Origin: Streptomyces sp. SCUT-3
Lineage (GTDB): Bacteria; Actinomycetota; Actinomycetes; Streptomycetales; Streptomycetaceae
Length of the DNA: 64,000 nt
Direction: 5' to 3'
Assembly (NCBI RefSeq): GCF_014083985.1
Contig: NZ_CP046907.1
Span: forward strand, 2,460,001-2,524,000
Shown: positions 1 through 64,000 of the stretch, piece after piece
Layout: the number at the start of each line of letters is the position of its first letter
How positions within the stretch are numbered: the stretch's first letter is position 1
Notes under the pieces: model-generated
What the model was told of the DNA's origin: nothing
Seen by the model: only the letters and a program-made list of their open reading frames with translations
Database searches by the model: none
Position numbers and translations under genes: made by a program

Positions 1-37
1 GGCAGTTCCGTCGGTGGCCGCTGAAAGGCTCAACGCC

Positions 38-127
38 ATGACGGACTCCGCCGCCATCAGCGCCTATTGGGACGCCGCCGCCCTCGGCTTCGCGGGCGGC
101 GGAGGCGTCAGGAACAGCTGCACGTGA
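38..127 (+). pseudogene. Possible truncated N-terminus of a SAM methyltransferase-like gene
   Basis: An ATG opens a 29-codon frame whose start (MTDSAAISAYWDAAA) resembles the first residues of many actinobacterial class I methyltransferases, but the frame then runs into glycine repeats and stops, with no methyltransferase core. A short minus-strand frame (64-201, 45 codons) overlaps it and cannot be excluded as the real gene. The rest of 1-209 shows nothing else recognisable. Very tentative. Confidence 0.2.
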
Positions 128-209
128 TCAACCTGTCCGGTAATGGGCCCGGCTTCCCGGGCCGGGCCGGAGGGATCATCGGCCAGGATCTGCATGTTCA
201 TCCCGTGCT

Positions 210-842
210 TCAGGCATCCCGCGAGGAGCCTGGGGCCGTGTCGGGCTCGGCCCGGGCGAGCCGGGCGACGAAGTCGTCGACCATGGCGATCTGCACGTCC
301 TCGGGAAACCGTCCGGGGTCGAAGAGGGCCTGGACGACGAGTCCGTGGACGAAGGCGACAGCGGCGGCGGCCAGTCGGCCGGTGTCGGCCTTCGCGGGGA
401 TCTCCCCGAGGTCACGTGCCGTCTCGAGATGAGGGCGGAAGCTGTCGCGCAACCTCGTGTACCGGTCGCCCTGTTGGGCGGCCAGCGCCTCGTCGGCGAG
501 GGACAGGTCCCAGGAGCTGACCCAGATGCGGTTACGGGCGGTGTCGGCCGGCGTGAGCGGCAGGATGTCGAGCAGCACGGCCCGCACGGTGGGCAGGCCG
601 TCGGCGGGAGGAGTCCGGCGCGGGCGTCCCGCCGTGTCCTGTTCCAGCAGGTCCAGCGCGTGCGTGACCAGGGCCCGTTTGCTCGGGAAGTAGTGCGTCA
701 GCATGCCGGTCGAGACGCCCATTTCGGCGGCGACGGCGCGCAGTGTCAGACCACCGAATCCTTTGGCGGCAAGGACGCGCCACACCGCCTCGGAGACGTC
801 CTTGCGGCGGGCTTCGTGATCTCCGGGTGCGGGTGGCGCCAT
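210..842 (-). CDS. TetR/AcrR family transcriptional regulator
   Basis: A 210-residue protein of normal TetR length. Residues about 10-60 form the DNA-binding domain; the HTH reads LRAVAAEMGVSTGMLTHYF followed by PSKRALV, the classic TetR recognition helix and hinge. The rest is an alpha-helical ligand domain without a recognisable ligand signature. The gene is divergent from the acetyltransferase fusion starting at 953, sharing a 110-bp promoter region, so control of that gene and of itself is the simplest inference. The ligand is unknown. The gene ends in an acidic, serine-rich tail typical of non-conserved C-termini. Confidence 0.85.
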   Translation of the reverse strand: MAPPAPGDHEARRKDVSEAVWRVLAAKGFGGLTLRAVAAEMGVSTGMLTHYFPSKRALVTHALDLLEQDTAGRPRRTPPADGLPTVRAVLLDILPLTPADTARNRIWVSSWDLSLADEALAAQQGDRYTRLRDSFRPHLETARDLGEIPAKADTGRLAAAAVAFVHGLVVQALFDPGRFPEDVQIAMVDDFVARLARAEPDTAPGSSRDA

Positions 843-952
843 GCCGCTAGCCTACGTACCGAACGCTTGTTATGCACCCTCCTCGCCATGTGCCCGCAGG
901 CAGCTTCTCTGCCTGCGTCACCGGCCGGCCCGACCCGGAAGGCGGAACGTCC

Positions 953-1936
953 ATGTTCACCAAACCGCTCGGCGACCACGCGCAACTCCGTCCTCTGGAG
1001 CCCTGGCAGGCACCGGAGTTCCTGGCGCACATCGACCGGGCCCGCCCCCTGGTCGACCCGTGGATCCCCTGGGCGTCGCTCACCACCGACCTGGCCTCGG
1101 CCAGGGCGACCCTCCAGCGCTACGCCGACCTCTCGTCCTCCGACAGCGGCCGGATATACGGGATCTGGCTGGACGGTGTGCTCGTCGGCGGCGTCATGTT
1201 CACCCGCTTCGACACCTCTTCGGGGGTGTGCGAGATCGGCTGCTGGCTGGAGGAGGCCGGGCAGGGCCGGGGGCTGGTGACCCGCGCGTGCCGGGCACTG
1301 ATCGACTGGGCCTTCACCGAACGCGGGATGAGCAGGGTCGAGTGGTGGGCCGCCTCCGGCAACACCCGCAGCATCGCGTCCGCGCGCCGTCTGGGCATGA
1401 CCCGGGACGGCGTGCTCCGGCAGCGTTATCCGTACCGCGGGCTGCGGCACGACAGCGAGGTGTGGTCCGTCCTCGCACAGGAGTGGCCGCCGGCAGGGGA
1501 TCGGTCCGCGGTCACGGCCGGCGACCGGGCGGAAATCGACCGGCTGATGGGCCTGTTCATGGACTCGTTCACCAACACCGGCGGGCGGTGCGCCGATCTG
1601 CGGATCATCCGCGAGCTGTTCGTCCCGGAGGGGAGGATCATCTCGAACGTCGGGAACGACCCCGTGGTCATGGACTTGGACGCGTTCGTCGAGCCGCGTC
1701 AGAAGATGCTCACCGACGGAACGCTGACGGAGTTCTCCGAGTGGGAGGTCTCCGGGCGGACGGAGATCTTCGGATCGGTCGCGCACCGCTTCACCGAGTA
1801 CCGCAAGTCCGGTGTCCGGGACGGAGCGCGCTTCGAGGGACACGGCCACAAGACCACCCAGTTCCTTCGCACCCGGGCCGGCTGGAGGATGTCCTCCATG
1901 GCCTGGGACGACGAACCGGACCGACTCCCGGAGTGA
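953..1936 (+). CDS. GNAT acetyltransferase fused to an NTF2/SnoaL-like domain
   Basis: Start taken at ATG 953 (MFTKPLGDHAQLRPLEP), which has a GGAAGGCGGA ribosome site just upstream; the frame is open further upstream but without a good start. Residues about 1-180 are a RimL-type GNAT domain (GCWLEEAGQGRGLVTRA is the acetyl-CoA loop; the SGNTRSIASARRLG helix follows). Residues about 190-320 look like an NTF2/DUF4440 cone (one long helix, then strands ending in GWRMSSMAWDDE). The two-domain architecture is unusual: these domains normally occur as separate proteins. Substrates are unknown. Divergent TetR gene upstream suggests inducible expression. Confidence 0.75.
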   Translation: MFTKPLGDHAQLRPLEPWQAPEFLAHIDRARPLVDPWIPWASLTTDLASARATLQRYADLSSSDSGRIYGIWLDGVLVGGVMFTRFDTSSGVCEIGCWLEEAGQGRGLVTRACRALIDWAFTERGMSRVEWWAASGNTRSIASARRLGMTRDGVLRQRYPYRGLRHDSEVWSVLAQEWPPAGDRSAVTAGDRAEIDRLMGLFMDSFTNTGGRCADLRIIRELFVPEGRIISNVGNDPVVMDLDAFVEPRQKMLTDGTLTEFSEWEVSGRTEIFGSVAHRFTEYRKSGVRDGARFEGHGHKTTQFLRTRAGWRMSSMAWDDEPDRLPE

Positions 1937-1987
1937 TGGACGTCCGGGCCCGCAGCCCACGGGCGCGTCCTGCCGGGCGCGTCGCTC

Positions 1988-2476
1988 TCAGCCGTCCCGC
2001 AGGAGCCATGCGGCAACGTCCACGTCACGCGGATGCACGGGCTCGGAGAGCACCACACCGGTGGTGGTGTCACCCATCTCCGAGAGGTGCTCGATGACCT
2101 GTTCGAGGTGCTGTGCGTCCCGGACCGCGACCGTCAGCTCGTAGCAGTTCCCCCCGGTGACGTGGACACACGACAGGACGTGGCCCATGGCGAGCAGCCG
2201 GTCGCGCAGGATCTGCGCATTCCGGGCGGAACGGGTCCGGGGGCGCAGCGAAACGTGGGCTCGCAGGCCCAGCCCCAGCCGATCGAGATCGAGGTGGACG
2301 CCATAGCCCTTGATCACACCGGAGTCCTCCAGGCGCCGCACCCGCTCGGCGACCGCCGGCCGGCTGAGAGACACCCTGCGACCCAACTCGGCGAGGCTGA
2401 CGCGGGCGTTGCGGGAGAGCTCACGGAGGATCGCGAGATCCACGGCATCTGTTCCTGACGTTTGGGAAACAGACAA
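1988..2476 (-). CDS. Lrp/AsnC family transcriptional regulator
   Basis: A 162-residue protein with the standard Lrp layout: an N-terminal winged HTH (DLAILRELSRNARVSLAELG, then SRPAVAERVRRLEDSGVIKGY) and a C-terminal RAM domain from about residue 75 (HVTGGNCYELTVAVRD, EHLSEMGDTTTG). Lrp regulators sense amino acids or related small molecules through the RAM domain. It is divergently transcribed from the alcohol dehydrogenase at 2568 with 91 bp between start codons, so that dehydrogenase is the likely target. The co-effector cannot be told from sequence. Confidence 0.9.
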   Translation of the reverse strand: MSVSQTSGTDAVDLAILRELSRNARVSLAELGRRVSLSRPAVAERVRRLEDSGVIKGYGVHLDLDRLGLGLRAHVSLRPRTRSARNAQILRDRLLAMGHVLSCVHVTGGNCYELTVAVRDAQHLEQVIEHLSEMGDTTTGVVLSEPVHPRDVDVAAWLLRDG

Positions 2477-2567
2477 GCCGAATCACCTTCTGATCGACGG
2501 AAACAGCGCGGGTATCCCGTCGGAACGGCATGGCCGGACGGGCGGCGGCAGCCTATCGTGATCGCCC

Positions 2568-3596
2568 ATGAGAGCCACCGTGCTGGAAGGGGTCGGGCAG
2601 GTCCGTCTCGTCGACGTTCCCGACCCGGTGATCGAGCAACCGAGTGACGCGCTGGTGAGGGTCTCCCTCGCCGCCGTGTGCGGATCCGACCTGTGGCCGT
2701 TCCGAGGCCAGGAGTCGTTCACGCCGGGCGACCGCATGGGCCACGAATGGATCGGAGTCGTCGAGGAAGTCGGCGCGGACGTCACCCGCCTCCGCGCGGG
2801 CGACCTCGTCCTCGCACCGTTCGCCTTCGCGGACGGCACCTGCCGACCGTGCCGCGACGGGTTGTTCACCTCCTGTCCCAACGGCGGCTTCTGGGGCGGC
2901 CGCCATGACGGCGGCCAGGCCGAGGCCGTGCGCGTGCCGTTCGCCGACGGCACGCTCGTCCCGGTGCGCGCGGAGGCGGACGCCGAACTCCTGCGCCGCC
3001 TGCTTCCACTGACGGACGTCATGGCAACCGGTGCCCACGCCGTCTTCCTGGCCGGTGTCCGGCCGGGATCGACCGTGGTCGTCCTCGGGGACGGCGCCGT
3101 CGGGCTCTGCGCGGTGCTCGCCGCCCGCCGTGCCCGAGCCGGACGGATCATCCTCGTCGGCCGGCACCCCGACCGCAGCGACCTCGCCAAGCACATGGGC
3201 GCGACCGACGTCCTGGCCGCGGACGACCTCGCGACCGTCGGATTCGTCCGCGACGAGACCGAAGGCGGCGTCAGCGGCGTCGTGGAGTGTGCGGGAACCC
3301 AGTCCGCCCTGGACCTCGCGATCGACCTGGTCCGGCCCGGCGGCACGATCGGTTCCGTCGGGGTCCCCAACGGCGTGGACCGCGTCGACCTCTACCGTCT
3401 GTTCCGCCACAACATCGCCCTGCGGGCCGGGGTGACTCCGGCCCGCCGCTACCTGGAACCTCTGCTCGCGGAAGTCCTCGCAGGTCGGCTCGACCCCTCA
3501 CCGGTGCTTTCGACCGACCTGCCCCTGGACGCCGTCGCGACCGCCTATCAGGCCATGAACACGCGCCGAGCCATCAAGATCGCCATCCGGCCATGA
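2568..3596 (+). CDS. Zinc-dependent medium-chain alcohol dehydrogenase
   Basis: A 342-residue MDR-superfamily enzyme that should oxidise an alcohol or polyol with NAD(P). Visible features: catalytic zinc ligands C38 (AVCGSDLWPF) and H59-E60 (MGHEWIG); a structural-zinc lobe with Cys residues in GTCRPCRDGLFTSCPNGG; a Rossmann loop VLGDGAVGLCAV near residue 173; and the sorbitol/threonine dehydrogenase-like ending. It lacks one of the four usual structural-zinc cysteines, so that zinc may be absent. It stands alone and is divergent from an Lrp-type regulator. Actual substrate is not inferable. An inverted repeat with terminator shape follows at 3649. Confidence 0.85.
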   Translation: MRATVLEGVGQVRLVDVPDPVIEQPSDALVRVSLAAVCGSDLWPFRGQESFTPGDRMGHEWIGVVEEVGADVTRLRAGDLVLAPFAFADGTCRPCRDGLFTSCPNGGFWGGRHDGGQAEAVRVPFADGTLVPVRAEADAELLRRLLPLTDVMATGAHAVFLAGVRPGSTVVVLGDGAVGLCAVLAARRARAGRIILVGRHPDRSDLAKHMGATDVLAADDLATVGFVRDETEGGVSGVVECAGTQSALDLAIDLVRPGGTIGSVGVPNGVDRVDLYRLFRHNIALRAGVTPARRYLEPLLAEVLAGRLDPSPVLSTDLPLDAVATAYQAMNTRRAIKIAIRP

Positions 3597-3648
3597 CGCA
3601 CGGGTCTGTCAGTAGGCGCATGTGTGCCATATGTGTGCCGCAAGCGCA

Positions 3649-3681
3649 GGGGCCCTCCCGTCCGACGAACGGGAGGGCCCC
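3649..3681 (+). terminator. Hairpin terminator downstream of the alcohol dehydrogenase
   Basis: A perfect 12-bp inverted repeat (GGGGCCCTCCCG / CGGGAGGGCCCC) with a 9-nt loop, 52 bp after the dehydrogenase stop. There is no clear T-tract. The preceding stretch contains two TGTGCCNNA-like words (3620-3641) reminiscent of sequence that often follows actinobacterial phage-type integrase genes, so this may be part of an old element end. No gene is seen in 3682-3892. Confidence 0.6.
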
Positions 3682-3892
3682 TGACCTGGTGTTTCGGTAT
3701 CCGGCAAGGCAGCCGAAAACCTCTCACAGGACACCTTTGCCAACCATGGCTGCACTCTCATCGGTATCCCGGCCTGTCCGGGAGCAGTCCGGGACCTGAC
3801 CGACGGCTGGGCTTTGTCGATGGTCAAGCAGTGAACTGCCTGCGCCGACCGCTCACCACTTTTCGCCGCGGGCGAGGGAAGGCGCAAGCCTT

Positions 3893-4306
3893 CTAGGAGG
3901 GCGATTCACCCCGTTCAGGCGTCTCAAGACGATTGAAGCCGGCAAGGCGGGGCGAGATGGTGAAAGGGAAGGATTCGCCATCGGGGGTCTTGAGGGCCGC
4001 CACGATGTCGTGGTCCGGTTCACCGAATACCTCGAAGTGCTGCACGGTGCAGTGCTCCATCACCTCGCGGATGTACGGGTCCGACAGCCGCCAGTGGGCG
4101 CGGACGGCATCGGAGTCGCGGTAGAGCTGGAAGCTGTGCGCCAGCATCCGCTCCTCGTCGATGAAGACCTCCACCATGATCTGAGGGCCGTGCTCCTGAG
4201 CGAATGCCACCGCCTGTGCGATGGCGTTCCGGAAGCCGTCGAGGTGGCCGTCGGTGATGCGCATGGTGTTGCGGAAGAGAATGGTGCTGCTGTTTGTGAT
4301 CTTCAT
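3893..4306 (-). CDS. Hypothetical protein, ABM/ferredoxin-like fold suspected
   Basis: A 137-residue soluble protein with no signal or membrane segment. It starts MKITNSSTILFRNTMRITDG and contains a long amphipathic helix (LDGFRNAIAQAVAFAQEHGP), a strand (QIMVEVFIDEER) and SFQLYRDSDAVRAHWRLSDP. This helix-strand pattern, with a SxQ(L/V)YRD-type strand and a helix that follows, resembles small antibiotic biosynthesis monooxygenase-like (dimeric alpha/beta barrel) proteins, but no catalytic signature is visible. It sits between an integrase scrap and a possible element end, so it may be acquired cargo. Function unassigned. Confidence 0.6.
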   Translation of the reverse strand: MKITNSSTILFRNTMRITDGHLDGFRNAIAQAVAFAQEHGPQIMVEVFIDEERMLAHSFQLYRDSDAVRAHWRLSDPYIREVMEHCTVQHFEVFGEPDHDIVAALKTPDGESFPFTISPRLAGFNRLETPERGESPS

Positions 4307-4654
4307 GCACCAAGTGTTGTACCTAAACCAAAGTTGAGGTCAAGAGTACGGTTCAGTCGGTGACAACGGCGATGACGCCGAGGTCGTCGATGAAGCTCCG
4401 ACGGGCCGCTTCGCACCCTTTTCCGACGTGGAGGGCCGAACGGCACCTCTCGTTCAAGCTCAACGGCGAACCGGACATCAACTCACGAACCACCCTCCGA
4501 GCCCATAGCGCATGTGAGCCGCCAAGGTGCCGTCGGCAGTGTCCAAATCGTGCGACACCGGATTGGAACGGTGCGTACGCGGATGCGCCCTGAGCCGGGG
4601 GACCGCCGACCTGCGCCGACGAACTCGCCCGTCGGCCGTTCCCCGGCTCGGCGC

Positions 4655-4830
4655 GATCCGCTCTACGCGGCCTTGGCCCTGGTCGTCGCCATGGGCATGC
4701 GGCACGGGGAGGTCCTGAGCCTGCACTGGTCGGACGTGGACCTGGACAGCCGGATTGTCACGGTGCAGAACCAGCTGCAGCGCATCGACGGCGTCCTGTA
4801 CGAGGACACCACCAAGACGGGAGGCGATCA
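4655..4830 (+). pseudogene. Tyrosine recombinase (integrase) fragment
   Basis: About 58 codons read as the core of a phage-type integrase: ALALVVAMGMRHGEVLSLHW contains the catalytic-arginine box (normally G-x-R-x-G-E, here MRHGEVL), followed by SDVDLDSRIVTVQNQLQR and then TKTGG. Both the N-terminal SAM-like domain and the catalytic HxxR/Y half are missing, so it is a relic. It lies about 115 bp from the 3' end of tRNA-Thr, a common AICE/phage attachment site, which suggests an element once occupied this tRNA gene and was mostly deleted. The surrounding 4307-4654 and 4831-4894 show no intact gene. Confidence 0.7.
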
Positions 4831-4894
4831 GCCACATGGACCGGCCGCGCAAACGCCGCCGTTGATGTCACCCGTGGATGTCATCGGGCACGAG

Positions 4895-4926
4895 AACGCC
4901 CCGGACCTCGACCGGTCCGGGGCGTT
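4895..4926 (-). terminator. Terminator of tRNA-Thr
   Basis: A perfect 13-bp stem (AACGCCCCGGACC / GGTCCGGGGCGTT) with a 6-nt loop, located 20 bp past the 3' end of the minus-strand tRNA-Thr and oriented to stop its transcription. Confidence 0.75.
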
Positions 4927-4945
4927 GTCGCTGTTCAGATGCCGG

Positions 4946-5019
4946 AGCCCCCTGTCGGGTTCGAACCGACGACCCCCGCTTTACAAGAGCGGTGCTCTGG
5001 CCAGCTGAGCTAAGGAGGC
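4946..5019 (-). tRNA. tRNA-Thr (anticodon UGU)
   Basis: Read on the minus strand, the 74-nt sequence folds as a cloverleaf. The acceptor GCCTCCT pairs with AGGGGGC (one G-U), the D-arm contains TTAGCTCAG, and the anticodon stem CCGCT/AGCGG encloses loop CTTGTAA with anticodon TGT. The T-arm contains GGTTCGAACC. The discriminator is U and CCA is not encoded (CCG follows). The downstream integrase fragment implies this tRNA has served as an integration site. Confidence 0.95.
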
Positions 5020-5300
5020 GCGGCCCTGCCGAGGCGGGGCCGTTGTGCAGTGTACTCAAGGTCGGAGGTGGGAGGCGGGTGGGTTTTCGGACGCGATGGT
5101 GCCGCGGTGGCGTGCGGGCCGCGGCGGGTTGTGAGGAAGCGCCCGGTACCCGGGGGCTGACAAGCGGTGGCCGCGCGGGTAGCGTCACCGAAAGTTCACG
5201 TTCCCGTGGACCAGACCGGGCCGCGAGGCTCGCGGCCTGAAGGTCTTCCTTTACTCGGATCGTCCGGCACGTTCCTGCCGGTGAAGGGACCCCTGACACC

Positions 5301-6416
<1,116 letters not shown>

Positions 6417-6618
6417 GTATCCGAGCGACTGACCCGCCGGCCCTCCGGCCCTCCGGGCGGGGCAGGGCGCGGGCAGGCGGCCGGACGCGGTCGGGCGGAG
6501 CGGGGTGCGGCACGGGGAACGTGCCGCACCCCGCTTCCCGTTTCGCGACCACGCGTCAACCCAGCACACGGGGCAAACCTCGTTTTTGTCACTCATCAGT
6601 GTGACCGAATGTCCCCAT

Positions 6619-7086
6619 ATGACTACCTCTCGCTACCATCCTGGCGTGAACCAGGCAGCGCGCCGTATCGGCCGAACCCTCGCTTTCGTCCTGCCCGTCG
6701 TCCTCGTACTGTCGGGCACCCTCGCCGTGACCCGGGTCCCGTGGGCCCCGTCCGGGTCGGAGGCCCAGGTCCTGACCGCCGCCGGGGCCACCGCCCGCGA
6801 CACCTCCTCCGACAGCGTCCGGCGGCCCGCCACGCCGCAGGACGCGCTGGAGCAGGAGCTGGTGACCGTCCTGCAGGAGGAGGACCCGGGCGTGGCCCTG
6901 ACCCGGCTCCAGGAGGAGATGAACCGCAGGCCCTCCCTGGCCCCGTACTGCACCTCCATCGCCAGGAGCCTGGGGCGCGCGGCGGTGGCCAAGTACGGCG
7001 GCAGCCTGCCCCTCGCCCACGCGTGGTCCCGGCCGGTCTGCGACACCTCGTTCGCCGCCGGCGTGGCCACAGCCCCGGGCCGCTGA
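6619..7086 (+). CDS. Secreted or membrane-anchored hypothetical protein
   Basis: About 155 residues from ATG 6619; a GTG at 6646 is an alternative start and neither has a strong ribosome site. A basic N-terminus (RRIGR) precedes a hydrophobic segment (TLAFVLPVVLVLSGTLAV), consistent with a signal anchor or Sec signal. The mature part has APYCTSIARSLGRAAVAKYGG and a second cysteine in SRPVCDTSFAAG, giving a possible disulfide; a C-x-x-I-A-x-x-L-G-R pattern recurs in actinobacterial exported proteins of unknown role. It lies between msiK and a nucleotidyltransferase with the same orientation. Function unknown. Confidence 0.65.
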   Translation: MTTSRYHPGVNQAARRIGRTLAFVLPVVLVLSGTLAVTRVPWAPSGSEAQVLTAAGATARDTSSDSVRRPATPQDALEQELVTVLQEEDPGVALTRLQEEMNRRPSLAPYCTSIARSLGRAAVAKYGGSLPLAHAWSRPVCDTSFAAGVATAPGR

Positions 7087-7124
7087 CCGCACGGTGCGGC
7101 GTTCTGCGCAATACAGTGCAGAAC

Positions 7125-7877
7125 ATGGACCGTGAAACGCATCCGCACCCTCTCTGCGACCCTCCCGTCACGCAGGCCGTGATCCTGGCGGGCGGCCAGG
7201 GCACGCGGCTGCGTCCCTTCACCGACGACCGCCCCAAGCCGATGGTCGAGATCCCCGGGACGGGGACCCCGATCATCGGCCATCAGCTCACCTGGCTGGC
7301 TTCCGAAGGGGTGACCGACGCCGTCGTCGCCTGCGGCCACCTCGCCGGGGTGCTGCAGGAGTGGCTGGAGTCCGCCGACCTGCCCCTCACCGTCACCACG
7401 GTGGTCGAGCACGAGCCGCTGGGCCGCGGCGGCGGCCTGAAGTACGCCGCGGCCTCCCTCCCCCGGCCGGACGACACCTGGTACGCCGCGAACGGCGACG
7501 TCTGGACGCACTTCTCGCTGCGCCGCATGGCCGGCTTCCACCAGGAGCGGGGCGCCACGGCGACCCTCGCCCTGGCCCGCCCGCACATCCCGTGGGGCGC
7601 CGTGGAGACCAACGAGTTCGGGCAGGTCCTGGACTTCATCGAGTCCCCGCCCTCCCCCTACCTGGTCAACGCGGGCGTCTACGTCTTCTCCCCGGAGTTC
7701 ACCGAGCTGCTGCCGGACCACGGGGACCACGAGCGCACCACGTTCCCCCAGCTGGCACGCGAACGGCGGCTCGCCGGCTACCCGATCCCGCAGGGCTCCT
7801 ACTGGCGGGCCATCGACACCGTCAAGGACCTCACCGAGGCCGCCAGGGAGATCGCCCACCGGCCCCACCACCGCTGA
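7125..7877 (+). CDS. Sugar-1-phosphate nucleotidyltransferase
   Basis: 250 residues from ATG 7125. The NTP-transferase signature is explicit: AVILAGGQGTRLRPFTDDRP followed by KPMVEIPG binds the nucleotide, with GRGGGLKYAA, AANGDVWT (metal-binding Asp) and NAGVYVFSP further on, and a closing WRAIDTVKDL. These enzymes join a sugar-1-phosphate to an NTP to give an activated sugar for polysaccharide or wall synthesis; a GDP-mannose- or dTDP-glucose-type product is possible but not decidable. Length is that of the catalytic domain alone, without the left-handed beta-helix of longer members. Confidence 0.87.
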   Translation: MDRETHPHPLCDPPVTQAVILAGGQGTRLRPFTDDRPKPMVEIPGTGTPIIGHQLTWLASEGVTDAVVACGHLAGVLQEWLESADLPLTVTTVVEHEPLGRGGGLKYAAASLPRPDDTWYAANGDVWTHFSLRRMAGFHQERGATATLALARPHIPWGAVETNEFGQVLDFIESPPSPYLVNAGVYVFSPEFTELLPDHGDHERTTFPQLARERRLAGYPIPQGSYWRAIDTVKDLTEAAREIAHRPHHR

Positions 7878-8070
7878 GGCGGCCGGACGGGACACACGGT
7901 CCTACGGGCGGCACGGGCGCGGCACAGGCGCGGCACGGGAGGTGCCGGCGCGACACGGGCAACCGGTACGGACAGTACGGACGGTACGGACGTGAGCGCG
8001 CGTCCTGCACCGGCCCGGCGGCCCGGCGCAGGACGCGGAAACGGCAGGACACGGCAGAACACGGAAACAA

Positions 8071-8115
8071 GCGGCGGCCCCGGGCCGGACTCGAAGTCCG
8101 GCCCGGGGCCGCCGC
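8071..8115. terminator. Bidirectional terminator between convergent genes
   Basis: A perfect 20-bp stem (starting GCGGCGGCCCCGGGCC) around a 5-nt loop TCGAA, midway between the nucleotidyltransferase and the convergent DoxX-like gene. Upstream, 7895-8065 is made of short imperfect repeats (GGCGCGGCAC, GGTACGGAC, GGACACGGCAGAACACGG) with no coding sense. Confidence 0.75.
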
Positions 8116-8163
8116 CCGTTGCGGTGTGCGGAAGGCACAGGGGCCGCCGTCCGCAGGCAGGGG

Positions 8164-9909
8164 TCAGACCGCCGTTCCCTCTCCCCTCTCCTTCTCCCGC
8201 ATGCCCAGGACGAAGCCGGAGCTCTCGCCGCTGCCGAGGAGTCCGCCGATGGCCCCGCCGCTGCCGCTGCCGCCGCCCGAGGAGCCCTCGTCGGAGCCGC
8301 CTCCGCCGCCGGAGGTGCCGCCGCTTCCGGCGGAGGGGGGTGTCGGGGCCGGTTCCCGGGGGGCCGGGGGCGGCGCCTGCTCCTGCGGTGCCTGGACGGT
8401 CGGGCCGTCCGGCTGCGGGACTCCGCCGCCCGTGGTGCCCGCGTCCGGGGCCGGCTCCGCCGCCGGGCTCGACGCCCGCTCGGAGGGGATGGCCGACGGG
8501 GAGGCCGGTCCGCGCCCGTTCCCGCCCGGGGAGGGGGTGCCGCCGCGCGGGCCGCCGGTGGGTGTCGGCAGCGGGGAGCCCGGCAGGTTGTTGACGGGCG
8601 GGTCGGACGGCCCGGGAACGTGGATCGTGGTGCTCCCGGAGCGCACGGCGCCGCCGAGGAGGGAGCCGAGCAGCAGCGTCATGCCCACGACGACGACGGC
8701 CAGGACGGTGCCGCGGCGGAGCACCCGGCGCCGCAGGTCCGCGATCGGGGCCCGCGGGCCCAGCGTGCGCCACGCCTCTCCGGCGAGGCGCGCGTCGAGC
8801 GAGTAGACCGGTGCGCCGGCGATGAGCAGCGGGCTCCAGGCCGCCAGGTAGATGAAGTCCGGCATGTTGTAGGCGGGGGCGCTGCGCCAGCTGACGGTGA
8901 GCAGGAGGGCGGCGGACAGCAGGATCCCGGCGCCGGCCGCGAGGCGCGTCCACAGGCCGAGCATGGTGAGGGTGCCGACCACGATCTGCAGGAAGGCGAC
9001 GGCGAGGCCGGCGCCGACGGGATGGGTCAGTGCGAAGTCCCGCAGCGGTTCGGCGGCCGTCCACGGTTCGAGCGAGGACAGCCACTGCACCATCGAGCCG
9101 CGGTCGCCGCCGCCGAAGAACACCGGGTCGCACAGCTTGCTCATCCCGGCGTAGACCGAGACGAAGCCGAGGAAGACGCGCAGCGGCAGCAGCACCAGGC
9201 CGAGGTTCATCCGGTGGCCCGGGTAGAAGGCGTGGCGCACCGGCTCGGAGCGGCCGCGCAGCCGGACCAGGCCGAGGAGGCCGTCCTGCCGCCCGTAGGA
9301 GTCGCGGTCGTCGTACGCCTCACGGTCGCCGTCGTACGTGTCGCGGTCGCCGTACTCGTCGCGGTCGTGTGCGTCGTGCGCGCCGCCGTGGACCGGGCCC
9401 GCCGCGTGCGGGCCGCGCGGGTCGCGCTGGGAGACCACCAGGGGCCGGACGCGCCGCGTGTCGTGGAGCCCGCTGTCCTCGTCGGGGCCGGCGAGCTGCG
9501 GGAGCAGGCGCGTCCCGGCGGCGTCCGGGTGCGGTGCGTCCGGGCGCAGGACGGGCATCCGCTGGGTGGTCTCGGTCCCGTCCGGGTCCGTCCCGCCGGC
9601 GGCCGGCCCGGGGACCGCGGCCCACGGGGAGGCGTTTCCGCGTCCGCCCTGCCGGAAGCCGGCCGCGGCCCCGAGGGGGGTGCGGGCGTCGGAGGCGGTG
9701 CGGACGGAGGTGGGGACGATGGGCAGCGGGCCGGTTCCGGCACCGGTGAGGATGGAGGGGCGCGGCGTCCGGGCGAGCATCACGCGGAAGCTGGCGTGGT
9801 TGACGGTGACCTGGGCCGGGTCCGACGGCACTTTGACCGGGCTCAGGATCGGGTCCTCTATCCCCTGGGCGCGTCCCCCTGCGCGGTCGGGGGATGTTCT
9901 TGTGTCCAC
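8164..9909 (-). CDS. DoxX-family membrane protein with long low-complexity tails
   Basis: 581 residues from GTG 9909. The centre (about residues 245-420) is a four-helix DoxX-type membrane domain: LGLVLLPLRVFLGFVSVYAG, AGLAVAFLQIVVGTLTMLGL and AAGAGILLSAALLLTVSW, followed by a further transmembrane segment VLAVVVVGMTLLLGSLLGGA. The first ~240 residues are charged and disordered with Asp/Tyr/Arg repeats (DRDEYGDRDTYDGDREAYDD), and the C-terminal ~140 are Pro/Gly/Ser-rich, presumably extracytoplasmic. DoxX proteins act in membrane redox/thiol metabolism; the role here is unknown. The poorly conserved tails explain the large size. Confidence 0.8.
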   Translation of the reverse strand: MDTRTSPDRAGGRAQGIEDPILSPVKVPSDPAQVTVNHASFRVMLARTPRPSILTGAGTGPLPIVPTSVRTASDARTPLGAAAGFRQGGRGNASPWAAVPGPAAGGTDPDGTETTQRMPVLRPDAPHPDAAGTRLLPQLAGPDEDSGLHDTRRVRPLVVSQRDPRGPHAAGPVHGGAHDAHDRDEYGDRDTYDGDREAYDDRDSYGRQDGLLGLVRLRGRSEPVRHAFYPGHRMNLGLVLLPLRVFLGFVSVYAGMSKLCDPVFFGGGDRGSMVQWLSSLEPWTAAEPLRDFALTHPVGAGLAVAFLQIVVGTLTMLGLWTRLAAGAGILLSAALLLTVSWRSAPAYNMPDFIYLAAWSPLLIAGAPVYSLDARLAGEAWRTLGPRAPIADLRRRVLRRGTVLAVVVVGMTLLLGSLLGGAVRSGSTTIHVPGPSDPPVNNLPGSPLPTPTGGPRGGTPSPGGNGRGPASPSAIPSERASSPAAEPAPDAGTTGGGVPQPDGPTVQAPQEQAPPPAPREPAPTPPSAGSGGTSGGGGGSDEGSSGGGSGSGGAIGGLLGSGESSGFVLGMREKERGEGTAV

Positions 9910-9977
9910 GCCCGGTTAACCGAGCGACGGTCCGTTAGGACACTGTCTCGCTCCGTATCGATGTCAAGGATCCGTCA

Positions 9978-10006
9978 AGCCGCCCGGGCGGTCGGCCCGG
10001 GCGGCT
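9978..10006 (-). terminator. Terminator of the rlmB transcript
   Basis: A 12-bp stem (AGCCGCCCGGGC / GCCCGGGCGGCT) with a 5-nt loop, about 70 bp after the rlmB stop on the minus strand. It probably ends the cysS-rlmB transcript. Confidence 0.65.
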
Positions 10007-10073
10007 GTGACGGCGGCGGCCGCGGCGGTCACGGCCCCGGCAGCAATGGCGGCGCGGGGCGCGCGGTGCGCGG

Positions 10074-11030
10074 TCAGGCCCTGCGGCGGGCGGCCTCGTA
10101 CAGGACGATGCCGGCGGCGACACCGGCGTTGAGGGACTCCGCGCCGCCCGGCATGGGGATGCGGACGGTCAGGTCGCAGGTCTCGCCGACGAGGCGGGAC
10201 AGGCCCTTGCCCTCGGAGCCGACCACGATCACGACCGGTCCGTCCAGGACGTCCAGCTCGGTCAGGTCCACGCCTCCGTCGGCGGCGAGGCCGACGACGG
10301 TGGCCCCGGCCTTCCGGTAGGACTCCAGGGTGCGGGTGAGGTTGGTGGCGCGGGCCACCGGGATCCTGGCCGCGGTGCCGGCGGAGGTCTTCCACGCGCC
10401 GGCCGTCATGCCGGCGGCCCGGCGCTCGGGGACGACCACGCCGTGTCCGCCGAAGGCGGCGGCGGAGCGGACCACGGCACCGAGGTTGCGCGGGTCGGTG
10501 ACCCCGTCGAGGGCGACGATCAGGGGGTCCTCGCCCTCGTCGGCCGCGGCCTCGAGCAGGTCGTCGGGGTGCGCGTACTCGTAGGGGGGGACCTGCAGGA
10601 CCAGGCCCTGGTGGTTGAGCCCGCCGGTGATCCGGTCCAGCTCGGGGCGCGGGGCCTCCATCAGCGGGATGCCGCGGTCGGCGGCCAGCTGGAGGGCCTC
10701 GCGGACCCGGTCGTCGCTGTCGATGTACTGGAGCACGTACAGGGCGGTCGCGGGGACGCCGCCGCGCAGCGCCTCGGCGACCGGGTTGCGGCCGACGACC
10801 ATCTCGGAGGCGGCCTTGGCGCCGCGCGGCCCGCCGCCGCGGCGCTGCTGGGCGACGGCGCGCTTGGCCTTGGCGTTCGCGGCCCGCTGCTTGGCGTGGC
10901 CCTTGCGCATCTCGGCGGGCGGGGTCGGGCCCTTGCCCTCCAGTCCCCTGCGGCGCTGGCCGCCGCTGCCTACCTGCATGCCCTTCTTGCTCGTGGAACG
11001 CCGGTTCCTGCGCTGGCTGTTGCCGGCCAT
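10074..11030 (-). CDS. rlmB: 23S rRNA (guanosine-2'-O-)-methyltransferase, RlmB/TrmH type
   Basis: 318 residues. A basic N-terminal extension ([19 protein letters not shown] to about residue 75) precedes the SpoU substrate-binding domain ([16 protein letters not shown]). The SPOUT knot follows with its three motifs: [32 protein letters not shown] and [19 protein letters not shown]. These mark 2'-O-ribose methylation of rRNA using SAM; RlmB modifies the conserved guanosine in the peptidyl-transferase region of 23S rRNA. It is the last gene of a minus-strand run after cysS, a conserved actinobacterial order. Some family members are resistance methylases for thiopeptides, but the housekeeping context argues against that. 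Confidence 0.9.
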
Positions 11031-11274
11031 GGGTCACCTGTTTCTTCTTCTGCGCCCCGTGGCCGCGCGGCGCGCGGGGCGCCGTCCGTGGCTTCGGGAC
11101 TGCCGCGCCGGAGGGTGCTCCGGCGGCTGTCGGCTGCGGGTCTTGCGGGCGGTGGGGGTCCGGAGCGGTCCGGGCCGGTCCGGTTCTGCGGATCCGGCCC
11201 GGCCCGCCGGCCGGACGCTGCGGGAGGACGGTGCGGAGGGGCGTGGGCGTGGCCGTCGGGACGGTGCGGCCGGG

Positions 11275-12672
<1,398 letters not shown>

Positions 12673-12784
12673 CCCTCAAGGGTAGTGGGCGCACCCGGGT
12701 GCCCTGCCCCCGGCGGCGTGCGCGCCGCCCAAGCGTGACGTGTTCGCAAGACTCCGGCGCGTCCCCGCCTCCTCCCGCGCCCCG

Positions 12785-12836
12785 GCGGACGGGCCCGGGG
12801 TGTTCCCGAATCCGGGAACACCCCGGGCCCGTCCGC
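12785..12836 (-). terminator. Strong hairpin terminator after ispF
   Basis: A perfect 24-bp inverted repeat with a 4-nt loop (AATC); the left arm begins GCGGACGGGCCCGGGGTG. It sits 37 bp beyond the ispF stop on the minus strand and separates the ispD-ispF unit from cysS. Confidence 0.85.
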
Positions 12837-12873
12837 GGGATGCGGGCCGCGGGGTGCCGGCCGAGGGGGCCGT

Positions 12874-13383
12874 TCAGTGCAGCGGCACGACCAGGGCGGT
12901 GGCGATCGCGGCCAGCCCTTCGGCGCGGCCGGTCAGGCCGAGGCCGTCGGTGGTGGTGCCGGAGACGGAGACCGGGGCGCCCACCGCCTCGGAGAGCACC
13001 CGCTGCGCCTCCTCGCGGCGCCTGCCGATCTTCGGCCGCACGCCGATCACCTGGACCGAGACGTTGCCGATCCGGAACCCGGCGTCGCGGACGATGCGCG
13101 CGGCCTCGCGCAGGAGGGTCGTGCCGGAGGCCCCGGACCACTCCGGCCGGTCGGTGCCGAAGTGCGCGCCGAGGTCGCCGACACCGGCCGCGGAGAACAG
13201 CGCGTCGCACGCGGCGTGGGCGGCGACGTCGCCGTCGGAGTGGCCGGCGAGGCCGAACCCGGACCCCTCCCACTCCAGGCCGGCGACCCACAGGGGCCGG
13301 CCGGCCTCGAATGCGTGGACGTCGGTGCCGATCCCGGTGCGGGGCAGCGGCGGCAGCGGCTGCGCCTGCTGCTCAGTAGCCAT
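12874..13383 (-). CDS. ispF: 2-C-methyl-D-erythritol 2,4-cyclodiphosphate synthase
   Basis: 169 residues, ATG 13383. The metal-binding D-x-H is in [12 protein letters not shown], and [20 protein letters not shown] carries further zinc and substrate residues. The C-terminal signature [19 protein letters not shown] closes the trimer active site. It cyclises CDP-ME-2-phosphate with loss of CMP in the MEP isoprenoid pathway. It overlaps ispD by 11 bp, so the two are translationally coupled, and together they supply the third and fifth pathway steps. Start is unambiguous: the ATG follows the conserved overlap. Confidence 0.96.
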
Positions 13384-14095
13384 CGTTGGCCCTCCTGCGG
13401 GCGAGTACGGCCTCGGCCAGGACGAGGTCCAGCGGCCTGGTCACCTTGAACGCCTCCTCGTGGCCGGGCACGGCCACGACCTGCACGCCGATGCTCTCGA
13501 CCATGCCGGCGTCGTCGGTGGCGCCCTCGCCGCGGGCGGCGACCTTCTCGTGGGCGGCCGCCAGGACGTCGCGCCGGAACCCCTGCGGGGTCTGCACGGC
13601 GCGCAGCAGGGACCGTTCCGGAGTGCCGACGACGGGCTCGGGGCCGTCCTCGCGGGGCTCGACCTGCTTGACGGTGTCGGCCAGCGGCAGGACCGGGACC
13701 ACGGCGGGCGAGCCGGCGCGCACCGCCGCGACGACGGCGTCGACCGTCTCGACGGGCACGAGGGGGCGCGCCGCGTCGTGGACGAGCACCGTCTCGACGT
13801 CCTCGGGGACGGCGGCCAGGCCGAGCCGCACCGACTCCTGCCGGGTGTCCCCGCCCGCGACGACCCGGACGTCCGCGGCCGTGGGCAGGCCGTGGGTGTC
13901 CAGCAGCGAGCGGACCTCCGCCACGCCGTCCGGCGGTGCGACGACCACGATCAGGGTGACGGCGCGGGAGCGCGCGAGTGCGCGGACCGCGTGCACCAGG
14001 ATGGGCACGCCGTTGAGCGTGCGCAGCGCCTTGGGCGCGCCGGGGCCGAGCCGAACTCCTCGGCCGGCGGCTGGAATTACTGCTGCGGTGTTCAG
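13373..14095 (-). CDS. ispD: 2-C-methyl-D-erythritol 4-phosphate cytidylyltransferase, non-standard start
   Basis: The family's CTP-binding loop is present ([20 protein letters not shown]), with [11 protein letters not shown] and [11 protein letters not shown] later on. The first ATG, GTG or TTG in this frame is GTG 14008, which lies after the CTP loop and would give a dead enzyme. The frame is open back to a stop at 14126-14128. CTG at 14095 gives a 240-residue protein and has GAGGA seven bases upstream, so I take CTG as start. A seven-codon ATG mini-ORF (14106-14129, MSDTHIG) ends in that ribosome site. Alternatives are an ATT/ATA start, a real frameshift fusing the mini-ORF, or a sequencing error. 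The enzyme makes CDP-methylerythritol. Confidence 0.85.
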
Positions 14096-14346
14096 GTTTG
14101 TGTCCTCAACCGATGTGGGTATCGCTCATCGTGCCGGGCGCGACGCCCTTCCGGCCCCTTCCGTGCACGCCGGACGGAGCGGCGGCGGTCCGGCCGGGCA
14201 CCTGCTGTCGCGCGCCGCCCGCCGTCACCGGCGGCGTGCGCCCCGGGAACGGCCGACGGCATGCGGGCGCCCACGGACATGCAGCAGCGCCCGGCTCGTG
14301 TCGGCGGTGGGAGCCGACACCGGCAGGGCTCTGCGGCATCGCAGTG

Positions 14347-14829
14347 TCAGGACGCGAGGACCTCGTCGAGCAGGGTCTCGGCCTTGTCCTCGTTGGTGTT
14401 CTCGGCAAGAGCGAGCTCGCTGACGAGGATCTGGCGCGCCTTGGCCAGCATTCGCTTCTCACCGGCGGACAGTCCGCGCTCGCGCTCGCGGCGCCACAGG
14501 TCGCGGACGACCTCGGCGACCTTGATGACATCGCCGGAGGCGAGCTTCTCGAGGTTCGCCTTGTAGCGGCGCGACCAGTTGGTGGGCTCCTCGGTGTACG
14601 GTGCGCGCAGCACCTCGAAGACCCGGTCCAGCCCGTCCTGACCGACCACGTCGCGCACTCCGACGAACTCCGCGTTGTCCGCGGGCACGCGCACCGTCAA
14701 GTCGCCCTGGGCGACCTTGAGCACCAAGTAGGTCTTGTCCACGCCCTTGATCTGCCGTGTTTCGATGGCCTCGATCAACGCAGCCCCGTGATGGGGATAG
14801 ACCACGGTGTCGCCAACCTTGAACGTCAT
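14347..14829 (-). CDS. carD: CarD-family RNA polymerase-binding regulator
   Basis: 160 residues, the standard actinobacterial CarD length. The N-terminal RNA-polymerase interaction domain (Tudor-like) reads [20 protein letters not shown] with [20 protein letters not shown]; the helical C-terminal DNA-binding domain includes [17 protein letters not shown] and the conserved Trp that stabilises the open promoter bubble. CarD binds the RNAP beta lobe and activates most housekeeping promoters, including rRNA. It sits upstream of ispD-ispF with a 250-bp gap, a conserved actinobacterial order. AAGGGG lies 12 bases before the ATG. Confidence 0.95.
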
Positions 14830-15350
14830 GTGACAGGTACCCCTTCCGTGGCTATCCAGGGTAACACGCCCGGAGCCTCACCTGAATGGCGTTTTCGCAG
14901 GTCAGGGCATATCTCGGGGCTTGACAAGGCCCCCCGTGACGTGCTCGGACCGGGGCTCCGGGAGGGGTATTCGCAGGTCGGAGCGGGTATGAGGAAGAGC
15001 CGAAACGCACCTGACGCCCCGTCGAACCCCTCGAAGAGCGGGGCGAAAAACGCCCGTTTGTCCGCCCGGGCCGACCCCTCGGAGGGCCGGGTTCCACCAT
15101 CCGGACCACCGGCCGGAAATTGCCGGAATGAAGAATTGCATTTCGATCTTGCCGGGCGGCCGGACGGATTCTCCGCGGATTCTCCGCACGTGTCATGAAC
15201 ACATGCCCGCCCTCCTCCTCGCGGGGCCGATCGGACCATCCCCGGGCGCGGTGGGGTGCCGGGTGCGCGGCGCCGAGGGGGGCTCGGTAACCTAAGGCCG
15301 CCGGAAGGTCACCGTCCCGATCCGATCCCAGCCAAGGAGATGCCGCCGCC
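14830..15350. other. 521-bp intergenic region between divergent carD and lipoprotein genes
   Basis: No convincing gene. It holds the promoters of carD (minus) and the lipoprotein gene (plus; a TAACCT -10-like element at 15288-15293). A small hairpin GGGCGAAAAACGCCC followed by GTTTG lies at 15041-15059. A less GC-rich patch at 15110-15160 (GAAATTGCCGGAATGAAGAATT) could hold another minus-strand promoter. Confidence 0.5.
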
Positions 15351-15989
15351 GTGAGCCGCAGCCTTCGACGCGGTGCCCTCGCCGCCGCCCTCGCCCTCGC
15401 CGCCGCCGCCCCGCTGTCCGCCTGCGCGGCCGGCAACGACGCGGAGAGCCTGCAGATCAAGCCGGACAACGCCGCCACCGCGGTCGGCGACATCAAGATC
15501 CAGAACGCCGTGGTCATCACGACCGACGAGGGCGCCGGGCCGACCGCCGTCTCCGCCAACGTCTTCAACGACGGCTCCAAGGACCAGACGATCGAGTCGA
15601 TCACGGTCGACGGCGCCGGCGCGCCGGTCGAGCTCTCCCCCGCCGGCGGCGGGGGCAAGGTGGTCGTCCCCGCGAACGGCAGCCTGGTCCTCGGCGGCAA
15701 GGGCAACGCCTCCGCCACCCTGGCCAAGGACAGCGGCGTGACCACGGGCGACTACCAGAAGGTCGTCTTCAGGTTCAGCGACGAGGGCGAGGTCGCCATC
15801 GAGGCGCACGTGGTCTCCCCCCACGGCACCTACGCCTCCTTCGGCCCGAGCTCCGAGGCGTCCGCGCCGTCCGGGAGCTCCTCCCCCTCCGCCAAGCCCT
15901 CCGAGACCGCCGAGAAGGGGACCGCCTCCCCCGCGGCCGCGGAGAAGTCCCCGGCCGCCGACGAGGAGAAGCCCTCCGCGGGCCACTGA
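15351..15989 (+). CDS. Secreted lipoprotein of unknown function
   Basis: 212 residues from GTG 15351, with AAGGAG about 11 bases upstream. A lipobox signal peptide is evident: basic SRSLRRG, hydrophobic AALAAALALAAAAP, then LSAC with lipidated Cys at about residue 24. The mature domain (residues about 35-165, ending HVVSPHGTYASFG) is beta-rich and resembles copper-chaperone-like or DUF461-type folds, but lacks the Met/His metal ligands expected of a PCu(A)C protein. The last 45 residues are a Ser/Pro/Lys linker. Membrane-anchored on the outer face. It faces away from carD and converges on phoP. Confidence 0.75.
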   Translation: MSRSLRRGALAAALALAAAAPLSACAAGNDAESLQIKPDNAATAVGDIKIQNAVVITTDEGAGPTAVSANVFNDGSKDQTIESITVDGAGAPVELSPAGGGGKVVVPANGSLVLGGKGNASATLAKDSGVTTGDYQKVVFRFSDEGEVAIEAHVVSPHGTYASFGPSSEASAPSGSSSPSAKPSETAEKGTASPAAAEKSPAADEEKPSAGH

Positions 15990-16089
15990 CGGCACCGGCA
16001 CCGTGCGGCGCGCCCCGGTGGCCCGGGGGCGGCCGCACGGCCGCCCGGCCGGGCACGGGCCCGTACGGGAGGCGCAGGAACGCGCACGC

Positions 16090-16132
16090 AAGGAGGCGGG
16101 GCCCCCGGTCGTACCGGGTGCCCCGCCTCCTT
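16090..16132. terminator. Bidirectional terminator between the lipoprotein gene and phoP
   Basis: A 20-bp nearly perfect stem (AAGGAGGCGGGGC...GCCCCGCCTCCTT) flanked by A and T ends, between convergent genes and 58 bp beyond the phoP stop. Confidence 0.8.
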
Positions 16133-16190
16133 CGTGCTCTCCCCCGTCGCCGTGCCCGGCCGGCCGACCGGGCGGCCGGGCACGGGCCGG

Positions 16191-16871
16191 TCAGGGCTCG
16201 AACTTGTAGCCCAGGCCCCGCACCGTCACCAGGTAGCGCGGCGCGCCCGGGTCCGGCTCGATCTTGGCGCGCAGCCGCTTGACGTGGACGTCCAGCGTCT
16301 TGGTGTCGCCGACGTAGTCCGCGCCCCAGACCCGGTCGATGAGCTGCATGCGGGTCAGCACCCGGCCGGCGTTGCGCAGCAGCATCTCCAGCAGGTCGAA
16401 CTCCTTCAGCGGCAGGTCGACCTTGGCGCCGGAGACGGTCACCACGTGGCGGTCGACGTCCATGCGGACCGGGCCGGCCTCCAGGGCCGCCGGGGCGACC
16501 TCCTCCGGCTCCCCGCGGCGCCGCAGCACCGCGCGGATGCGCGCCACCAGCTCCCGGGAGGAGAAGGGCTTGGTGACGTAGTCGTCGGCACCTATCTCCA
16601 GGCCGACGACCTTGTCGATCTCGCTGTCCTTGGCGGTAACCATGATGACGGGGACGTTGGAGCGGCCCCGCAGCTGCCGGCACACCTCGGTGCCGGGCAG
16701 GCCTGGGAGCATCAGGTCGAGCAGGACCAGGTCGGCGCCGTTGCGCTCGAACTCGTCCAGTCCGTCCGGTCCGGTGGTCGCCACCGCGACCTCGAATCCC
16801 TCCTTGCGGAGCATGTAGGACAGTGCGTCGCTGAACGACTCCTCGTCCTCTACGACGAGCACTCGGGTCAC
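16191..16871 (-). CDS. phoP: Phosphate response regulator PhoP
   Basis: 226 residues from GTG 16871. An OmpR-type response regulator: acidic pair VVEDEES, phosphorylatable D52 in LVLLDLMLPG, conserved Thr/Lys in VTAKDS and VTKPFSS. The winged-helix output domain begins near residue 130 and has the DNA-recognition helix in TLDVHVKRLRAKIEPD, ending RGLGYKFEP. In Streptomyces PhoP controls phosphate starvation genes (pst, phoU, phoA) and represses nitrogen and antibiotic genes. It overlaps phoR by 4 bp (GTGA), so the pair is translationally coupled. Orientation divergent from phoU confirms the assignment. Confidence 0.95.
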   Translation of the reverse strand: MTRVLVVEDEESFSDALSYMLRKEGFEVAVATTGPDGLDEFERNGADLVLLDLMLPGLPGTEVCRQLRGRSNVPVIMVTAKDSEIDKVVGLEIGADDYVTKPFSSRELVARIRAVLRRRGEPEEVAPAALEAGPVRMDVDRHVVTVSGAKVDLPLKEFDLLEMLLRNAGRVLTRMQLIDRVWGADYVGDTKTLDVHVKRLRAKIEPDPGAPRYLVTVRGLGYKFEP

Positions 16872-18136
16872 GGAAGGACCTCCGGGGCAGGAAGGTGAGC
16901 AGGGGTTCCGGGACCGGTGTCGGCCCCGGGGGTGGAAAGGCCGTCGCGGTTTCCGCGACCGCCCCGCCCGTCGCGTCCGCCTCGTTCGGCGGACGCCCGG
17001 GGCAGTCGGAGGGTGAAGGTGGAGCCCTGTCCCTCGGCGCTCCACACGGTGACCTCTCCACCGTGCGAGGCGGCCACGTGCTTGACGATGGACAGGCCGA
17101 GACCGGTGCCGCCCGTGGCGCGCGAGCGCGCGGGGTCGACCCGGTAGAACCGCTCGAATATGCGGTCCCGGTCCTTCTCGGAGATCCCGATGCCCTGGTC
17201 GGTCACCGAGATCTCGACGAGGTCGCCGCCGGCGGCGGAGACGGCGCGCCCGGCGATCCCCACACGGGTGCGCGCGGGGCTGTAGTTGACCGCGTTCTCC
17301 ACGAGGTTGCCCAGGGCCGCGGCGAGCTGGCTGCGGCTCCCCCATATGTACAGGCCCGGCGTGGCCCCGGTGGCGATGGTGATCTGCTTGGTCGCCGCCT
17401 GCTGGCGGCAGCGCTCCACCGCCTCGGTGACCAGGTCGTCGACGGCCACCGGCTCGGAGTCCTCCAGCGGGTCGTCGTTCTGCACCCGGGAGAGGTCGAT
17501 GATCTCCTGCACCAGGCTGGTCAGGCGGGTGGCCTCGGCCTGCATGCGGCCGGCGAAGCGCTGCACGGCCTCGGGGTCGTCGCAGGCGTCCATGACGGCC
17601 TCGGAGAGCAGGGAGAGCGCCCCCACCGGGGTCTTGAGCTCGTGGCTGACGTTGGCCACGAAGTCGCGGCGCACCGCCTCGATGCGGCGCGACTCGGTGA
17701 GGTCGTCCACCAGCAGGAGCACCAGGCGGGAGCCGAGCGGGGCCACCCGTGCGGAGACGGCCAGGGCCTCGCCCCTGCCGGTGCCGCGGCGGGGCAGGTC
17801 CAGTTCGGTCTGGCGTATCTCCCCGTCGCGGCGGGTGTCGCGGGCCATCTGCAGCAGCTGGTCGACGGCGAGCCGGCCTCCGCGCACCAGTCCGAGGGCG
17901 TAGGCGGCGGAGCTGGCCTTGACGACGGCGTCGCCCTCGTCGAGGACCACGGCGGAGGAGCGCAGCACCGACAGCACGGTGTCCACACCGGGGGGCAGCA
18001 CGGCCTCGGTGTGCAGGGAGGCACGGGTGACGCCGGCCTGCTCGCGTTCGCTCCAGCGGAACGCGAGCATGGCGACCACCCCGGTGCACACCCCGGCGAT
18101 CGCACTGCCTGCGGCGAGTGCCGCGTTGACGTCCAT
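16868..18136 (-). CDS. phoR: Phosphate sensor histidine kinase PhoR
   Basis: 422 residues, ATG 18136. One N-terminal membrane segment (LAAGSAIAGVCTGVVAMLAF) and no periplasmic sensor, as in actinobacterial PhoR. A PAS-like region spans about 50-150. The HisKA box FVANVSHELKTPVGALS carries the phosphorylated histidine. HATPase motifs are NLVENAVNYSP (N box), VTDQGIGISEKD (G1), FERFYRVDPARSR (F) and GTGLGLSIVKHVAASHGG (G2). A Gly/Arg-rich tail of about 45 residues follows. It phosphorylates PhoP at low phosphate and is presumably held in check by the Pst-PhoU complex. Confidence 0.95.
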   Translation of the reverse strand: MDVNAALAAGSAIAGVCTGVVAMLAFRWSEREQAGVTRASLHTEAVLPPGVDTVLSVLRSSAVVLDEGDAVVKASSAAYALGLVRGGRLAVDQLLQMARDTRRDGEIRQTELDLPRRGTGRGEALAVSARVAPLGSRLVLLLVDDLTESRRIEAVRRDFVANVSHELKTPVGALSLLSEAVMDACDDPEAVQRFAGRMQAEATRLTSLVQEIIDLSRVQNDDPLEDSEPVAVDDLVTEAVERCRQQAATKQITIATGATPGLYIWGSRSQLAAALGNLVENAVNYSPARTRVGIAGRAVSAAGGDLVEISVTDQGIGISEKDRDRIFERFYRVDPARSRATGGTGLGLSIVKHVAASHGGEVTVWSAEGQGSTFTLRLPRASAERGGRDGRGGRGNRDGLSTPGADTGPGTPAHLPAPEVLP

Positions 18137-18179
18137 GCCGCCAGGGTATGCGCGAAAGGCGGGAGCAAAACATGCATAA

Positions 18180-18255
18180 GGTCACCGGCTCGAACACTCG
18201 TTGCCAAGAGTTCACCCGGGTGACGGAAGTGGTTCATTCCGGCGGTTCGCCCGGT
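18180..18255. promoter_or_regulatory. Candidate PHO box between phoR and phoU
   Basis: GTTCACC at 18210, GTTCATT at 18232 (exactly 22 bp later) and GTTCGCC at 18245 match the GTTCACC-type direct repeat units bound by Streptomyces PhoP, which recur every 11 bp. A further GGTCACC lies at 18180. They lie 100-180 bp before the phoU start and 45-120 bp before phoR, so autoregulation of both directions is likely. Confidence 0.65.
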
Positions 18256-18357
18256 ACGCGTGCCGGTCGCAGCGTGGGTGGCGGCTCCACCGGCAGTGCG
18301 CCGTGTGCGAGGGTGAGGCGCCAGGAGCGCCGGTTCCCAGACAGTGAGAGGACTACG

Positions 18358-19038
18358 ATGCGCGACGCTTACCACGAGGAGCTCGACTCGATCGGCGACG
18401 GACTGGTCGAGATGGCCCGGCTGGTCGGGTCCGCGATCGGCCGCGCCACCACCGCGCTGCTCGACGCGGACCTGAAGCTGGCCGAGAGTGTGATCGCCGC
18501 GGACGAGAAGGTCGACGACCTCCAGCGCGACCTGGAGAACCGCGCCATCACCCTGCTGGCCCGCCAGCAGCCGGTCGCCACCGACCTGCGGATAGTGGTG
18601 ACGAGCCTGCGGATGAGCGCCGACCTGGAGCGCTGCGGCGACCTGGCCCGGCACGTCGCCAAGCTCGCCCGCCTGCGGTTCCCCGAGTCCGCCGTCCCGC
18701 AGGACCTGCACAGCACCGTCCTGGAGATGGGCCACCTGGCCCAGCGGCTGGTCGCCAAGGCCGCCGAGGTCATCATCACCAAGGACGTCGACCTGGCCCT
18801 GCAGCTGGAGCAGGACGACGACGAGATGGACCAGTTCCACCGCGCCCTGTTCCAGCACCTGCTCGACGACCGCTGGGCGCACGGCATCGAGACCGCCGTC
18901 GACGTCACCCTGTGCGGCCGGTACTACGAGCGGTACGCCGACCACGCCGTCTCGGTCGCCAAGCGGGTGGTCTACCTGGTGACCGGCGAGCACGCCGACG
19001 AGCTCACGGCCGTCCCGGAGACCGACGGCACCGTCTGA
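18358..19038 (+). CDS. phoU: Phosphate transport/signalling regulator PhoU
   Basis: 226 residues from ATG 18358 (MRDAYHEELDSIGDGLVEMA), preceded by GAGAGGA. It is an all-helical protein with two PhoU repeats, each carrying the acidic metal-binding E/D-x-x-x-D pattern (AADEKVDDLQRDLENRAI and QDDDEMDQFHRALF) and LRMSADLERCGDLARHVA / CGRYYERYADHAVSVA. PhoU couples the Pst transporter to PhoR and dampens the phosphate-starvation response; it acts at the cytoplasmic membrane. It is divergent from phoR-phoP with a PHO box between them. The C-terminal LTAVPETDGTV tail is variable. Confidence 0.95.
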   Translation: MRDAYHEELDSIGDGLVEMARLVGSAIGRATTALLDADLKLAESVIAADEKVDDLQRDLENRAITLLARQQPVATDLRIVVTSLRMSADLERCGDLARHVAKLARLRFPESAVPQDLHSTVLEMGHLAQRLVAKAAEVIITKDVDLALQLEQDDDEMDQFHRALFQHLLDDRWAHGIETAVDVTLCGRYYERYADHAVSVAKRVVYLVTGEHADELTAVPETDGTV

Positions 19039-19101
19039 CCCCGGGGCCGGGCCGTGTCCGGACGGCGGCCCGGGACACGGCGGCAGACCAGACCGTCACG
19101 A

Positions 19102-19143
19102 CGAGCCCGGGCGCACGGTTCCCGAACCGTGCGCCCGGGCTCG
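19102..19143 (+). terminator. Terminator of phoU
   Basis: A perfect 20-bp stem (left arm CGAGCCCGGGCGCACGGTTC) with a 2-nt loop, 64 bp after the phoU stop. Confidence 0.8.
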
Positions 19144-19282
19144 CGGGCGCGGTGGCGGACCGGGGCGAATACACCCTGTGCTCCCGTGCGCCGTCGGTGC
19201 GACATTGATGCGGCGGCGGTGGCGCGGTGGACTGGCGGGTGGCAGTCAGGCACAGCATCAGGCACAGCCGAGGAGGAGTTCC

Positions 19283-19426
19283 ATGTCGGACCTTCGCATG
19301 CCCCCCAACGTCGACCGTCTTCCGGGCGGGTCCCCCGCACAGCCGCCGGCCGCGTGCGGCTGCGGCTCGAGCTGCAGCTGCGGCTGCCAGTCCGGCTCCT
19401 CCTGCAACTGCGGCGGAAGCTGCTGA
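19283..19426 (+). CDS. Small cysteine-rich peptide, metallothionein-like
   Basis: 47 residues from ATG 19283 with a perfect AGGAGGAG ribosome site at 19271-19278. The first 24 residues (MSDLRMPPNVDRLPGGSPAQ, then PPAA) are polar and proline-rich. The last 23 hold eight cysteines in C-x-C and C-x-C-x-C clusters separated by Gly and Ser, with no aromatic residues. This composition is that of metal-thiolate proteins such as metallothioneins. A ribosomally made peptide precursor is possible because of the leader-like first half, but no modifying enzyme is nearby. The gene is monocistronic after the phoU terminator; its own terminator has been split by an IS30 element. Confidence 0.7.
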   Translation: MSDLRMPPNVDRLPGGSPAQPPAACGCGSSCSCGCQSGSSCNCGGSC

Positions 19427-19463
19427 CCGGACGCACGCACGCGCCCGGGCCCCGGTGGTGACC

Positions 19464-20945
19464 CTTGGGTTCTAACGGTCCTCGCAACACCCGCGATCTG
19501 TGGGAGTTGCGGGGACCGTGGGCGTTGAGCGTGATGATTTTTCCGGGCTGCGGGAGCGTTTCCTTGCGCGGCTGGACGTCGTGGGGAACGTGACTGTGGT
19601 GGCCCGGGAGCTGGGGGTGAACCGGAACACTGCCTTCGGCTGGGCCCGGAAGGCCGGGCGGCGTTCGGAGCGCCGGCCGCGCCGGCATCCCCGGCGGGAC
19701 GAGTACGAGCGGCTTCGGGCCGCCGGTGTCGCACGCCGGGTTGCGGCCCGGCAGGTCGGTGTGAACGAGCGCACGGCCAAGGACTGGGACTGGGGCGTCA
19801 AGAAGACCCGCTCTTCGCGCATCTATCCGGACGGGCGCCGTGTCGACTACGCGGCCGGGACCGTCACGATGTGCGGTGTGACCATGCCACCGGTGGGCCT
19901 GACCGCCCTGGAGAAGCAGCTTCACCCGCGATTCCTGACGCTCGCCGAGCGCGAGAAGATCCGTGATCTGCGTGCGGCGGGGCAGTCGCTGCGGGCGATC
20001 GGACGGGCCTTGGGACGGCCGGCGAGCACCGTCAAGCGGGAGATCGACGCGAACTCCGGCACCGAGGGCTACCGGCCCTACGCCGCCCACCGCGCGGCCG
20101 CCGCACGCAGGCCCCGGCCCAAGGAGCGCAAGCTGCTGCGCGCGGGACGGCTGCGCCGCTTCGTCCGGGACGGACTGCGCCGGCGGTGGTCACCGGAGCA
20201 GGTCTGCCACGCTCTACGCAAGGAGCATCCCGACGACGAGAGCATGCGGGTGAGCGTGGAAACGATCTACCAGGCGCTGTACTTCCAGGCCCGCGGCGGC
20301 CTGAAGCGGGAGGTCCAGGCTGCCGTCCGTTCCGGCCGCACCCGCCGCAAACCACGCCGGGACCCCCAGCGGCGCACCCCTCGGTTCACCGACCCCATGG
20401 TGATGATCAGCGACCGTCCCGCCGACGTCGAGGACCGGGCCGTGCCCGGACACTGGGAAGGCGACCTGATCATCGGCGCGGGCGGCCGCTCCGCGATCGC
20501 CACCCTGGTCGAGCGCAGCACCCGGTACACCATGCTGGTCCACCTGCCGGGCGGCGTCCACGACGCCGAGACCGTCCGCGACGGCCTCGTCACCACGGTC
20601 CAGACCCTGCCCGCCCACCTGCGCGGCTCCCTCACCTGGGACCAGGGCAGCGAGATGGCACGCCACCAGCAGTTCAGCATGGCCACCGGCATGCCCGTCT
20701 ACTTCTGCGACCCGGCCTCGCCCTGGCAACGCGGCTCGAACGAGAACACCAACGGACTCCTGCGCCAGTACTTCCCCAAGGGCACCGACCTGAGCGTCCA
20801 CAGTCCCGAAGACCTCGAACACGTCGCCCAGGAACTCAACGGCCGCCCACGCAAGACGCTCGGCTGGGATACCCCAGCCGAGCGTCTACGTGATCTACTC
20901 ACCACCTGAAACCAAGTGGTGTTGCGACGACCCCTTGAACCCAAG
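19464..20945 (+). mobile_element. IS30-family insertion sequence, 1482 bp
   Basis: Terminal inverted repeats of 28 bp with four mismatches: left CTTGGGTTCTAACGGTC... at 19464-19491 and right ...CTTGAACCCAAG ending at 20945. Both inner ends share CGCAACACC. The element is flanked by a 3-bp duplication ACC (19461-19463 and 20946-20948), the size expected for IS30. One intact transposase gene fills it. It sits inside the loop of a 17-bp-stem terminator whose halves are 19447-19463 and 20954-20970. Confidence 0.9.
19500..20909 (+). CDS. IS30-family transposase
   Basis: 469 residues from GTG 19500. Two HTH regions: an N-terminal one (VTVVARELGVNRNTAFGWA) and the family-typical FLTLAEREKIRDLRAAGQSL / RAIGRALGRPASTVKREI. 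The catalytic core has the DDE triad in GHWEGDLIIG, LTWDQGSEMARH and WQRGSNENTNGLLRQYFPKG, then HVAQELNGRPRKTLGW. The frame is intact, so the element may still be mobile. It is longer than typical IS30 transposases (about 380) owing to the extra N-terminal HTH. Transposition is cut-and-paste or via a head-to-head intermediate, with 2-3 bp target duplication. Confidence 0.93.
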   Translation: MGVAGTVGVERDDFSGLRERFLARLDVVGNVTVVARELGVNRNTAFGWARKAGRRSERRPRRHPRRDEYERLRAAGVARRVAARQVGVNERTAKDWDWGVKKTRSSRIYPDGRRVDYAAGTVTMCGVTMPPVGLTALEKQLHPRFLTLAEREKIRDLRAAGQSLRAIGRALGRPASTVKREIDANSGTEGYRPYAAHRAAAARRPRPKERKLLRAGRLRRFVRDGLRRRWSPEQVCHALRKEHPDDESMRVSVETIYQALYFQARGGLKREVQAAVRSGRTRRKPRRDPQRRTPRFTDPMVMISDRPADVEDRAVPGHWEGDLIIGAGGRSAIATLVERSTRYTMLVHLPGGVHDAETVRDGLVTTVQTLPAHLRGSLTWDQGSEMARHQQFSMATGMPVYFCDPASPWQRGSNENTNGLLRQYFPKGTDLSVHSPEDLEHVAQELNGRPRKTLGWDTPAERLRDLLTT

Positions 20946-20953
20946 ACCCACAA

Positions 20954-20977
20954 GGTCACCACCGGGGCCCTGTTTTT
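20954..20977 (+). terminator. Right half of a terminator split by the IS30 element
   Basis: GGTCACCACCGGGGCCC followed by TGTTTTT is the exact reverse complement of 19447-19463. Removing the IS and one ACC copy restores a 17-bp perfect stem with loop CACAA and a T-tract, 20 bp after the cysteine-rich peptide gene. The hairpin is now 1.5 kb apart. Confidence 0.85.
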
Positions 20978-20997
20978 CCCGCTTCTCGCGGAGGGCT

Positions 20998-21145
20998 GCT
21001 TCTTCTTGCCCGGGTCGTACCGGGGATCTCAACGGCTTGCGTTTCCGCTGCTCAGGATCGTTGTCCCTGAGCCCCTGCCGGTCGCCGTCGATCCTCCTCG
21101 GCCGACGGCAGTCGGCAACGACGGCGGGACAGCCGACCGACGAGG
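20998..21145. repeat. Decayed third attachment-site copy and 45-bp repeat
   Basis: 20999-21029 (CTTCTTCTTGCCCGGGTC, then GTACCGGGGATCT) matches attL at 22461-22492 with one deletion and two or three substitutions. About 100 bp on, 21101-21145 repeats 22675-22719 (GCCGACGGCAGTC core; 45 bp, 4-5 mismatches). The same order of att-like core then repeat at both places suggests the left end of a second, mostly deleted element related to the AICE. No gene is seen in 20978-21175. Confidence 0.65.
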
Positions 21146-21175
21146 TGGCGCGCAGCGGGCCGGGGGGCGGATGTG

Positions 21176-22039
21176 TCAGCCCGTGCAGTTCGGAACGGGG
21201 ACATCGCTGCCGGCGCAGTTGGTGGGCTGGTTGTTCCTGACCCGGCTGGAGTTCAGCACGACGGTTCCGCCCGTGTTCAGGACGCCGCCGGGAGCCACGG
21301 CAGCCGTGTTGGTGTTGACGTTGCTGTCGGTGATGGTGGTACTGCCTCCTCCGACGTTGGCGACGCCTCCGGCCCGGCGGGCCTGGTTCTCGTTGATGTT
21401 GCTCCGGAGGATCTGCAGGGTGCCGTCGTTGGCGGCGCCTCCGCCGACGCCGGTGGTAGCGGTGTTGTCGATAACACGGCTGTTGACGATGGTCATGTTG
21501 CCGTCGTTGGCGACGCCCCCGCCGTTGACGTTGGCGGTGTTGTCCATGATGTTGCTGTTCTCGATCCGCGTCGTCGTCCCCGCGACTCCGCCGATGCCAC
21601 CCGAGTAGTTGGCGCGGTTGTCGCGGATGGTGCTGTGGGACACGGTCAGTCGACCGAAGTTCGCGATGCCGCCACCAAAATCGGATGCGTCTCCGTTCGT
21701 GATGGTCACATCGCGGATGTTGAGATCACCGGCCGCACCCACGGTGAGGATGCCGAAGCCGGCAGTGGAGGAACGGGTGATGGTGCTGCGGTTGGCGTGG
21801 ATGACAAGAGTGCTGGTGACCGGCGGCAGCGGCGAGGTCAGTCTGTAGGTGCAACCCGGCGCCAGGAAGAGAGTGTTGCCTCCGGAGGAGTTGGCGGTGG
21901 CGATCGCGGTGAACAGGGCGTTCTCGTTGCAGGGAACGGCCGTCTGCGCCGAGGACGGCGTGGCGGTGGCCACTACCGTCGCGAGAGCTGCGGTGCACAG
22001 CGCCTGCGCCGTGAACGCGGATGATCCGCGGATGAACAT
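21176..22039 (-). CDS. Secreted right-handed beta-helix repeat protein
   Basis: 287 residues, ATG 22039, with GAGGAGCC upstream. A signal peptide is clear (basic MFIRG, hydrophobic ALCTAALATVVATATPSSAQ). The mature chain is a run of about 22-residue coils with G-G-x-x-N and S-x-I/V-x-N-T/N patterns (FGGGIANFGRLTVSHSTIRD, GGGVANDGNMTIVNSRVIDN, GGGAANDGTLQILRSNINEN), diagnostic of pectate-lyase-like/polymorphic-protein beta-helices. Two Cys pairs (CNENAL / GCTYRL and NCAGS / PNCTG) cap the ends. It is probably exported; no catalytic residues are evident. It lies between two att-like sites, so it may be cargo left by a lost element. Confidence 0.75.
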   Translation of the reverse strand: MFIRGSSAFTAQALCTAALATVVATATPSSAQTAVPCNENALFTAIATANSSGGNTLFLAPGCTYRLTSPLPPVTSTLVIHANRSTITRSSTAGFGILTVGAAGDLNIRDVTITNGDASDFGGGIANFGRLTVSHSTIRDNRANYSGGIGGVAGTTTRIENSNIMDNTANVNGGGVANDGNMTIVNSRVIDNTATTGVGGGAANDGTLQILRSNINENQARRAGGVANVGGGSTTITDSNVNTNTAAVAPGGVLNTGGTVVLNSSRVRNNQPTNCAGSDVPVPNCTG

Positions 22040-22408
22040 GGGTGGCTCCTCGTAGGTCCCGGAACGTGGGTGCTCCCGGTGCCAATGTCCGCAGCGCCGA
22101 CTTTGTGGGAGCGGTGTAAATGGTCACCAGGACACGTGGGAATGACGCTGCTCGGGAGGAGGTGCCCCCTTGACGGCGTAGCTGTTTCCGCCCGGTGGCC
22201 GACATCACGCTCGTTACTTGATGCTTGAACGGCTATGGGTCAAAGCCGCTTCGCGCGAGCGGCCGCACCTTGACGGGGCTTCAATCACGTCTGCGCGCCT
22301 TTTCTCACCTCGGGTCGCGTTCACCCGGTTCCTTCCGGCCGGCGCACCTCTGCGACCGGGTACGGCAGTTGCAGAAGAACGGCATGCGCACCCCCTGAGG
22401 CGACAAAA
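22040..22408. other. 369-bp intergenic region before the AICE
   Basis: Contains the promoter side of the beta-helix gene (minus) and otherwise no convincing gene on either strand. Short frames present lack codon bias and ribosome sites. Confidence 0.5.
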
Positions 22409-22446
22409 AGCCCCCTTCCGGCAGGGACAGCGCCGGAAGGGGGCTT
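22409..22446. terminator. Bidirectional terminator outside attL
   Basis: A 13-bp stem (AAGCCCCCTTCCG with its complement) flanked by AAAAA and TTGTT. It lies just outside the left attachment core and resembles the hairpin beside attR at 38683-38718. It is probably the original gpmA terminator, displaced 16 kb from gpmA by the AICE. Confidence 0.7.
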
Positions 22447-22458
22447 GTTCGTGCGGGG

Positions 22459-22477
22459 TTACTTCTTCTTGCCCTGG
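22459..22477. repeat. attL core
   Basis: The 19-bp core TTACTTCTTCTTGCCCTGG is identical to attR; similarity continues imperfectly to 22487 (TCTTG). On the minus strand it still reads QGKKK-stop, the same ending as gpmA. Confidence 0.88.
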
Positions 22478-22973
22478 GTCTTGCCGGGGATCTTGGTGAC
22501 CTGGATTTTTGCTGGTCAGGGGCAGTGAGCCCGTGCGTCTGGTGGTCGTCGTTGGTCGTCATTGGCCACTGTTGAGCGGCCTCGGACGGCCCAGAGACGG
22601 CCCAGCATTGCCCCGACAGCGCCGCGTTCGGCTGATGGCCGGGGCACCCTCAATGCAGCCCGGTCTGAACCTCAGCCGACGGCAGTCAGCCACGACGGCG
22701 GGCCAGCCGACCGACCAGGCGCGCGTATGCCTCGCTGCACCCCCGCTGGCCTCAGCCACGCCGCTGATGCTCTCGGCCAGAGCAAGCCGCGACGGCCGAC
22801 CCGTGACGACGACGCCGGCGCCCTCAGTTTGGGCATCACCGCTGATGGGGCCAGAGAGCCGTGCCGACCTGGGCAAATCCGCTTGGACCCGTGTCAGTTG
22901 CGAGCTCACGGTCATCGGTGTCAACCGCGGTTCCCCACTCGCTCTAGAAGCCATCTGACACGGCGTTCTCAGG
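22478..22973. other. Left end of the AICE: integrase arm site and repeats, no gene
   Basis: Holds a 21-bp sequence (22585-22605, two copies of ACGGCCCAG) repeated exactly at 38651-38671 next to the integrase stop, probably arm-type integrase binding sites. It also holds the 45-bp repeat 22675-22719 shared with 21101-21145. Four GCTGATG/GGCCAG-like words recur in 22720-22860. No gene with credible codon bias is visible. Confidence 0.6.
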
Positions 22974-23231
22974 TCACTCGTACACAACTGCCGCGCTCAG
23001 TGCACGGGCGAAGAACGTCCAGTCGCCATCCGCTGGCACCTCTTGGTCGAAGTTCCGGTGCCAGGCCGACGAGTCGTCGATCCATGACGCCAGCGCGTCC
23101 AGGTAACGCTCAAGCGTGGAGTTCTCCCACTCACCGCCTCGTTCGAGGAGATCGGCACGCAAGGCACGTATGTGGTCCGACAGGGCCGCTCTACTGTCGA
23201 CTCTGTGCGCCGGATCATTTGGAAGCTGCAC
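22974..23231 (-). CDS. Small acidic protein, DUF7660-like
   Basis: 85 residues from GTG 23231. It has WENSTLERYLDALASWIDD and ends PADGDWTFFARALSAAVVYE, a pattern (W-E-N-x-T-L, then W-x-x-x-A-x-x-L-x-A-A-x-x-Y-E) I associate with DUF7660 proteins, which occur as single small genes, often in accessory DNA. No catalytic residues are visible. It is the leftmost cargo gene of the AICE and runs in the same direction as the OLD-like ATPase 187 bp upstream. Whether it is an immunity or accessory factor of the defence genes is unknown. Confidence 0.6.
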   Translation of the reverse strand: MQLPNDPAHRVDSRAALSDHIRALRADLLERGGEWENSTLERYLDALASWIDDSSAWHRNFDQEVPADGDWTFFARALSAAVVYE

Positions 23232-23417
23232 TATGACGGCACCCTATCTGCGTAGTCGACTGCGACATTCTGGTGTGAGCTGGCACCTAACCGGTAGCGC
23301 ACACGGCTCCGGAGGCCGTGACTATAGGAGGCGAACCTGCAGGTCAGGACAGCTCGGACTAGCAACGTGTCCGTTGCCAGTCCACAGGCAGTCCATGAAT
23401 GCTGATGAGGACAGCGC

Positions 23418-24902
23418 CTACGTCTCGGGTACCAGCCTCTGCTCAAGGGCCCGTACGAATGCGGCGCGCTCCGTGGGAGAAACGGCGTCCTTGGCCCAGA
23501 TCGCCGCTATTGCTTCCCAAACTCGGTCCGTGCGCACGCGCGGGCCTAGATGCTCCGCGACTCGCCGTGTCCAAGCGTGATGGTTGTCAATTTGACGAGC
23601 GTCATCAACCGCTTGAAGAAGTTCACCCGCCCGGACATCCAAGCGCATGGCGACCTTTTCCCAAGAAGCTTCGTCCAGAGAGTCAAACAACTCCTTTTCG
23701 GGAGCCTGGGTTCCGGGCAACGTCACACAGCCACTCTGCTCCGATTGATCCGCGTCTAGCACACCCAACGAAACACTTGGGAGACGTCCTTCGTGCGCCA
23801 GCCCTCCGAGAATAGTCACGGTGGACGCTGCGCCAGCCGCAATGATTTCCACTCTGCGACTCAAGTCGGGTGCCTCTTGGTTAATCAAAGCGTCAATCAG
23901 GACTGCCGCCTTGTCGTCTTCGCAGAACAAAACCAATTCCGGGTGGTCGACGTCGTCCATCAAAGACATGGCGAATTTCGCCGTAACGCCGTAAAGGACA
24001 TCACGGCCGCCGCCGCGATGAGTCTGTATGTAGATTCGGGCTTCCGTAGGCAACTGTTCCATGATCGTCGCCGAGTGGGTGGAAAGGATGAACTGCATCT
24101 TGCGTTTTTCCGCAAGTTCGAAAAGTTCAGCCATCAGACGCCGTTGCGCACGAGGGTGCAAGGAAGCTTCGACTTCGTCGATAATGATCAAAGAGCGATC
24201 AGGGGCGGAGCGGAGAAGATCCACCAGGTCGGCTGTGGCATCCTCGCCTGCGCCCTGGTGGAAGTTGGAGTATTCTCCGGCGCCCGCGTTCAAGACGCCA
24301 ACCTGCTTGTTCTGGAACGTTGCCATGCCACTGGATGTGTAAGGCCTGTTCATGATCCGAGACAGAAGGGCTCGGTCCGACTCGTTAAATGGGGTGACTG
24401 CGGCCGTGAAATTCGCCTGCGTGGCAGCCTTTCCGTACCCAATCTGCGTGTTGACGGGCTGGGTACGGCTGATATCGAGGAAAAAAATTGAACGCGCGAA
24501 GCGGTCAGGCATACCTCGCCAGCGGCTTGTGCGCTTGCGAAGCGTCTGCGTGTCGATCTTTGTCCCTCGCCTCACTTGATAAGTGAGCGTGACGCCCTCA
24601 ACTTTCTCCCACGGAGTATTGGGGAAAAAGTCGTCAGGGTAAAACGTGTGCCCGGTAGTCTGCTCTGCCGTATAGGCGGCAGCCGCAGCCTTCAGGATGG
24701 TGCTTTTTCCTGCTCCATTCTCACCTGCGATAGCTACAACAGGGAACCGGAATTCAACCACTTCCCCTGTCCAGCCGCGCAACCCATTGATCTGAACCGA
24801 GTCCAGGAACAGAGGCCATCCTTTGCTCGTGTTCCGTGCCGTATTCCATTCGTGAGTCAAAGAGCTCAGAGTGGGCAGTGGGCGATGGGTATTATTAGGC
24901 AC
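23418..24902 (-). CDS. OLD-like AAA ATPase with C-terminal TOPRIM-like domain
   Basis: 494 residues from GTG 24902, preceded by AGGAAGAGG; the frame is open to 25034, where ATG 24947 is an alternative. An ABC/SMC-type ATPase: Walker A AGENGAGKSTILKA (about residue 60), Walker B with catalytic Glu SLIIIDEVEASLHPRAQ (about 240), H-loop FILSTHSATIMEQLP. The C-terminal part has LVLFCEDDKAAVLIDALI and SLGVLDADQSEQSG, matching the acidic E and D-x-D of OLD/TOPRIM nucleases. Such proteins act in phage defence (OLD, GajA-like). It follows the M.SgrAI-type gene by 70 bp on the same strand, probably co-transcribed. GC is visibly lower than the core genome. Confidence 0.75.
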   Translation of the reverse strand: MPNNTHRPLPTLSSLTHEWNTARNTSKGWPLFLDSVQINGLRGWTGEVVEFRFPVVAIAGENGAGKSTILKAAAAAYTAEQTTGHTFYPDDFFPNTPWEKVEGVTLTYQVRRGTKIDTQTLRKRTSRWRGMPDRFARSIFFLDISRTQPVNTQIGYGKAATQANFTAAVTPFNESDRALLSRIMNRPYTSSGMATFQNKQVGVLNAGAGEYSNFHQGAGEDATADLVDLLRSAPDRSLIIIDEVEASLHPRAQRRLMAELFELAEKRKMQFILSTHSATIMEQLPTEARIYIQTHRGGGRDVLYGVTAKFAMSLMDDVDHPELVLFCEDDKAAVLIDALINQEAPDLSRRVEIIAAGAASTVTILGGLAHEGRLPSVSLGVLDADQSEQSGCVTLPGTQAPEKELFDSLDEASWEKVAMRLDVRAGELLQAVDDARQIDNHHAWTRRVAEHLGPRVRTDRVWEAIAAIWAKDAVSPTERAAFVRALEQRLVPET

Positions 24903-24972
24903 GCCGCCTCTTCCTATGTTCGCGCTTGGTCCGTCATCTGACGGCATGGGGGCCCGATTTGCGACTGGATGA

Positions 24973-26211
24973 TCAAGCGGAAGAAAGCGCCAGCATTTGT
25001 TGGACGGGGACCGCGAACGAGAGCTTAGAAGCATCTCGCGAATTGAGCTGCGTCAAGGCCTGCTGGGCTGCTGCTGCAAGTGCACGCGCCATCAGAGGGG
25101 GAACGGCGTTCCCGATCTGCTTCAGCATCTGCCATTCACTCGTCTGAAAAACGAAGCCGTCGTGGAACGACTGGAGGCGCGCGGCCTCTCTAACCGTGAT
25201 CCACCGCTGGAACTTAGGGTGCACCCACTCAGACATGTCGCGGTGCATCTGGGCCAGGATCGTGTACGCGGGCTTATCTGGGTGCAAGCGACGCCACTTC
25301 TCCGGGCGAGCTCCATCCCAAATTTCCTTTGGAAGTGAGTCGGCTTTCGCCCCTGGAGCCAGCAAAGAAATCAGCTCTTTCCTGCGTTGCTGGATCTCCT
25401 TGGTGTGATGATTGTGGAGCGCTACAGATCCACCCGCCGCCGTCTTCTTGTACTCAGATGAGTACCAGCGCCCGTCACGGTCAATTCGCATTTCGTCAAG
25501 TACCGGGCTGTTGGCGCGTGATCGCGGGTAAGGGCGAGGCTCATAGTGAACTGCCGTTTCCTCAGGAATGTCCCGGATCGCCTGACGTACGGTGTACTCT
25601 GGTTGCTTCTGCACTTCGAGTGCAGCTTGGAGGAAAGCGCCGGCTTCCATGCCGAGGTCCTCCTCGTCACGCACCCCGAAGAAAATGGCCCGCTTACGAA
25701 GTTGTGGGACGCCGTAATCGCTAGCGGTCACGACGACGACGCCACTATTCGTGTATCCAGCCTCGGCAAATGCAGCAAGCGCGGCACGTTTGAAGCGGCC
25801 CTTAGCAAGGAGGAGCATGTTGGGAACATTCTCCATAAGGAATACCTTAGGTCGAAGTTCCTTCAAAACTCGCACGTATTCGCCGTAAAGCTCGTTGCGC
25901 GGATCGTCTAGGAGGCGAGTGCCGATCTGGCTATAGCCCTGACACGGAGGCCCCCCGAAAAGCATGTCGATGTTGCCTCGCTCAACCGCTTCGAAGCGAT
26001 GACGCTCCTCTTGCCACTCAGCTGACTCGGGCTTGAGGAAATAGTGTACGTCTCCTTCGAAGAGAGGGACCTCGGGGAAGTTATGCCTGTACGTAACTGC
26101 CGCAAAACGGTCCATCTCGACCGCCGCCTCGACGCTGAACCCTGCGAGTCGCACACCCTCACAGAAGCCGCCGCAGCCCGAGAACAGTGAGACTGCTCGG
26201 AACACTGACAT
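24973..26211 (-). CDS. sgrAIM: DNA cytosine-5 methyltransferase of an SgrAI-type R-M system
   Basis: 412 residues with all main C5-methyltransferase motifs: I VSLFSGCGGFCEGVRLAGF, IV GGPPCQGYSQIG (catalytic Cys), VI FLMENVPNML, VIII QLRKRAIFFGV, IX LTVREAARLQSFHDGF-like (TVREAARLQSFHDGF) and X QIGNAVPPLMARAL. The target-recognition region lies about residues 215-320. It methylates cytosine to protect host DNA from the adjacent endonuclease, whose family cuts CR/CCGGYG. Divergent from the controller and endonuclease genes, the arrangement I recall for the S. griseus SgrAI system. The specificity is inferred from the partner enzyme, not from this sequence. Confidence 0.88.
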   Translation of the reverse strand: MSVFRAVSLFSGCGGFCEGVRLAGFSVEAAVEMDRFAAVTYRHNFPEVPLFEGDVHYFLKPESAEWQEERHRFEAVERGNIDMLFGGPPCQGYSQIGTRLLDDPRNELYGEYVRVLKELRPKVFLMENVPNMLLLAKGRFKRAALAAFAEAGYTNSGVVVVTASDYGVPQLRKRAIFFGVRDEEDLGMEAGAFLQAALEVQKQPEYTVRQAIRDIPEETAVHYEPRPYPRSRANSPVLDEMRIDRDGRWYSSEYKKTAAGGSVALHNHHTKEIQQRRKELISLLAPGAKADSLPKEIWDGARPEKWRRLHPDKPAYTILAQMHRDMSEWVHPKFQRWITVREAARLQSFHDGFVFQTSEWQMLKQIGNAVPPLMARALAAAAQQALTQLNSRDASKLSFAVPVQQMLALSSA

Positions 26212-26292
26212 TACTTCCCACCCTTCGTAGCTGCCCTGACCCTAACCGTGGCCGCTGGCAGACTGGCACATCCTAGCTGCACGCCGGCGGAT

Positions 26293-26314
26293 GTGACTTA
26301 TATTCCGTGGTCAC
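26293..26314. promoter_or_regulatory. Candidate C-protein operator in the divergent R-M promoter
   Basis: An inverted repeat GTGAC-N12-GTCAC spans a TATATT-like -10 (26300-26305) in the 130-bp region between the methyltransferase and controller starts. The position and AT-rich centre suit a controller-protein box. Weakly supported. Confidence 0.4.
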
Positions 26315-26343
26315 TGTGTCATCAGCAGTCTACGGTTCGTGGC

Positions 26344-26613
26344 GTGCTCGACTTGCGATCTTCGTTCGGCCTGGCTGTGCGGGCTGTCAGAACAGAGCTG
26401 GGATGGTCGCAGGAGCGTCTATCCGTGGAGTCAGGCCTAGACCGGACCTACGTGAGTGGCCTGGAGCGCGGACAGAGGAACCCCGCTCTACAGACGCTTG
26501 TGCGCCTCGCTGATGCCCTAGGGGTGCCTCTTCACGAGTTGGTCAAGCGCGCAGAGGAGGGGGCACGTGCCGTTCACCTTCAGTCAGGTGGCGACTCAAG
26601 CTTTAGCGACTGA
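26344..26613 (+). CDS. sgrAIC: Controller (C) protein of the SgrAI-type R-M system, XRE HTH
   Basis: 89 residues if started at GTG 26344 (GVLDLRSSFGLAV); GTG 26335 is possible. A compact XRE HTH: VRTELGWSQERLSVESGLDR followed by TYVSGLERGQRNPALQTLVR and LADALGVPLHELV, exactly the layout of R-M controller proteins such as C.PvuII. It should bind an operator upstream to delay and then boost endonuclease expression on entry into a new host, which suits a conjugative element. It overlaps the endonuclease start by 47 bp, so the two are translationally coupled. Confidence 0.85.
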   Translation: MLDLRSSFGLAVRAVRTELGWSQERLSVESGLDRTYVSGLERGQRNPALQTLVRLADALGVPLHELVKRAEEGARAVHLQSGGDSSFSD

Positions 26614-27592
26614 GGATCTGTGCATCACCGACTTGCGGGATGCGCCTATTCGTAATAGGTCTACGAAATTTCGGCTAGCTCAACAAAACATGCTGGCTTA
26701 CACGTTCCCGTCCTTCGTGCCAGGTTTCGCAGAAGCGGGCGTGAATGGCATGCCGTACGGGCAGATCATCGATAGGCCGATCGAAAACGCCAAGAAGGAA
26801 GGGCAGCTCCTCTATGGCGTAGATTTCAGCGTCTCCCCTGCTGCCGTAGCCAAGGTGGCCGGCGATATTTTCGAAATCATTTCGTCCGCTGTTCTTTGGA
26901 ATGCTGCAGCGCGTTGGAATTTCTATATGCGGACTGGAAGCTGGGTTTCGGCACCTCGCTATGCGAAGCCTAACACTCAGCCTGCTCCGTCGCGGCAGGT
27001 GGCTGTGCTCAATTTGCCTCGGGACTATGACTGGGTCCAACTGCTCGTGCCAGAGGCCCGGGATAAGATCGAGGAAATTAGAGCCGGGTTGGGAGGGAAG
27101 GAGCTGGGGCTCCCTACATCAACCCCGGACCTGGCTGTTGTTGTCGTGCCCGAGGAACTCAGGGAGCTGGATCTATGGGCTGATGGCTTGCCGGATCTGA
27201 AGCATCCGTCGCAAGCCGAACTTCGCCATGCGCACAAACTCGTTGAAGGGCGGGTGGAGCCGGGCGAAATAATTCTGGCCGTGGCGTTCAAAAAGAGCTT
27301 GCGCAGCGATAGGCTCTACCAGCCTTTGTATGAGGCCAATGTGATGCAGCTTCTGCTGGAGGGGAGGCTCGGTGCCCCCCGGGTGGAATTCGAAGTGCAT
27401 ACCTTGTCTCTCGAAGGAACGGACGCGCTGAACACGTATACAGCGGCCTCTCTGTATGCGGTTGCAGAGGACCGTCCGGACATCCATCGGGCGGTGAGAG
27501 AGCTTTACATCCCTGAGACTGCCACCCATCTCGTGAAAAGGTTCTTGGGATTCCTTAATGAGCGGATGTCTTTGGTGTCCACTCTCGGTTAA
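26567..27592 (+). CDS. sgrAIR: SgrAI-type restriction endonuclease
   Basis: 341 residues from GTG 26567. The sequence closely follows what I recall of SgrAI of S. griseus (338-339 residues): RNRSTKFRLAQQNMLAYTF, KVAGDIFEIISSAV, LGLPTSTPDLAVVVVPEE, and LAVAFKKSLRSDRLYQPLYE then ANVMQLLLEGRLGAP. The metal and catalytic residues of SgrAI fall at the same numbers: E103, D188, K242 and E301. SgrAI is a tetrameric type IIF enzyme that cuts CR/CCGGYG and forms run-on filaments with relaxed specificity when activated. Methyltransferase and controller are adjacent. No truncation is seen, so it should be active. Confidence 0.93.
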   Translation: MPFTFSQVATQALATEDLCITDLRDAPIRNRSTKFRLAQQNMLAYTFPSFVPGFAEAGVNGMPYGQIIDRPIENAKKEGQLLYGVDFSVSPAAVAKVAGDIFEIISSAVLWNAAARWNFYMRTGSWVSAPRYAKPNTQPAPSRQVAVLNLPRDYDWVQLLVPEARDKIEEIRAGLGGKELGLPTSTPDLAVVVVPEELRELDLWADGLPDLKHPSQAELRHAHKLVEGRVEPGEIILAVAFKKSLRSDRLYQPLYEANVMQLLLEGRLGAPRVEFEVHTLSLEGTDALNTYTAASLYAVAEDRPDIHRAVRELYIPETATHLVKRFLGFLNERMSLVSTLG

Positions 27593-27605
27593 GGGATCAG
27601 TGTAA

Positions 27606-28504
27606 GAGCTCGTAACACGATCTTGTTGAACTGCCCTGGTAGGCCGTGACCGGTGTGACGATTCGGCCGTTCGAGAGGGTGTGACTACCCGGCCGTGGAT
27701 CGTGGACGATGACCTGTGGGCGCTGATCGAGCCGCTCCTGCCACCCTGGCCCGAGAAGGCTCCCGGTCCACGGCCCGTGCCGGACCGGCTGTGCCTGCAG
27801 GGCATCCTCTACGTCCTGTACAACGACATCGCCTGGCAACTGCTCCCCCTTGAGCTGGGGTTCGGCTCTGGTCAGACCTGCTGGCGGCGCCTCGAGCGCT
27901 GGCAACAGGCCGGAGTCTTCGACCAACTGCACCGCGTCCTGCTCGCCAGGCTGCACGCGGCCGGCGAGCTGGACTGGTCCAGAGCATGCGTCGACGGTTC
28001 CCACGTCCGCGCCAAAAAGGGGGAGCCGACACCGGTCCGTCGCCGGTCGACCGGCGGAAGACGGGCAGCAAACACCACCTGATCTGCGACGGACGCGGCA
28101 CCCCGCTCAAGGTCATCACCACCGCGGCCAACGTCAACGACGTCACCCAGACCCTCGCCCTGGTCGACGGAGTCCCACCCGTCGCCGGCCGCCCGGGCCG
28201 ACCCCGCCGGCGCCCCGAGGCCCTCCTCGGAGACAAGGGCTACGACTCCAACCCCAACCGCCGCGAACTGCGCAAACGCCGGATCCTGCCGGTCATCTCC
28301 CGCAAGGGCAGGCCTAACATCAAGGGCCTGGGCAAGCTCCGCTACGTCGTCGAGCAGACCTTCGCCCTCCTCCACCAGTTCAAGCGCCTCGCCGTCCGCT
28401 GGGAACGCCGCACCGAGCTCCACGACGCCTTCGTCTCCCTCGCCTGCAGCCTCATCTGCTGGAGACGCCTCAAGAAGGCCAACTCATGATCGTGTTACGA
28501 GCTC
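27606..28504 (+). mobile_element. IS5-family (IS427-type) insertion sequence, 899 bp
   Basis: Perfect 17-bp terminal inverted repeats GAGCTCGTAACACGATC (27606-27622 and 28488-28504), flanked by a TAA duplication (27603-27605 and 28505-28507). Contains two overlapping transposase frames. It landed 13 bp after the endonuclease stop, between AICE cargo and backbone. It may have displaced the endonuclease terminator. Confidence 0.92.
27681..28489 (+). CDS. IS5-family transposase made by -1 frameshift
   Basis: The first frame (27681-28082) encodes the N-terminal domain (RPWIVDDDLWALIEPLLPPW) and the first catalytic Asp in ACVDGSHVRAKKG. The second frame (to 28489, -1 relative) carries SPVDRRKTGSKHHLICDG, the second Asp in ALLGDKGYDSN and the Glu in RYVVEQTFALLHQFKRL. 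The frames join at an AAAAAGGGGG slippery run (28014-28023), as in IS427-group elements that need programmed frameshifting. The full product would be about 270 residues. The slippery run argues that the split is functional and not decay. Confidence 0.9.
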
Positions 28505-28507
28505 TAA

Positions 28508-28690
28508 GGCTGCGGTCGGTAGAGCGGCTTTGGGCTGGAGCTGCTTTGGCGCGAGTGATCATGGCCCCGTAAGCTTCCGGCGCGTCGGGCAGTCTGTGGA
28601 CCTGCCCGGTAAGTCACGACGTTGGGGCCATGATCTTCGAGGCTCGCGCCAAAGCGGCTGCCTAAAGCCGTGGAGCCGACCGCCCCAGCC
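28508..28690. repeat. 180-bp imperfect palindrome at the cargo/backbone junction
   Basis: Centred near 28598. From outside in, the matched arms are GGCTGCGGTCGG with CCGACCGCCCCAGCC, AGCGGCTTTGGGC with GCCTAAAGCCGT, GCTTTGGCGCGAG with CTCGCGCCAAAGC, GATCATGGCCCC with GGGGCCATGATC, and the tip CGGGCAG with CTGCCCG around a 9-nt loop. As single-stranded DNA or RNA it would form one long hairpin. It starts 4 bp from the IS5 element's right end. No coding frame fits. The next 240 bp (28691-28929) hold no clear gene. Confidence 0.7.
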
Positions 28691-28929
28691 ACGACGTACC
28701 CCTTCTCTGGCATCAGGCGGCTGATTGTTGTGCGCGCGGCACGGGCGCCGGCCGGGCTGGAGCGGGGCGGAGACAGGAGCGCAGGCCCGGCCGGGGGCCG
28801 GGCCGCGCGCGGTGAGCGGAGCGAGCCGCCTTGAACCAGTAGGGAGAGTTTGAATCATGCTCGTGCTGCTGGTCGTTGATGCTGCTCTTGCGCCTGGTGG
28901 TCGCTGACTCTTGGTGTAGAACCCTGGGT

Positions 28930-29781
28930 ATGGGGAGTGAGCGGCGCGAGCAGATGAGGGTACTTGGGGCGCGTCTTCGGGCACTGCGTGCGGATGCCGG
29001 CCTGACGGGTGCTGCTCTGGCGCAGCGGGCCGGTGTGGGCCAACCAACGGTCTCCAAGGTGGAGAACGGACGCATGGTTCCGAGTTTCGATGTGCTGGAC
29101 CGGTTGTCTCGGGCGCTCGGACTCGATGAGTCGGCCGCCGGTGAGGTCCGCGAGTTGCTGGCCGCGGTTGAGGCTGCGGTGGAGATCGGTTCCGGCCCCG
29201 ATGCGGACTCCTCCGATGGTGCCGTCGTGGACGAGACGGTCCGCGGTGCTCGGCTGGTGCGCTCCTTCCAGTGCGTGGTCCTTCCTGCCATGCTCCAGAG
29301 TGCCGAGTACGCCCGGCACGTCTTTCAGGCTTCGCCGGATCTCGACGCTGAGGCGGTCGGCCGGGCCGTTTCTGCTCGTGTGGAGCGGCAGAGCTTGTTG
29401 TATGAACCGGGGCGTCAGTCGGTGTTCGTGGTGACGGAGGCGGTGCTGCGGACGTGGCCCGGGACGCCGTCGCTGATGCTCGCCCAGCTCGATCGACTGC
29501 TGGCTGTCGAGAGTCTGGGCACGGTCAGGCTCGGGGTCATCCCGTGGCGTCGGCCGGTGCCAGTGCTGCCTCGTCATGGCTTCACGCTCTGCGACCGGCA
29601 GGCCGTTGTGGTGGAGGCGTTCCCGGGCGAGCGGGTCTTGACCGAGGCGGATGACCTCGCCCGGTACGAGGAGATGTTCGGCCGCTTCGAGGGCGCTGCC
29701 GTCTTCGGTGGTGAAGTGCGGGATCTGCTGTTGCAGGTGATGGAGGAGTTCCGGGAGCTAGAGGTCAACATCACTCAGTAG
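28930..29781 (+). CDS. XRE-family regulator with DUF5753 domain
   Basis: 283 residues, ATG 28930. The N-terminal HTH reads LGARLRALRADAGLTGAALA, then QRAGVGQPTVSKVENGR. From about residue 95 comes a DUF5753 domain (IVLPAMLQSAEYAR-like VVLPAMLQSAEYARHVF, VERQSLLYEPGRQSVFVVTE, LGVIPWRRPVPVLPRHGFTL, VVVEAFPGERVLTEADDLARY). Streptomyces carry dozens of such proteins, many paired with a small DUF397 partner, which is absent here. Its place at the start of the AICE backbone, before an ATPase-kinase and an HTH/phosphatase pair, suggests it regulates the element or senses the host. Target unknown. Confidence 0.87.
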   Translation: MGSERREQMRVLGARLRALRADAGLTGAALAQRAGVGQPTVSKVENGRMVPSFDVLDRLSRALGLDESAAGEVRELLAAVEAAVEIGSGPDADSSDGAVVDETVRGARLVRSFQCVVLPAMLQSAEYARHVFQASPDLDAEAVGRAVSARVERQSLLYEPGRQSVFVVTEAVLRTWPGTPSLMLAQLDRLLAVESLGTVRLGVIPWRRPVPVLPRHGFTLCDRQAVVVEAFPGERVLTEADDLARYEEMFGRFEGAAVFGGEVRDLLLQVMEEFRELEVNITQ

Positions 29782-29844
29782 AGGAATAATTCCTCTGTAT
29801 GCCTGGATTGGCGTCACCCATGGGAATACTCTGTTTCTCGTGCT

Positions 29845-29860
29845 GTCTAGCCCTCTAGAC
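29845..29860. promoter_or_regulatory. CTAG operator, copy 1
   Basis: A palindrome GTCTAGCCCTCTAGAC, 13 bp before the HATPase start. One of a family of CTGTCTAG half-sites at 30393, 32141, 32186, 32220 and 35761 that all precede AICE genes. Confidence 0.75.
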
Positions 29861-29873
29861 GAGGAGTGTTTCC

Positions 29874-30263
29874 GTGTTCACCAAGTGGTGCCGCGCCTTC
29901 CCTGGCCTGCCGGACCAGGTGGCCGAAGCCCGTCACTTCGTAGCTGCGTTACTCCAGGAGTGGGGGCGCGCCGACGATGGAGTCCTGGTCGTCGGAGAAC
30001 TGGCGGCCAACGCCGTACGCCACACGCTGAGCGGGAAGGCCGGCGGCTGGTTCCTCGTGATCGTCGGCTTCGGAACGGGCTTCGTGCGCATCGAGGTGAT
30101 TGATCAGGGTGGCGGCGGTGTGCCGGCGATGCGTGACGTGACCAGTCTGGAAGAGGGTGGTCGCGGACTGGCGCTGGTGGCGGCCTGCGCGAAGGATTGG
30201 GGCACCAAGACTCTGCCGAAAGGCTCCTCGGTGTGGGCGGATCTGGTGCGGGAGGGAGCGTGA
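29874..30263 (+). CDS. HATPase domain protein, anti-sigma/RsbW-like kinase
   Basis: 129 residues from GTG 29874 (GAGGAG 10 bases upstream). A stand-alone GHKL ATPase: N box GELAANAVRHTLSG, G1 VIDQGGGGVPAM, G2 GGRGLALVAACAKDWGT. Such proteins in actinobacteria bind sigma factors or phosphorylate anti-anti-sigma proteins. Its partner may be the sigma-like HTH protein at 30436, and the PP2C-type protein at 31284 could reverse its action. A CTAG palindrome overlaps its promoter. Confidence 0.85.
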   Translation: MFTKWCRAFPGLPDQVAEARHFVAALLQEWGRADDGVLVVGELAANAVRHTLSGKAGGWFLVIVGFGTGFVRIEVIDQGGGGVPAMRDVTSLEEGGRGLALVAACAKDWGTKTLPKGSSVWADLVREGA

Positions 30264-30392
30264 CCGCACCTGGCCTGTTCCTGCTCGGCGGCCGTGTGGG
30301 CGGCGGGGGGTGAGTCCTCGGGGGGTGCCTCGGCGTCGGTCAGGCCTCTACGCGATAGGTGTCCGGTCGGGACGACAGCTCCCGCCTGTTTC

Positions 30393-30408
30393 GTCTAGGG
30401 GCCTAGAC
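30393..30408. promoter_or_regulatory. CTAG operator, copy 2
   Basis: A palindrome GTCTAGGGGCCTAGAC, 27 bp before the HTH regulator start at 30436; same half-site as copy 1, with a 4-bp GGGC spacer region. Confidence 0.75.
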
Positions 30409-30435
30409 TCTTGGGCGAGGCTGGGAGGTGAGGAC

Positions 30436-31287
30436 ATGTCGGACGAGTTGCAGCGGATCATGGCGATCGATGATCCGTACCTGCTCCTGCGTGAGGTCAC
30501 GGCCCGGTTGGCCGATGCGCAGCGGGAGGTCACCGAGCTCGCTCGGCTGCGGCGCCGTGTGGTGCAGGACCTTCACGCCCAGGGGCTGTCGTACGCGCAG
30601 ATCGCGGCGAAGGCCGGCCTCAGCCGCGGACGCATTCACCAGATTCGCCACACCGGCCCGGCGCCCGAGGGTGCCTTCCTCGGATCGGGTGCTGTCACGG
30701 TCGCGACGCCGTTGCGGCGGGACGACGAGCGGGGGCGCACGGTCGTCGCAGTGGACGACGTCAGTTCCGGCAAGCGGCTGGAAGACCTGGCGCGGTCGTA
30801 CGGGCTCGAGGTCACCTCCGAGCATGTGCCGGTGAGCGGAGAGATCGACCTCAACCGTGATGGCCTGGTCGTCGTCTGCGGGCCGCGGATGTCCCAGGAC
30901 ATGTGGAACACCTACGCCCAGGACCCCGTACTGCGCTGGGAGCGGGCGGAAGACGGGCCCTGGACGGTCGTGGACCGGCTCACCGGCACCGTGCACCGGT
31001 CGGGGCAGGACAGTGATCCGGCCCGGCCGTACGACGTCGGCTATCTCGGTCGTCTGCTGCGCCCGGACGGCAAGGGCTCGCTCCTCGCCATCGCCGGTAT
31101 CCACACGCAAGGATCGCTCGGCGTCGTCCAGCTGCTCGCCTCCGACCTGAACTCCCTGTGGGGTCAGGTCGGGGAGCACCGGTTCTCCACCCTGGTGGGG
31201 GTCGAGTACGACCCGGAGACCAGTGAGCCGCGGTCCGTAGAACTGGTCTGCCCGCTCTACCGTCACGACGAGGAGACGGCCGGGTGA
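30436..31287 (+). CDS. Sigma-like HTH regulator of the AICE
   Basis: 283 residues from ATG 30436 with GGAGGTGAGG upstream. The N-terminus has a coiled helix (LLLREVTARLADAQREVTEL) then a sigma-70 region 4-like HTH: LHAQGLSYAQIAAKAGLSRG then RIHQIRHTG. The remaining ~190 residues (GLVVVCGPRMSQDMWNTYAQ, LLAIAGIHTQGSLGVVQLLA) form an alpha/beta sensor domain, seen in other AICE regulators, that may bind a nucleotide-like ligand. It overlaps the phosphatase gene by 4 bp. A CTAG palindrome sits at its promoter, so it is a good candidate for the factor reading that operator. Confidence 0.8.
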   Translation: MSDELQRIMAIDDPYLLLREVTARLADAQREVTELARLRRRVVQDLHAQGLSYAQIAAKAGLSRGRIHQIRHTGPAPEGAFLGSGAVTVATPLRRDDERGRTVVAVDDVSSGKRLEDLARSYGLEVTSEHVPVSGEIDLNRDGLVVVCGPRMSQDMWNTYAQDPVLRWERAEDGPWTVVDRLTGTVHRSGQDSDPARPYDVGYLGRLLRPDGKGSLLAIAGIHTQGSLGVVQLLASDLNSLWGQVGEHRFSTLVGVEYDPETSEPRSVELVCPLYRHDEETAG

Positions 31288-32105
31288 GGCTCGCCCTCGG
31301 CACCTCGCCGTCCGGGCCGGACAGCGAGAACGAGGACTTCGCCGCTGCCGCTCCCGGTGTCGCTGTGCTCCTCGACGGTGCCGGCGTGGCAGGCGCGGAA
31401 ACCGGGTGTGTGCACGGTGTCGCCTGGTTCTCCGGAATGCTGGGAGCGCTGCTGCTGCGCACCCTCGCTGCGCGTCCGGCCTGGTCGCTCGTCGAGTGCC
31501 TGGCCGACTCCATCCGTGCCACCCGCTCGCTCCACGAGGACGTCTGCGACCTGGGCTACCGGGCCAGTCCGACCAGTACGGTCGTTGCCGTCCGGGCTCG
31601 TGACGGACTGCTCGAACACCTCGTGCTCGGTGACTCCTCACTGCTCCTCGTGCAGCGGAGCGGGAACTGTTCCGTGGTCACCGACCGGCGCCTGGACGAG
31701 GTCGGCGCACGCCTGCGCGGGGCGGTCGACGAGCTGCCCACCGGTTCGCCGGAGCATGCCGCCGCACTGGCCGAGTACCGGGACGCCCTGACCTCTCTTC
31801 GCAACCGGCCGGGCGGTTTCTGGATCGCCGGCCCCGATCCACTCGCGGCCGAGCACGCGGTGACCGGCGCGGTGCCGCTGGACTCCCTGGCCTCGGTGAC
31901 GCTGTTGAGCGACGGGGCGACGCGTCTGGTGGACCGCTTCGGACTCGCCTCGTGGGACGAGGCCTTGGCCGTCCTCGACTCCACCGGCCCGGACGAGCTG
32001 ATCCGCCGGACCCGCGAAGCGGAAGACAGCGACCCCGACGGTCGACACTGGCCGCGGGGCAAAGCTCACGACGACGCCACTGTCCTGCACTGGGTGCTCT
32101 CGTAG
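31284..32105 (+). CDS. PP2C-like serine/threonine phosphatase
   Basis: 273 residues, GTG 31284, overlapping the HTH gene by GTGA. PP2C metal-binding motifs: NEDFAAAAPGVAVLLDGAGV (first Asp pair), VVAVRARDGLLEHLVLGDSS (second), LLSDGATRLVDRFG and KAHDDATVLHWVL (C-terminal D-D). The protein should dephosphorylate Ser/Thr residues in a metal-dependent way. Next to a GHKL kinase and a sigma-like HTH protein it suggests a partner-switching module inside the AICE. The coupling to the HTH gene hints that the HTH regulator is the phosphoprotein or works in complex. Confidence 0.8.
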   Translation: MRLALGTSPSGPDSENEDFAAAAPGVAVLLDGAGVAGAETGCVHGVAWFSGMLGALLLRTLAARPAWSLVECLADSIRATRSLHEDVCDLGYRASPTSTVVAVRARDGLLEHLVLGDSSLLLVQRSGNCSVVTDRRLDEVGARLRGAVDELPTGSPEHAAALAEYRDALTSLRNRPGGFWIAGPDPLAAEHAVTGAVPLDSLASVTLLSDGATRLVDRFGLASWDEALAVLDSTGPDELIRRTREAEDSDPDGRHWPRGKAHDDATVLHWVLS

Positions 32106-32139
32106 AGCGTCGGCAGCCTCACCGACGCGACACTCGTAC

Positions 32140-32232
32140 ACCCCCCTAGACAGTTGACGGGGCATCGCGTTACGGTAATCGTCAACCCCCCTAGACAGTT
32201 CGGGCGGGTTGCCCCCGTGCTGTCTAGGGGGG
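32140..32232. promoter_or_regulatory. Cluster of three CTAG half-site operators
   Basis: CCCCCCTAGACAG at 32141-32153 and 32186-32198 is repeated, and its reverse complement CTGTCTAGGGGGG lies at 32220-32232, giving two direct copies 45 bp apart and one inverted. The last pair forms an inverted repeat around 21 bp, 56 bp before the gene at 32288. It likely controls the transfer operon. Confidence 0.75.
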
Positions 32233-32287
32233 TATTCAGTTCGGCTCGGCGTCCATGACGGGCGCCCGACCAAGTGAGGTTCACACA

Positions 32288-32635
32288 ATGCGCGTCATCC
32301 CTGTGGACACTTCGGCCGCCACGCTGCTGGTCACGAAGCTGCCCGAGGTCAAGGTGAGGGACCGGCAGACCGGTGAGGTGGCCGTGGACCCGGTGACCAA
32401 CGACCGGCTCATGGTTCTGGAGCTGGTGTTCATCGCCGAGGGCGGTTCGGACATGATCAAGGTCACCGTCCCCGAGAAGGGCATCGGGGAGGGCCTGGTC
32501 ATGGGTGCGCCGGTCTTCCTGTCCGGCCTGGTGGCACGGCCCTGGGAGAGCGAGTTCGGCGGCCGCGCCCGGCACGGCATCGCCTACCGGGCAGACGCCG
32601 TCATGGTCGGCGCCCCGGCGACGGCGCGGGGCTGA
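32288..32635 (+). CDS. Conserved AICE protein upstream of the transfer ATPase
   Basis: 115 residues, ATG 32288. Beta-rich and soluble: ATLLVTKLPEVKVRDRQTGE, LELVFIAEGGSDMIKVTVPE, LVARPWESEFGGRARHGIAY. Proteins with VTKLPEVK-x-R-x-x-x-GE and RPWE-x-x-F motifs recur just before the FtsK-like gene in pSAM2/SLP1-type elements. The function is not established. It lies 5 bp before the transfer ATPase, so both are in one operon driven from the CTAG operator cluster. An OB-like fold is my guess. Confidence 0.7.
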   Translation: MRVIPVDTSAATLLVTKLPEVKVRDRQTGEVAVDPVTNDRLMVLELVFIAEGGSDMIKVTVPEKGIGEGLVMGAPVFLSGLVARPWESEFGGRARHGIAYRADAVMVGAPATARG

Positions 32636-32640
32636 GCGTC

Positions 32641-33999
32641 ATGTCTGATGCCCTGTGGGTCCTGGTACCGGTGCTGCTGGTGGTGGCCGCGCTGGTCGCG
32701 GTGCGCCGTCGACTGCCGGTTCTGTTCTGGTGGCTGGTCGGATATCCGGTCGTCACGCTGCGGGTGCTCACCTCGTACCGGGCCACCATGGATGCCTGCG
32801 GCCTGACGGTGCCGGCCTCGGCCGTACGTCGGGCCACGGCCCGGATGATGGGGCGGCAGGCTGCTCCCGTACCCCCTCGGCGGTCGCTGCCGCTGCCGAC
32901 CGGATCCGGGCTCGTGATGCGGCTGCGCATGGCGGCCGGGCAGGCGCCCGAGGATTTCACCGCCTCGGCCGACCGGCTGCGGCACGCCTGGGGTGCGCAC
33001 GCTGTGCATGTCCGTCTCACCAAGCCGGGACGGCTGGAACTGCGGCTGGTCGGCTGGGACGTTCTTGCCGACGTCCGGCCCGCCCGGCGGTGGCTGCGGA
33101 CCGGTCCGCTGTCTCTGCCGCTGGCGTTGCGCGAAGACGGGCACTGGCACGTCCGGGACTTCCGTACCGTGCCGCACGAACTGATCCTCGGCGCCACGCA
33201 GTCGGGTAAGTCCGTCTACCTGCGCAACCTGCTGTGCGGGCTGGCCCGCCAACCCGTCGCGCTCGTCGGCATCGACTGCAAATGGGGCGTCGAACTGACT
33301 CCGTTCGCCCCTCGTTTGTCAGCGCTCGCCGATACGCCGGGCCGTACGAACGACCTCCTGGACGCCCTGGTGGAGGAGATGGAAGCGCGGTTCCGCCTGA
33401 TCGGCGTGACGGGCGGGACCGGTCCGGACGCTGTGCTCACCTCAGACGTCTGGGGGCTGCCGGAGAAGCTGCGGCCGGTGCCGGTCGTGGTCGTCGTCGA
33501 CGAGGTTGCCGAACTCTTCCTCGCCGCGAGCAAGGACGACGAGAAGCGGCGGGACGCCATGGTCACCAAGCTCATCCGGCTCGCCCAGCTCGGCCGCGCG
33601 GCCGGCATCTACCTGGAGGTGTGCGGGCAGCGCTTGGGCGCCGAACTCGGCAAGGGCGCCACCATGCTCCGTGCCCAGCTCACCGGACGGGTCTGCCACC
33701 GCGTCAACGACGAGACCTCCGCCAACATGGCGCTCGGCGACATCGCACCGGAAGCCGCGCTGGCCGCAACTTCCATCCCGGCCGAGCGGCCCGGCGTCGC
33801 TGTCGTCGGCGACTCTTCCGGCGGCTGGTCCCGCATCCGCTCGCCCCACCTCACCCTCGACGACGCGGCGGCCGTCTGCCGCGACACCTCGGACCTGATC
33901 CCGGAACTGACCCGCCTCGACTCCTTCCGGCCCCTCGTGGCCGAGAAGCCCGCCGGGCCTTCCCCTGCCGCGCCCACCGCTCGCCCGGTGACCGAGTAG
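32641..33999 (+). CDS. TraB/FtsK-type DNA transfer ATPase
   Basis: 452 residues. Two N-terminal membrane helices (LWVLVPVLLVVAALVAVRRR and LPVLFWWLVGYPVVTLRVL), then an FtsK motor: Walker A LILGATQSGKSVYLRN (about residue 182), Walker B VPVVVVVDEVAELFLAASKD, and IYLEVCGQRLGAELG with LRAQLTGRVCHRVND. Streptomyces AICEs and plasmids need only one such hexameric translocase to move double-stranded DNA between mycelial compartments. No C-terminal gamma HTH is obvious, though the last 50 residues are Pro/Ala-rich. It is the only transfer motor in the element and appears intact. Confidence 0.92.
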   Translation: MSDALWVLVPVLLVVAALVAVRRRLPVLFWWLVGYPVVTLRVLTSYRATMDACGLTVPASAVRRATARMMGRQAAPVPPRRSLPLPTGSGLVMRLRMAAGQAPEDFTASADRLRHAWGAHAVHVRLTKPGRLELRLVGWDVLADVRPARRWLRTGPLSLPLALREDGHWHVRDFRTVPHELILGATQSGKSVYLRNLLCGLARQPVALVGIDCKWGVELTPFAPRLSALADTPGRTNDLLDALVEEMEARFRLIGVTGGTGPDAVLTSDVWGLPEKLRPVPVVVVVDEVAELFLAASKDDEKRRDAMVTKLIRLAQLGRAAGIYLEVCGQRLGAELGKGATMLRAQLTGRVCHRVNDETSANMALGDIAPEAALAATSIPAERPGVAVVGDSSGGWSRIRSPHLTLDDAAAVCRDTSDLIPELTRLDSFRPLVAEKPAGPSPAAPTARPVTE

Positions 34000-34084
34000 C
34001 CGCGCTCCTTAATTCCCACGGCCGGCGTGACCGCCTCACGCCACGTCCCTACCCCTCCCATGCCCGGAACCGGAAGGAAGCCCT

Positions 34085-34297
34085 GTGTCACGCCCCTCCA
34101 TCGCCGAAATCAGCGCGCTCATCGCAGACCTGGCCGCGCTCCGTCGGAACCGCACCTCCGCCGAGTACGCCGTGCTCATGAACCGCAAGGCGGACCTGTT
34201 GGAGCGCATCGCCGCTCACGCGCCCGGCGACGTCGAGGCAGCCAAGGTGGCTCGCCTCGCCCGTGAGCGTGCCGAATCGCTCAGGTCCACCGACTGA
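34085..34297 (+). CDS. Small helical AICE protein of unknown function
   Basis: 70 residues from GTG 34085 with GGAAGG just upstream. The sequence is all-helical and charged (IAEISALIADLAALRRNRTS, YAVLMNRKADLLERIAAHAP), likely a coiled-coil dimer. Similar small proteins sit between the FtsK-type gene and the spd genes in pSAM2-like elements. A role in transfer regulation is possible but unproven. Confidence 0.7.
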   Translation: MSRPSIAEISALIADLAALRRNRTSAEYAVLMNRKADLLERIAAHAPGDVEAAKVARLARERAESLRSTD

Positions 34298-34320
34298 TCG
34301 CGTCAGAAGGAGACGAGTCG

Positions 34321-35034
34321 ATGCGTGCCCGCCTGGCCCGAGTGGACGCCGTGATCGTCCAGGCCGTGATCGCAGGTGCCCTGTCCTTCTCCCACCTGCA
34401 CGACCTCGCCGCGGCCGCCGGACAGGACGGCTGGAAGGCATGGGCCTACCCCGTGAGCGTCGACCTGCTGCTGGTCGCCGCCTGGCGCCGGATGCGCCAG
34501 CAGCAGCGAGCAGGACAGGCGGCCGGGGGGCCGCGGCTGTGGTTCCTGGTGGCCCTGGCCGCGTCCCTCGGTGCCAACGTCGCCACGGCTGGGCTCCTCG
34601 ACCTAGACCATGTGCCGGCCTGGCTCCGCGTAACGGTCGCAGGCTGGCCCGCCGTCGCCTTCTTCGGCGGCACACTGCTGGCCCACGCTCCGCATGGCCC
34701 GCAAGCACCGACGGCCCCGGCCCCCTCCCCCATGACGGACACGGATACGGAGCCGCACTCCGCCCGGGGCGCCGTCGACGGGCCCGACCGCAACGCACTC
34801 CCGGCGCCCTCCACCGGCCCCGAACCGACACCGGAGCCCAGCGCCGAACCGGTCGCCGCCCCGACTCCAGAGCCCGCTCCCGCCGTCTCCCTGCCGCCCG
34901 CCCTCGTCGACCGCGTCCGGGCCCTGGCCGAGGAGCATCGCTCGACCACCGGCCACCCCATCGACCCCGACGCCGTACGCGCCCGGCTCGGCCTGCCCCC
35001 GTCCATGACCACGTCCATCGCCGCGCACCTCTGA
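34321..35034 (+). CDS. SpdB/DUF2637-type membrane protein
   Basis: 237 residues, ATG 34321, with AGGAGACG upstream. Four hydrophobic segments in the first 125 residues (AVIVQAVIAGALSFSHLHDL, WAYPVSVDLLLVAAW, LWFLVALAASLGANVATAGL, VTVAGWPAVAFFGGTLLAHA) are typical of DUF2637 proteins coded by Streptomyces plasmids and AICEs. A Pro/Glu/Ala-rich linker (about 130-190) leads to a C-terminal HTH-like domain (LVDRVRALAEEHRSTTGHPI, VRARLGLPPSMTTSI). These proteins assist intramycelial spread after transfer. Confidence 0.82.
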   Translation: MRARLARVDAVIVQAVIAGALSFSHLHDLAAAAGQDGWKAWAYPVSVDLLLVAAWRRMRQQQRAGQAAGGPRLWFLVALAASLGANVATAGLLDLDHVPAWLRVTVAGWPAVAFFGGTLLAHAPHGPQAPTAPAPSPMTDTDTEPHSARGAVDGPDRNALPAPSTGPEPTPEPSAEPVAAPTPEPAPAVSLPPALVDRVRALAEEHRSTTGHPIDPDAVRARLGLPPSMTTSIAAHL

Positions 35035-35049
35035 GAGAGGAGCACCACC

Positions 35050-35229
35050 GTGAACCGGCGCTTCCGCAACGTCCGCCGCATCGGTCCCGTGAACGTCGCC
35101 TCGTACGTCGACCGCGGCCGGAACCGCCACCTGGTCGCCTGCACTGCACCCCGCTGCGACTTCTCCGCCGAGTACGACAGCCGCGCCGCCGCCGAACTCG
35201 CCGCTCGTACTCACCGCTGCCCGGCCTGA
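35050..35229 (+). CDS. Small zinc-finger-like mobile element transfer protein
   Basis: 59 residues from GTG 35050, 15 bp after the spdB-like stop, with GAGAGGAG upstream. Starts VNRRFRNVRRIGPVNVASY; contains C-T-A-P-R-C-D-F and later H-R-C-P, a C-x4-C...H-x-C arrangement that could bind zinc. The basic N-terminus suggests nucleic-acid contact. Short proteins of this pattern are commonly annotated as transfer proteins in AICEs. Confidence 0.75.
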   Translation: MNRRFRNVRRIGPVNVASYVDRGRNRHLVACTAPRCDFSAEYDSRAAAELAARTHRCPA

Positions 35230-35244
35230 CAGGAGACCACCGAA

Positions 35245-35400
35245 ATGGATGTTCCGCTCTGGCTCGCCCTGCTCGTCGTCGGCGTCCTCGGCATCAAGCT
35301 GATCCGCCCGCCCTGGTGGCTCATCGCCGTCCTGCTCGTCGGGGGTTACCTCCTCGCCGACAGCCTGCTCGCCCCCGTCATCGACACCGTCCTCGAGTAA
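35245..35400 (+). CDS. Small two-helix membrane protein of the spread operon
   Basis: 51 residues from ATG 35245 with AGGAGA upstream. Nearly all hydrophobic: DVPLWLALLVVGVLGIKLIR, PPWWLIAVLLVGGYLLADSL, so two membrane helices with a short turn (RPPWW). It lies 15 bp after the previous gene and 20 bp before the next, in a tight operon. Equivalent SpdC/SpdD-type proteins occur in pSAM2-like elements and are linked to plasmid spreading. Too short for further inference. Confidence 0.75.
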   Translation: MDVPLWLALLVVGVLGIKLIRPPWWLIAVLLVGGYLLADSLLAPVIDTVLE

Positions 35401-35420
35401 CCCGCGAAAGGGGACCGCTC

Positions 35421-35726
35421 ATGTTCCGACCGAAGATCCCGACCATGCCCCAGCCCACCGGCTCGGTCACCCCGCCCGCTGTCGTCGAACCGACCACCAT
35501 CTCGCCGGGTGCCCCGACCCCGCCGCCAGCCCCCGTCACCCCGACCTCGACCCGCCCGGCCGTCCGGCTCACCCCTGGCACCGTGCTCGCTCTCGTCGGC
35601 GGCGGCACCGCCGTGGTCCTGGCCGTCGGCACGGTCCTGATCTCCATGCTTCTCGCCGTCGCCATCACCGCCGCGTCCGTGGCCGTGTGCGCCGTCGTCA
35701 TCCGCTCCATCCTCAGCCGCCGCTGA
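35421..35726 (+). CDS. SpdD-like membrane protein
   Basis: 101 residues, ATG 35421, AAAGGGG upstream. A Pro/Thr-rich N-terminal half (MFRPKIPTMPQPTGSVTPPA to about residue 48) precedes one long or two close membrane helices (GTVLALVGGGTAVVLAVGTV, LISMLLAVAITAASVAVCAV) and a basic end (IRSILSRR). It fits the SpdD spread proteins of Streptomyces elements. Last gene of the transfer/spread operon; a CTAG operator follows at 35761, starting the replication unit. Confidence 0.75.
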   Translation: MFRPKIPTMPQPTGSVTPPAVVEPTTISPGAPTPPPAPVTPTSTRPAVRLTPGTVLALVGGGTAVVLAVGTVLISMLLAVAITAASVAVCAVVIRSILSRR

Positions 35727-35760
35727 CCTCATCGCTCGACCCGCCCGGCCTGCCCATGCC

Positions 35761-35776
35761 GTCTAGTCCCCTGGAC
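35761..35776. promoter_or_regulatory. CTAG operator before repSA
   Basis: GTCTAGTCCCCTGGACAG is an imperfect version of the palindrome at 29845 and 30393, 53 bp before the replication gene. It implies that replication, excision and transfer share one regulator. Confidence 0.65.
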
Positions 35777-35828
35777 AGGTCGGGCGCCCGCACCGGACTT
35801 CCCGCCCCTCACAAGGAGGAACCCGCAC

Positions 35829-37175
35829 ATGCACCCTGCGGCTCCGACCGGAGCCCTCCGCCAGCTGGCAGCACTCGCCCGGCACGTCGACCTCGGCGCC
35901 TACGCACGCCAGGTTCAGCGCCTCGGCGGCTGTGAGCGGCCCGTGCGGATGGAGGGCCACCGGCTCGACGTCCACGCCGCCACCGGTGAGATCGTCCGCG
36001 AGATCGCCGACCACGACCTTCCGGCCGGACAGCTCCTCATCCGCTGCAACAACCGCCGCGCCACCCGGTGCGCCTCCTGCGCCGAGGTCTATCGCAAGGA
36101 CACCTTCCACCTGGTCACGGCCGGCCTGAGCGGCGGCAAGGGCATCGGCCCGGCCGTCACCCGGCACCCGCGCGTCTTCGCCACGTTCACCGCCCCGTCC
36201 TTCGGCCCCGTCCACAACCGCCCCGGCGGCGGCCGGTGCCGCTGCGGACGCCTCCACCCGGACGACGATCCCGCCCTCGGCACGCCCCTGGACCCGGACC
36301 GGTACGACTACCGCGCGGCCGTCCTGTGGAACGCGCACGCCGGGGCACTGTGGGCCCGCTTCACCACCTACCTGCGCCAGCACCTCGCCTCCCGCGCGGG
36401 CCTCAGCCGCTCGGCGCTGCGTCATTGCCTCAAGGTCTCCTACGCCAAGGTCGCCGAGTACCAGCGGCGCGGCGCCGTCCACTTCCACGCCGTCATCCGC
36501 CTCGACGGACCGGGCGGCGCCGAGGACACCCCGCCGGCCTGGGCCACCACCGAACTGCTCGCCGACGCGATCCGCTCGGCGGCACGGACGGCTGAGACCC
36601 CCGGCCCCGTCCTCGACGGCCACGCCTACGCCTTCCGCTTCGGCGAACAGCTCGACATCCGCCCCATCCGCTCGGCCGACTTCGCGGGCACCTCGGAACT
36701 GTCCAGCCGCGCCGTGGCCGCCTACATCGCCAAGTACGCCACCAAGGGCGCCGAAACCGCGGGCACCCTGGACCGCCCTGTCCTCAACCCGATCACGGAC
36801 CTGATCGGCTCGGGCGTCACCGACCACGCCCGGCGCATGATCCTCACCTGCTGGCACCTCGGCGCCCTGCCGGAACTCGAAGCCCTGCGCCTGCGCAAGT
36901 GGGCCCACATGCTCGGCTTCCGCGGCCACTTCTCCACCAAGTCCCGCGCCTACTCCGTCACCCTCGGCGCCCTTCGCCAGGAACGCGCCGACCACAACGA
37001 GGCCCTGGCCCGCGAACGCGCCGACGCGGCCGGCCACCCGCTGCCCGACCCGGACACCGTCCTCGTCCTCTCCCACTGGCGCTTCGCCGGGACCGGCCTG
37101 ACCACTGCCGAAACCTGGCTCGCCGCCACTCGTCAACCCGACTCCGAACCGGAAGGAGAGGCGCACCGTGTCTGA
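35829..37175 (+). CDS. repSA: RepSA-type rolling-circle replication initiator
   Basis: 448 residues, ATG 35829 with AAGGAGG upstream. It matches the pSAM2 RepSA family: a zinc-finger-like part (IRCNNRRATRCASCAEVYRKD), FATFTAPSFGPVHNRPGGGRC, CRCGRLHPDDD, the HUH-type metal motif AVHFHAVIRLDG, and the active-site region RAVAAYIAKYATKGAETAG with catalytic Tyr. Initiators of this type nick the double-strand origin, often within their own gene, and start rolling-circle replication of the excised circle. Xis and Int follow with overlapping starts. All motifs are intact. Confidence 0.93.
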   Translation: MHPAAPTGALRQLAALARHVDLGAYARQVQRLGGCERPVRMEGHRLDVHAATGEIVREIADHDLPAGQLLIRCNNRRATRCASCAEVYRKDTFHLVTAGLSGGKGIGPAVTRHPRVFATFTAPSFGPVHNRPGGGRCRCGRLHPDDDPALGTPLDPDRYDYRAAVLWNAHAGALWARFTTYLRQHLASRAGLSRSALRHCLKVSYAKVAEYQRRGAVHFHAVIRLDGPGGAEDTPPAWATTELLADAIRSAARTAETPGPVLDGHAYAFRFGEQLDIRPIRSADFAGTSELSSRAVAAYIAKYATKGAETAGTLDRPVLNPITDLIGSGVTDHARRMILTCWHLGALPELEALRLRKWAHMLGFRGHFSTKSRAYSVTLGALRQERADHNEALARERADAAGHPLPDPDTVLVLSHWRFAGTGLTTAETWLAATRQPDSEPEGEAHRV

Positions 37176-37404
37176 GCGCCGCCGCACCGTGGCCAAAGCG
37201 ACTGCCGCACCGAGCCCTCTCCCCTCGCGGTACTTGACTCCGTTGGACGTCGCCGAGCTCTTGGGCGTGCCGGTGGAGACGGTCTACCAGTGGCGTCGAA
37301 AGCGCACAGGGCCGCGCGGTTTCCGGGTCGGTCGGCATCTGCGCTACGACCCCATGGACGTCCGGGCTTGGATCGAGTCCCTGCTGGAAGAGGCCGCCGC
37401 CTGA
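37168..37404 (+). CDS. xis: Excisionase, MerR-like winged HTH
   Basis: 78 residues from GTG 37168, overlapping repSA by 8 bp. An HTH_17 excisionase fold: YLTPLDVAELLGVPVETVYQ then WRRKRTGPRGFRVGRHLRY, with DPMDVRAWIESLLEE. Xis bends the attachment DNA so that integrase excises instead of integrates. Its stop codon overlaps the integrase ATG (TGATG), so Rep, Xis and Int are made together, as in pSAM2. Confidence 0.92.
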   Translation: MSERRRTVAKATAAPSPLPSRYLTPLDVAELLGVPVETVYQWRRKRTGPRGFRVGRHLRYDPMDVRAWIESLLEEAAA

Positions 37405-38651
37405 TGGCCGGGCACATCCAGGACCGCTGGTACCGGACCGAACCCGGGCCGGACGGGAAGGTCCGCAGGGTCAAGACCGAGCGCTACGGATCGGGTCTCC
37501 GTTACCGCGCTCGGTACGTCGGCCCGGACGGCACGGAGAAGTCCAAGAGCTTCCCCGACCGACAGAAGCGGCTCGCCGATCAGTGGCTGGCGCACATCGA
37601 GGCGGACATGGCACGCGGGCAGTACATCGACCCGCGCGCCGCTCGGATCACCTTCCAGCAGTACGCCGAACGCTGGGTCGCCACGCAGGGCGCTGATCCG
37701 AACACCCAGGCTTCGATGGAGTCCCAGCTACGGCTGCACGCCTTCCCCTACCTCGGCTCGCGCCCGCTCGGCTCCTTCCAGCCGGCGCACATCCGGGATT
37801 GGGTGCGGCAGCTACAGGAGAACGGCGTCCGCGGGTCGTACGCCCGGACGATCTACTCCAACGTGCGCGCGGCGCTCAGCGCAGCGGTGGATGACGGCCA
37901 CCTTCCCCGGAACCCTTGTGCCGCTCGCTCGGTCCGGCCGCCGACCGTCGACAACAAGCGTGTCGTGCCCTGGACGCCCGAGCGGGTCTTCGCCGTCCGG
38001 GCCGCCATGCCCGAGCGCTTCCAAGCCATGGTCGACCTGGGCAGCGGCTGCGGGCTCCGTCAGGGCGAGATCCTGGGCGTGGCCGTCGACGCGCTCGACT
38101 TCGAGTCGGACACGCTCCACGTGGTGCAGCAACTGAAGCTGAGCCGCAGCAAGGCCGTGTTCGCCCCGCCGAAGGGCGGCAAGCTGCGGGACGTGCCGCT
38201 TCCCGGCCCCGTCGCCGATGCGCTCCGGGGGCACATGAAGCGGTTCCCGCCAGTCGAGATCACCTTGCCGTGGAAGGTGGCCGACGGGCCCCCGGTGACC
38301 AAGCGGCTGATCTTCACCGGGCCACGTGGCGGGCACGTCTGGCGGACGTCGCTCAACGAGGAAGCGTGGAAACCGGCACTCGCCGCGGCCGGCATCATCC
38401 CCGTGCCCGAGCGGGGTCGGCCGTACGCCGAGTCCCGCGAGAACGGCATGCACGCCCTGCGCCACTTCTACGCCTCGGTGCTCCTGGACGCGGGCGAGAA
38501 CATCAAGGCCCTTGCCGAGTACCTCGGCCACTCGGACCCGGGCCTGACGCTCCGGGTGTACGCGCACCTCATGCCGTCGAGCCAGGAGCGCACTCGCAAG
38601 GCGGTCGCCGCTGTCTTCGACACGGCCCGGCCGGACCCGTCCGGCACCTGA
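37404..38651 (+). CDS. int: Tyrosine-recombinase integrase of the AICE
   Basis: 415 residues, ATG 37404. An arm-binding N-terminus (RYGSGLRYRARYVGPDGTEK), SAM-like core-binding domain (about 80-165, ITFQQYAERWVATQGADPNT), and a catalytic domain with R in SGCGLRQGEILGV, HxxR in GMHALRHFYASVLL, the second His in EYLGHSDPGLTLRVY and nucleophile Tyr in RVYAHLMPSSQ. It catalyses site-specific recombination between attP and the 3' end of gpmA. The attR core lies 81 bp after its stop, and a 21-bp repeat overlapping the stop recurs near attL. Confidence 0.95.
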   Translation: MAGHIQDRWYRTEPGPDGKVRRVKTERYGSGLRYRARYVGPDGTEKSKSFPDRQKRLADQWLAHIEADMARGQYIDPRAARITFQQYAERWVATQGADPNTQASMESQLRLHAFPYLGSRPLGSFQPAHIRDWVRQLQENGVRGSYARTIYSNVRAALSAAVDDGHLPRNPCAARSVRPPTVDNKRVVPWTPERVFAVRAAMPERFQAMVDLGSGCGLRQGEILGVAVDALDFESDTLHVVQQLKLSRSKAVFAPPKGGKLRDVPLPGPVADALRGHMKRFPPVEITLPWKVADGPPVTKRLIFTGPRGGHVWRTSLNEEAWKPALAAAGIIPVPERGRPYAESRENGMHALRHFYASVLLDAGENIKALAEYLGHSDPGLTLRVYAHLMPSSQERTRKAVAAVFDTARPDPSGT

Positions 38652-38718
38652 CGGCCCAGAGACGGCCCAGAGGCAGCAACGAGCCCCCTCCCGGCGGAGA
38701 AACCGCAGGCAGGGGGCT
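38651..38718. repeat. Integrase arm-type repeat and terminator hairpin near attR
   Basis: 38651-38671 is a 21-bp exact copy of 22585-22605 (GACGGCCCAGAGACGGCCC core, itself two 9-bp units). 38683-38690 and 38711-38718 form an 8-bp GC stem (AGCCCCCT/AGGGGGCT) followed by TTGTT, ending the int transcript and, in the other direction, gpmA. Confidence 0.75.
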
Positions 38719-38731
38719 TGTTCGCAGGTGC

Positions 38732-38750
38732 TTACTTCTTCTTGCCCTGG
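38732..38750. repeat. attR core within the gpmA 3' end
   Basis: TTACTTCTTCTTGCCCTGG encodes the last six gpmA residue positions (QGKKK-stop) on the minus strand and is identical to attL. Integration therefore restores the gpmA reading frame. Confidence 0.88.
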
Positions 38751-39493
38751 TTCTTGACGGCCTCGATGGCGGCCTTGGCGGCCTCCGGGTCGAGGTAGGT
38801 GCCGCCCTTGACGAGGGGGCGGAAGTCGGCGTCCAGCTCGTAGGTGAGCGGGATGCCGGTGGGGATGTTCAGGCCGGCGATGTCCTGGTCGGAGATGCCG
38901 TCGAGGTGCTTGACGAGGGCACGCAGGCTGTTGCCGTGGGCGGCGACGAGCACGGTGCGGCCGGTCAGCAGGTCGGGCACGACGGCGTCGTACCAGTACG
39001 GCATCATGCGGACCACGACGTCCTTGAGGCACTCGGTCCGCGGGCGCAGCTCGCTGGGGATCATCGAGTAGCGCGGGTCGTCGGACTGGGAGAACTCGGC
39101 GCCGTCCTCCAGCGGGGGCGGCGGGGTGTCGTAGGAGCGGCGCCACAGCATGAACTGCTCCTCGCCGAACTCGGCGAGGGTCTGCGCCTTGTCCTTGCCC
39201 TGGAGGGCGCCGTAGTGGCGCTCGTTCAGCCGCCAGCTGCGGTGGACCGGGATCCAGTGGCGGTCGGCGGCCTCGAGGGCCAGCTGGGCGGTGCGGATGG
39301 CGCGCTTCTGCACCGAGGTGTGGACGACGTCGGGAAGCAGGCCGGCCTCGCGCATGAGCACGCCGCCGCGTACTGCCTCCGCTTCGCCCTTCTCGGTCAG
39401 GTTGACGTCCACCCACCCGGTGAACAGGTTCTTCGCGTTCCACTCGCTCTCGCCGTGGCGGAGCAGGATCAGCTTGTACGGTGCGTCGGCCAT
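38732..39493 (-). CDS. gpmA: 2,3-bisphosphoglycerate-dependent phosphoglycerate mutase
   Basis: 253 residues from ATG 39493 ([20 protein letters not shown]), the family's usual start; the upstream extension to 39568 lacks conservation. Catalytic His in [10 protein letters not shown], second His in [17 protein letters not shown], substrate motif [15 protein letters not shown]. It interconverts 3- and 2-phosphoglycerate in glycolysis and gluconeogenesis, using a phosphohistidine. The 3' end is the AICE attachment site, yet the C-terminus NQGKKK is retained. Its natural terminator probably lies at 22409, now displaced. Divergent from an MFS gene. Confidence 0.96.
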
Positions 39494-39595
39494 GGTCCTG
39501 AGCCTAGCCGTAAACCCGTGGCGCCCTCCGAGCGGGCAGGAGTAATATTCAGCAGCTGGTTTTGCCAATTACACATCCCGTGCGGGGGGCTCTTC

Positions 39596-41065
39596 GTGGG
39601 AACGGTCGGACGCGCCGTCAAGGAGGCGGTCTCGGGGCTGCCCCGGGAGTTCTGGTGGCTGTGGACGAGCACCCTGGTCAACCGGCTGGGCGGCTTCGTC
39701 GTCACCTTCCTCGCCCTCTACCTGACCGTGGAACGCGGCTTCTCCGCCTCCTACGCGGGCCTGGTCGCCTCCCTGTACGGGCTCGGCGGCTCGGTGGCGG
39801 CGGTGGTCGGGGGCGTGGCCGCCGACCGGTGGGGGCGGCGGGCCACGATGACGGCCGCCCAGATGGGGACCGCGGTGGCCACGGCGGCCCTGGGCTTCGC
39901 CGAGCACCCGGCTGCGATCGCCGCCGTGGCCTGCCTGGTCGGGTTCACCGGCAACGCCTCCCGGCCGGCCGTGCAGGCGATGATCGCCGACCTGGTGCCG
40001 GCCGCCGACCGGGTGCGGGCGTTCTCCCTCAACTACTGGGCGATCAACATCGGCTTCGGCGTCTCGGCGGCCGTGGCCGGCCTCGTCGCCGCCCACGGCT
40101 ACCTGTGGCTGTTCCTCGGCGACGCGCTGGCCACCGTGCTGTGCGCGGCGGTGGTCTTCCTCAAGGTGCCCGAGACCCGGCCCCAGGACGGCCCGGCGGA
40201 CGACCCGGCGGTCGCGGGGCGGGCCGGCAAATCGGGAGGGGCCGGGGTCTCGCTCCTCGACGTGCTGCGCGACGGCCGCTTCGTGGCGCTGACCGGGGCG
40301 ACCTTCCTGCTGGCCGTCGTCGCCCAGCAGGGCAGCACCACGCTGTCGGTGGACATGGGCGCGGCCGGACTGTCGGCGAGCCAGTACGGCCTGGTCATCG
40401 GGTTGAACGGGCTGCTGATCGTGATCCTGCAGATCCCGGTCACCCGGCTCCTGGAGGGCCGCGGCCGGGCCGGGCTGCTGGTCGTGGGCACCCTGCTGAT
40501 GGGCTGGGGCTTCGGCCTGACCGCCTTCGCCGGCTCGGCCGGGTTCTACGCGCTGACGGTCGCGGTGTGGACGCTGGGCGAGGTCGTCCACGCCCCGGCC
40601 ATGATGTCGGTGGTCGCCGAGATGTCCCCTGCCCGTGCCCGCGGCCGGTACCAGGGCGTGCACTCGCTCGCCTGGTCGGCGGCGGCGTTCCTCGGCCCGG
40701 CCGTGGGCGGCTGGGGGCTGGACCGGTGGGGCGGCGGCACGGTGTGGGGCGCGTGCGCGGTGATCGGCACGGTGGCGGCGGCCGGCTACTGGCTGCTGCT
40801 GCGGGAGCGCCCCGCGTCGGCGGGCCCGCCCCTCGCGCGGGGCGCGGCACCGGCCGCCGGCCGCCCCGCGGCCCCGGTCCTTCCCACCGCTCCCCCGCCC
40901 GCTCCGTCCGCCCCGGCCGCTCCGAAGGTCTCGGACGCCTTGGAGGTTGCGGCCGCCCCGGCGATCCCGGGCGTTCCGGCGGGCGTTCCGGCGGACGGCC
41001 GGGGGCCTGGGGCGGACGCGGACGGAGCCGCGGCCAGGCCTGCGGCGCCGCGCGCGGGCGTCTGA
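39596..41065 (+). CDS. Major facilitator superfamily transporter
   Basis: 489 residues from GTG 39596 (GGGGGG upstream). Twelve membrane helices with the MFS loop DRWGRRATMTAAQMG between helices 2 and 3, NIGFGVSAAVAGLVA in the first half and RGRYQGVHSLAWSAAAFLGP in the second, resembling the YdeR/MdtH-type drug exporters. A 100-residue Pro/Ala-rich cytoplasmic tail from about residue 400 is unusual and probably disordered. Substrate unknown. It is divergent from gpmA with a TAATAT -10-like element at 39542. The frame is open far upstream only because of GC bias. Confidence 0.85.
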   Translation: MGTVGRAVKEAVSGLPREFWWLWTSTLVNRLGGFVVTFLALYLTVERGFSASYAGLVASLYGLGGSVAAVVGGVAADRWGRRATMTAAQMGTAVATAALGFAEHPAAIAAVACLVGFTGNASRPAVQAMIADLVPAADRVRAFSLNYWAINIGFGVSAAVAGLVAAHGYLWLFLGDALATVLCAAVVFLKVPETRPQDGPADDPAVAGRAGKSGGAGVSLLDVLRDGRFVALTGATFLLAVVAQQGSTTLSVDMGAAGLSASQYGLVIGLNGLLIVILQIPVTRLLEGRGRAGLLVVGTLLMGWGFGLTAFAGSAGFYALTVAVWTLGEVVHAPAMMSVVAEMSPARARGRYQGVHSLAWSAAAFLGPAVGGWGLDRWGGGTVWGACAVIGTVAAAGYWLLLRERPASAGPPLARGAAPAAGRPAAPVLPTAPPPAPSAPAAPKVSDALEVAAAPAIPGVPAGVPADGRGPGADADGAAARPAAPRAGV

Positions 41066-41163
41066 AAGCCCGCGACCCCGGGAGCCCCGGCAGGGGCCCG
41101 GCAGGCCGCAGGCCCGGCAGGTCGCGCCCCGCAGACCGCGCCCCGCCCCGTGCGGCCGGGGGT

Positions 41164-41811
41164 TCAGCCCCGGCCGGGGCCGTCCTCCGAGGGGCTCCCG
41201 AGGTCGCGGGTGAGGTGGGTGAACGCCTCCAGGTTGCGGGTGGACTCGCCCCGCTTGGTGCGCCACTCGTACTCCTTGCGGATGGAGGTGGCGAAGCCGA
41301 GCTCCAGCAGGGTGTTGAAGCTCCCGTCGGCGTTCTCCAGGACGGACCCGAGGAGGCGGTCTACCTCCTCCGGCGTGACCGCGGCGAGCGGGAGCCGGCC
41401 GACGAGGTAGACGTCGCCGAGGCGGTCGATCGCGTAGGCCACCCCGTACAGCCGGGTGTTGTGCTCCAGGAGCCAGCGGTGGAACGCCTCGGTGTTCTCG
41501 TCGGGGCGGCGCACGACGAAGGCGTTCACCGAGAGGGTGTGCGCGCCCACCACCAGGGAGCAGGTGGTGGACAGCTTCTTGGTGCCGGGCAGTTTGACCA
41601 CGAAGTGGCCCGGCTTCGGGGTCTCGAAGTCCAGCTCCGCGTCCCGGAGCGTCCGCTCGACCACCTGCGCCGCGCGGTCCGCGTTCGTGCCGGGGGCGGT
41701 GCCCGTGCCGGTGCTGGTGCCCGTGCCGGTGTTGGTGCCGGTGCCCGTACCGGGGGCGGTGCCCGTACCGGGGGCGGTGCCCGTGCCGGTGTTGGTCGCT
41801 GTGTCACCCAT
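41164..41811 (-). CDS. YbjN-domain protein with Gly-Thr repeat N-terminus
   Basis: 215 residues, ATG 41811. The first 45 are almost pure Gly/Thr/Asn/Pro repeats (GTGTAPGTG), from 6- and 12-bp tandem DNA repeats at 41690-41800. Residues about 50-190 are a YbjN/T3SS-chaperone-like sensory fold ([60 protein letters not shown]). In actinobacteria this gene follows mshA and is conserved, so a link to mycothiol metabolism is plausible but unproven. It overlaps the mshA end by 8 bp, so they are co-transcribed. The low-complexity end probably varies between strains. Confidence 0.8.
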
Positions 41812-43171
41812 GGCGGTGATGGTAGGCCCCCGGCGCGCGGCCGCACGCGGCCGCGTACACCTCGGCGGTCGCTGCGGCGGTCGCCTCCCAGCCGAAGTCC
41901 CGGGCGTGGCGGGCCGCGGCGTCCCCCATCGTGAGGGCCAGCTCGGGGTTCTCGGCGAACCGGCGCAGGACCGCGGCGTAGTCGGCGGGGTCGTGGCCCC
42001 GCACCAGGAAGCCGGAGCTGCCGTCGGCCACGGCCACCGGCAGCCCGCCGACCTCGGCGGCGACCACGGGGGTGCCGCAGGCCTGGGCCTCGATGGCGAC
42101 CAGGCCGAAGGACTCGCTGTGGGAGGGCATGACCAGCACGGTCGCGGCGCGGAACCAGTCCACGAGCCGGTCCTGGTCGACCGGGGGCTGGAAGCGGACC
42201 AGGTCGCCGACGCCGAGGTCGGCGGCGAGCTTGTGCAGCCGTTCCGGCCTGGCCAGGCCCGATCCGCTGGGGCCGCCCACGATCGGCACGACCAGGCGGG
42301 AGCGCAGCGACGGGTCCTCGTCGACGAGCCGGGCCGCCGCGTGCAGCAGGACGTCGGGGGCCTTCAGCGGCTGTATCCGGCCGGCGAACATCGGGACGAC
42401 GGCGTCCTGCGGCAGCCCCAGGCGGTGCCGGGCCGCGGCCCGGCCGGCGGCGATGCCGGCCGGGTCGGGACGGAAGCGGCGCAGGTTGACCCCGGGATGC
42501 ACGACGGCGATCCGCTCGCGCGGGGCGTCGTAGTACCGGGCCAGCTCGTCGGCCTCCTCCTCGGTGTTGGCTATCAGCCGGTCCGCGGCCCGCACCACCT
42601 GGTTCTCGCCGATCACCCGGGCCTCCGGCTCGGGCGTGTCGCCCTCGGCGAGGGCGGCGTTCTTCACCTTGGCCATGGTGTGCATGGTGTGGACCAGCGG
42701 CACGCCCCAGCGCTGCGCGGCGAGCCAGCCGACGTGGCCGGAGAGCCAGTAGTGGGAGTGCACCAGGTCGTAGTGGCCGGCCCGGCGGGACGCCTCGGCC
42801 TGCATGACGCCGTGGGTGAAGGCGCACAGCTGGGCCGGCAGGTCCTCCTTGGCCAGGCCCTCGTAGGGGCCGGCGTCGACGTGCCGGACGGTGACGCCGG
42901 GGGCCAGCTCCACGATGGGCGGCAGGGCCCCCGTCGTGGCCCGGGTGAACACCTCGACCTCGATGTTGATCTCGGCGAGACGTTTCGCCAGCTCGACGAT
43001 GTAGACGTTCATGCCGCCCGCGTCGCCCGTGCCCGGCTGGTGCAGCGGGGAGGTGTGGACGCTGAGCATGGCGATCCGCCGGGGGCGGCGCCCCGGCATG
43101 CGCCACCGCAGCCCCTGCCGTACCTGACGCACCTGCCCGAACCTGGTCGGCCGTGCCGTCTGCTGGCTCAC
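41804..43171 (-). CDS. mshA: D-inositol-3-phosphate glycosyltransferase MshA
   Basis: 455 residues from GTG 43171, with AGGAGG nine bases upstream; TTG 43180 is the alternative. A GT4 (GT-B) enzyme: [20 protein letters not shown] and [18 protein letters not shown] bind the acceptor, [20 protein letters not shown] lies mid-domain, and the donor site has [18 protein letters not shown] and the E-x7-E motif [20 protein letters not shown]. It transfers GlcNAc from UDP-GlcNAc to inositol-3-phosphate, the first step of mycothiol synthesis, the main thiol of actinobacteria. A YbjN-like gene overlaps its end. Confidence 0.95.
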
Positions 43172-43358
43172 CTCGAGCAACCTCCTGCACCGGCTTCCGG
43201 AGCTGACGAATCCACCGAAGGTGCAACCGGGCGGAGCGCCTTCCCATTCCGGATTGCCGAAACTTGACCTTCCGCCCGGGCCCCGGGCCCCGGATCTTGG
43301 ACCCCGGGCCCCGGGGAGGCGGGACGTACCGGGGCGGGAAGAGGCGGACGGGGCCGGA

Positions 43359-43400
43359 CGGGGAGGGCGGGCGGGGAGGGTGGGCGGGGAGGGTGGGCGG
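43359..43400 (+). other. G-rich tandem tract with G-quadruplex potential
   Basis: GGGGAGGGCGGGCGGGGAGG and the repeated unit GGGCGGGGAGGGT provide at least eight runs of three or more G within 42 bases on the coding strand, about 32 bp before the methyltransferase start. The rest of 43172-43431 is GC-rich with no gene. Confidence 0.5.
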
Positions 43401-43431
43401 TTCGGCCGGGGCGGCGCTTAGGCTCCGTTCC

Positions 43432-44274
43432 ATGCCCTCCCGCCGTCCACCGCTCCCGCTCGGGAACCCCCGTCCCGCGGGCACGGCCGCCCGCCGTCCC
43501 GTCGGCACGGTCACCCGCGGCACGACCAACCCCAACCGGCTGCGCCGCATGGACCGCTGGATCGCCGCCGGCCACGCCGCCGTGCTGCGGCGCTGCGACG
43601 ACCCCGTCGCCGTCGACCTCGGTTACGGAGCGGCCCCGTGGACCGCCGTCGAACTGCTGGGACGGCTGCGCACGGTGCGTGCCGACGCCGAGGTCACGGG
43701 CATCGAGATCGAGCCCGAGCGGGTGGCCGCGGCCCGGCCCTACGAGCGGGAGGGCCTGTCGTTCCGGCACGGCGGCTTCGAGGTGCCGCTGCCCGGCGGC
43801 CGGCGGCCGGTGCTGATCCGGGCGGCGAACGTCCTGCGCCAGTACGACGAGGCCGAGGTCGCCGCGGTGTGGGAGCGGCTGTGCGGACGCCTCGCGCCGG
43901 ACGGCCTGCTGGTCGAGGGCACCTGCGACGAGATCGGCCGGAGGCACGTCTGGGTGGCCCTCGGGCCGCGGGGGCCGCGCACCGTGACCTTCGCCACGCG
44001 TCTCGGGTCGCTGGGCCGTCCCTCCGACCTGGCGGAGCGGCTGCCCAAGGCGCTCATCCACCGGAACGTGCCCGGGGAGCCGGTGCACGCCTTCCTCACC
44101 GACTTCGACCGGGCGTGGGCCGCGGCCGCCCCGCTGGGGGCGCTGAGTGCGCGGCAGCGCTGGATCGGGGCGGTGCGTTCGCTGGCACAGGTCTGGCCGG
44201 TGGTGGACGGGCCGAACCGCTGGCGGCAGGGGGAGGTCACCGTGCGGTGGGACGCCCTGGCCCCACGCGGCTGA
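43432..44274 (+). CDS. SAM-dependent class I methyltransferase
   Basis: 280 residues from ATG 43432; upstream in-frame codons are low-complexity, so they are excluded. Motif I AVDLGYGAAPWTAVELLGRL, motif II VTGIEIEPERVAAARPYERE and post-motif LCGRLAPDGLLVEGTCDEIG are typical of Rossmann methyltransferases. The ending (HAFLTDFDRAWAAAAPLGAL, RQRWIGAVRSLAQVWPVVDG) is conserved in Streptomyces homologues next to mshA. It lacks membrane segments. The acceptor substrate is unknown. It is divergent from mshA, and a G-rich tract lies in the shared promoter. Confidence 0.8.
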   Translation: MPSRRPPLPLGNPRPAGTAARRPVGTVTRGTTNPNRLRRMDRWIAAGHAAVLRRCDDPVAVDLGYGAAPWTAVELLGRLRTVRADAEVTGIEIEPERVAAARPYEREGLSFRHGGFEVPLPGGRRPVLIRAANVLRQYDEAEVAAVWERLCGRLAPDGLLVEGTCDEIGRRHVWVALGPRGPRTVTFATRLGSLGRPSDLAERLPKALIHRNVPGEPVHAFLTDFDRAWAAAAPLGALSARQRWIGAVRSLAQVWPVVDGPNRWRQGEVTVRWDALAPRG

Positions 44275-44522
44275 CCGCTCCTCCCCCGTCACGCCGGGCG
44301 AGGAGAAGCCGGGGGCGTTCGGCGGGACGCCGACGCGCCGGACCGTGACGTTCCCCCGGGAGGAGGGTGATCTGCGTCATGCCGCCGTCGTGCCGTCGGC
44401 GGCCGAAACCCGCCCGCACCTTGTCATATGCCGAAGGCAATGATCAGGCACCTCTCCCCGGACGGCCCCTCCGCCCGCTATCGTCGCGACAGTGCCCTCG
44501 GGGGGAGGGAAGGAATGTCCTC

Positions 44523-45851
44523 ATGTCCGCATCCGGACAGCCGACGGGCCCGGCACAGCAGGAGTGGCCGGTCTCCCGTACGGAGATCACCGGCGGCCCG
44601 GGCCGCAGTGGTGATGCCGCACACCCCCGGGTCCTCGACAGCGTCCCCGCGCCCCGCTCCCGCCCCCGGTCCGCGTCCGACACTGCCGGCCTGACCCTCC
44701 TCGTCGTCGGCGACGATCCCCCCGACGCCTTCACCGCCCCCGAGCTGTCCGACTCCTCCGGCACCCGCATCCGCATCCGGCGCGCCCGCAACCTCACCGA
44801 GGCCGAGCGGCTGCTCACCGACGACGTCAACTGCGTGCTGCTGGACAACCGGGACCGCGACCGCGACCTCGCCCACCTGCGCGAACTGCTGCGGCTGGCC
44901 CCCACCACGGCGGTCATCGCCGTCACCGGGGAGGGGGACACCGAACTGGGGGCCGAGGCCGTCCGGGTCGGCGCCCAGGACTACCTCTTCCACCGCGACC
45001 TGAGCCCTTCCCTGCTCACCCGCGCCATCCGCTACGCCGTCGAGCGGAAGCGCGCCGACGTCGCACAGCGGCAGCTCACCGAGTCGCGGCTGCGGGCCCA
45101 GGAGAACGCCCGCCTCGAACGCGGCCTGCTGCCCACTCCGCTGCTCGCCGGGGCCGGACTGCGGTTCGCGGCCCGCTACCGGCCGGGCCGCAGCCGCGCC
45201 CTGCTCGGCGGGGACTTCTACGACGCCGTCCGCACCGCCGACGGAACGGTCCACGCCATGATCGGCGACGTGTGCGGGCACGGCCCGGACGAGGCCGCGC
45301 TCGGCGTGGAACTGCGGATCGCCTGGCGCGCGCTGACCATGGCGGGCCTGGCCGGCGAGACGGTGCTCGACGCACTGCAACTGGTCCTGGAGAACGAGCG
45401 GCCCGACGACGAGATCTTCGCCACGCTGAGCGTCCTCGAGATCGCCCCCGACGGCACCCGGGCCGGCCTGTACCTGGCCGGCCACCCGGCCCCGCTGCTC
45501 ACCCGCCCGGCGCACGGCCCCCGCCTGCTGCCGCACGAGGCGGGCGGGCCCGCCCTGGGCCTCCTGCCGGACGCCGAGTGGGAGCGCTACGAGGTGGAGC
45601 TTGGGGACGAGTGGAGCCTGATGCTCTACACCGACGGCCTGATCGAGGGCCGCACCGGCGAAGGGGCCGGCCGGCTGGGCCAGGAGGGCCTGCTGGACCT
45701 GGTCGCCGCACGGCTGGCGGAGGGCCTGGGCGGTGAGGAACTGCTGGACGCGGCGGTCACCGAGGTCCGCCTGCTCAACGGCGGCGAGCTGACCGACGAC
45801 GTCGCCGTGGTCCTGCTGGAACGCGGCCGGGACGCGCCGGAAGGCGGCTGA
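44523..45851 (+). CDS. SpoIIE-type PP2C phosphatase with receiver-like domain
   Basis: 442 residues from ATG 44523, GGGAAGG upstream. Residues about 58-180 are a receiver-like domain (LTLLVVGDDPPDAFTAPELS, VNCVLLDNRDRD, GAEAVRVGAQDYLFHRDLSP). A helical linker (AVERKRADVAQRQLTESRLR) leads to a SpoIIE/PPM phosphatase from about 215 (RYRPGRSRALLGGDFYDAVR, IGDVCGHGPDEAALGVELRI, LMLYTDGLIEGRTGEGAGRL, GELTDDVAVVLLERG). Such proteins dephosphorylate anti-sigma antagonists or other Ser/Thr targets. No kinase or STAS gene is adjacent. Metal-binding Asp residues appear intact. Confidence 0.9.
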   Translation: MSASGQPTGPAQQEWPVSRTEITGGPGRSGDAAHPRVLDSVPAPRSRPRSASDTAGLTLLVVGDDPPDAFTAPELSDSSGTRIRIRRARNLTEAERLLTDDVNCVLLDNRDRDRDLAHLRELLRLAPTTAVIAVTGEGDTELGAEAVRVGAQDYLFHRDLSPSLLTRAIRYAVERKRADVAQRQLTESRLRAQENARLERGLLPTPLLAGAGLRFAARYRPGRSRALLGGDFYDAVRTADGTVHAMIGDVCGHGPDEAALGVELRIAWRALTMAGLAGETVLDALQLVLENERPDDEIFATLSVLEIAPDGTRAGLYLAGHPAPLLTRPAHGPRLLPHEAGGPALGLLPDAEWERYEVELGDEWSLMLYTDGLIEGRTGEGAGRLGQEGLLDLVAARLAEGLGGEELLDAAVTEVRLLNGGELTDDVAVVLLERGRDAPEGG

Positions 45852-45912
45852 GGCACGCCGGAACGCGGCCGGGACACGCCGGAGCGGGGCCGGGGCGCGC
45901 CGCCGCGGCGGT

Positions 45913-46239
45913 TCACCAGGGGCCGTAGGGGCCCTGCCGGCCGCCGCCCTTGTTCCCGCCCGTCACCTGCTTGAGCGCCGGCCGGACGTCGACCACGTAC
46001 ACGATGGACGCGATCAGTCCGATGATCGACAGGAAGGACATCGCGCCGAGCCAGCCGTTCACCACGGCCGACAGGGCCAGGACGATCAGCCAGAACGGCT
46101 TGGTCTTCTTGTCGGCGGCCGGGTACGCGTCGGCCCGCCGCACCGCGGCGTCGACCAACGCGAAGACCGTGAAGGCGAACAGCGCGATCGAGACCAGGCC
46201 GAGGACCGAGTTGAACGCGAACACCAGCGGGCCGTTCAT
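45913..46239 (-). CDS. DUF2516 membrane protein
   Basis: 108 residues, ATG 46239. Three hydrophobic segments (VFAFNSVLGLVSIALFAFTV FALVDAAV shape, WLIVLALSAVVNGWLGAMSF, LSIIGLIASIVYVVDVRPAL) and a conserved cytosolic loop (RRADAYPAADKKTKPFWL) match the actinobacterial DUF2516 family. The Gly-rich end (GGNKGGGRQGPYGPW) is typical. It sits in a conserved minus-strand run after the XRE and HBHA-like genes. Function unknown. Confidence 0.85.
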   Translation of the reverse strand: MNGPLVFAFNSVLGLVSIALFAFTVFALVDAAVRRADAYPAADKKTKPFWLIVLALSAVVNGWLGAMSFLSIIGLIASIVYVVDVRPALKQVTGGNKGGGRQGPYGPW

Positions 46240-46306
46240 CGTTTCCGCTCCTCCTGAAAGCCGTACCGATCCTCATGTCCTGCCACCGTCACGGTACCCG
46301 TAACAA

Positions 46307-46337
46307 CGGGCCGGGCACCCGATGCGTGCCCGGCCCG
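46307..46337 (-). terminator. Terminator after the HBHA-like gene
   Basis: A 12-bp stem (CGGGCCGGGCAC / GTGCCCGGCCCG) with a 7-nt loop, 33 bp past the stop of the HBHA-like gene and before the DUF2516 start. Confidence 0.7.
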
Positions 46338-46369
46338 CCGAACTGCCGCCGTACCGCGCCCCTCGGGGC

Positions 46370-46951
46370 TTATCGGGCCAGGTCCCCGTCCCCGGCCGCC
46401 GGGGCGGGCTTCTTGGCCGCGGTGGTTTTGCGGGCCGCCGGCTTCTTCGGGGCGGAGGCCTTCACCGTGGAGCCGTCCGAGCCGGTGGAGACGGTGGAGC
46501 CGCCCTCGACGGCCGCGGCGACCTCCTCGATCCCGTCGGCTGCCTCACCGCGCCAGGTCCGCACCACGTCCCGGCCGCGGACGGCCAGCTCGTCGTAGGT
46601 CTCGCGGGCCTTGACCGCGTACTCGGCTGCGCGGCCGACCTGCTGCAGGACGAAGTCCTGGGCGGTGTCGCGCACCTCGCGCACCTTCTTGCCGTCGATC
46701 TCGAAGGAGGAGACGGCCGAGGAGATCTTCGCCTGCGCCTCCTTGGCCTGCTTGCGCACCCGCTCCTGGTCGAGCCGGGCGTCGACCTGCTCGCGCACGG
46801 CGGCCAGTCGCTCCGGCGCCTCGGCGCGCAGCTTCTCGATCAGCTCCGGGACCTCGCGCAGCTTGGCCGCCGCCAGGTCGGCGGTGCCGGCCACGGCGTA
46901 GAGGGGGGTCGGGTCGGTCAGGGTCTTGCGCAGGTCATCGGTGATGGCCAT
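46370..46951 (-). CDS. Heparin-binding hemagglutinin (HBHA)-like protein
   Basis: 193 residues from ATG 46951 (MAITDDLRKTLTDPTPLYAV). A long helical rod (LAAAKLREVPELIEKLRAEA, RLAAVREQVDARLDQERVRK, REVRDTAQDFVLQQVGRAAE) ends in a Lys/Ala/Pro tail (KKPAARKTTAAKKPAPA), the architecture of mycobacterial HBHA, a surface adhesin. In a saprophytic Streptomyces the Lys-rich tail may bind nucleic acid or cell-wall polymers instead. It follows an XRE regulator and precedes DUF2516, a conserved arrangement. Confidence 0.85.
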   Translation of the reverse strand: MAITDDLRKTLTDPTPLYAVAGTADLAAAKLREVPELIEKLRAEAPERLAAVREQVDARLDQERVRKQAKEAQAKISSAVSSFEIDGKKVREVRDTAQDFVLQQVGRAAEYAVKARETYDELAVRGRDVVRTWRGEAADGIEEVAAAVEGGSTVSTGSDGSTVKASAPKKPAARKTTAAKKPAPAAGDGDLAR

Positions 46952-47055
46952 GTGGGGTTCGCACCTCCTGTGCGGGGGAGCGCGCGGCGGTTCGGCCCCG
47001 CGCCTCCGTGTGTAGTCGTCACTGCTGTTCGCGCGTCTGCCCGTGGTCCGGGCGA

Positions 47056-47793
47056 TCACGCGGTGGCGGCGGTGCCGTCACCGCCGTCCGCCGGGTCGCC
47101 GGACGCGGCCGGCGCCGTCCGCACGTCCGGCACGTCCGGCACGGCCTCGAGCTGCCGCCCGGTCCGTGCGCTCCGGCCCGCAACGGTGCCCGCCACCTTG
47201 GCCGCGGCGCTCTTCGCCACGCCCCTGGCCGCCTTCTTCGCCGCCTTCTTGGCGGTGGTCCGCTCACCCGAACGGCCGTCGCCGGGCTGCCGGGCCGCCC
47301 TGGGCGAGCGCCTGCGCACCGCCTTGGGGGCAGCAGCGCCGTCGTCCGCGGCACCGCCTTCCGCCGCGCCGCCGTCCGCCGTACCGCCCTCCGTGCCGCC
47401 GGTAGCGGCGGGAGCCGGGCCGGGCGCCGTGGCGGCCCCCTCCCCCGGGCCGCCGTTCTCCTTGCGGAACGACTCGTAGATCTGCAGGAGGACCTGCTTC
47501 TGCCGCTCGTTGAGCACGGGGTCGCCCATGACGGCCTGCCGCACGCCCTCCCCCTGCCGGTCCCGCTCGTCGAGGATCCCGGCCTGCACGTAGAGCGTCT
47601 CCGCGGATATCCGCAGCGCCTTGGCGAGCTGCTGGAGGATCTCGGCGCTGGGCTTGCGCAGCCCCCGCTCGATCTGGCTGAGGTAGGGGTTGGACACTCC
47701 GGCCGCGTCGGCGAGCTGCCGCAGGCTCAACTGCGCGTTGCGCCGCTGCTCCCGCAGGTACTCACCGACATTGCCGACATTCAGTGAAGCCAT
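47056..47793 (-). CDS. XRE-family HTH regulator with basic Ala/Lys-rich tail
   Basis: 245 residues from ATG 47793 (MASLNVGNVGEYLREQR); GTG 47799 is a possible start. The HTH is LSLRQLADAAGVSNPYLSQI ERGLRKPS in layout, followed by LAKALRISAETLYVQAGILD. The C-terminal ~120 residues are low-complexity with AKKAAKKAARGVAKSAAAKV, histone-like and likely DNA-binding. A perfect 12-bp inverted repeat 27-54 bp upstream is a good candidate for autoregulation. First gene of a conserved minus-strand run with HBHA-like and DUF2516 genes. Confidence 0.85.
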   Translation of the reverse strand: MASLNVGNVGEYLREQRRNAQLSLRQLADAAGVSNPYLSQIERGLRKPSAEILQQLAKALRISAETLYVQAGILDERDRQGEGVRQAVMGDPVLNERQKQVLLQIYESFRKENGGPGEGAATAPGPAPAATGGTEGGTADGGAAEGGAADDGAAAPKAVRRRSPRAARQPGDGRSGERTTAKKAAKKAARGVAKSAAAKVAGTVAGRSARTGRQLEAVPDVPDVRTAPAASGDPADGGDGTAATA

Positions 47794-47819
47794 ACTCACG
47801 ATGGTGGCCCACCTTGCTA

Positions 47820-47847
47820 ACTTTTGCAAGCACCCGCTTGCAAAAGT
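47820..47847. promoter_or_regulatory. Perfect operator-like inverted repeat before the XRE gene
   Basis: ACTTTTGCAAGC and GCTTGCAAAAGT form a perfect 12-bp inverted repeat around ACCC, with a further TTGCTAAC half-like word at 47814-47821. Dyad symmetry and AT-rich bases in a GC-rich genome suggest a protein-binding site, most likely for the XRE regulator. Confidence 0.7.
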
Positions 47848-47997
47848 ATCCCGCGGAGCCGCACCGGACCCCCGGTCGTCTCCCGCCCGACGCATGCGTC
47901 CTGCTCCCGGGTTCGTCTGCTCCGATGCCGCCGGCGGTGGCCCGTTCTCCGCGGCGGCACGACTCCCGCGGGAGGGCGACGGCTCCTTGCGTCTGCT

Positions 47998-48564
47998 TCA
48001 GCCCTGCGGGCGGGGCTCCGGGGCGAGAACGGCGCGGCAGGCGGACCGGGCCGGCTCGCTCAGCAGCGGACGGACACGGGTGAACAGGGCGAGGAGTTCA
48101 GCTCCCCACTCCTCCCAAAAGGACGGGTCGACGCGGGCGAGATCGAGCTCGTTGGCTGCGGTCAGTTCGACGAAGTCGCGGCGCAGCCGCGGCTCGGGGA
48201 CACGATCGCGTCCGGTGAACCGGTCGCGGAAGGCCGCATCGGCGTCCGCGAGCTTCGGGTAGGTGGCCTTCCGGTCGCACGAGGCGTAGAGGTACACGAT
48301 CGCTTCGGCCTCCGCGCCGATCACTGCTGCGAGTTCGGTGCGACGGTCCGGGGACAGCAGGGCGACGGGGAAGCCGTCGGTGCCGTAGGACGCGTGGCAC
48401 AGGCCCGCAAGCTGGAGGGCGGGGCGGGCGCCCCATGCGGCGAGCTGCTCCCGGACACGCTGGAGGTGCACGAGAAGGGCACCGCCCGGGTGGGCGGTGT
48501 CCGCGGCACCGAGGTCGCGCAGGAGCGCGACGGCCCGGCCGGTGGCAGGAGGAGGAGCAGGCAC
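47998..48564 (-). CDS. DUF6817-like protein (HD-type fold suspected)
   Basis: 188 residues if started at GTG 48564, with GGAAGGATC about 10 bases upstream. Sequence AADTAHPGGALLVHLQRVRE, WGARPALQLAGLCHASYGTD and VYLYASCDRKATYPKLADAD give a pattern of H-x-x-G/H and C-H-A-S-Y-G-T that I associate with DUF6817 proteins, HD-like small enzymes. Putative metal ligands are the His of AHPGG, HLQRV and LCHASYG. Substrate unknown. It is divergent from a LysR regulator, suggesting control by it. The long upstream in-frame extension lacks real codon signal. Confidence 0.7.
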   Translation of the reverse strand: MPAPPPATGRAVALLRDLGAADTAHPGGALLVHLQRVREQLAAWGARPALQLAGLCHASYGTDGFPVALLSPDRRTELAAVIGAEAEAIVYLYASCDRKATYPKLADADAAFRDRFTGRDRVPEPRLRRDFVELTAANELDLARVDPSFWEEWGAELLALFTRVRPLLSEPARSACRAVLAPEPRPQG

Positions 48565-48705
48565 GAGGCGGGATCCTTCCGTTGCTCGGGTCGGCACCCG
48601 TCCGCTGCTTTCGCGGAGTCCGGACGCCGCGAAAGCACCGGACGGGTTGCCGCCCAGGGCCCTGCGCCGATCATCGCGGGTGGCAGAAACCCCAGTCAAT
48701 CCTAT

Positions 48706-48740
48706 GGATTTGTTGAAATCCCCAAGCTGTAGCTTGGGGA
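48706..48740. promoter_or_regulatory. Two inverted repeats in the LysR divergent promoter
   Basis: GGATTTGTTGAAATCC (48706-48721) and TCCCCAAGCTGTAGCTTGGGGA (48719-48740, a perfect 10-bp arm pair around GT) lie side by side. The second runs up to the LysR ATG at 48742 and would block its ribosome site. Both look like regulator-binding sites. Confidence 0.65.
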
Positions 48741-48741
48741 C

Positions 48742-49680
48742 ATGACTTTGGACGACCTCCGCGTTTTCGTGGCCGTCTGCCGGGCCGGCAGCCTCAGTGC
48801 CGTCGCCCGGGAGCTGGCCTGCACACAGTCCGCGGTCAGCCAGCACGTGAAACGGCTGGAACGGGAGACCGGGGTGAGTCTCCTGGAGCGCCAGGCACGA
48901 GGGGTCGTGCCCACCCACGCGGGGCGTGTCCTGCGGGACGCTGCCGCCGACGGCATCGCCGGTCTGGACCTGGCCCTGCGGCGCATCAAGGACCTGGCCG
49001 ACGGCAACAGCGGTTCCGTGCGCGTGACCACGGGCGGAACGACCGTCCGGCACTTCATGTCCGAGGCCGTCGTCACTTTCCGGCAGCGCTACCCGAAGGT
49101 GAACCTGGAGTTCCAGACGGAGACCTCCGGCCGGAGCTGCTTCGACGCCCTCATGGCCGGCAACCTGGACCTCGCCTGGGTCACCATCGGCAGCCCGGTA
49201 CGCGGCATCGAACAGCGCGCCGTCCTCGATCTGCCCTGGGTGCTGGCCGTCCACGCCGACGATCCGCTCGCAGGCCGGACCCGCATCGGCGCGGCCGACC
49301 TCGCCGGCATCAGCCTCATCCGGCTGCCGCAGAACTCCGCCTCGGGCACCCGCCTCGATGCCGCCCTCACGGAACTCGGCGTCCGCAGCAGCTCCGACAC
49401 CAGTGTGGCCGACTGGGACACCGCCGTCCTGCTGGCCGAACTCGGCCTCGGCCACGCCGTCGTTCCCGCTCTTCCCGGCCGGCCGGTACCCGGCGACGAC
49501 GGCCCCCTCCGCCTTGTCCCCATCCCCGACCTGCCGCCCCTCCCGGTCGGTTGGGCCGTACGCCGCTGGGACGCGCTTGCCCCGATCGCCCGGATCTTCG
49601 CCGACACCGTCGCAGACAGTTGCGCGGAGAAGGGTGCGGATGCACACCGCCGGCAGGCATGCCCGCCCGACCGGCACTGA
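48742..49680 (+). CDS. LysR-family transcriptional regulator
   Basis: 312 residues, ATG 48742. The N-terminal LysR HTH reads LDDLRVFVAVCRAGSLSAVA then RELACTQSAVSQHVKRLERE and GVSLLERQARGVVPTHAG. The effector domain starts near residue 90 (GSVRVTTGGTTVRHFMSEAV) and contains a hinge and beta-strand pattern typical of the family. It is divergent from the DUF6817-like gene, 177 bp between starts, and its own start overlaps a perfect inverted repeat. LysR regulators usually activate the divergent gene when a co-inducer binds. Confidence 0.92.
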   Translation: MTLDDLRVFVAVCRAGSLSAVARELACTQSAVSQHVKRLERETGVSLLERQARGVVPTHAGRVLRDAAADGIAGLDLALRRIKDLADGNSGSVRVTTGGTTVRHFMSEAVVTFRQRYPKVNLEFQTETSGRSCFDALMAGNLDLAWVTIGSPVRGIEQRAVLDLPWVLAVHADDPLAGRTRIGAADLAGISLIRLPQNSASGTRLDAALTELGVRSSSDTSVADWDTAVLLAELGLGHAVVPALPGRPVPGDDGPLRLVPIPDLPPLPVGWAVRRWDALAPIARIFADTVADSCAEKGADAHRRQACPPDRH

Positions 49681-49912
49681 CCACCCACCCGACCGGCACT
49701 GACCGGCAGGCTCGGTGCAGGGCCCTCGCGACGGGAAGCACGGAACGGAGCAGGTCCGCGGGGCGTCCGCAGCCCACGTCGACCGGGACAGGGCACCCGA
49801 CGCGCGCCCGGTGCCCCGGCAAGACACGGGCGAGGCACTGGCGGGGCGGAGTGCCGGGATGGCCGAGTGGCCTCTTTCCGCGGCCTGCCACCGCTGACTA
49901 CCCTGAGTCCCC

Positions 49913-50395
49913 ATGGTGCTTCTACGGGTCACCTCGTCCGCCGATCTCGACGCGCTCGTGTCGCTGGAGAGCGCCCCGGACACCTCGCGCTGGCTCGGGG
50001 AGACCGGACGCGCCTGGCACGAGCAGGCGCTGGCCGACCCGGACCAGGAGCACCTGACCGGTGAGGTCGAGGGGGCCCCGGTGGGCTTCGCGGTCCTGTC
50101 CGGCGTGCGCGAGGGGGAAGGGCTGCTGGAGATCCGCAGGATCGTCGTCTCCGCCGGACGGCGCGGCACCGGCCACGGGCGGGCCCTGCTGCGCGGCGTG
50201 GTGGCGCACGCCTACGAACGGCTCGGCGCGCGCCGGGTCCGGCTGGACGTGAAGGCCCGCAACACCCGCGCCCTCGCCCTGTACCGCTCCGAGGGGTTCG
50301 TGGCCGAGGGGACGCTCCTCGCAGCGGTGCCCGAACCCGACGGCAGCCGTTCCGACCTCGTGCTCATGGCCCACGCGCGCCGGCTCGGCGGCTGA
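49913..50395 (+). CDS. GNAT-family N-acetyltransferase
   Basis: 160 residues, ATG 49913. Contains a full GNAT domain: EIRRIVVSAGRRGTGHGRAL (acetyl-CoA loop R-R-G-T-G-x-G/R), RRVRLDVKARNTRALALYRS (motif B, EGFVAEGTL following). No ribosome site is obvious, so leaderless expression is possible. It stands alone between a LysR gene and a second GNAT gene. Substrate unknown. Confidence 0.85.
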   Translation: MVLLRVTSSADLDALVSLESAPDTSRWLGETGRAWHEQALADPDQEHLTGEVEGAPVGFAVLSGVREGEGLLEIRRIVVSAGRRGTGHGRALLRGVVAHAYERLGARRVRLDVKARNTRALALYRSEGFVAEGTLLAAVPEPDGSRSDLVLMAHARRLGG

Positions 50396-50540
50396 CTCGG
50401 GCGGGTGCGTCCGGCTGCGGAGCCGCGGGGCCGCAGGACCGCAAGGACCACGGGTCGCCGGGGCGTGCCGGGGCGCACGGGCGGGCCGGTGCGTGGATTC
50501 CTGTTCGACAGGTGCCGGTCCCGGCTGCCAGTCTCGCCGC

Positions 50541-50954
50541 ATGCAGTACGAGATCTCCACCGACCCGGCGCGGCTCGACCTGCCGCGCGTCCACCAGTGG
50601 CTGTCCACGGACGCCTACTGGGCGATCGGCCGCCCCTTGGAGAAGGTGCGCCGCGCCGCCGAGGGCTCCCTCAACTTCGGGGCCTACGACCCGGCCACCG
50701 GGGAACAGGTCGCCTACGCCCGGGTGGTCACCGACCGGGCGACCTTCGCCTGGCTGTGCGACGTCTACGTCGCCCGCCCGGCCCGCGGTCTCGGGCTGGG
50801 CACCCGCCTGGTCGAGGCGGTCCGCGACCACCTGCTGCCGATGGGGCTGCGCCGCGTCACCCTGGCCACGGCCGACGCCCACGGCGTCTACGCGAAGGTG
50901 GGGTTCGCGCCGCTGGAGGACCCCTCGATGTGGATGGTCCTGGGCGAGCAGTGA
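50541..50954 (+). CDS. Small GNAT-family N-acetyltransferase
   Basis: 137 residues from ATG 50541 (MQYEISTDPARLDLPRVHQW). A compact GNAT: YWAIGRPLEKVRRAAEGSLN, WLCDVYVARPARGLGLGTRL (acetyl-CoA loop A-R-G-L-G-x-G), RRVTLATADAHGVYAKVGFA. The family resembles small YhfO-type acetyltransferases acting on free amines. Convergent with rsiG. Substrate unknown. Confidence 0.87.
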   Translation: MQYEISTDPARLDLPRVHQWLSTDAYWAIGRPLEKVRRAAEGSLNFGAYDPATGEQVAYARVVTDRATFAWLCDVYVARPARGLGLGTRLVEAVRDHLLPMGLRRVTLATADAHGVYAKVGFAPLEDPSMWMVLGEQ

Positions 50955-50970
50955 ACGGGCCCGCGGCGGC

Positions 50971-51714
50971 TCAGGCGTCGGGGCCGGAGAGCAGGTCGTC
51001 CACCCGCGCCTCGCCGTCGCGGTAGCGGCGGGCGATCTCGGTGTTGCAGCCGTCCGCCGTGCGCTGCAGCCGCTGGCGGCGGCGGGAGACCTCCTGCTCG
51101 TGGCGGACCAGCCGGCCCATCGCCTCGTGCAGTTCGTCGTCGGTACGGGCGTCGAGGTCGGACAGCTCGACCTCGGAGAGCATCTGCTCGGCCAGCTTCC
51201 GGTACTCCTCGCCGCGCGGCGTGCCCAGGGTGACGTGGCGGGCGGAGGAGCGCACCCGGGACGGCTCGTCCGCGAGGATCTGCGGCAGCCGGTCCAGCAG
51301 CGGCGAGGAGGCCGAGACGGTGGGCCCGGTGAGGGGCGGACGGCCGGACGCGCCCGAGGGTGCCGCCGGCACCACGGGGGTGCGGCGCCTGTCCACCTCC
51401 GCCCGCAGGATGTCGATCCGGCCCTGCAGCAGCCGCCGCAGGTAGGACAGGTCGGCCTCGTCCTGCTGGGCCCGGCCGCGCAGTTCGCGCAGGGCCGGGA
51501 GGTCGAGTGCGGCGAGGTCGCGTTCGGCCGCGGTGTCCCCGGCGAGGGGTGCGCGCGGCCCGGGGGTCCTGGGGTGGAGTGCGTCCGCCTGCAGCATGTG
51601 GCCGTCCTCGGTGCGGGCTGTGTGGGTACCGGCAGGTCCTGTGTCGGCGCGGAGCGCGCCCGTCCGGTCCGCCGGTTCGGTACCGGATGTCTGTCCGGTG
51701 GCGTCTGTGCTCAT
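50971..51714 (-). CDS. rsiG: RsiG-type c-di-GMP-dependent anti-sigma factor
   Basis: 247 residues from ATG 51714. Two copies of the diagnostic motif E-x3-S-x2-R-x3-Q-x3-D are present: [16 protein letters not shown] (about residue 84) and [16 protein letters not shown] (about 215). In S. venezuelae these twin helices of RsiG clamp a c-di-GMP dimer and sequester the sporulation sigma factor WhiG. The remainder is helical with a disordered N-terminus. So this gene links c-di-GMP level to the switch from aerial growth to spore formation. whiG itself is not in the window, as expected. Confidence 0.9.
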
Positions 51715-52160
51715 TCCTCGTCCCCCTCGTACGGCGGCTGCACTCCGGCGGCGCGGCTCCTCGGGGGCCGGGACGGCCCGGGCGGCGCGGCGCGGGATGC
51801 GGGGAGGCCGGGACGCAGGAGTGCCGGGACTCCGGGAAACCGGCCGTGCCGAGAATCGTGCCATCCTGCGGCGATGCCGCGCACCGGCTCTGCACCCGAA
51901 CGGCCCCGGCGCCTTCGGGGCACGCCACCCCACTCGGCGCACGCTCCCCGGCGCGCGCCCTGGCCCTGCGCCCCCTCCCGCGGCCCGCGCCCGCCCGTTC
52001 CGGGGGCCTCCCCGCGCCGGGGACTTCCTCGCGCCGGGGACTTCCGGGGGCCGGGGACTTCCGGGGGCCGCTCGGGGCGGCCGGGGGCCGGTTTCGGACG
52101 GCCGGAGGCCGCCCCGGCTGCCGGAGCGCCCGGGCCGCTGGCCGGGCGGCGGATGGGACA
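51715..52160. other. 446-bp intergenic region with GC-rich repeats
   Basis: Between divergent rsiG and dtd. Three copies of GCCGGGGACTTCC lie at about 52015-52065, and the rest is GC-rich repeats. No gene with credible codon use was found on either strand. Confidence 0.55.
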
Positions 52161-52169
52161 ATGGCCCGC

Positions 52170-52595
52170 ATGCGAGCAGTGGCCCAGGTGGTGACCGAGG
52201 CGAAGGTGGACGTCGACGGCGTGACGGTGGGGTCGATCATCGGCCCCGGCCTGTGCGTCCTCGTCGGGGTCACCCACGACGACACCCCCGAGAAGGCCGC
52301 GCAGCTGGCCCGCAAGCTGTGGAGCCTGCGAATCCTACCCGGCGAGAAGTCCTGCTCCGACCTGGGCGCCCCGCTGCTGGTGATCAGCCAGTTCACCCTC
52401 TACGGGGACGCCCGCAAGGGCCGCCGCCCCACCTGGAACGCCGCCGCGCCCGGACCGGTCGCCGAGCCGCTGGTCGACGAGGTGTGCGCCCGGCTGCGGG
52501 AGCTGGGCGCACACGTGGAGACGGGCCGGTTCGGCGCGGACATGAAGGTGTCGCTGACCAACGACGGCCCGTTCACCGTGGTGCTGGACATCTGA
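52170..52595 (+). CDS. dtd: D-aminoacyl-tRNA deacylase
   Basis: 141 residues from ATG 52170; ATG 52161 would add three residues. Signature motifs of [55 protein letters not shown] (the S-Q-F-T active-site motif) and [12 protein letters not shown] (the N-x-G-P cis-Gly-Pro motif). It hydrolyses D-amino acids from mischarged tRNA, recycling the tRNA and preventing D-amino acid misincorporation. Small, soluble, homodimeric. Confidence 0.95.
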
Positions 52596-52631
52596 CGCGC
52601 GGGGCCGGCGGCAGGGCCCGCACGGCGCCGC

Positions 52632-53603
52632 CTACGGCTCGACGACGACCTCCTGGCCCGCCGCCACGGTGTCGGCGAGCAGCACCTCGTCCACGGGCAC
52701 GTTCCGCTTGACGACGGCCAGGGCGATCGGCCCCAGCTCGAAGTGCCGGGCCGACGAGCCGACGAAGCCGACCTGCCGCCCCTCCGGCCCGTCCTTGGCC
52801 AGCCGCACCGGCGCGCCGTGCCCGGGGAGGGAGACCTCGCTGCCGTCCAGGTGCAGGAAGACCAGGCGGCGCGGGGGGCGCCCGAGGTTGTGCACCCGGG
52901 CCACGGTCTCCTGGCCGCGGTAGCAGCCCTTGTTCAGGTGGACGGCGCTGTCGAGCCAGCCCAGTTCGTGCGGGATGGTGCGGTGGTCGGTCTCGAGACC
53001 GAACCGGGGGCGGTGGGCCTCGATGCGCAGCGCCTCCAGCGCCAGCGTCCCGGCGGGCGGGCCGTGGGAGGCAGCGGCGGCGAACGCCTCCAGTTCCTCG
53101 CGGGGCAGGAACAGGTCGCGGCCGTGGGCGGTCTCGCGCACCACCGTCCCCCCGGGGACCTCGGCGATGCTGCCCGCGGGCAGGTGGACGACGGCGTAGC
53201 GGTCCGTGACGTCGGCGGTCTCGACCCGGTAGAAGAACTTCATGCTCTCCAGGTAGGCGAGCAGCCCGCCCTGCGTCCCGGGCTCCACGTGGATCCAGGT
53301 GGTCGTTCCGTCGTCCACTAGGTAGAGCGCGTGCTCGATGTGGCCGTGCGGGGAGAGGATCAGCGCCTCGGTGGCCTGTCCCGCCGGCAACTCGCTGACG
53401 TGCTGGGTGAGCAGCAGGTGCAGCCAGCCCAGGCGGTCCTCGCCGGTGACGGTGACGACGCCGCGGTGGGAGAGGTCGACGAATCCGGTGCCCGCGGCCA
53501 GCGCGCGCTGCTCGCGGAAGGGGTCGCCGTAGTGGGCGGCCACGCCCTCGTCGGGGCCTTCGGCGGGTACGGCGCCGGGGAGCGACAGCAGGGGGCTCTT
53601 CAT
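52632..53603 (-). CDS. ygfZ: YgfZ/GcvT-type folate-binding iron-sulfur assembly protein
   Basis: 323 residues. The conserved YgfZ/CAF17 motif K-G-C-Y-x-G-Q-E is in HLNKGCYRGQETVARVHNLG. The start GAVPAEGPDEGVAAHYGDPF and REQRALAAGTGFVDLSHRGV resemble GcvT. Family proteins help assemble or repair certain [4Fe-4S] enzymes using tetrahydrofolate. The C-terminal barrel has PRRLVFLHLDGSEVSLPGHG. It lies next to dtd and upstream of nur on the same strand, though no operon overlap exists. Confidence 0.9.
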   Translation of the reverse strand: MKSPLLSLPGAVPAEGPDEGVAAHYGDPFREQRALAAGTGFVDLSHRGVVTVTGEDRLGWLHLLLTQHVSELPAGQATEALILSPHGHIEHALYLVDDGTTTWIHVEPGTQGGLLAYLESMKFFYRVETADVTDRYAVVHLPAGSIAEVPGGTVVRETAHGRDLFLPREELEAFAAAASHGPPAGTLALEALRIEAHRPRFGLETDHRTIPHELGWLDSAVHLNKGCYRGQETVARVHNLGRPPRRLVFLHLDGSEVSLPGHGAPVRLAKDGPEGRQVGFVGSSARHFELGPIALAVVKRNVPVDEVLLADTVAAGQEVVVEP

Positions 53604-53757
53604 GGCGTCCAGCCTACGGCCCGCCCGCCGGACGCCGGTCGCCCGGCGGGCGGTCCCGGCAGCGGGCGGCCCGGGCAGCGGATGGGACGGGCGGAAGGCG
53701 GTCCGGGCGGAAGGCGGGGCGGCGGGCGGTCCGGGCGGAAGGCGGGGCGAGGGGCGG

Positions 53758-54195
53758 TCAGTCGGCGGAGCAGTTGCGGCAGCGGCCGAAGATCGCGAAG
53801 TGCTTCATGTCGGTCTCGAAGCCGAACTCCTGCTTCAGCCGGGTGATCAGGGGCTCGGCGACGGAGACGTCCGTCTCGATCACCGAGTCGCAGTCCCGGC
53901 ACACCAGGTGGATGTGGTGGTGCCGGTCGGCCAGGTGGTAGGTGGGGGCGCCGTGGCCGAGGTGCGCGTGGCTGACCAGCCCGAGCTCCTCGAGGAGTTC
54001 CAGCGTGCGGTAGACGGTGGAGATGTTCACCCCGCCCGCGGTCCGGCGGACCTGGGTGAGGATCTCGTCGGGAGTGGCGTGCTCGAGGGAGTCCACGGCT
54101 TCGAGCACCAACTGCCGCTGGGGAGTGAGCCGGTACCCGCGCTTGCGGAGCTCGGCGACCCAGTCTGCCTCGTGCTGCCTCTCGGTGCTCACCAC
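53758..54195 (-). CDS. nur: Nickel-responsive regulator Nur (Fur family)
   Basis: 145 residues from GTG 54195, giving an M-V-S-T start like S. coelicolor Nur. The frame also allows ATG 54204, but a TACAAT -10 element (54203-54208) lies 7 bases before GTG 54195, so the mRNA is probably leaderless. RGYRLTPQRQLVLEAVDSLE, NISTVYRTLELLEELGLVSH, THLADRHHHIHLVCRDC-like AHLGHGAPTYHLADRHHHIH, and MKHFAIFGRCRNCS match Nur almost throughout. Nur represses nickel uptake (nikABCDE) and the iron SodF when nickel is present. Metal sites include the H-H-H-x-H run and Cys pairs. Confidence 0.92.
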   Translation of the reverse strand: MVSTERQHEADWVAELRKRGYRLTPQRQLVLEAVDSLEHATPDEILTQVRRTAGGVNISTVYRTLELLEELGLVSHAHLGHGAPTYHLADRHHHIHLVCRDCDSVIETDVSVAEPLITRLKQEFGFETDMKHFAIFGRCRNCSAD

Positions 54196-54322
54196 ACCGG
54201 CCATTGTAGGGACGGTGCGGGGCGCCGCGGCAGAACCGCGACACCCCGTGCGCACGGAAAGCCGAAGGCGGAACGGCGGCCCGGCGGGCGGGCCGGCCGC
54301 GGAACCGCGGCCGCGGGGCCGC

Positions 54323-54886
54323 CTACTTGAAGAACGCGATGCCGTCGTCGGGCAGGTCCTTGATGTCCTTGGCCCACTGGGACGGGTCCACGACCTTCTT
54401 CAGGTGCGCGGACATGTAGGGGCGCAGCTCGACCTCGGGAGTGGCCTTCTCACCCACCCACATCAGGTCGCCGTTGACGTAGCCGTACAGCCGCTTGCCG
54501 CCGGAGTACGGGGCGGCGCTGCCGGTGCGGGCGACCGCGTCGGTGACCAGGTCGATCTGCGGCTTCTTGTCGGCGAGTTCGCCGTACCACAGCTCGACGA
54601 CGCCCGCGTCGCGGGACATCACGATCTCGACCTTGCGGTCGGAGCCGATGCGCCAGTAGCCGCTCTCGTTCTCCAGCGGGCGGACCTTGCGGCCCTCGCC
54701 GTCGAGCACCCAGGTGCGCGAGGTGTACTCCAGGAACGGACGGCCGTCGTGGGTGAACGTGACCTCCTGGCCGAAGTTGCACCCCTCGGCACCGGGGAAG
54801 TCGGAGACGCCCGCACCCTCCCAGTTGCCCAGCAGGAAGGCCAGGGGGACGAGCTCGGGGTGCAGGTCGGACGGGATCTCGATCAT
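54323..54886 (-). CDS. Nitrobindin-like heme-binding (FABP-family) protein
   Basis: 187 residues. A ten-stranded beta-barrel of the nitrobindin/DUF1794 family: LAFLLGNWEGAGVSDFPGAE has the G-x-W-x-G-x-G signature that lines the heme pocket, with FLEYTSRTWVLDGEGRKVRP and KRLYGYVNGDLMWVGEKATP following. Nitrobindins bind ferric heme and scavenge peroxynitrite. The proximal His is probably in PYMSAHLKKV. The start has a short 5-bp spacer from the small membrane-protein gene, so they are co-transcribed. Confidence 0.85.
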   Translation of the reverse strand: MIEIPSDLHPELVPLAFLLGNWEGAGVSDFPGAEGCNFGQEVTFTHDGRPFLEYTSRTWVLDGEGRKVRPLENESGYWRIGSDRKVEIVMSRDAGVVELWYGELADKKPQIDLVTDAVARTGSAAPYSGGKRLYGYVNGDLMWVGEKATPEVELRPYMSAHLKKVVDPSQWAKDIKDLPDDGIAFFK

Positions 54887-54890
54887 GGTG

Positions 54891-54992
54891 TCAGCGCTGG
54901 CCCTGGTAGAGCTTCTTCACGGACAGGGCGACGAAGCCGAGCACGGCCAGGCCCACCAGGACGAGAAGGGAGGTGAAGAAGTACTCAAGCAC
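54891..54992 (-). CDS. 33-residue single-span membrane peptide
   Basis: GTG 54992 opens a 34-codon frame reading VLEYFFTSLLVLVGLAVLGF, then VALSVKKLYQGQR. One clean membrane helix with positively charged end fits a small integral protein. It lies 4 bp upstream of the nitrobindin-like gene on the same strand, with GAGG 10 bases before the GTG. It is too short for automated callers and conserved near this family in Streptomyces by my recollection. Function unknown. Confidence 0.6.
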   Translation of the reverse strand: MLEYFFTSLLVLVGLAVLGFVALSVKKLYQGQR

Positions 54993-55108
54993 GGTCGTGC
55001 TCCTCGGGGAGGATGACGGTTTTCGGACCTTCGGCCCAGTCTAGTCGTCCCGCCCCCGCCCGGGGAGGCACCCCCGCAAGGGCGGGCCGTCCCCGGGCGG
55101 GGCGGTGT

Positions 55109-56041
55109 TCAGCCGAGCATCCGGGCCTGCAGGGCCACGGTCTGCCGGTAGGCGGTGTCCGGGACCTCTCCGGCCCCGGCTCCGTCCCTTTCCGCGGTGA
55201 ACATCACCACGCCCAGGGTGTCCCCGGAGGAGATGTACGCATACCTCAGGGCGGTCCCGCCCTTCTTCGGCTTCTCCTCGCTGCGGGAGACGACGTAGAC
55301 GCCCTCGGGCCGCCCTTCCTCGTCCAGGGTGGCGGCGTCGTCCACGACGCTGTCGGCCGAGGCGGGAAGCCTGGGCGCCGACTCCGTCCGGTAGACGGCG
55401 GCCGTCGCCGCGGTGGGGAACTGCAGGAGGAAGACCTGCACCCGGGTCCCGTCCGGCATGGACCAGGCGCGGCCCGCGATGTGCCGCAGTCCCTCCTCCG
55501 CCAGCCGTACCCGCACCCCCTTCTCGCCGGTCCACAGGGCGGCGTAGTCCTCGGCCCTCACCCAGCCGTCGCGGACGGGGGCGGCGTCGTCCTCCACCGC
55601 CTTCCGGGGGAGCGGGACCAGCAGGTCGCGCAGGTCGGCGTGGTGGCGCCCGGTGGGGTTGTCCTCGGCGTGCGGGGGCGGCGAGCCGGAGGGGAGCGCG
55701 GGCAGTTTCAGCGCCGGATAGGCCCAGCGGCCGTCGTGCGGCGTCTTCAGGCCGGGCAGTTCGGTCCGTTCCGGGACCGTGACGGCGTACGCCGTGGCCG
55801 CGGCGGACACCGCCAGGACGAGGAGGGCCGACACCCAGCGCGCCACGGCACGCGTCCGGCGGGGCGGGCGTGCGGGACCGCCGTCGGGCACGGTGGGCTC
55901 CGGGGCCGGCTCCGAGGCGGAGGCCTCCGCGGCGGGTCCGGCGGCGGGAGCCGTGGCGGGACCGGCTGCGGAAGCCGCGTGCGGGGCGGTCCGGTCCTCC
56001 GGGGCGGTCCGGTCCTCCGGGGCGGTGCGGTTCCCGGTCAC
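55109..56041 (-). CDS. Membrane-anchored secreted protein, third of a paralogous trio
   Basis: 310 residues from GTG 56041, overlapping the previous gene by GTGA. A disordered Pro/Ala/Glu-rich N-terminus (about 1-65), one membrane anchor (VARWVSALLVLAVSAAATAY), then an exported domain: HHADLRDLLVPLPRKAVEDD, WVRAEDYAALWTGEKGVRVR, VQVFLLQFPTAATAAVYRTE. Its layout (anchor, DLRxLLVPLP motif, then a beta-rich part) is shared with the two upstream neighbours. No known enzymatic motif. Probably acts outside the membrane, e.g. sensing or wall-related. Confidence 0.75.
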   Translation of the reverse strand: MTGNRTAPEDRTAPEDRTAPHAASAAGPATAPAAGPAAEASASEPAPEPTVPDGGPARPPRRTRAVARWVSALLVLAVSAAATAYAVTVPERTELPGLKTPHDGRWAYPALKLPALPSGSPPPHAEDNPTGRHHADLRDLLVPLPRKAVEDDAAPVRDGWVRAEDYAALWTGEKGVRVRLAEEGLRHIAGRAWSMPDGTRVQVFLLQFPTAATAAVYRTESAPRLPASADSVVDDAATLDEEGRPEGVYVVSRSEEKPKKGGTALRYAYISSGDTLGVVMFTAERDGAGAGEVPDTAYRQTVALQARMLG

Positions 56042-56901
56042 ACGACCTCCCCGGGGGTGGCGATCCGCTCGAGCTGTCGGCGCAGCAGGTCCGCGGCGTC
56101 CTTCGTCTTCAGCGGGGACGTGCCCTCGGCCGTCATGGTGACCATGAGGTCGCCGTCGTGCGCGAAGCAGATCATCAGGTCGAGTTCCTGTCCTTTCTCC
56201 TTGGGGGGCAGGAAGCAGCGGGCCTCGTCGAAGCCCTTGATCCGGGGGCCGTTCCGGAAGACGCCGAGCTCTTCGAGCAGCTCCGTCCGGAAGGCGGTGA
56301 GGGACTTCGCCCCGCTCTTGCGCATCTGCACGAGCTGCATCTCGACGAGGAGGTCGTGGTCGTACCGGTCCTGGAAGGTCCTCGCCCCCACGCCCTTGAC
56401 CTTCAGCGCCTCCACGGCCTTCAGCGCGGCCTTGCGCTCTTTCGCGGGGAGCCCCTCGTACGCCCGGCCCGCCATCTCGCGGGCCTCCTTGCCGGTCAGC
56501 TCCACGTCGTTCCCCCAGACGCCGACGTCGGGGCCTTCCTCGTACCCGTCCGGCAGCGGCAGGAGCAGCTTGCCCAGCGGCCCGTAGTGGCTGCCGCCGC
56601 GTTCGGCCCCGTACTCGGCCGACGCCTCGGGGGCGGGCGCGGCCCACGGCTTCTCCGCCACGGGCGTGCCGCTCTCCCGCTGCTCCAGGGCCACGCGTCC
56701 GACACCGACGGCGGCGGCCACCGCCACCAGCGCGGCGACGACGCCGAGGACCGTCCGGCGGCCCCGGCGGGAGCCGGGCGCGGGCGCGGGACCGGGCGCG
56801 CCCGGCGGTTGCGGGGACTTCGAGTCCGCCGTCGCGTCGTCCTGCGCGGCCACCTCCTCGGGGGTGGCCACGTCACCGGACTGCGTGCTGTCGTCGTTCA
56901 C
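56038..56901 (-). CDS. Membrane-anchored secreted protein, second of a paralogous trio
   Basis: 287 residues from GTG 56901, overlapping both neighbours by 4 bp. Acidic disordered start, membrane anchor (GRRTVLGVVAALVAVAAAVG), then HYGPLGKLLLPLPDGYEEGP, DRYDHDLLVEMQLVQMRKSG, CFLPPKEKGQELDLMICFAH and LLRRQLERIATPGEVV at the end. LLLPLP, a V-x-x-x-Q-x-R strand and a terminal R-Q-L-E-R-I-x match the upstream gene. Function unknown. Confidence 0.75.
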   Translation of the reverse strand: MNDDSTQSGDVATPEEVAAQDDATADSKSPQPPGAPGPAPAPGSRRGRRTVLGVVAALVAVAAAVGVGRVALEQRESGTPVAEKPWAAPAPEASAEYGAERGGSHYGPLGKLLLPLPDGYEEGPDVGVWGNDVELTGKEAREMAGRAYEGLPAKERKAALKAVEALKVKGVGARTFQDRYDHDLLVEMQLVQMRKSGAKSLTAFRTELLEELGVFRNGPRIKGFDEARCFLPPKEKGQELDLMICFAHDGDLMVTMTAEGTSPLKTKDAADLLRRQLERIATPGEVV

Positions 56902-57746
56902 AGCCGCTCCAGCTGGCGTGCGGCGATGTCCATCGCGGCTTTCCTGTCGATCGGTTTCGTGCCGTTGAACACGATGTCCATCACGATGTCCCCCCGCCGG
57001 GCGAGGGCCCGCGCCTCGTAGCGCGGGAGGTAGCCCGGCTCGATCACCGGCGCGTCGCGGAAGAACACCCTGCCGTCGAAGGTCCCGGGGAGGGCCGTGC
57101 CCACGTTGCCGGCATGCTCCTCCTGCGGCATGTACCTCTTCTGCGCCCCGAAGTGCATACGGGCGCTCATGCCGTTGTCCGTCTCGCGGAACTGGACCAG
57201 GTCGATGTTCACCCACATCCCGTCGCCCTTCTCCGTCCACGCGCTGTGGGCGACGCGGCGCAGGTTCTTGTCGAGGACCTCGGTGAACATCCAGGCGGGA
57301 CTGCGGAATCCGTCGGCGTACTCCGCCGCCGACTTCCAGACGCGCTCGCCGGTCCGCTCGTCCACCTCGGCCCCTCCGGGCTTCGGCAGGAGCAGCTTCC
57401 GCAGGTCGCCGTCGGTGACGACGAGATGGTCCTCGTCGGCGCTGAGCGGCTTCGTGCTCGCGGCGGGTTTCTTCGGGTACTTCAGGGCCTCGCCGGCCAG
57501 GGGCGGGAGCGGAGTGGGCGGACGCTGCCACTGGATGCCGTAGCCGGTGGCGGCACCGGCGAGGACGCCGAGGGCTGCGGCGGAGGCGATCAGGACGGCG
57601 GTACGGCCCCGGCGGCGCGCCGGCTCCGGCGCGGGTGCCGCGTCCGAAGTGCCGGCCGGGGCAGCCCCGGTCTCCTGACGGGGCGCCTCCTCGGCCGGTG
57701 AGGAGGCTCGTTCGGGTGTTCTGGGGACAGGAGGGTCCTGGGACAA
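56898..57746 (-). CDS. Membrane-anchored secreted protein, first of a paralogous trio
   Basis: 282 residues if TTG 57746 is the start; GGAG lies nine bases upstream. TTG 57761 is an alternative, and the frame stays open far upstream in low-complexity sequence. Pro/Ala-rich cytoplasmic part, anchor (GRTAVLIASAAALGVLAGAA), then VTDGDLRKLLLPKPGGAEVD, SARMHFGAQKRYMPQEEHAG, FFRDAPVIEPGYLPRYEARA and the end AAMDIAARQLERL. Homologous to the next two genes. The three lie in one translationally coupled operon and may form a complex at the cell surface. Confidence 0.75.
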   Translation of the reverse strand: MSQDPPVPRTPERASSPAEEAPRQETGAAPAGTSDAAPAPEPARRRGRTAVLIASAAALGVLAGAATGYGIQWQRPPTPLPPLAGEALKYPKKPAASTKPLSADEDHLVVTDGDLRKLLLPKPGGAEVDERTGERVWKSAAEYADGFRSPAWMFTEVLDKNLRRVAHSAWTEKGDGMWVNIDLVQFRETDNGMSARMHFGAQKRYMPQEEHAGNVGTALPGTFDGRVFFRDAPVIEPGYLPRYEARALARRGDIVMDIVFNGTKPIDRKAAMDIAARQLERL

Positions 57747-58226
57747 GAGGGAGATCTCCAAGGAAGGGGCGGGAAGAGGCCGACGGCCGGTCGGCGAACG
57801 GTGCGCGGGCGCTCGTACCGGTCGTCGGGGAGCGGGCGGGGCGGCTTGCGGTCGGGCTTCTCCCCACCCGTGACGGTCGGGGCGACGTGGGCGTCGCCCC
57901 GGTGGAGGACGGCCGGAGGTCCGGCGGGGGCCGGCAGGCCCACGGCGGCCGGTGCCGCGGTCCTTCCGCGTCTCCGGGTCCGCGGTCCGCGCGGATCCGG
58001 CCCGTTCCCGGGCGCGGCGGAAGGATCGTCGGACGGTGCAGCCACGAAGCCCCCAGCTCTGGATCACGGTGCTCGGAGCGCCCGGTGATCACGTGGGACG
58101 GCATTATGCCGGGAAGCCGTCAAGCATTCACGCAATTTTGACTGAGACATGACGTGCCGGTCCGGATGGTGCCGACGCGCGCCGACCGGACCGGTGCCCG
58201 CCGGGGGCGGCGTCTACAGTGGGCAC
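57747..58226. other. 480-bp region upstream of the trio operon and DsrE gene
   Basis: GC-rich, with an AT-richer stretch at 58095-58150 (minus strand TGAATG-N18-TAATGC) that could be the operon promoter, giving a long leader of some 350 nt. The plus-strand DsrE promoter has TACAGT at 58216. No gene is convincing. Confidence 0.5.
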
Positions 58227-58589
58227 GTGGCGAAGAAGCTGGTGATCAAGTTGACGGCGGGGGCCGACGCTCCCGAGCGCTGCTCGCAGGCGTTCACGGT
58301 GGCGGCGGTGGCCGTGGCCAGCGGGGTCGAGGTCTCGCTGTGGCTGACCGGCGAGTCCTCGTGGTTCGCCCTGCCCGGCCGCGCGGCCGAGTTCGACCTG
58401 CCGCACTCCGCGCCGCTGCCCGATCTGCTGGAGTCCGTGCTGGTCGGGGGCTCGGTCACCCTGTGCACGCAGTGCGCGGCGCGCCGGGAGATCACCTCGA
58501 AGGACGTGATCGAGGGCGTGCGGATCGCCGGCGCCCAGGTGTTCGTCGGCGAGGCCGTGGCCGACGGGGCGCAGGCTCTCGTCTACTGA
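58227..58589 (+). CDS. DsrE-family protein
   Basis: 120 residues from GTG 58227. TACAGT (58216-58221) six bases upstream indicates a leaderless mRNA. DsrE fold: KKLVIKLTAGADAPERCSQA, VAAVAVASGVEVSLWLTGES, LPHSAPLPDLLESVLVGGSV, and a cysteine motif TLCTQCAARREI resembling the sulfur-transfer Cys of TusD/DsrE proteins. ERCSQAF supplies another cysteine. These trimeric proteins relay sulfane sulfur or act in unknown redox roles. The nearby rhodanese operon makes a sulfur role attractive. Confidence 0.83.
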   Translation: MAKKLVIKLTAGADAPERCSQAFTVAAVAVASGVEVSLWLTGESSWFALPGRAAEFDLPHSAPLPDLLESVLVGGSVTLCTQCAARREITSKDVIEGVRIAGAQVFVGEAVADGAQALVY

Positions 58590-58638
58590 CACCGACGTCC
58601 GGGCCTCCGGCGCCCGGGTCCGCCGGAGCCGTCCGCGG

Positions 58639-59013
58639 TCACCGGTCGTTCCCGCGCAGGTCCTCCTCGTGCCAGCGCCAGTCGGCCTCGTCCCAGTGCT
58701 CCTCGTCCCAGTTCTTCCCGTCCCTGCTCTCCTGGCCCTCGCTCTTCCCGCCCCCGTCCGCGTCCTCGTCCTCGTCCCACCAGTGGTCCTGGGGTTCGCG
58801 CCGGTTCGCGGTGACGGCCGCCAGCGGCGGGATGACCATGGCCACCACGCACATCGCCACGGCGAGCGGCACCGACCACAGGCGCACCACGCCCCACGCC
58901 AGGACGAAGAGGGCGACGCACGTGCCCATCATGGCGAAGTAGAGGTGCCGGCGGTGCGGCTGGGACCGCGGGGTGCCTCCCGCGGGCGGCGGGGCCGGGC
59001 GGTGCGTACTCAC
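58639..59013 (-). CDS. DUF3099-like small membrane protein
   Basis: 124 residues from GTG 59013. Two membrane helices (HLYFAMMGTCVALFVLAWGV and PLAVAMCVVAMVIPPLAAVT) and a strongly acidic/Trp-rich C-terminus (WWDEDEDADGGG, WDEEHWDEADWRWHEEDL). N-terminal Pro/Arg stretch (RPAPPPAGGTPRSQPHRRH). The pattern matches DUF3099 proteins of actinobacteria. Function unknown. Confidence 0.75.
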   Translation of the reverse strand: MSTHRPAPPPAGGTPRSQPHRRHLYFAMMGTCVALFVLAWGVVRLWSVPLAVAMCVVAMVIPPLAAVTANRREPQDHWWDEDEDADGGGKSEGQESRDGKNWDEEHWDEADWRWHEEDLRGNDR

Positions 59014-59161
59014 CCTTCCACGGTACGGCGGGCGGGGCCGTCCGCGGAGCGCCCGGGCCCGGGAACACCGGGGCGCACGGGCGCCGGAACGCACGGAGGC
59101 CGCGTCCCCGCAAGGTGTCCAACCCCGGGACGCGGCCTCCGCACGTCGGTTGCGGCCTGGA

Positions 59162-59452
59162 TCAGACCGCGATGGCGACCTCCGCCACCGAGCCCTGCTG
59201 GGCCACCACGGCGCGGTCGACGGTCGCGCCCGGCACGAGGGCGCGCAGCGTCCAGGTGCCCGGGGCCGCGAAGAAGCGGAACTGCCCGGTCGCCGAGGTG
59301 GGCACCTCGGCGGTGAACTCGCCGGTGCCGTCCAGCAGTCGCACGTAGCCGTTGACCGGCTCGCCGTCACGCGTCAGCGAGCCCTGGATGATGGTCTCCT
59401 TGGCGGTGTCGATGCCTGCCAGGTCCGGGCCGCCGGCCTTCGCTCCACACAT
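59162..59452 (-). CDS. DUF1416 protein, SseC-like
   Basis: 96 residues, ATG 59452. Starts MCGAKAGGPDLAGIDTAKET with a near-N-terminal Cys; then a carboxypeptidase-regulatory-like beta-sandwich (GYVRLLDGTGEFTAEVPTSA, GQFRFFAAPGTWTLRALVPG). In actinobacteria this gene follows the thiosulfate sulfurtransferase gene; mycobacterial SseC is the equivalent. It lies 42 bp after the sulfurtransferase on the same strand and is likely a partner protein, though the function is unknown. Confidence 0.85.
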   Translation of the reverse strand: MCGAKAGGPDLAGIDTAKETIIQGSLTRDGEPVNGYVRLLDGTGEFTAEVPTSATGQFRFFAAPGTWTLRALVPGATVDRAVVAQQGSVAEVAIAV

Positions 59453-59494
59453 ATCGGGTTTCCTTAACTCTCGAGCCTTGCAGCGGGGGACGGG

Positions 59495-60334
59495 TCAGCT
59501 GTTGGCGCCGAGCTCGATCGGCACGCCGACGAGGGAGCCGTACTCGGTCCAGGAGCCGTCGTAGTTCTTGACGTTCTCGACGCCGAGGAGCTCGTGCAGG
59601 ACGAACCAGGTGAGCGCGGAGCGCTCGCCGATGCGGCAGTAGGCGACGGTGTCCTTGGACAGGTCCACCTTCTCGGCCTCGTAGAGGGCCTTGAGCTCCT
59701 CGTCGGACTTGAAGGTGCCGTCGTCGTTGGCGTTCTTCGACCACGGGATGTTGCGCGCGGTCGGGACGTGGCCCGGGCGCTGCGACTGCTCCTGCGGGAG
59801 GTGGGCCGGGGCGAGCAGCTTGCCGGAGAACTCGTCGGGCGAGCGGACGTCGACCAGGTTCTTGGTGCCGATCGCCTCGAGGACGTCGTCGCGGAAGGCG
59901 CGGATGGAGGCGTCCTGCGGCTGGGCCTTGTACTCGGTGGCCGGGCGCTCGGGGACCTCGGAGACCAGCTCGCGGGCGTCCAGCTCCCACTTCTTGCGGC
60001 CGCCGTCGAGCAGGCGCACGTCCTGGTGGCCGTAGAGCTTGAAGTACCAGTAGGCGTACGAGGCGAACCAGTTGTTGTTGCCGCCGTAGAGGACGACGGT
60101 GTGGTCGTTGGCGATGCCATTGGCGGAGAGCAGCTTCTCGAAGCCCTCCTGGTCCACGAAGTCCCGGCGCACCGGGTCCTGGAGGTCCTTCTGCCAGTCG
60201 ATGCGGACGGCGTTGCGGATGTGGTTCTTCTCGTAGGCCGAGGTGTCCTCGTCGACCTCCACGATGACGACCTTCGGGTCGTCGATGTGGTCCTGGACCC
60301 AGTCTGCGTCGACCAGGACGTCGCTGCGGCTCAT
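59495..60334 (-). CDS. Thiosulfate sulfurtransferase (tandem rhodanese)
   Basis: 279 residues, ATG 60334 with GGAGGA upstream. Two rhodanese domains: the first (VLVDADWVQDHIDDPKVVIV) is inactive, and the second carries the catalytic loop TVAYCRIGERSALTWFVLHE with persulfide Cys. VVLYGGNNNWFASYAYWYFK and LLDGGRKKWELDARELVSEV are typical of actinobacterial CysA-type (Rv0815c-like) enzymes. It transfers sulfur from thiosulfate to an acceptor. Preceded by a 26-residue Cys-containing leader peptide, suggesting attenuation by cysteine supply. Confidence 0.94.
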   Translation of the reverse strand: MSRSDVLVDADWVQDHIDDPKVVIVEVDEDTSAYEKNHIRNAVRIDWQKDLQDPVRRDFVDQEGFEKLLSANGIANDHTVVLYGGNNNWFASYAYWYFKLYGHQDVRLLDGGRKKWELDARELVSEVPERPATEYKAQPQDASIRAFRDDVLEAIGTKNLVDVRSPDEFSGKLLAPAHLPQEQSQRPGHVPTARNIPWSKNANDDGTFKSDEELKALYEAEKVDLSKDTVAYCRIGERSALTWFVLHELLGVENVKNYDGSWTEYGSLVGVPIELGANS

Positions 60335-60525
60335 GCTGTTCTCCTCCGGGGCAGTTCTCGGAATGTGCCTCGATGCCGCGTACCCGGTCCTTCCCGGTTC
60401 GACCGGGTGCGGACGGTGCGCGGCGCGGGGTTCGGTAAGGACGCGTGCGGGTGCGGACGCGGGCGGAGCGGCCCGTGGTGCGCCTGCGGCAGGGAGGCCG
60501 GTCGAATGCCGGCGGTGCCGACCCG

Positions 60526-60606
60526 TCAAACGGTGAGACAGAGCATGGCGGCCACGCGACACAGGTCAACTGCCCGCCGCTTTGTGAGGTCCGCCTGTCG
60601 CTTCAT
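60526..60606 (-). CDS. Cysteine-containing leader peptide upstream of the sulfurtransferase
   Basis: 26 residues, ATG 60606: MKRQADLTKRRAVDLCRVAA then MLCLTV. The -10 TACGAT ends 7 bases before the ATG, so it is leaderless. Such peptides, with two Cys codons near the end, are widespread in actinobacteria upstream of sulfur assimilation genes, and a cysteine-attenuation role is reported in mycobacteria. It is too short for normal gene prediction. It lies 191 bp before the sulfurtransferase ATG. Confidence 0.8.
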   Translation of the reverse strand: MKRQADLTKRRAVDLCRVAAMLCLTV

Positions 60607-60613
60607 GGCACTG

Positions 60614-60642
60614 ATCGTAGGGAAGCGCGGGCCCACTGTCAT
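60614..60642 (-). promoter_or_regulatory. Promoter of the sulfurtransferase leader
   Basis: On the minus strand ATGACA (60637-60642) and TACGAT (60614-60619) are separated by exactly 17 bp, a good housekeeping-sigma promoter. Its start point coincides with the leader-peptide ATG. Confidence 0.75.
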
Positions 60643-60858
60643 GGGTGTTTTGGGATGTGAGACGGAATCGTCCATCTATCGGGACGCATCGTGCGCCGGG
60701 AGGCCCCGGAGCCCCCGGCGGGAGGCGCGGACCGGCCACGCGCTTCTGTTCGACGGACACTTTCGTCTCACCCGTCGGACAGGCCTGCGCGGTGTCTCCG
60801 GCGGCGCTGCGGCCCCGGGCCGGCCGGGCCCCGAGCGGCCCGGCACCCCTGGTGGCCC

Positions 60859-60907
60859 GGCGTCAGGCGTCAGGCGTCAGGCGTCAGGCGTCAGGCGTCA
60901 GGCGTCA
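60859..60907. repeat. Heptanucleotide tandem repeat (GGCGTCA x7)
   Basis: Seven perfect copies of GGCGTCA (TGACGCC on the minus strand) span 60859-60907. The last copy includes the TGA stop of the DUF2993 gene; because 7 is not a multiple of 3, stops occur in all three frames beyond it. Region 60643-60858 has no clear gene. Confidence 0.85.
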
Positions 60908-61609
60908 GGCGAGCCGTACGTCCGTGCCCTTCAGGGAGATCACGATCCCGTCCTCCGTCGCCCTGACGCCGTCCATCGTGATGCCGGCGGGCAGCCCTCC
61001 CAGCTTCCGGTCCATGTCGATCCGTTCGCGCACCATGCCCTCCAGGCCCGGCACGCCGTCCACGACGGGGATGTCCTCCGCGCGCAGCCGGAACGTGTTC
61101 CCGTCCCGGACGGAGACCCGGCTGTTCAGGCTGTGCTCGACGCTGCGGCCCAGCACGGACAGCGAGAGGGTGACCTTCACCCGGCCCGCGCCGTCGTCGC
61201 CCTTGCCGCCGTAGGCGACGGACACGCCGTCGGGGGCCGCCTCGCCGAGGTCGGCGTAGGAGATCAGCGCCGTACCGGTCGCGGTGGCCGCGACGGCGGA
61301 CGAGTAGTTGTCCTTCAGCCGGACGTCGTGCAGTTCGGTGGTGATCCGCTCGATGCGCAGCGTGCCGTCCTGGGTGCCGGCCTCCGCCCCGTCGACGACG
61401 GCCGTCACCTTCTCGAGGTTCTTGCCCACGACCTGGGTCAGGAACGGGAAGCCGTGGATCTCCACGTCCGGGGCCGTGGACAGCCCCTGGGAGCGCTGGG
61501 CGCGCTCGGCGACCTCGGTCTCGGCGAACGCCACCGCGGCCCGGTCCGCCGCCACCAGCAGCACTCCGAACACGACCAGAACAATCAGCAGTCTGCGTAC
61601 GGCACGCAC
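60905..61609 (-). CDS. DUF2993 (LmeA-like) exported protein
   Basis: 234 residues from GTG 61609. An N-terminal anchor/signal (RRLLIVLVVFGVLLVAADRA) and the DUF2993 domain: DVEIHGFPFLTQVVGKNLEK, RIERITTELHDVRLKDNYSS, GISYADLGEAAP-like ALISYADLGEAAPDGVSVAY, RLRAEDIPVVDGVPGLEGMV. The mycobacterial homologue LmeA aids lipomannan elongation in the periplasm and binds lipid. Here it is probably membrane-associated and linked to cell envelope. It runs 32 bp from the next gene. Confidence 0.82.
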   Translation of the reverse strand: MRAVRRLLIVLVVFGVLLVAADRAAVAFAETEVAERAQRSQGLSTAPDVEIHGFPFLTQVVGKNLEKVTAVVDGAEAGTQDGTLRIERITTELHDVRLKDNYSSAVAATATGTALISYADLGEAAPDGVSVAYGGKGDDGAGRVKVTLSLSVLGRSVEHSLNSRVSVRDGNTFRLRAEDIPVVDGVPGLEGMVRERIDMDRKLGGLPAGITMDGVRATEDGIVISLKGTDVRLA

Positions 61610-61641
61610 AGGACCCCCATGGACGACGACTGTGAGCGAGC

Positions 61642-62733
61642 CTAACCGCCGAAGTGTTCGAGCATGCCCGCCACGACCGGGACGGCGGGTGCCGCGAGGG
61701 CCAGGGGGAGGGACACACCGGCGGTGAAGTGGACGAAGCGGGACGGGAAGTCGTAGCTGGCCACCCGCAGCCCCGCCAGCGCGCACAGGCCCGCGGTCAG
61801 TCCCAGCACCGCCCCGCGCACCCCGTCCAGCGCCGCGCCGCTGCCCGCCGCGGCCGCGGCGGCGAGCACCGCGGCGGCGGCCGCGGGCAGCGGGAGCCCG
61901 CGGACGACGACGGCCGCGGCGACGGCCGCCACCGCGGTGAGGACGGCCTCGCCGCTCCCCGCCGGGCCCGACGGCCAGGGCGCCGCCAGGGCACCGGCCA
62001 GCACCGTGACGACCGTGGCCGAGACGGTGACCGTGAGGGCGTAGAGACGCTCGTCCGCAGCCCCGCGGTGCCGCATCTGCAGGACCAGGACCGGGGCGAT
62101 CCAGATCGCGAGGGTGCCGACGAGGACGGCGGCGGCGCGCTCGGGGCCGTCCCCGAGCAGCAGCAGCCCCGCGTCGGCGGCCAGCCCGGCCAGGAATGCG
62201 AGGGCGATGCCCTGCCGGGCGGGCCACATGCCGTTGAGCCGGAACCAGCCCGCGGCGGTGACGGCCTGCAGCAGGACCACCGGCACGACCAGGAGGATCT
62301 GCGACACCTGGGAGGCCAGGGCCAGCAGGGCGCACAGGGCGGTGGTCACCAGGGCCGGCAGGAGACCGGGCGCGATGATCGGCGACCCCGTGCGGACGGG
62401 GGCGGCAGGGGCGTCCGGGGCGCCGGGGGCGGCAGGGACGCCGGCGGGGGCGCAGCCGGTGCCCGGCATCGGGCCGGGGCCCTGCGGGGCCGGGACGTCC
62501 GCCTGCCGCGGCACCTCTCCCGGCCCGTGGAGGACGGTGCCGTACCCGTCGTGGGGTACGACGGCCTCCGCCCGGGGGTCCTGCACGGGGGCGGCGCCGG
62601 GGCCGGGGTGCGGGGGCTGCTGCCAGGACTGGGCCTGCCAGGACTGGGCCTGCCAGGACTGGGCCTGCCAGGACTGGGCCTGCCGGGGCTGGGGCTGGGG
62701 CTCGGAGTGCCGGCCGGACATGGGTGTGGTCAT
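61642..62733 (-). CDS. Multi-pass membrane protein with QAQSW repeats
   Basis: 363 residues, ATG 62733. The first 40 residues contain four QAQSW units (from the 15-bp DNA repeat CCAGGACTGGGCCTG x4 at 62623-62682). After a Pro/Ala-rich linker come at least seven membrane helices (LLPALVTTALCALLALASQV, ILLVVPVVLLQAVTAAGWFR, GIALAFLAGLAADAGLLLLG, LVGTLAIWIAPVLVLQMRHR, and others). No transport motif. It lies in an apparent operon: moaD overlaps it by 4 bp, and DUF2993 follows. Confidence 0.75.
   Translation of the reverse strand: MTTPMSGRHSEPQPQPRQAQSWQAQSWQAQSWQAQSWQQPPHPGPGAAPVQDPRAEAVVPHDGYGTVLHGPGEVPRQADVPAPQGPGPMPGTGCAPAGVPAAPGAPDAPAAPVRTGSPIIAPGLLPALVTTALCALLALASQVSQILLVVPVVLLQAVTAAGWFRLNGMWPARQGIALAFLAGLAADAGLLLLGDGPERAAAVLVGTLAIWIAPVLVLQMRHRGAADERLYALTVTVSATVVTVLAGALAAPWPSGPAGSGEAVLTAVAAVAAAVVVRGLPLPAAAAAVLAAAAAAGSGAALDGVRGAVLGLTAGLCALAGLRVASYDFPSRFVHFTAGVSLPLALAAPAVPVVAGMLEHFGG
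62623..62682. repeat. 15-bp coding tandem repeat (4 copies)
   Basis: Four perfect copies of CCAGGACTGGGCCTG lie end to end, encoding QAQSW pentapeptides in the membrane protein on the minus strand; copy number is likely variable. Confidence 0.9.
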
Positions 62734-63002
62734 CCTCCTGCGAAGGGCGGCAGGACCTCGACGGTGTCGCCGTCGTGCAGTTCCACCGTGGCGTGGTCAC
62801 GGGTGCCGACGGGGTCGCCGTTCACCAGGAACGACGAGCGTTCGAGCACCCGCGCGAACTCGGGCCGCCCGGCGTGCCTGCGGCGCGCCCCGTCCAGCGC
62901 CTCCGCCAGTGTGGCGGCGCGGTACGGCTCCTCGGCCAGGCCGGCCGCGGCCTTGGCCGCGGCCCAGTAGCGGATGGTGCCGCCCCGTGCGGTGGTGCTC
63001 AT
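62730..63002 (-). CDS. moaD: MoaD/ThiS-family sulfur carrier
   Basis: 90 residues, ATG 63002. A ubiquitin-like beta-grasp protein: GGTIRYWAAAKAAAGLAEEP, SFLVNGDPVGTRDHATVELH, DGDTVEVLPPFAGG with the C-terminal Gly-Gly that is adenylated and thiocarboxylated. It is the small subunit of molybdopterin synthase or a related sulfur donor. It overlaps the next membrane protein by ATGA. No other moa genes are present. Confidence 0.88.
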   Translation of the reverse strand: MSTTARGGTIRYWAAAKAAAGLAEEPYRAATLAEALDGARRRHAGRPEFARVLERSSFLVNGDPVGTRDHATVELHDGDTVEVLPPFAGG

Positions 63003-63139
63003 CTCGTCACCCGTCCGGTGGTCCGGTGGTCGGCGGCCGGTGGCCGGCCGCCCTGTGCCCGTGTGGTTCGCGCCTCGTCGGCTCTCGGTCCCGCCGTCCA
63101 TGATGGCGGGTCGGCCGGGTCGGCCGGACGACAGGTTAC

Positions 63140-63961
63140 TTACCCGCGGCCGCTGCTGTCGGCGAGCCACCGGCCGATGCGGTGCAGCAGTTCGGGCCGG
63201 GCGGCGTTCTCGGCGTGCCCGTAGCCGTGCTCGATCCACAGTTCGGCCCCCTCCCCCGCCGCCTCGGCCAGGGAGAGGGGGTGGTCCAGCGGGAAGTACG
63301 GGTCCCGGTCGCCGTGGACGATCAGCAGCGGGGTCGGGGCGGTGGAGGCGGCCGCCTCCACCGGGGAGAGCGGGACCGGGTCCCAGCCGCGGTGGTCGAC
63401 GCGGGTGCGCAGCGCCCAGCGGGAGACCAGGCGGCCGGCGGGGCGGGTGATGGCCCAGTGCAGGCGCCGCATGGGTGCCGTCCCGCGGTAGTACCAGCGC
63501 GCCGGGGCGCTGACGGCCGCCACGGCGTCGACGTGCGCCTCGGTGCCCCGGGAGAGGGCCGCCTGGCGCAGGACGACGGAGCCGCCCATCGAGAAGCCGA
63601 GCGTGGCGACCCGGGCGTAGCCGAGGGCGCGGGCCCACAGCACCGCCGCGTCGAGGTCGAGCACCTCGCGGTCCCCGACGGTGGAGAGGCCTCCGGACCG
63701 GCCGTGCCCGCGGAAGGAGAAGGTCACGGCGGCCCCGTAGCCGGTCAGCAGTTCGGCGGCGCGCTGCAGCGCCGGACGGTCCAGGGCGCCGGTGAAGCCG
63801 TGCGCGAGGACGATCGCCAGGTCCTGGGCACCGCCCCGCGGGGGGTGGTGGCGGGCCTCGATCTGCACCCCGTCCTCGGTCGGCAGCATGATCCGTCGGG
63901 GACCCGGCGTGATCGACCGGACACTGCGGCGCGGCGTTCCGGCCTCTTCAGAAGGCTCCAT
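63140..63961 (-). CDS. Alpha/beta hydrolase
   Basis: 273 residues, ATG 63961. Serine hydrolase fold: oxyanion loop VLAHGFTGALDRPALQRAAE, nucleophile elbow GFSMGGSVVLRQA, acid in LIVHGDRDPYFPLDHPLSLA, and catalytic His in IEHGYGHAENAARPELLHRI. FSFRGHGRSGG is typical of esterases and lipases. Substrate unknown. 39 bp remain after its start to the window end. Confidence 0.87.
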   Translation of the reverse strand: MEPSEEAGTPRRSVRSITPGPRRIMLPTEDGVQIEARHHPPRGGAQDLAIVLAHGFTGALDRPALQRAAELLTGYGAAVTFSFRGHGRSGGLSTVGDREVLDLDAAVLWARALGYARVATLGFSMGGSVVLRQAALSRGTEAHVDAVAAVSAPARWYYRGTAPMRRLHWAITRPAGRLVSRWALRTRVDHRGWDPVPLSPVEAAASTAPTPLLIVHGDRDPYFPLDHPLSLAEAAGEGAELWIEHGYGHAENAARPELLHRIGRWLADSSGRG

Positions 63962-64000
63962 GTGGGTTATTCTCCTGGGAAGAGGATCCGGGCAGCGTCG

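Follow-up and report, generated by a model that had tools for sequence, protein, structure and literature searches.

The block at positions 22974–27592 of the window (the whole stretch of 64,000 nucleotides analysed) very probably represents a Type II restriction–modification (R-M) system orthologous to SgrAI, accommodated as cargo in a pSAM2-type AICE. The sequence-only reading had proposed an SgrAI-type system as AICE cargo, and this proposal is upheld by the orthology and residues of the endonuclease, the order of the methyltransferase, controller and endonuclease genes (M, C and R), the att-bounded element and the variability of the cargo slot among related AICEs. Two features are additions to that reading: Glu56 of the endonuclease, and a target site of the enzyme within the control region. 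The features of the block are as follows.

22974–23231, minus strand: predicted DUF7660 protein
23418–25034, minus strand: HEC-04/IbfA-like ATPase (AAA by Pfam; by inspection, the start is more likely 24950, just after the methyltransferase stop)
24973–26211, minus strand: C5-cytosine DNA methyltransferase, divergent (Pfam)
26282–26289, no strand assigned: CRCCGGYG site (CGCCGGCG) in the M–C gap
26295–26320, plus strand: putative C-box GACTTATATTC-CGTG-GTCACTGTGTC, from reading the sequence against the published consensus
26344–26613, plus strand: controller (C) protein of the HTH_3 family (GTG start placed at 26344 by conservation; 47-nt overlap with the endonuclease gene)
26567–27592, plus strand: SgrAI-type restriction endonuclease, 341 aa (phmmer and residue comparison)

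Endonuclease, methyltransferase and controller

In the PDB sequences, SgrAI was found as a phmmer match of the endonuclease (E 8e-141) over residues 1–338; the alignment, named in the sequence-only reading as a check, is gapless, with 216 of 338 positions (64%) identical. The family profile PF07832 is also matched (E 1.7e-65). The residues E103, D188, K242 and E301, said in that reading to occupy SgrAI positions, all coincide with SgrAI numbering, but the agreement at E301 is non-diagnostic and carries little weight, because residue 301 is E, E, K, T and G in the five homologs compared. Residues E103, D188, K242 and E256 are invariant across these homologs, and R31, K96, E103, D188, K242, R246 and E256 are identical in SgrAI and all five. 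E256 counts among the catalytic residues of the SgrAI and Cfr10I/Bse634I endonucleases. R31, a contact residue of SgrAI (PMC8960973), is kept together with its surrounding motif. Glu301 is listed among the active-site residues of SgrAI (PMC8960973), while the E301W variant behaves as wild type (PMC4399878); given the behaviour of this variant and the variability in relatives, E301 was dropped as evidence of kinship. The predicted cleavage site of the endonuclease is CRCCGGYG.

Modification is represented by the divergent methyltransferase gene, the product of which matches the Pfam C5 DNA methylase family (E 4.6e-62), and the controller gene overlaps that of the endonuclease, an adjacent arrangement already described in the sequence-only reading. 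The open frame of the controller begins at 26248 and ends at 26613. Its product matches the PADLOC profile Control_protein (E 2.9e-15), and the nearest solved chain is C.AhdI (E 1.4e-12), with C.BclI and C.Esp1396I-type proteins also among the nearest solved relatives (structure 3clc is taken here to be Esp1396I). The layout is that of C-protein-controlled R-M systems: a C gene of an HTH family lies upstream of R and overlaps it, with a putative C-box read from the sequence.

The same arrangement of M, C and R was found in all four relatives fetched: one adjoins prophage genes, two have an Mrr gene and a DISARM-like gene, respectively, in their vicinity, and the fourth is carried by a conjugative Clavibacter plasmid. 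Two plasmid records were matched, of which one was fetched; the second Clavibacter plasmid stands outside the counts. Relatives of the endonuclease were absent, beyond the window's own genome, from 391 genomes of the order, 394 of the family and 396 of the phylum (the last with PF07832), these samples overlapping. The phage collection contained no match. A scan of genome contigs for exact short peptides, which can miss distant relatives, gave 47 pattern stretches and three relatives; in viral contigs there were 57 pattern stretches and no relative. One operator-pattern match in a viral contig was rejected as chance, since the contig showed no part of the system and the match falls within long open frames.

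The integrative element and its cargo

The R-M block is enclosed in a pSAM2-type AICE of approximately 16.3 kb, the remaining features of which, with its target, are listed below.

22393–22487, no strand assigned: attL-like repeat (19-bp exact core at 22459–22477)
27605–28505, plus strand: IS5-type element with exact inverted repeats of 18 bp and a pair of overlapping transposase ORFs
32641–33999, plus strand: FtsK/SpoIIIE-type transfer protein (Tra)
34321–35034, plus strand: DUF2637 protein
35050–35229, plus strand: SpdB-type spread protein
35829–37175, plus strand: RepSA replication initiator (E 5e-153)
37168–37404, plus strand: HTH_17 protein, taken to be the excisionase (Xis) because of its position
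37290–38651, plus strand: tyrosine integrase (true start probably 37401, after xis)
38666–38760, no strand assigned: attR-like repeat (core at 38732–38750), which runs into the 3′ terminus of the His_Phos_1 gene
38732–39568, minus strand: histidine-phosphatase family gene (Pfam His_Phos_1), the integration target

A tyrosine integrase, a putative xis, Rep, an FtsK-type Tra and flanking att repeats, the components by which an AICE is recognized, were all found, and with SpdB they place the block inside such an element, in agreement with the sequence-only reading. The att repeats are 80% identical over 95 bp, including the 19-bp core. The element is inserted at the 3′ terminus of this histidine-phosphatase family gene, which is phosphoglycerate-mutase-like and presumably encodes phosphoglycerate mutase; seven of eight fetched integrase relatives adjoin the same gene. 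The att sites showed no tRNA, and an Rfam search of 18000–41000 likewise gave none, with only six matches far below gathering scores. The cargo slot of related AICEs has different content, and in the window the IS5-type element sits between the endonuclease gene and the AICE core.

The low GC content attributed to the block is evident from the GC profile: it amounts to 58.2% for 22974–27592, and the five 1-kb windows covering 23001–28000 have values of 0.57–0.61 versus 0.65–0.78 in the remaining 59. The DUF7660-like gene noted earlier is recovered by its profile (E 7.7e-20). The protein described as an OLD-like AAA/TOPRIM protein retains its AAA assignment by Pfam and is HEC-04/IbfA-like, matching the HEC-04 profile over positions 18–476 of 494 (E 4.7e-55), whereas TOPRIM is represented only through this whole-length profile.

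Two other readings of the cargo were weighed. The adjacency of the methyltransferase, ATPase and DUF7660 genes on one strand could indicate that they form, with the rest of the R-M genes, a single functional defence system, but the four fetched relatives showed no ATPase or DUF7660 gene accompanying their R-M genes, and R-M and DUF7660 matches were absent from the surroundings of two of three ATPase relatives, the two taken with wide flanks; a joint system is very improbable. Decay of the system or the element to inactive passenger cargo would agree with the adjoining IS5-type element and with the description of AICE cargo as often pseudogenised (PMC9513070); it is nevertheless unlikely, as open frames are retained for R, M, C, tra, rep, xis and int, and the key endonuclease residues are kept.

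Control region and filament interface

The CRCCGGYG site in the M–C gap is the sole copy within 22974–27592 and is located 5 bp from the putative C-box, which resembles the consensus of C.PvuII-type boxes, GACT-tat-AGTC with GT in the spacer (PMC4824078). As in systems of the CfrBI/AhdI type, the control region contains a recognition site of the system itself, complete in four of five loci; these four differ only at position 2, where the window has G in place of A, a change that the degenerate site permits. In the Clavibacter locus the site is off by one base, with CCGGCG kept. A consensus scan found no sigma-70-type promoter in the gap.

The position of the site points to control gated by methylation, like that of CfrBI and AhdI, and feedback of methylation on transcription is a plausible effect, at slightly under an even chance. 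Regulation by promoter methylation is already named for CfrBI, AhdI and LlaDII (PMC12707154), and the site was accordingly downgraded from a wholly new feature. A competing reading, with chances somewhat below even, takes the conserved CCGGCG as part of an extended C operator or a methyltransferase promoter element that matches the SgrAI site by chance: in four loci CCGGCG keeps a constant distance of 5 bp to the C-box, the Clavibacter locus retains it without the full site, and the five loci are of common descent, so its conservation need not reflect R-M recognition. Against this, the full CRCCGGYG occurs in four of five loci with a lone difference allowed by degeneracy, and CCGGCG is the longest invariant run of the gap alignment. 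The single site between the two transcription units could also act as a fail-safe, by which the enzyme, should methylation fail, cleaves the control region that separates M from R and so shuts off expression, with no sensing of methylation; since the 5,473 chromosomal sites would be cut as well, one extra site adds little, and such a role is improbable.

Position 56 of the endonuclease is Glu, where SgrAI has Ser; Glu56 occurs naturally in two of five homologs. Among the other filament positions, P27, R31 and R131 are kept and Lys134 replaces Arg134. In SgrAI, S56E, R131A and R134A lower activation, the change of Ser56 to Glu reducing it from >200-fold to 10-fold (PMC4399878). Because Glu56 is a change that cripples activation in SgrAI, filament activation of the present enzyme may differ, and in the AICE-borne enzyme it may be re-tuned or compensated.

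In the preferred reading of an SgrAI-type R-M system, the methyltransferase would mark CRCCGGYG across the host genome. Endonuclease levels would stay low until C protein accumulated on the C-box and drove the overlapping C–R genes, and the endonuclease would then cut unmodified CRCCGGYG in incoming DNA, its activation probably depending on filaments as in SgrAI. Through methylation of the gap site, transcription of the methyltransferase, and perhaps of C and R, may be subject to feedback. More tentatively, at distinctly less than even chances, SgrAI-type systems are proposed to combine a C operator and a conserved own site in one divergent region, where methylation of this one sentinel signals that the genome, with its roughly 5,500 sites, is protected and gates a switch from methyltransferase to C/endonuclease, while activation of the AICE-borne enzyme with its Glu56 may be re-tuned or compensated. 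The genome contains 5,473 matches to CRCCGGYG versus 4,711 to the reversed pattern; avoidance of the site was not detected, and long-term restriction is not supported by these counts. Protection from phage and addiction of the host to the element, both supposed in the sequence-only reading, would follow from the general biology of R-M systems.

Significance and comparison with known systems

SgrAI serves as a model of filament formation by enzymes that defend DNA, and its authors relate the way it behaves to the large size of the S. griseus genome (PMC2998434, PMC9788392). The cassette occurs in an AICE, in the neighbourhood of prophage genes and on a conjugative plasmid, which shows movement between hosts, so that it must cope repeatedly with arrival in a genome without methylation; the own target site in the control region may explain safe entry into new hosts. 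Together with the natural Glu56, it opens two questions, that of safe entry and that of the need for strong filament activation in protection.

Comparison with the SgrAI R-M system (PDB 3DPG, 7S8D and others) concerns the endonuclease protein. The catalytic and named DNA-contact positions, the R31 loop and P27 are all kept, while positions 122, 124 and 127, in the loop touching neighbouring DNA in the filament, are altered. The ATPase resembles HEC-04 and IbfA by its profile match and is only a neighbour of the R-M genes. RepSA, FtsK-type Tra, SpdB, the Xis-like HTH_17 protein, tyrosine integrase and att repeats are shared with pSAM2-type AICEs, but the integration target here is a protein-coding gene and not a tRNA gene. 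With CfrBI, AhdI and LlaDII the system shares its own recognition site within the control region; divergent M and R are further shared with CfrBI, and C.AhdI is nearest to the controller among solved chains. In the present system the site adjoins a putative C-box.

Endonuclease, methyltransferase and controller genes

The endonuclease encoded at 26567-27592 aligns with SgrAI without gaps over residues 1-338 (E 8e-141), with 216/338 residues identical. The sequence-only reading had placed a divergent methyltransferase and an overlapping controller beside it, and both were found:

24973-26211, C5-methyltransferase, divergent from the controller and endonuclease genes
HTH controller, overlapping the endonuclease start by 47 nt
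26567-27592, SgrAI-type endonuclease

The top match of the controller among solved structures was C.AhdI (E 1.4e-12). Residues R31, K96, E103, D188, K242, R246 and E256 are shared by SgrAI and each of the five homologs compared (the window and loci L002-L005). The claimed coincidence of E103, D188, K242 and E301 with SgrAI holds for all four residues, but the E301 match is weak evidence, since position 301 varies among the five homologs (E, E, K, T and G; E in the window).

Three relatives were detected by a scan of genome contigs, namely, in Streptomyces sp. BK239 (L002, 82%), Streptomyces sp. MUM 2J (L003, 69%) and Micromonospora globbae (L004, 61%), and two Clavibacter michiganensis records (57%), typed conjugative, were found in a plasmid collection, one of which was fetched (L005). 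Matches to the methyltransferase, controller and endonuclease have the identical arrangement in 4/4 fetched loci. In L002, the SgrAI-type genes lie directly 3' of matches to phage head, tail, tail-fibre and endolysin families (L002 1922-11020), which suggests that this copy is prophage-borne. An Mrr-type gene (E 2.5e-7) lies ~3 kb from the restriction-modification genes of L003, and a DrmA-like gene of the DISARM type lies ~6 kb from those of L004. No endonuclease relatives beyond the own genome were found in overlapping samples of 391 order, 396 phylum and 394 family genomes; the SgrAI-type system is rare in these samples.

The conjugative element and its cargo

A 19-bp att core at 22459 is repeated at 38732, within 95 bp of 80% identity. 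Given these two copies, the pSAM2-type conjugative element (AICE) is ~16.3 kb long and encloses the entire restriction-modification block. Both the SgrAI-type assignment and the location on an AICE were read correctly from sequence. AICE genes span 28.9-38.7 kb of the window:

Core genes: HTH/DUF5753 regulator, FtsK-type Tra, DUF2637 protein, RepSA (E 5e-153), tyrosine integrase, SpdB
HTH_17 protein, occupying the place of xis

The right att copy forms the 3' end of a His_Phos_1 gene, which we take to encode phosphoglycerate mutase. No report of phosphoglycerate mutase as an attB or integrase target of Streptomyces integrative elements was found in open-licence literature. Restriction-modification systems as AICE cargo have already been published, according to the available text of PMC9513070.

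The block also contains an ATPase gene at 23418-25034, matched by PADLOC HEC-04 (E 4.7e-55), with a DUF7660 gene 3' of it at 22974-23231. According to the available part of PMC12111858, HEC-04 is a fusion of an ABC ATPase with TOPRIM that is active against T4 and T5, and a homolog, IbfA, is located on a conjugative plasmid. Relatives of the ATPase (E <= 1e-30) are present in 4/200 family genomes, own included; no restriction-modification or DUF7660 matches were found beside them in 2 of the 3 others, fetched with wide flanks. Accordingly, the restriction-modification genes, the ATPase and DUF7660 appear to be separate modules within a single cargo region. No DUF7660 relative was found in the fetched restriction-modification or ATPase loci.

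Integrase relatives (E <= 1e-60) were found in 101/200 family genomes, the own genome counted, and stretches around eight hits were fetched (L037-L044). In 7/8 stretches, alignment to the window extends past the integrase and reaches the same chromosomal gene, and 6/8 contain at least two att-like copies. In L037, L038 and L041 (3/8), both cargo flanks align to the window, but the interior does not. Open frames were scanned in four of the eight stretches: L037 (1), L038 (2), L039 (1) and L040 (3). A PDC-S19 protein (E 2e-138) in L038 and a NACHT-Mrr protein in L039 are encoded between att copies, and L037 encodes an IS110 transposase. A type IV methyl-directed enzyme (E 7e-94) is encoded in L040 (10421-19150), near the same integrase type; the left att copy was not found in the fetched stretch, and the enzyme may be candidate AICE cargo only. 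Such an element would attack methylated DNA, a strategy opposite to that of the window's system.

Within the AICE, an IS5-type element at 27605-28505 separates the endonuclease from the core; it carries two transposase frames that overlap, and its 18-bp inverted repeats are exact. A HATPase_c_2 protein, a sigma-70 region-4-like protein and a weak PP2C match are consecutive at 29874-32105, a possible anti-sigma/phosphatase regulatory set. An IS30-type element with 17-bp inverted repeats, encoding HTH_38 and rve domains, occupies 19447-20970. Ahead of attL, a third att-like copy (20999-21015), sequence like the AICE left end and a 287-aa frame (21176-22039) between this copy and attL suggest that 20996-22460 is an accretion of an older, decayed element; three att-like copies are present in L038 too.

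A shared CRCCGGYG site in the control region

The gap between the divergent methyltransferase and controller genes is 132 bp long and contains CGCCGGCG at 26282, an exact match to the SgrAI site CRCCGGYG, followed after 5 bp by GACTTATATTC-CGTG, a putative C-box that resembles the C.PvuII-type C-box as presented in the available text of PMC4824078. L002, L003 and L004 contain CACCGGCG at the corresponding place, 5 bp ahead of a similar box, and L005 contains GACCGGCG, one base off CRCCGGYG. The gap site is the sole CRCCGGYG of the block in 4/5 loci, and the L005 block has none; such uniqueness means little, since the expected number per block is just 0.35-0.53, and the shared position is what counts. 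In gap shuffles, the chance of a site was 0.018-0.040 per locus, giving 2.6e-6 for at least 4/5 loci if the loci were independent, a value that is too small because the five are related. In random stretches of gap length from the same loci, the site was commoner than in shuffles (0.037-0.089 for the four site-bearing loci).

In the five-way gap alignment, no run of invariant columns is longer than CCGGCG. By eye, the site is flanked by a TAGGAT hexamer on the methyltransferase side and by the C-box on the other; a consensus scan found no promoter in the gap. Two tandem C-box-like units follow the site in L003 (2443-2490); L004 has two, wider apart, and the window and L002 have one.

CRCCGGYG is not avoided in the host genome, given 5,473 matches vs 4,711 for the reversed pattern, and these sites would need marking before the endonuclease rises. 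The SgrAI methyltransferase methylates C3 of CRCCGGYG, as stated in the available part of PMC9788392, and promoter methylation regulates CfrBI, AhdI and LlaDII, according to the available text of a review (PMC12707154). Joint control by the C-box and methylation would be the simplest model for the SgrAI-type genes here. No report on the control of SgrAI genes was found by title or abstract, including the literature on restriction-modification systems and their own promoters.

The filament interface compared with SgrAI

In SgrAI, S56E leaves 10-fold activation vs >200-fold in the wild type, and R131A and R134A likewise lower activation, as described in the available part of PMC4399878. The window endonuclease has E56, R131 and K134, and that of L003 has E56, K131 and R134; position 56 is A, P and N in the remaining three homologs. 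Charge at the window interface may be compensated, since R122 is gained and E124 and R127 are absent relative to SgrAI. The conserved control-region site and this natural interface variant are both noteworthy for testing. SgrAI mutants with weakened filaments give little or no phage protection (PMC9788392, available text), and the window endonuclease with E56 would either compensate or behave differently from SgrAI.
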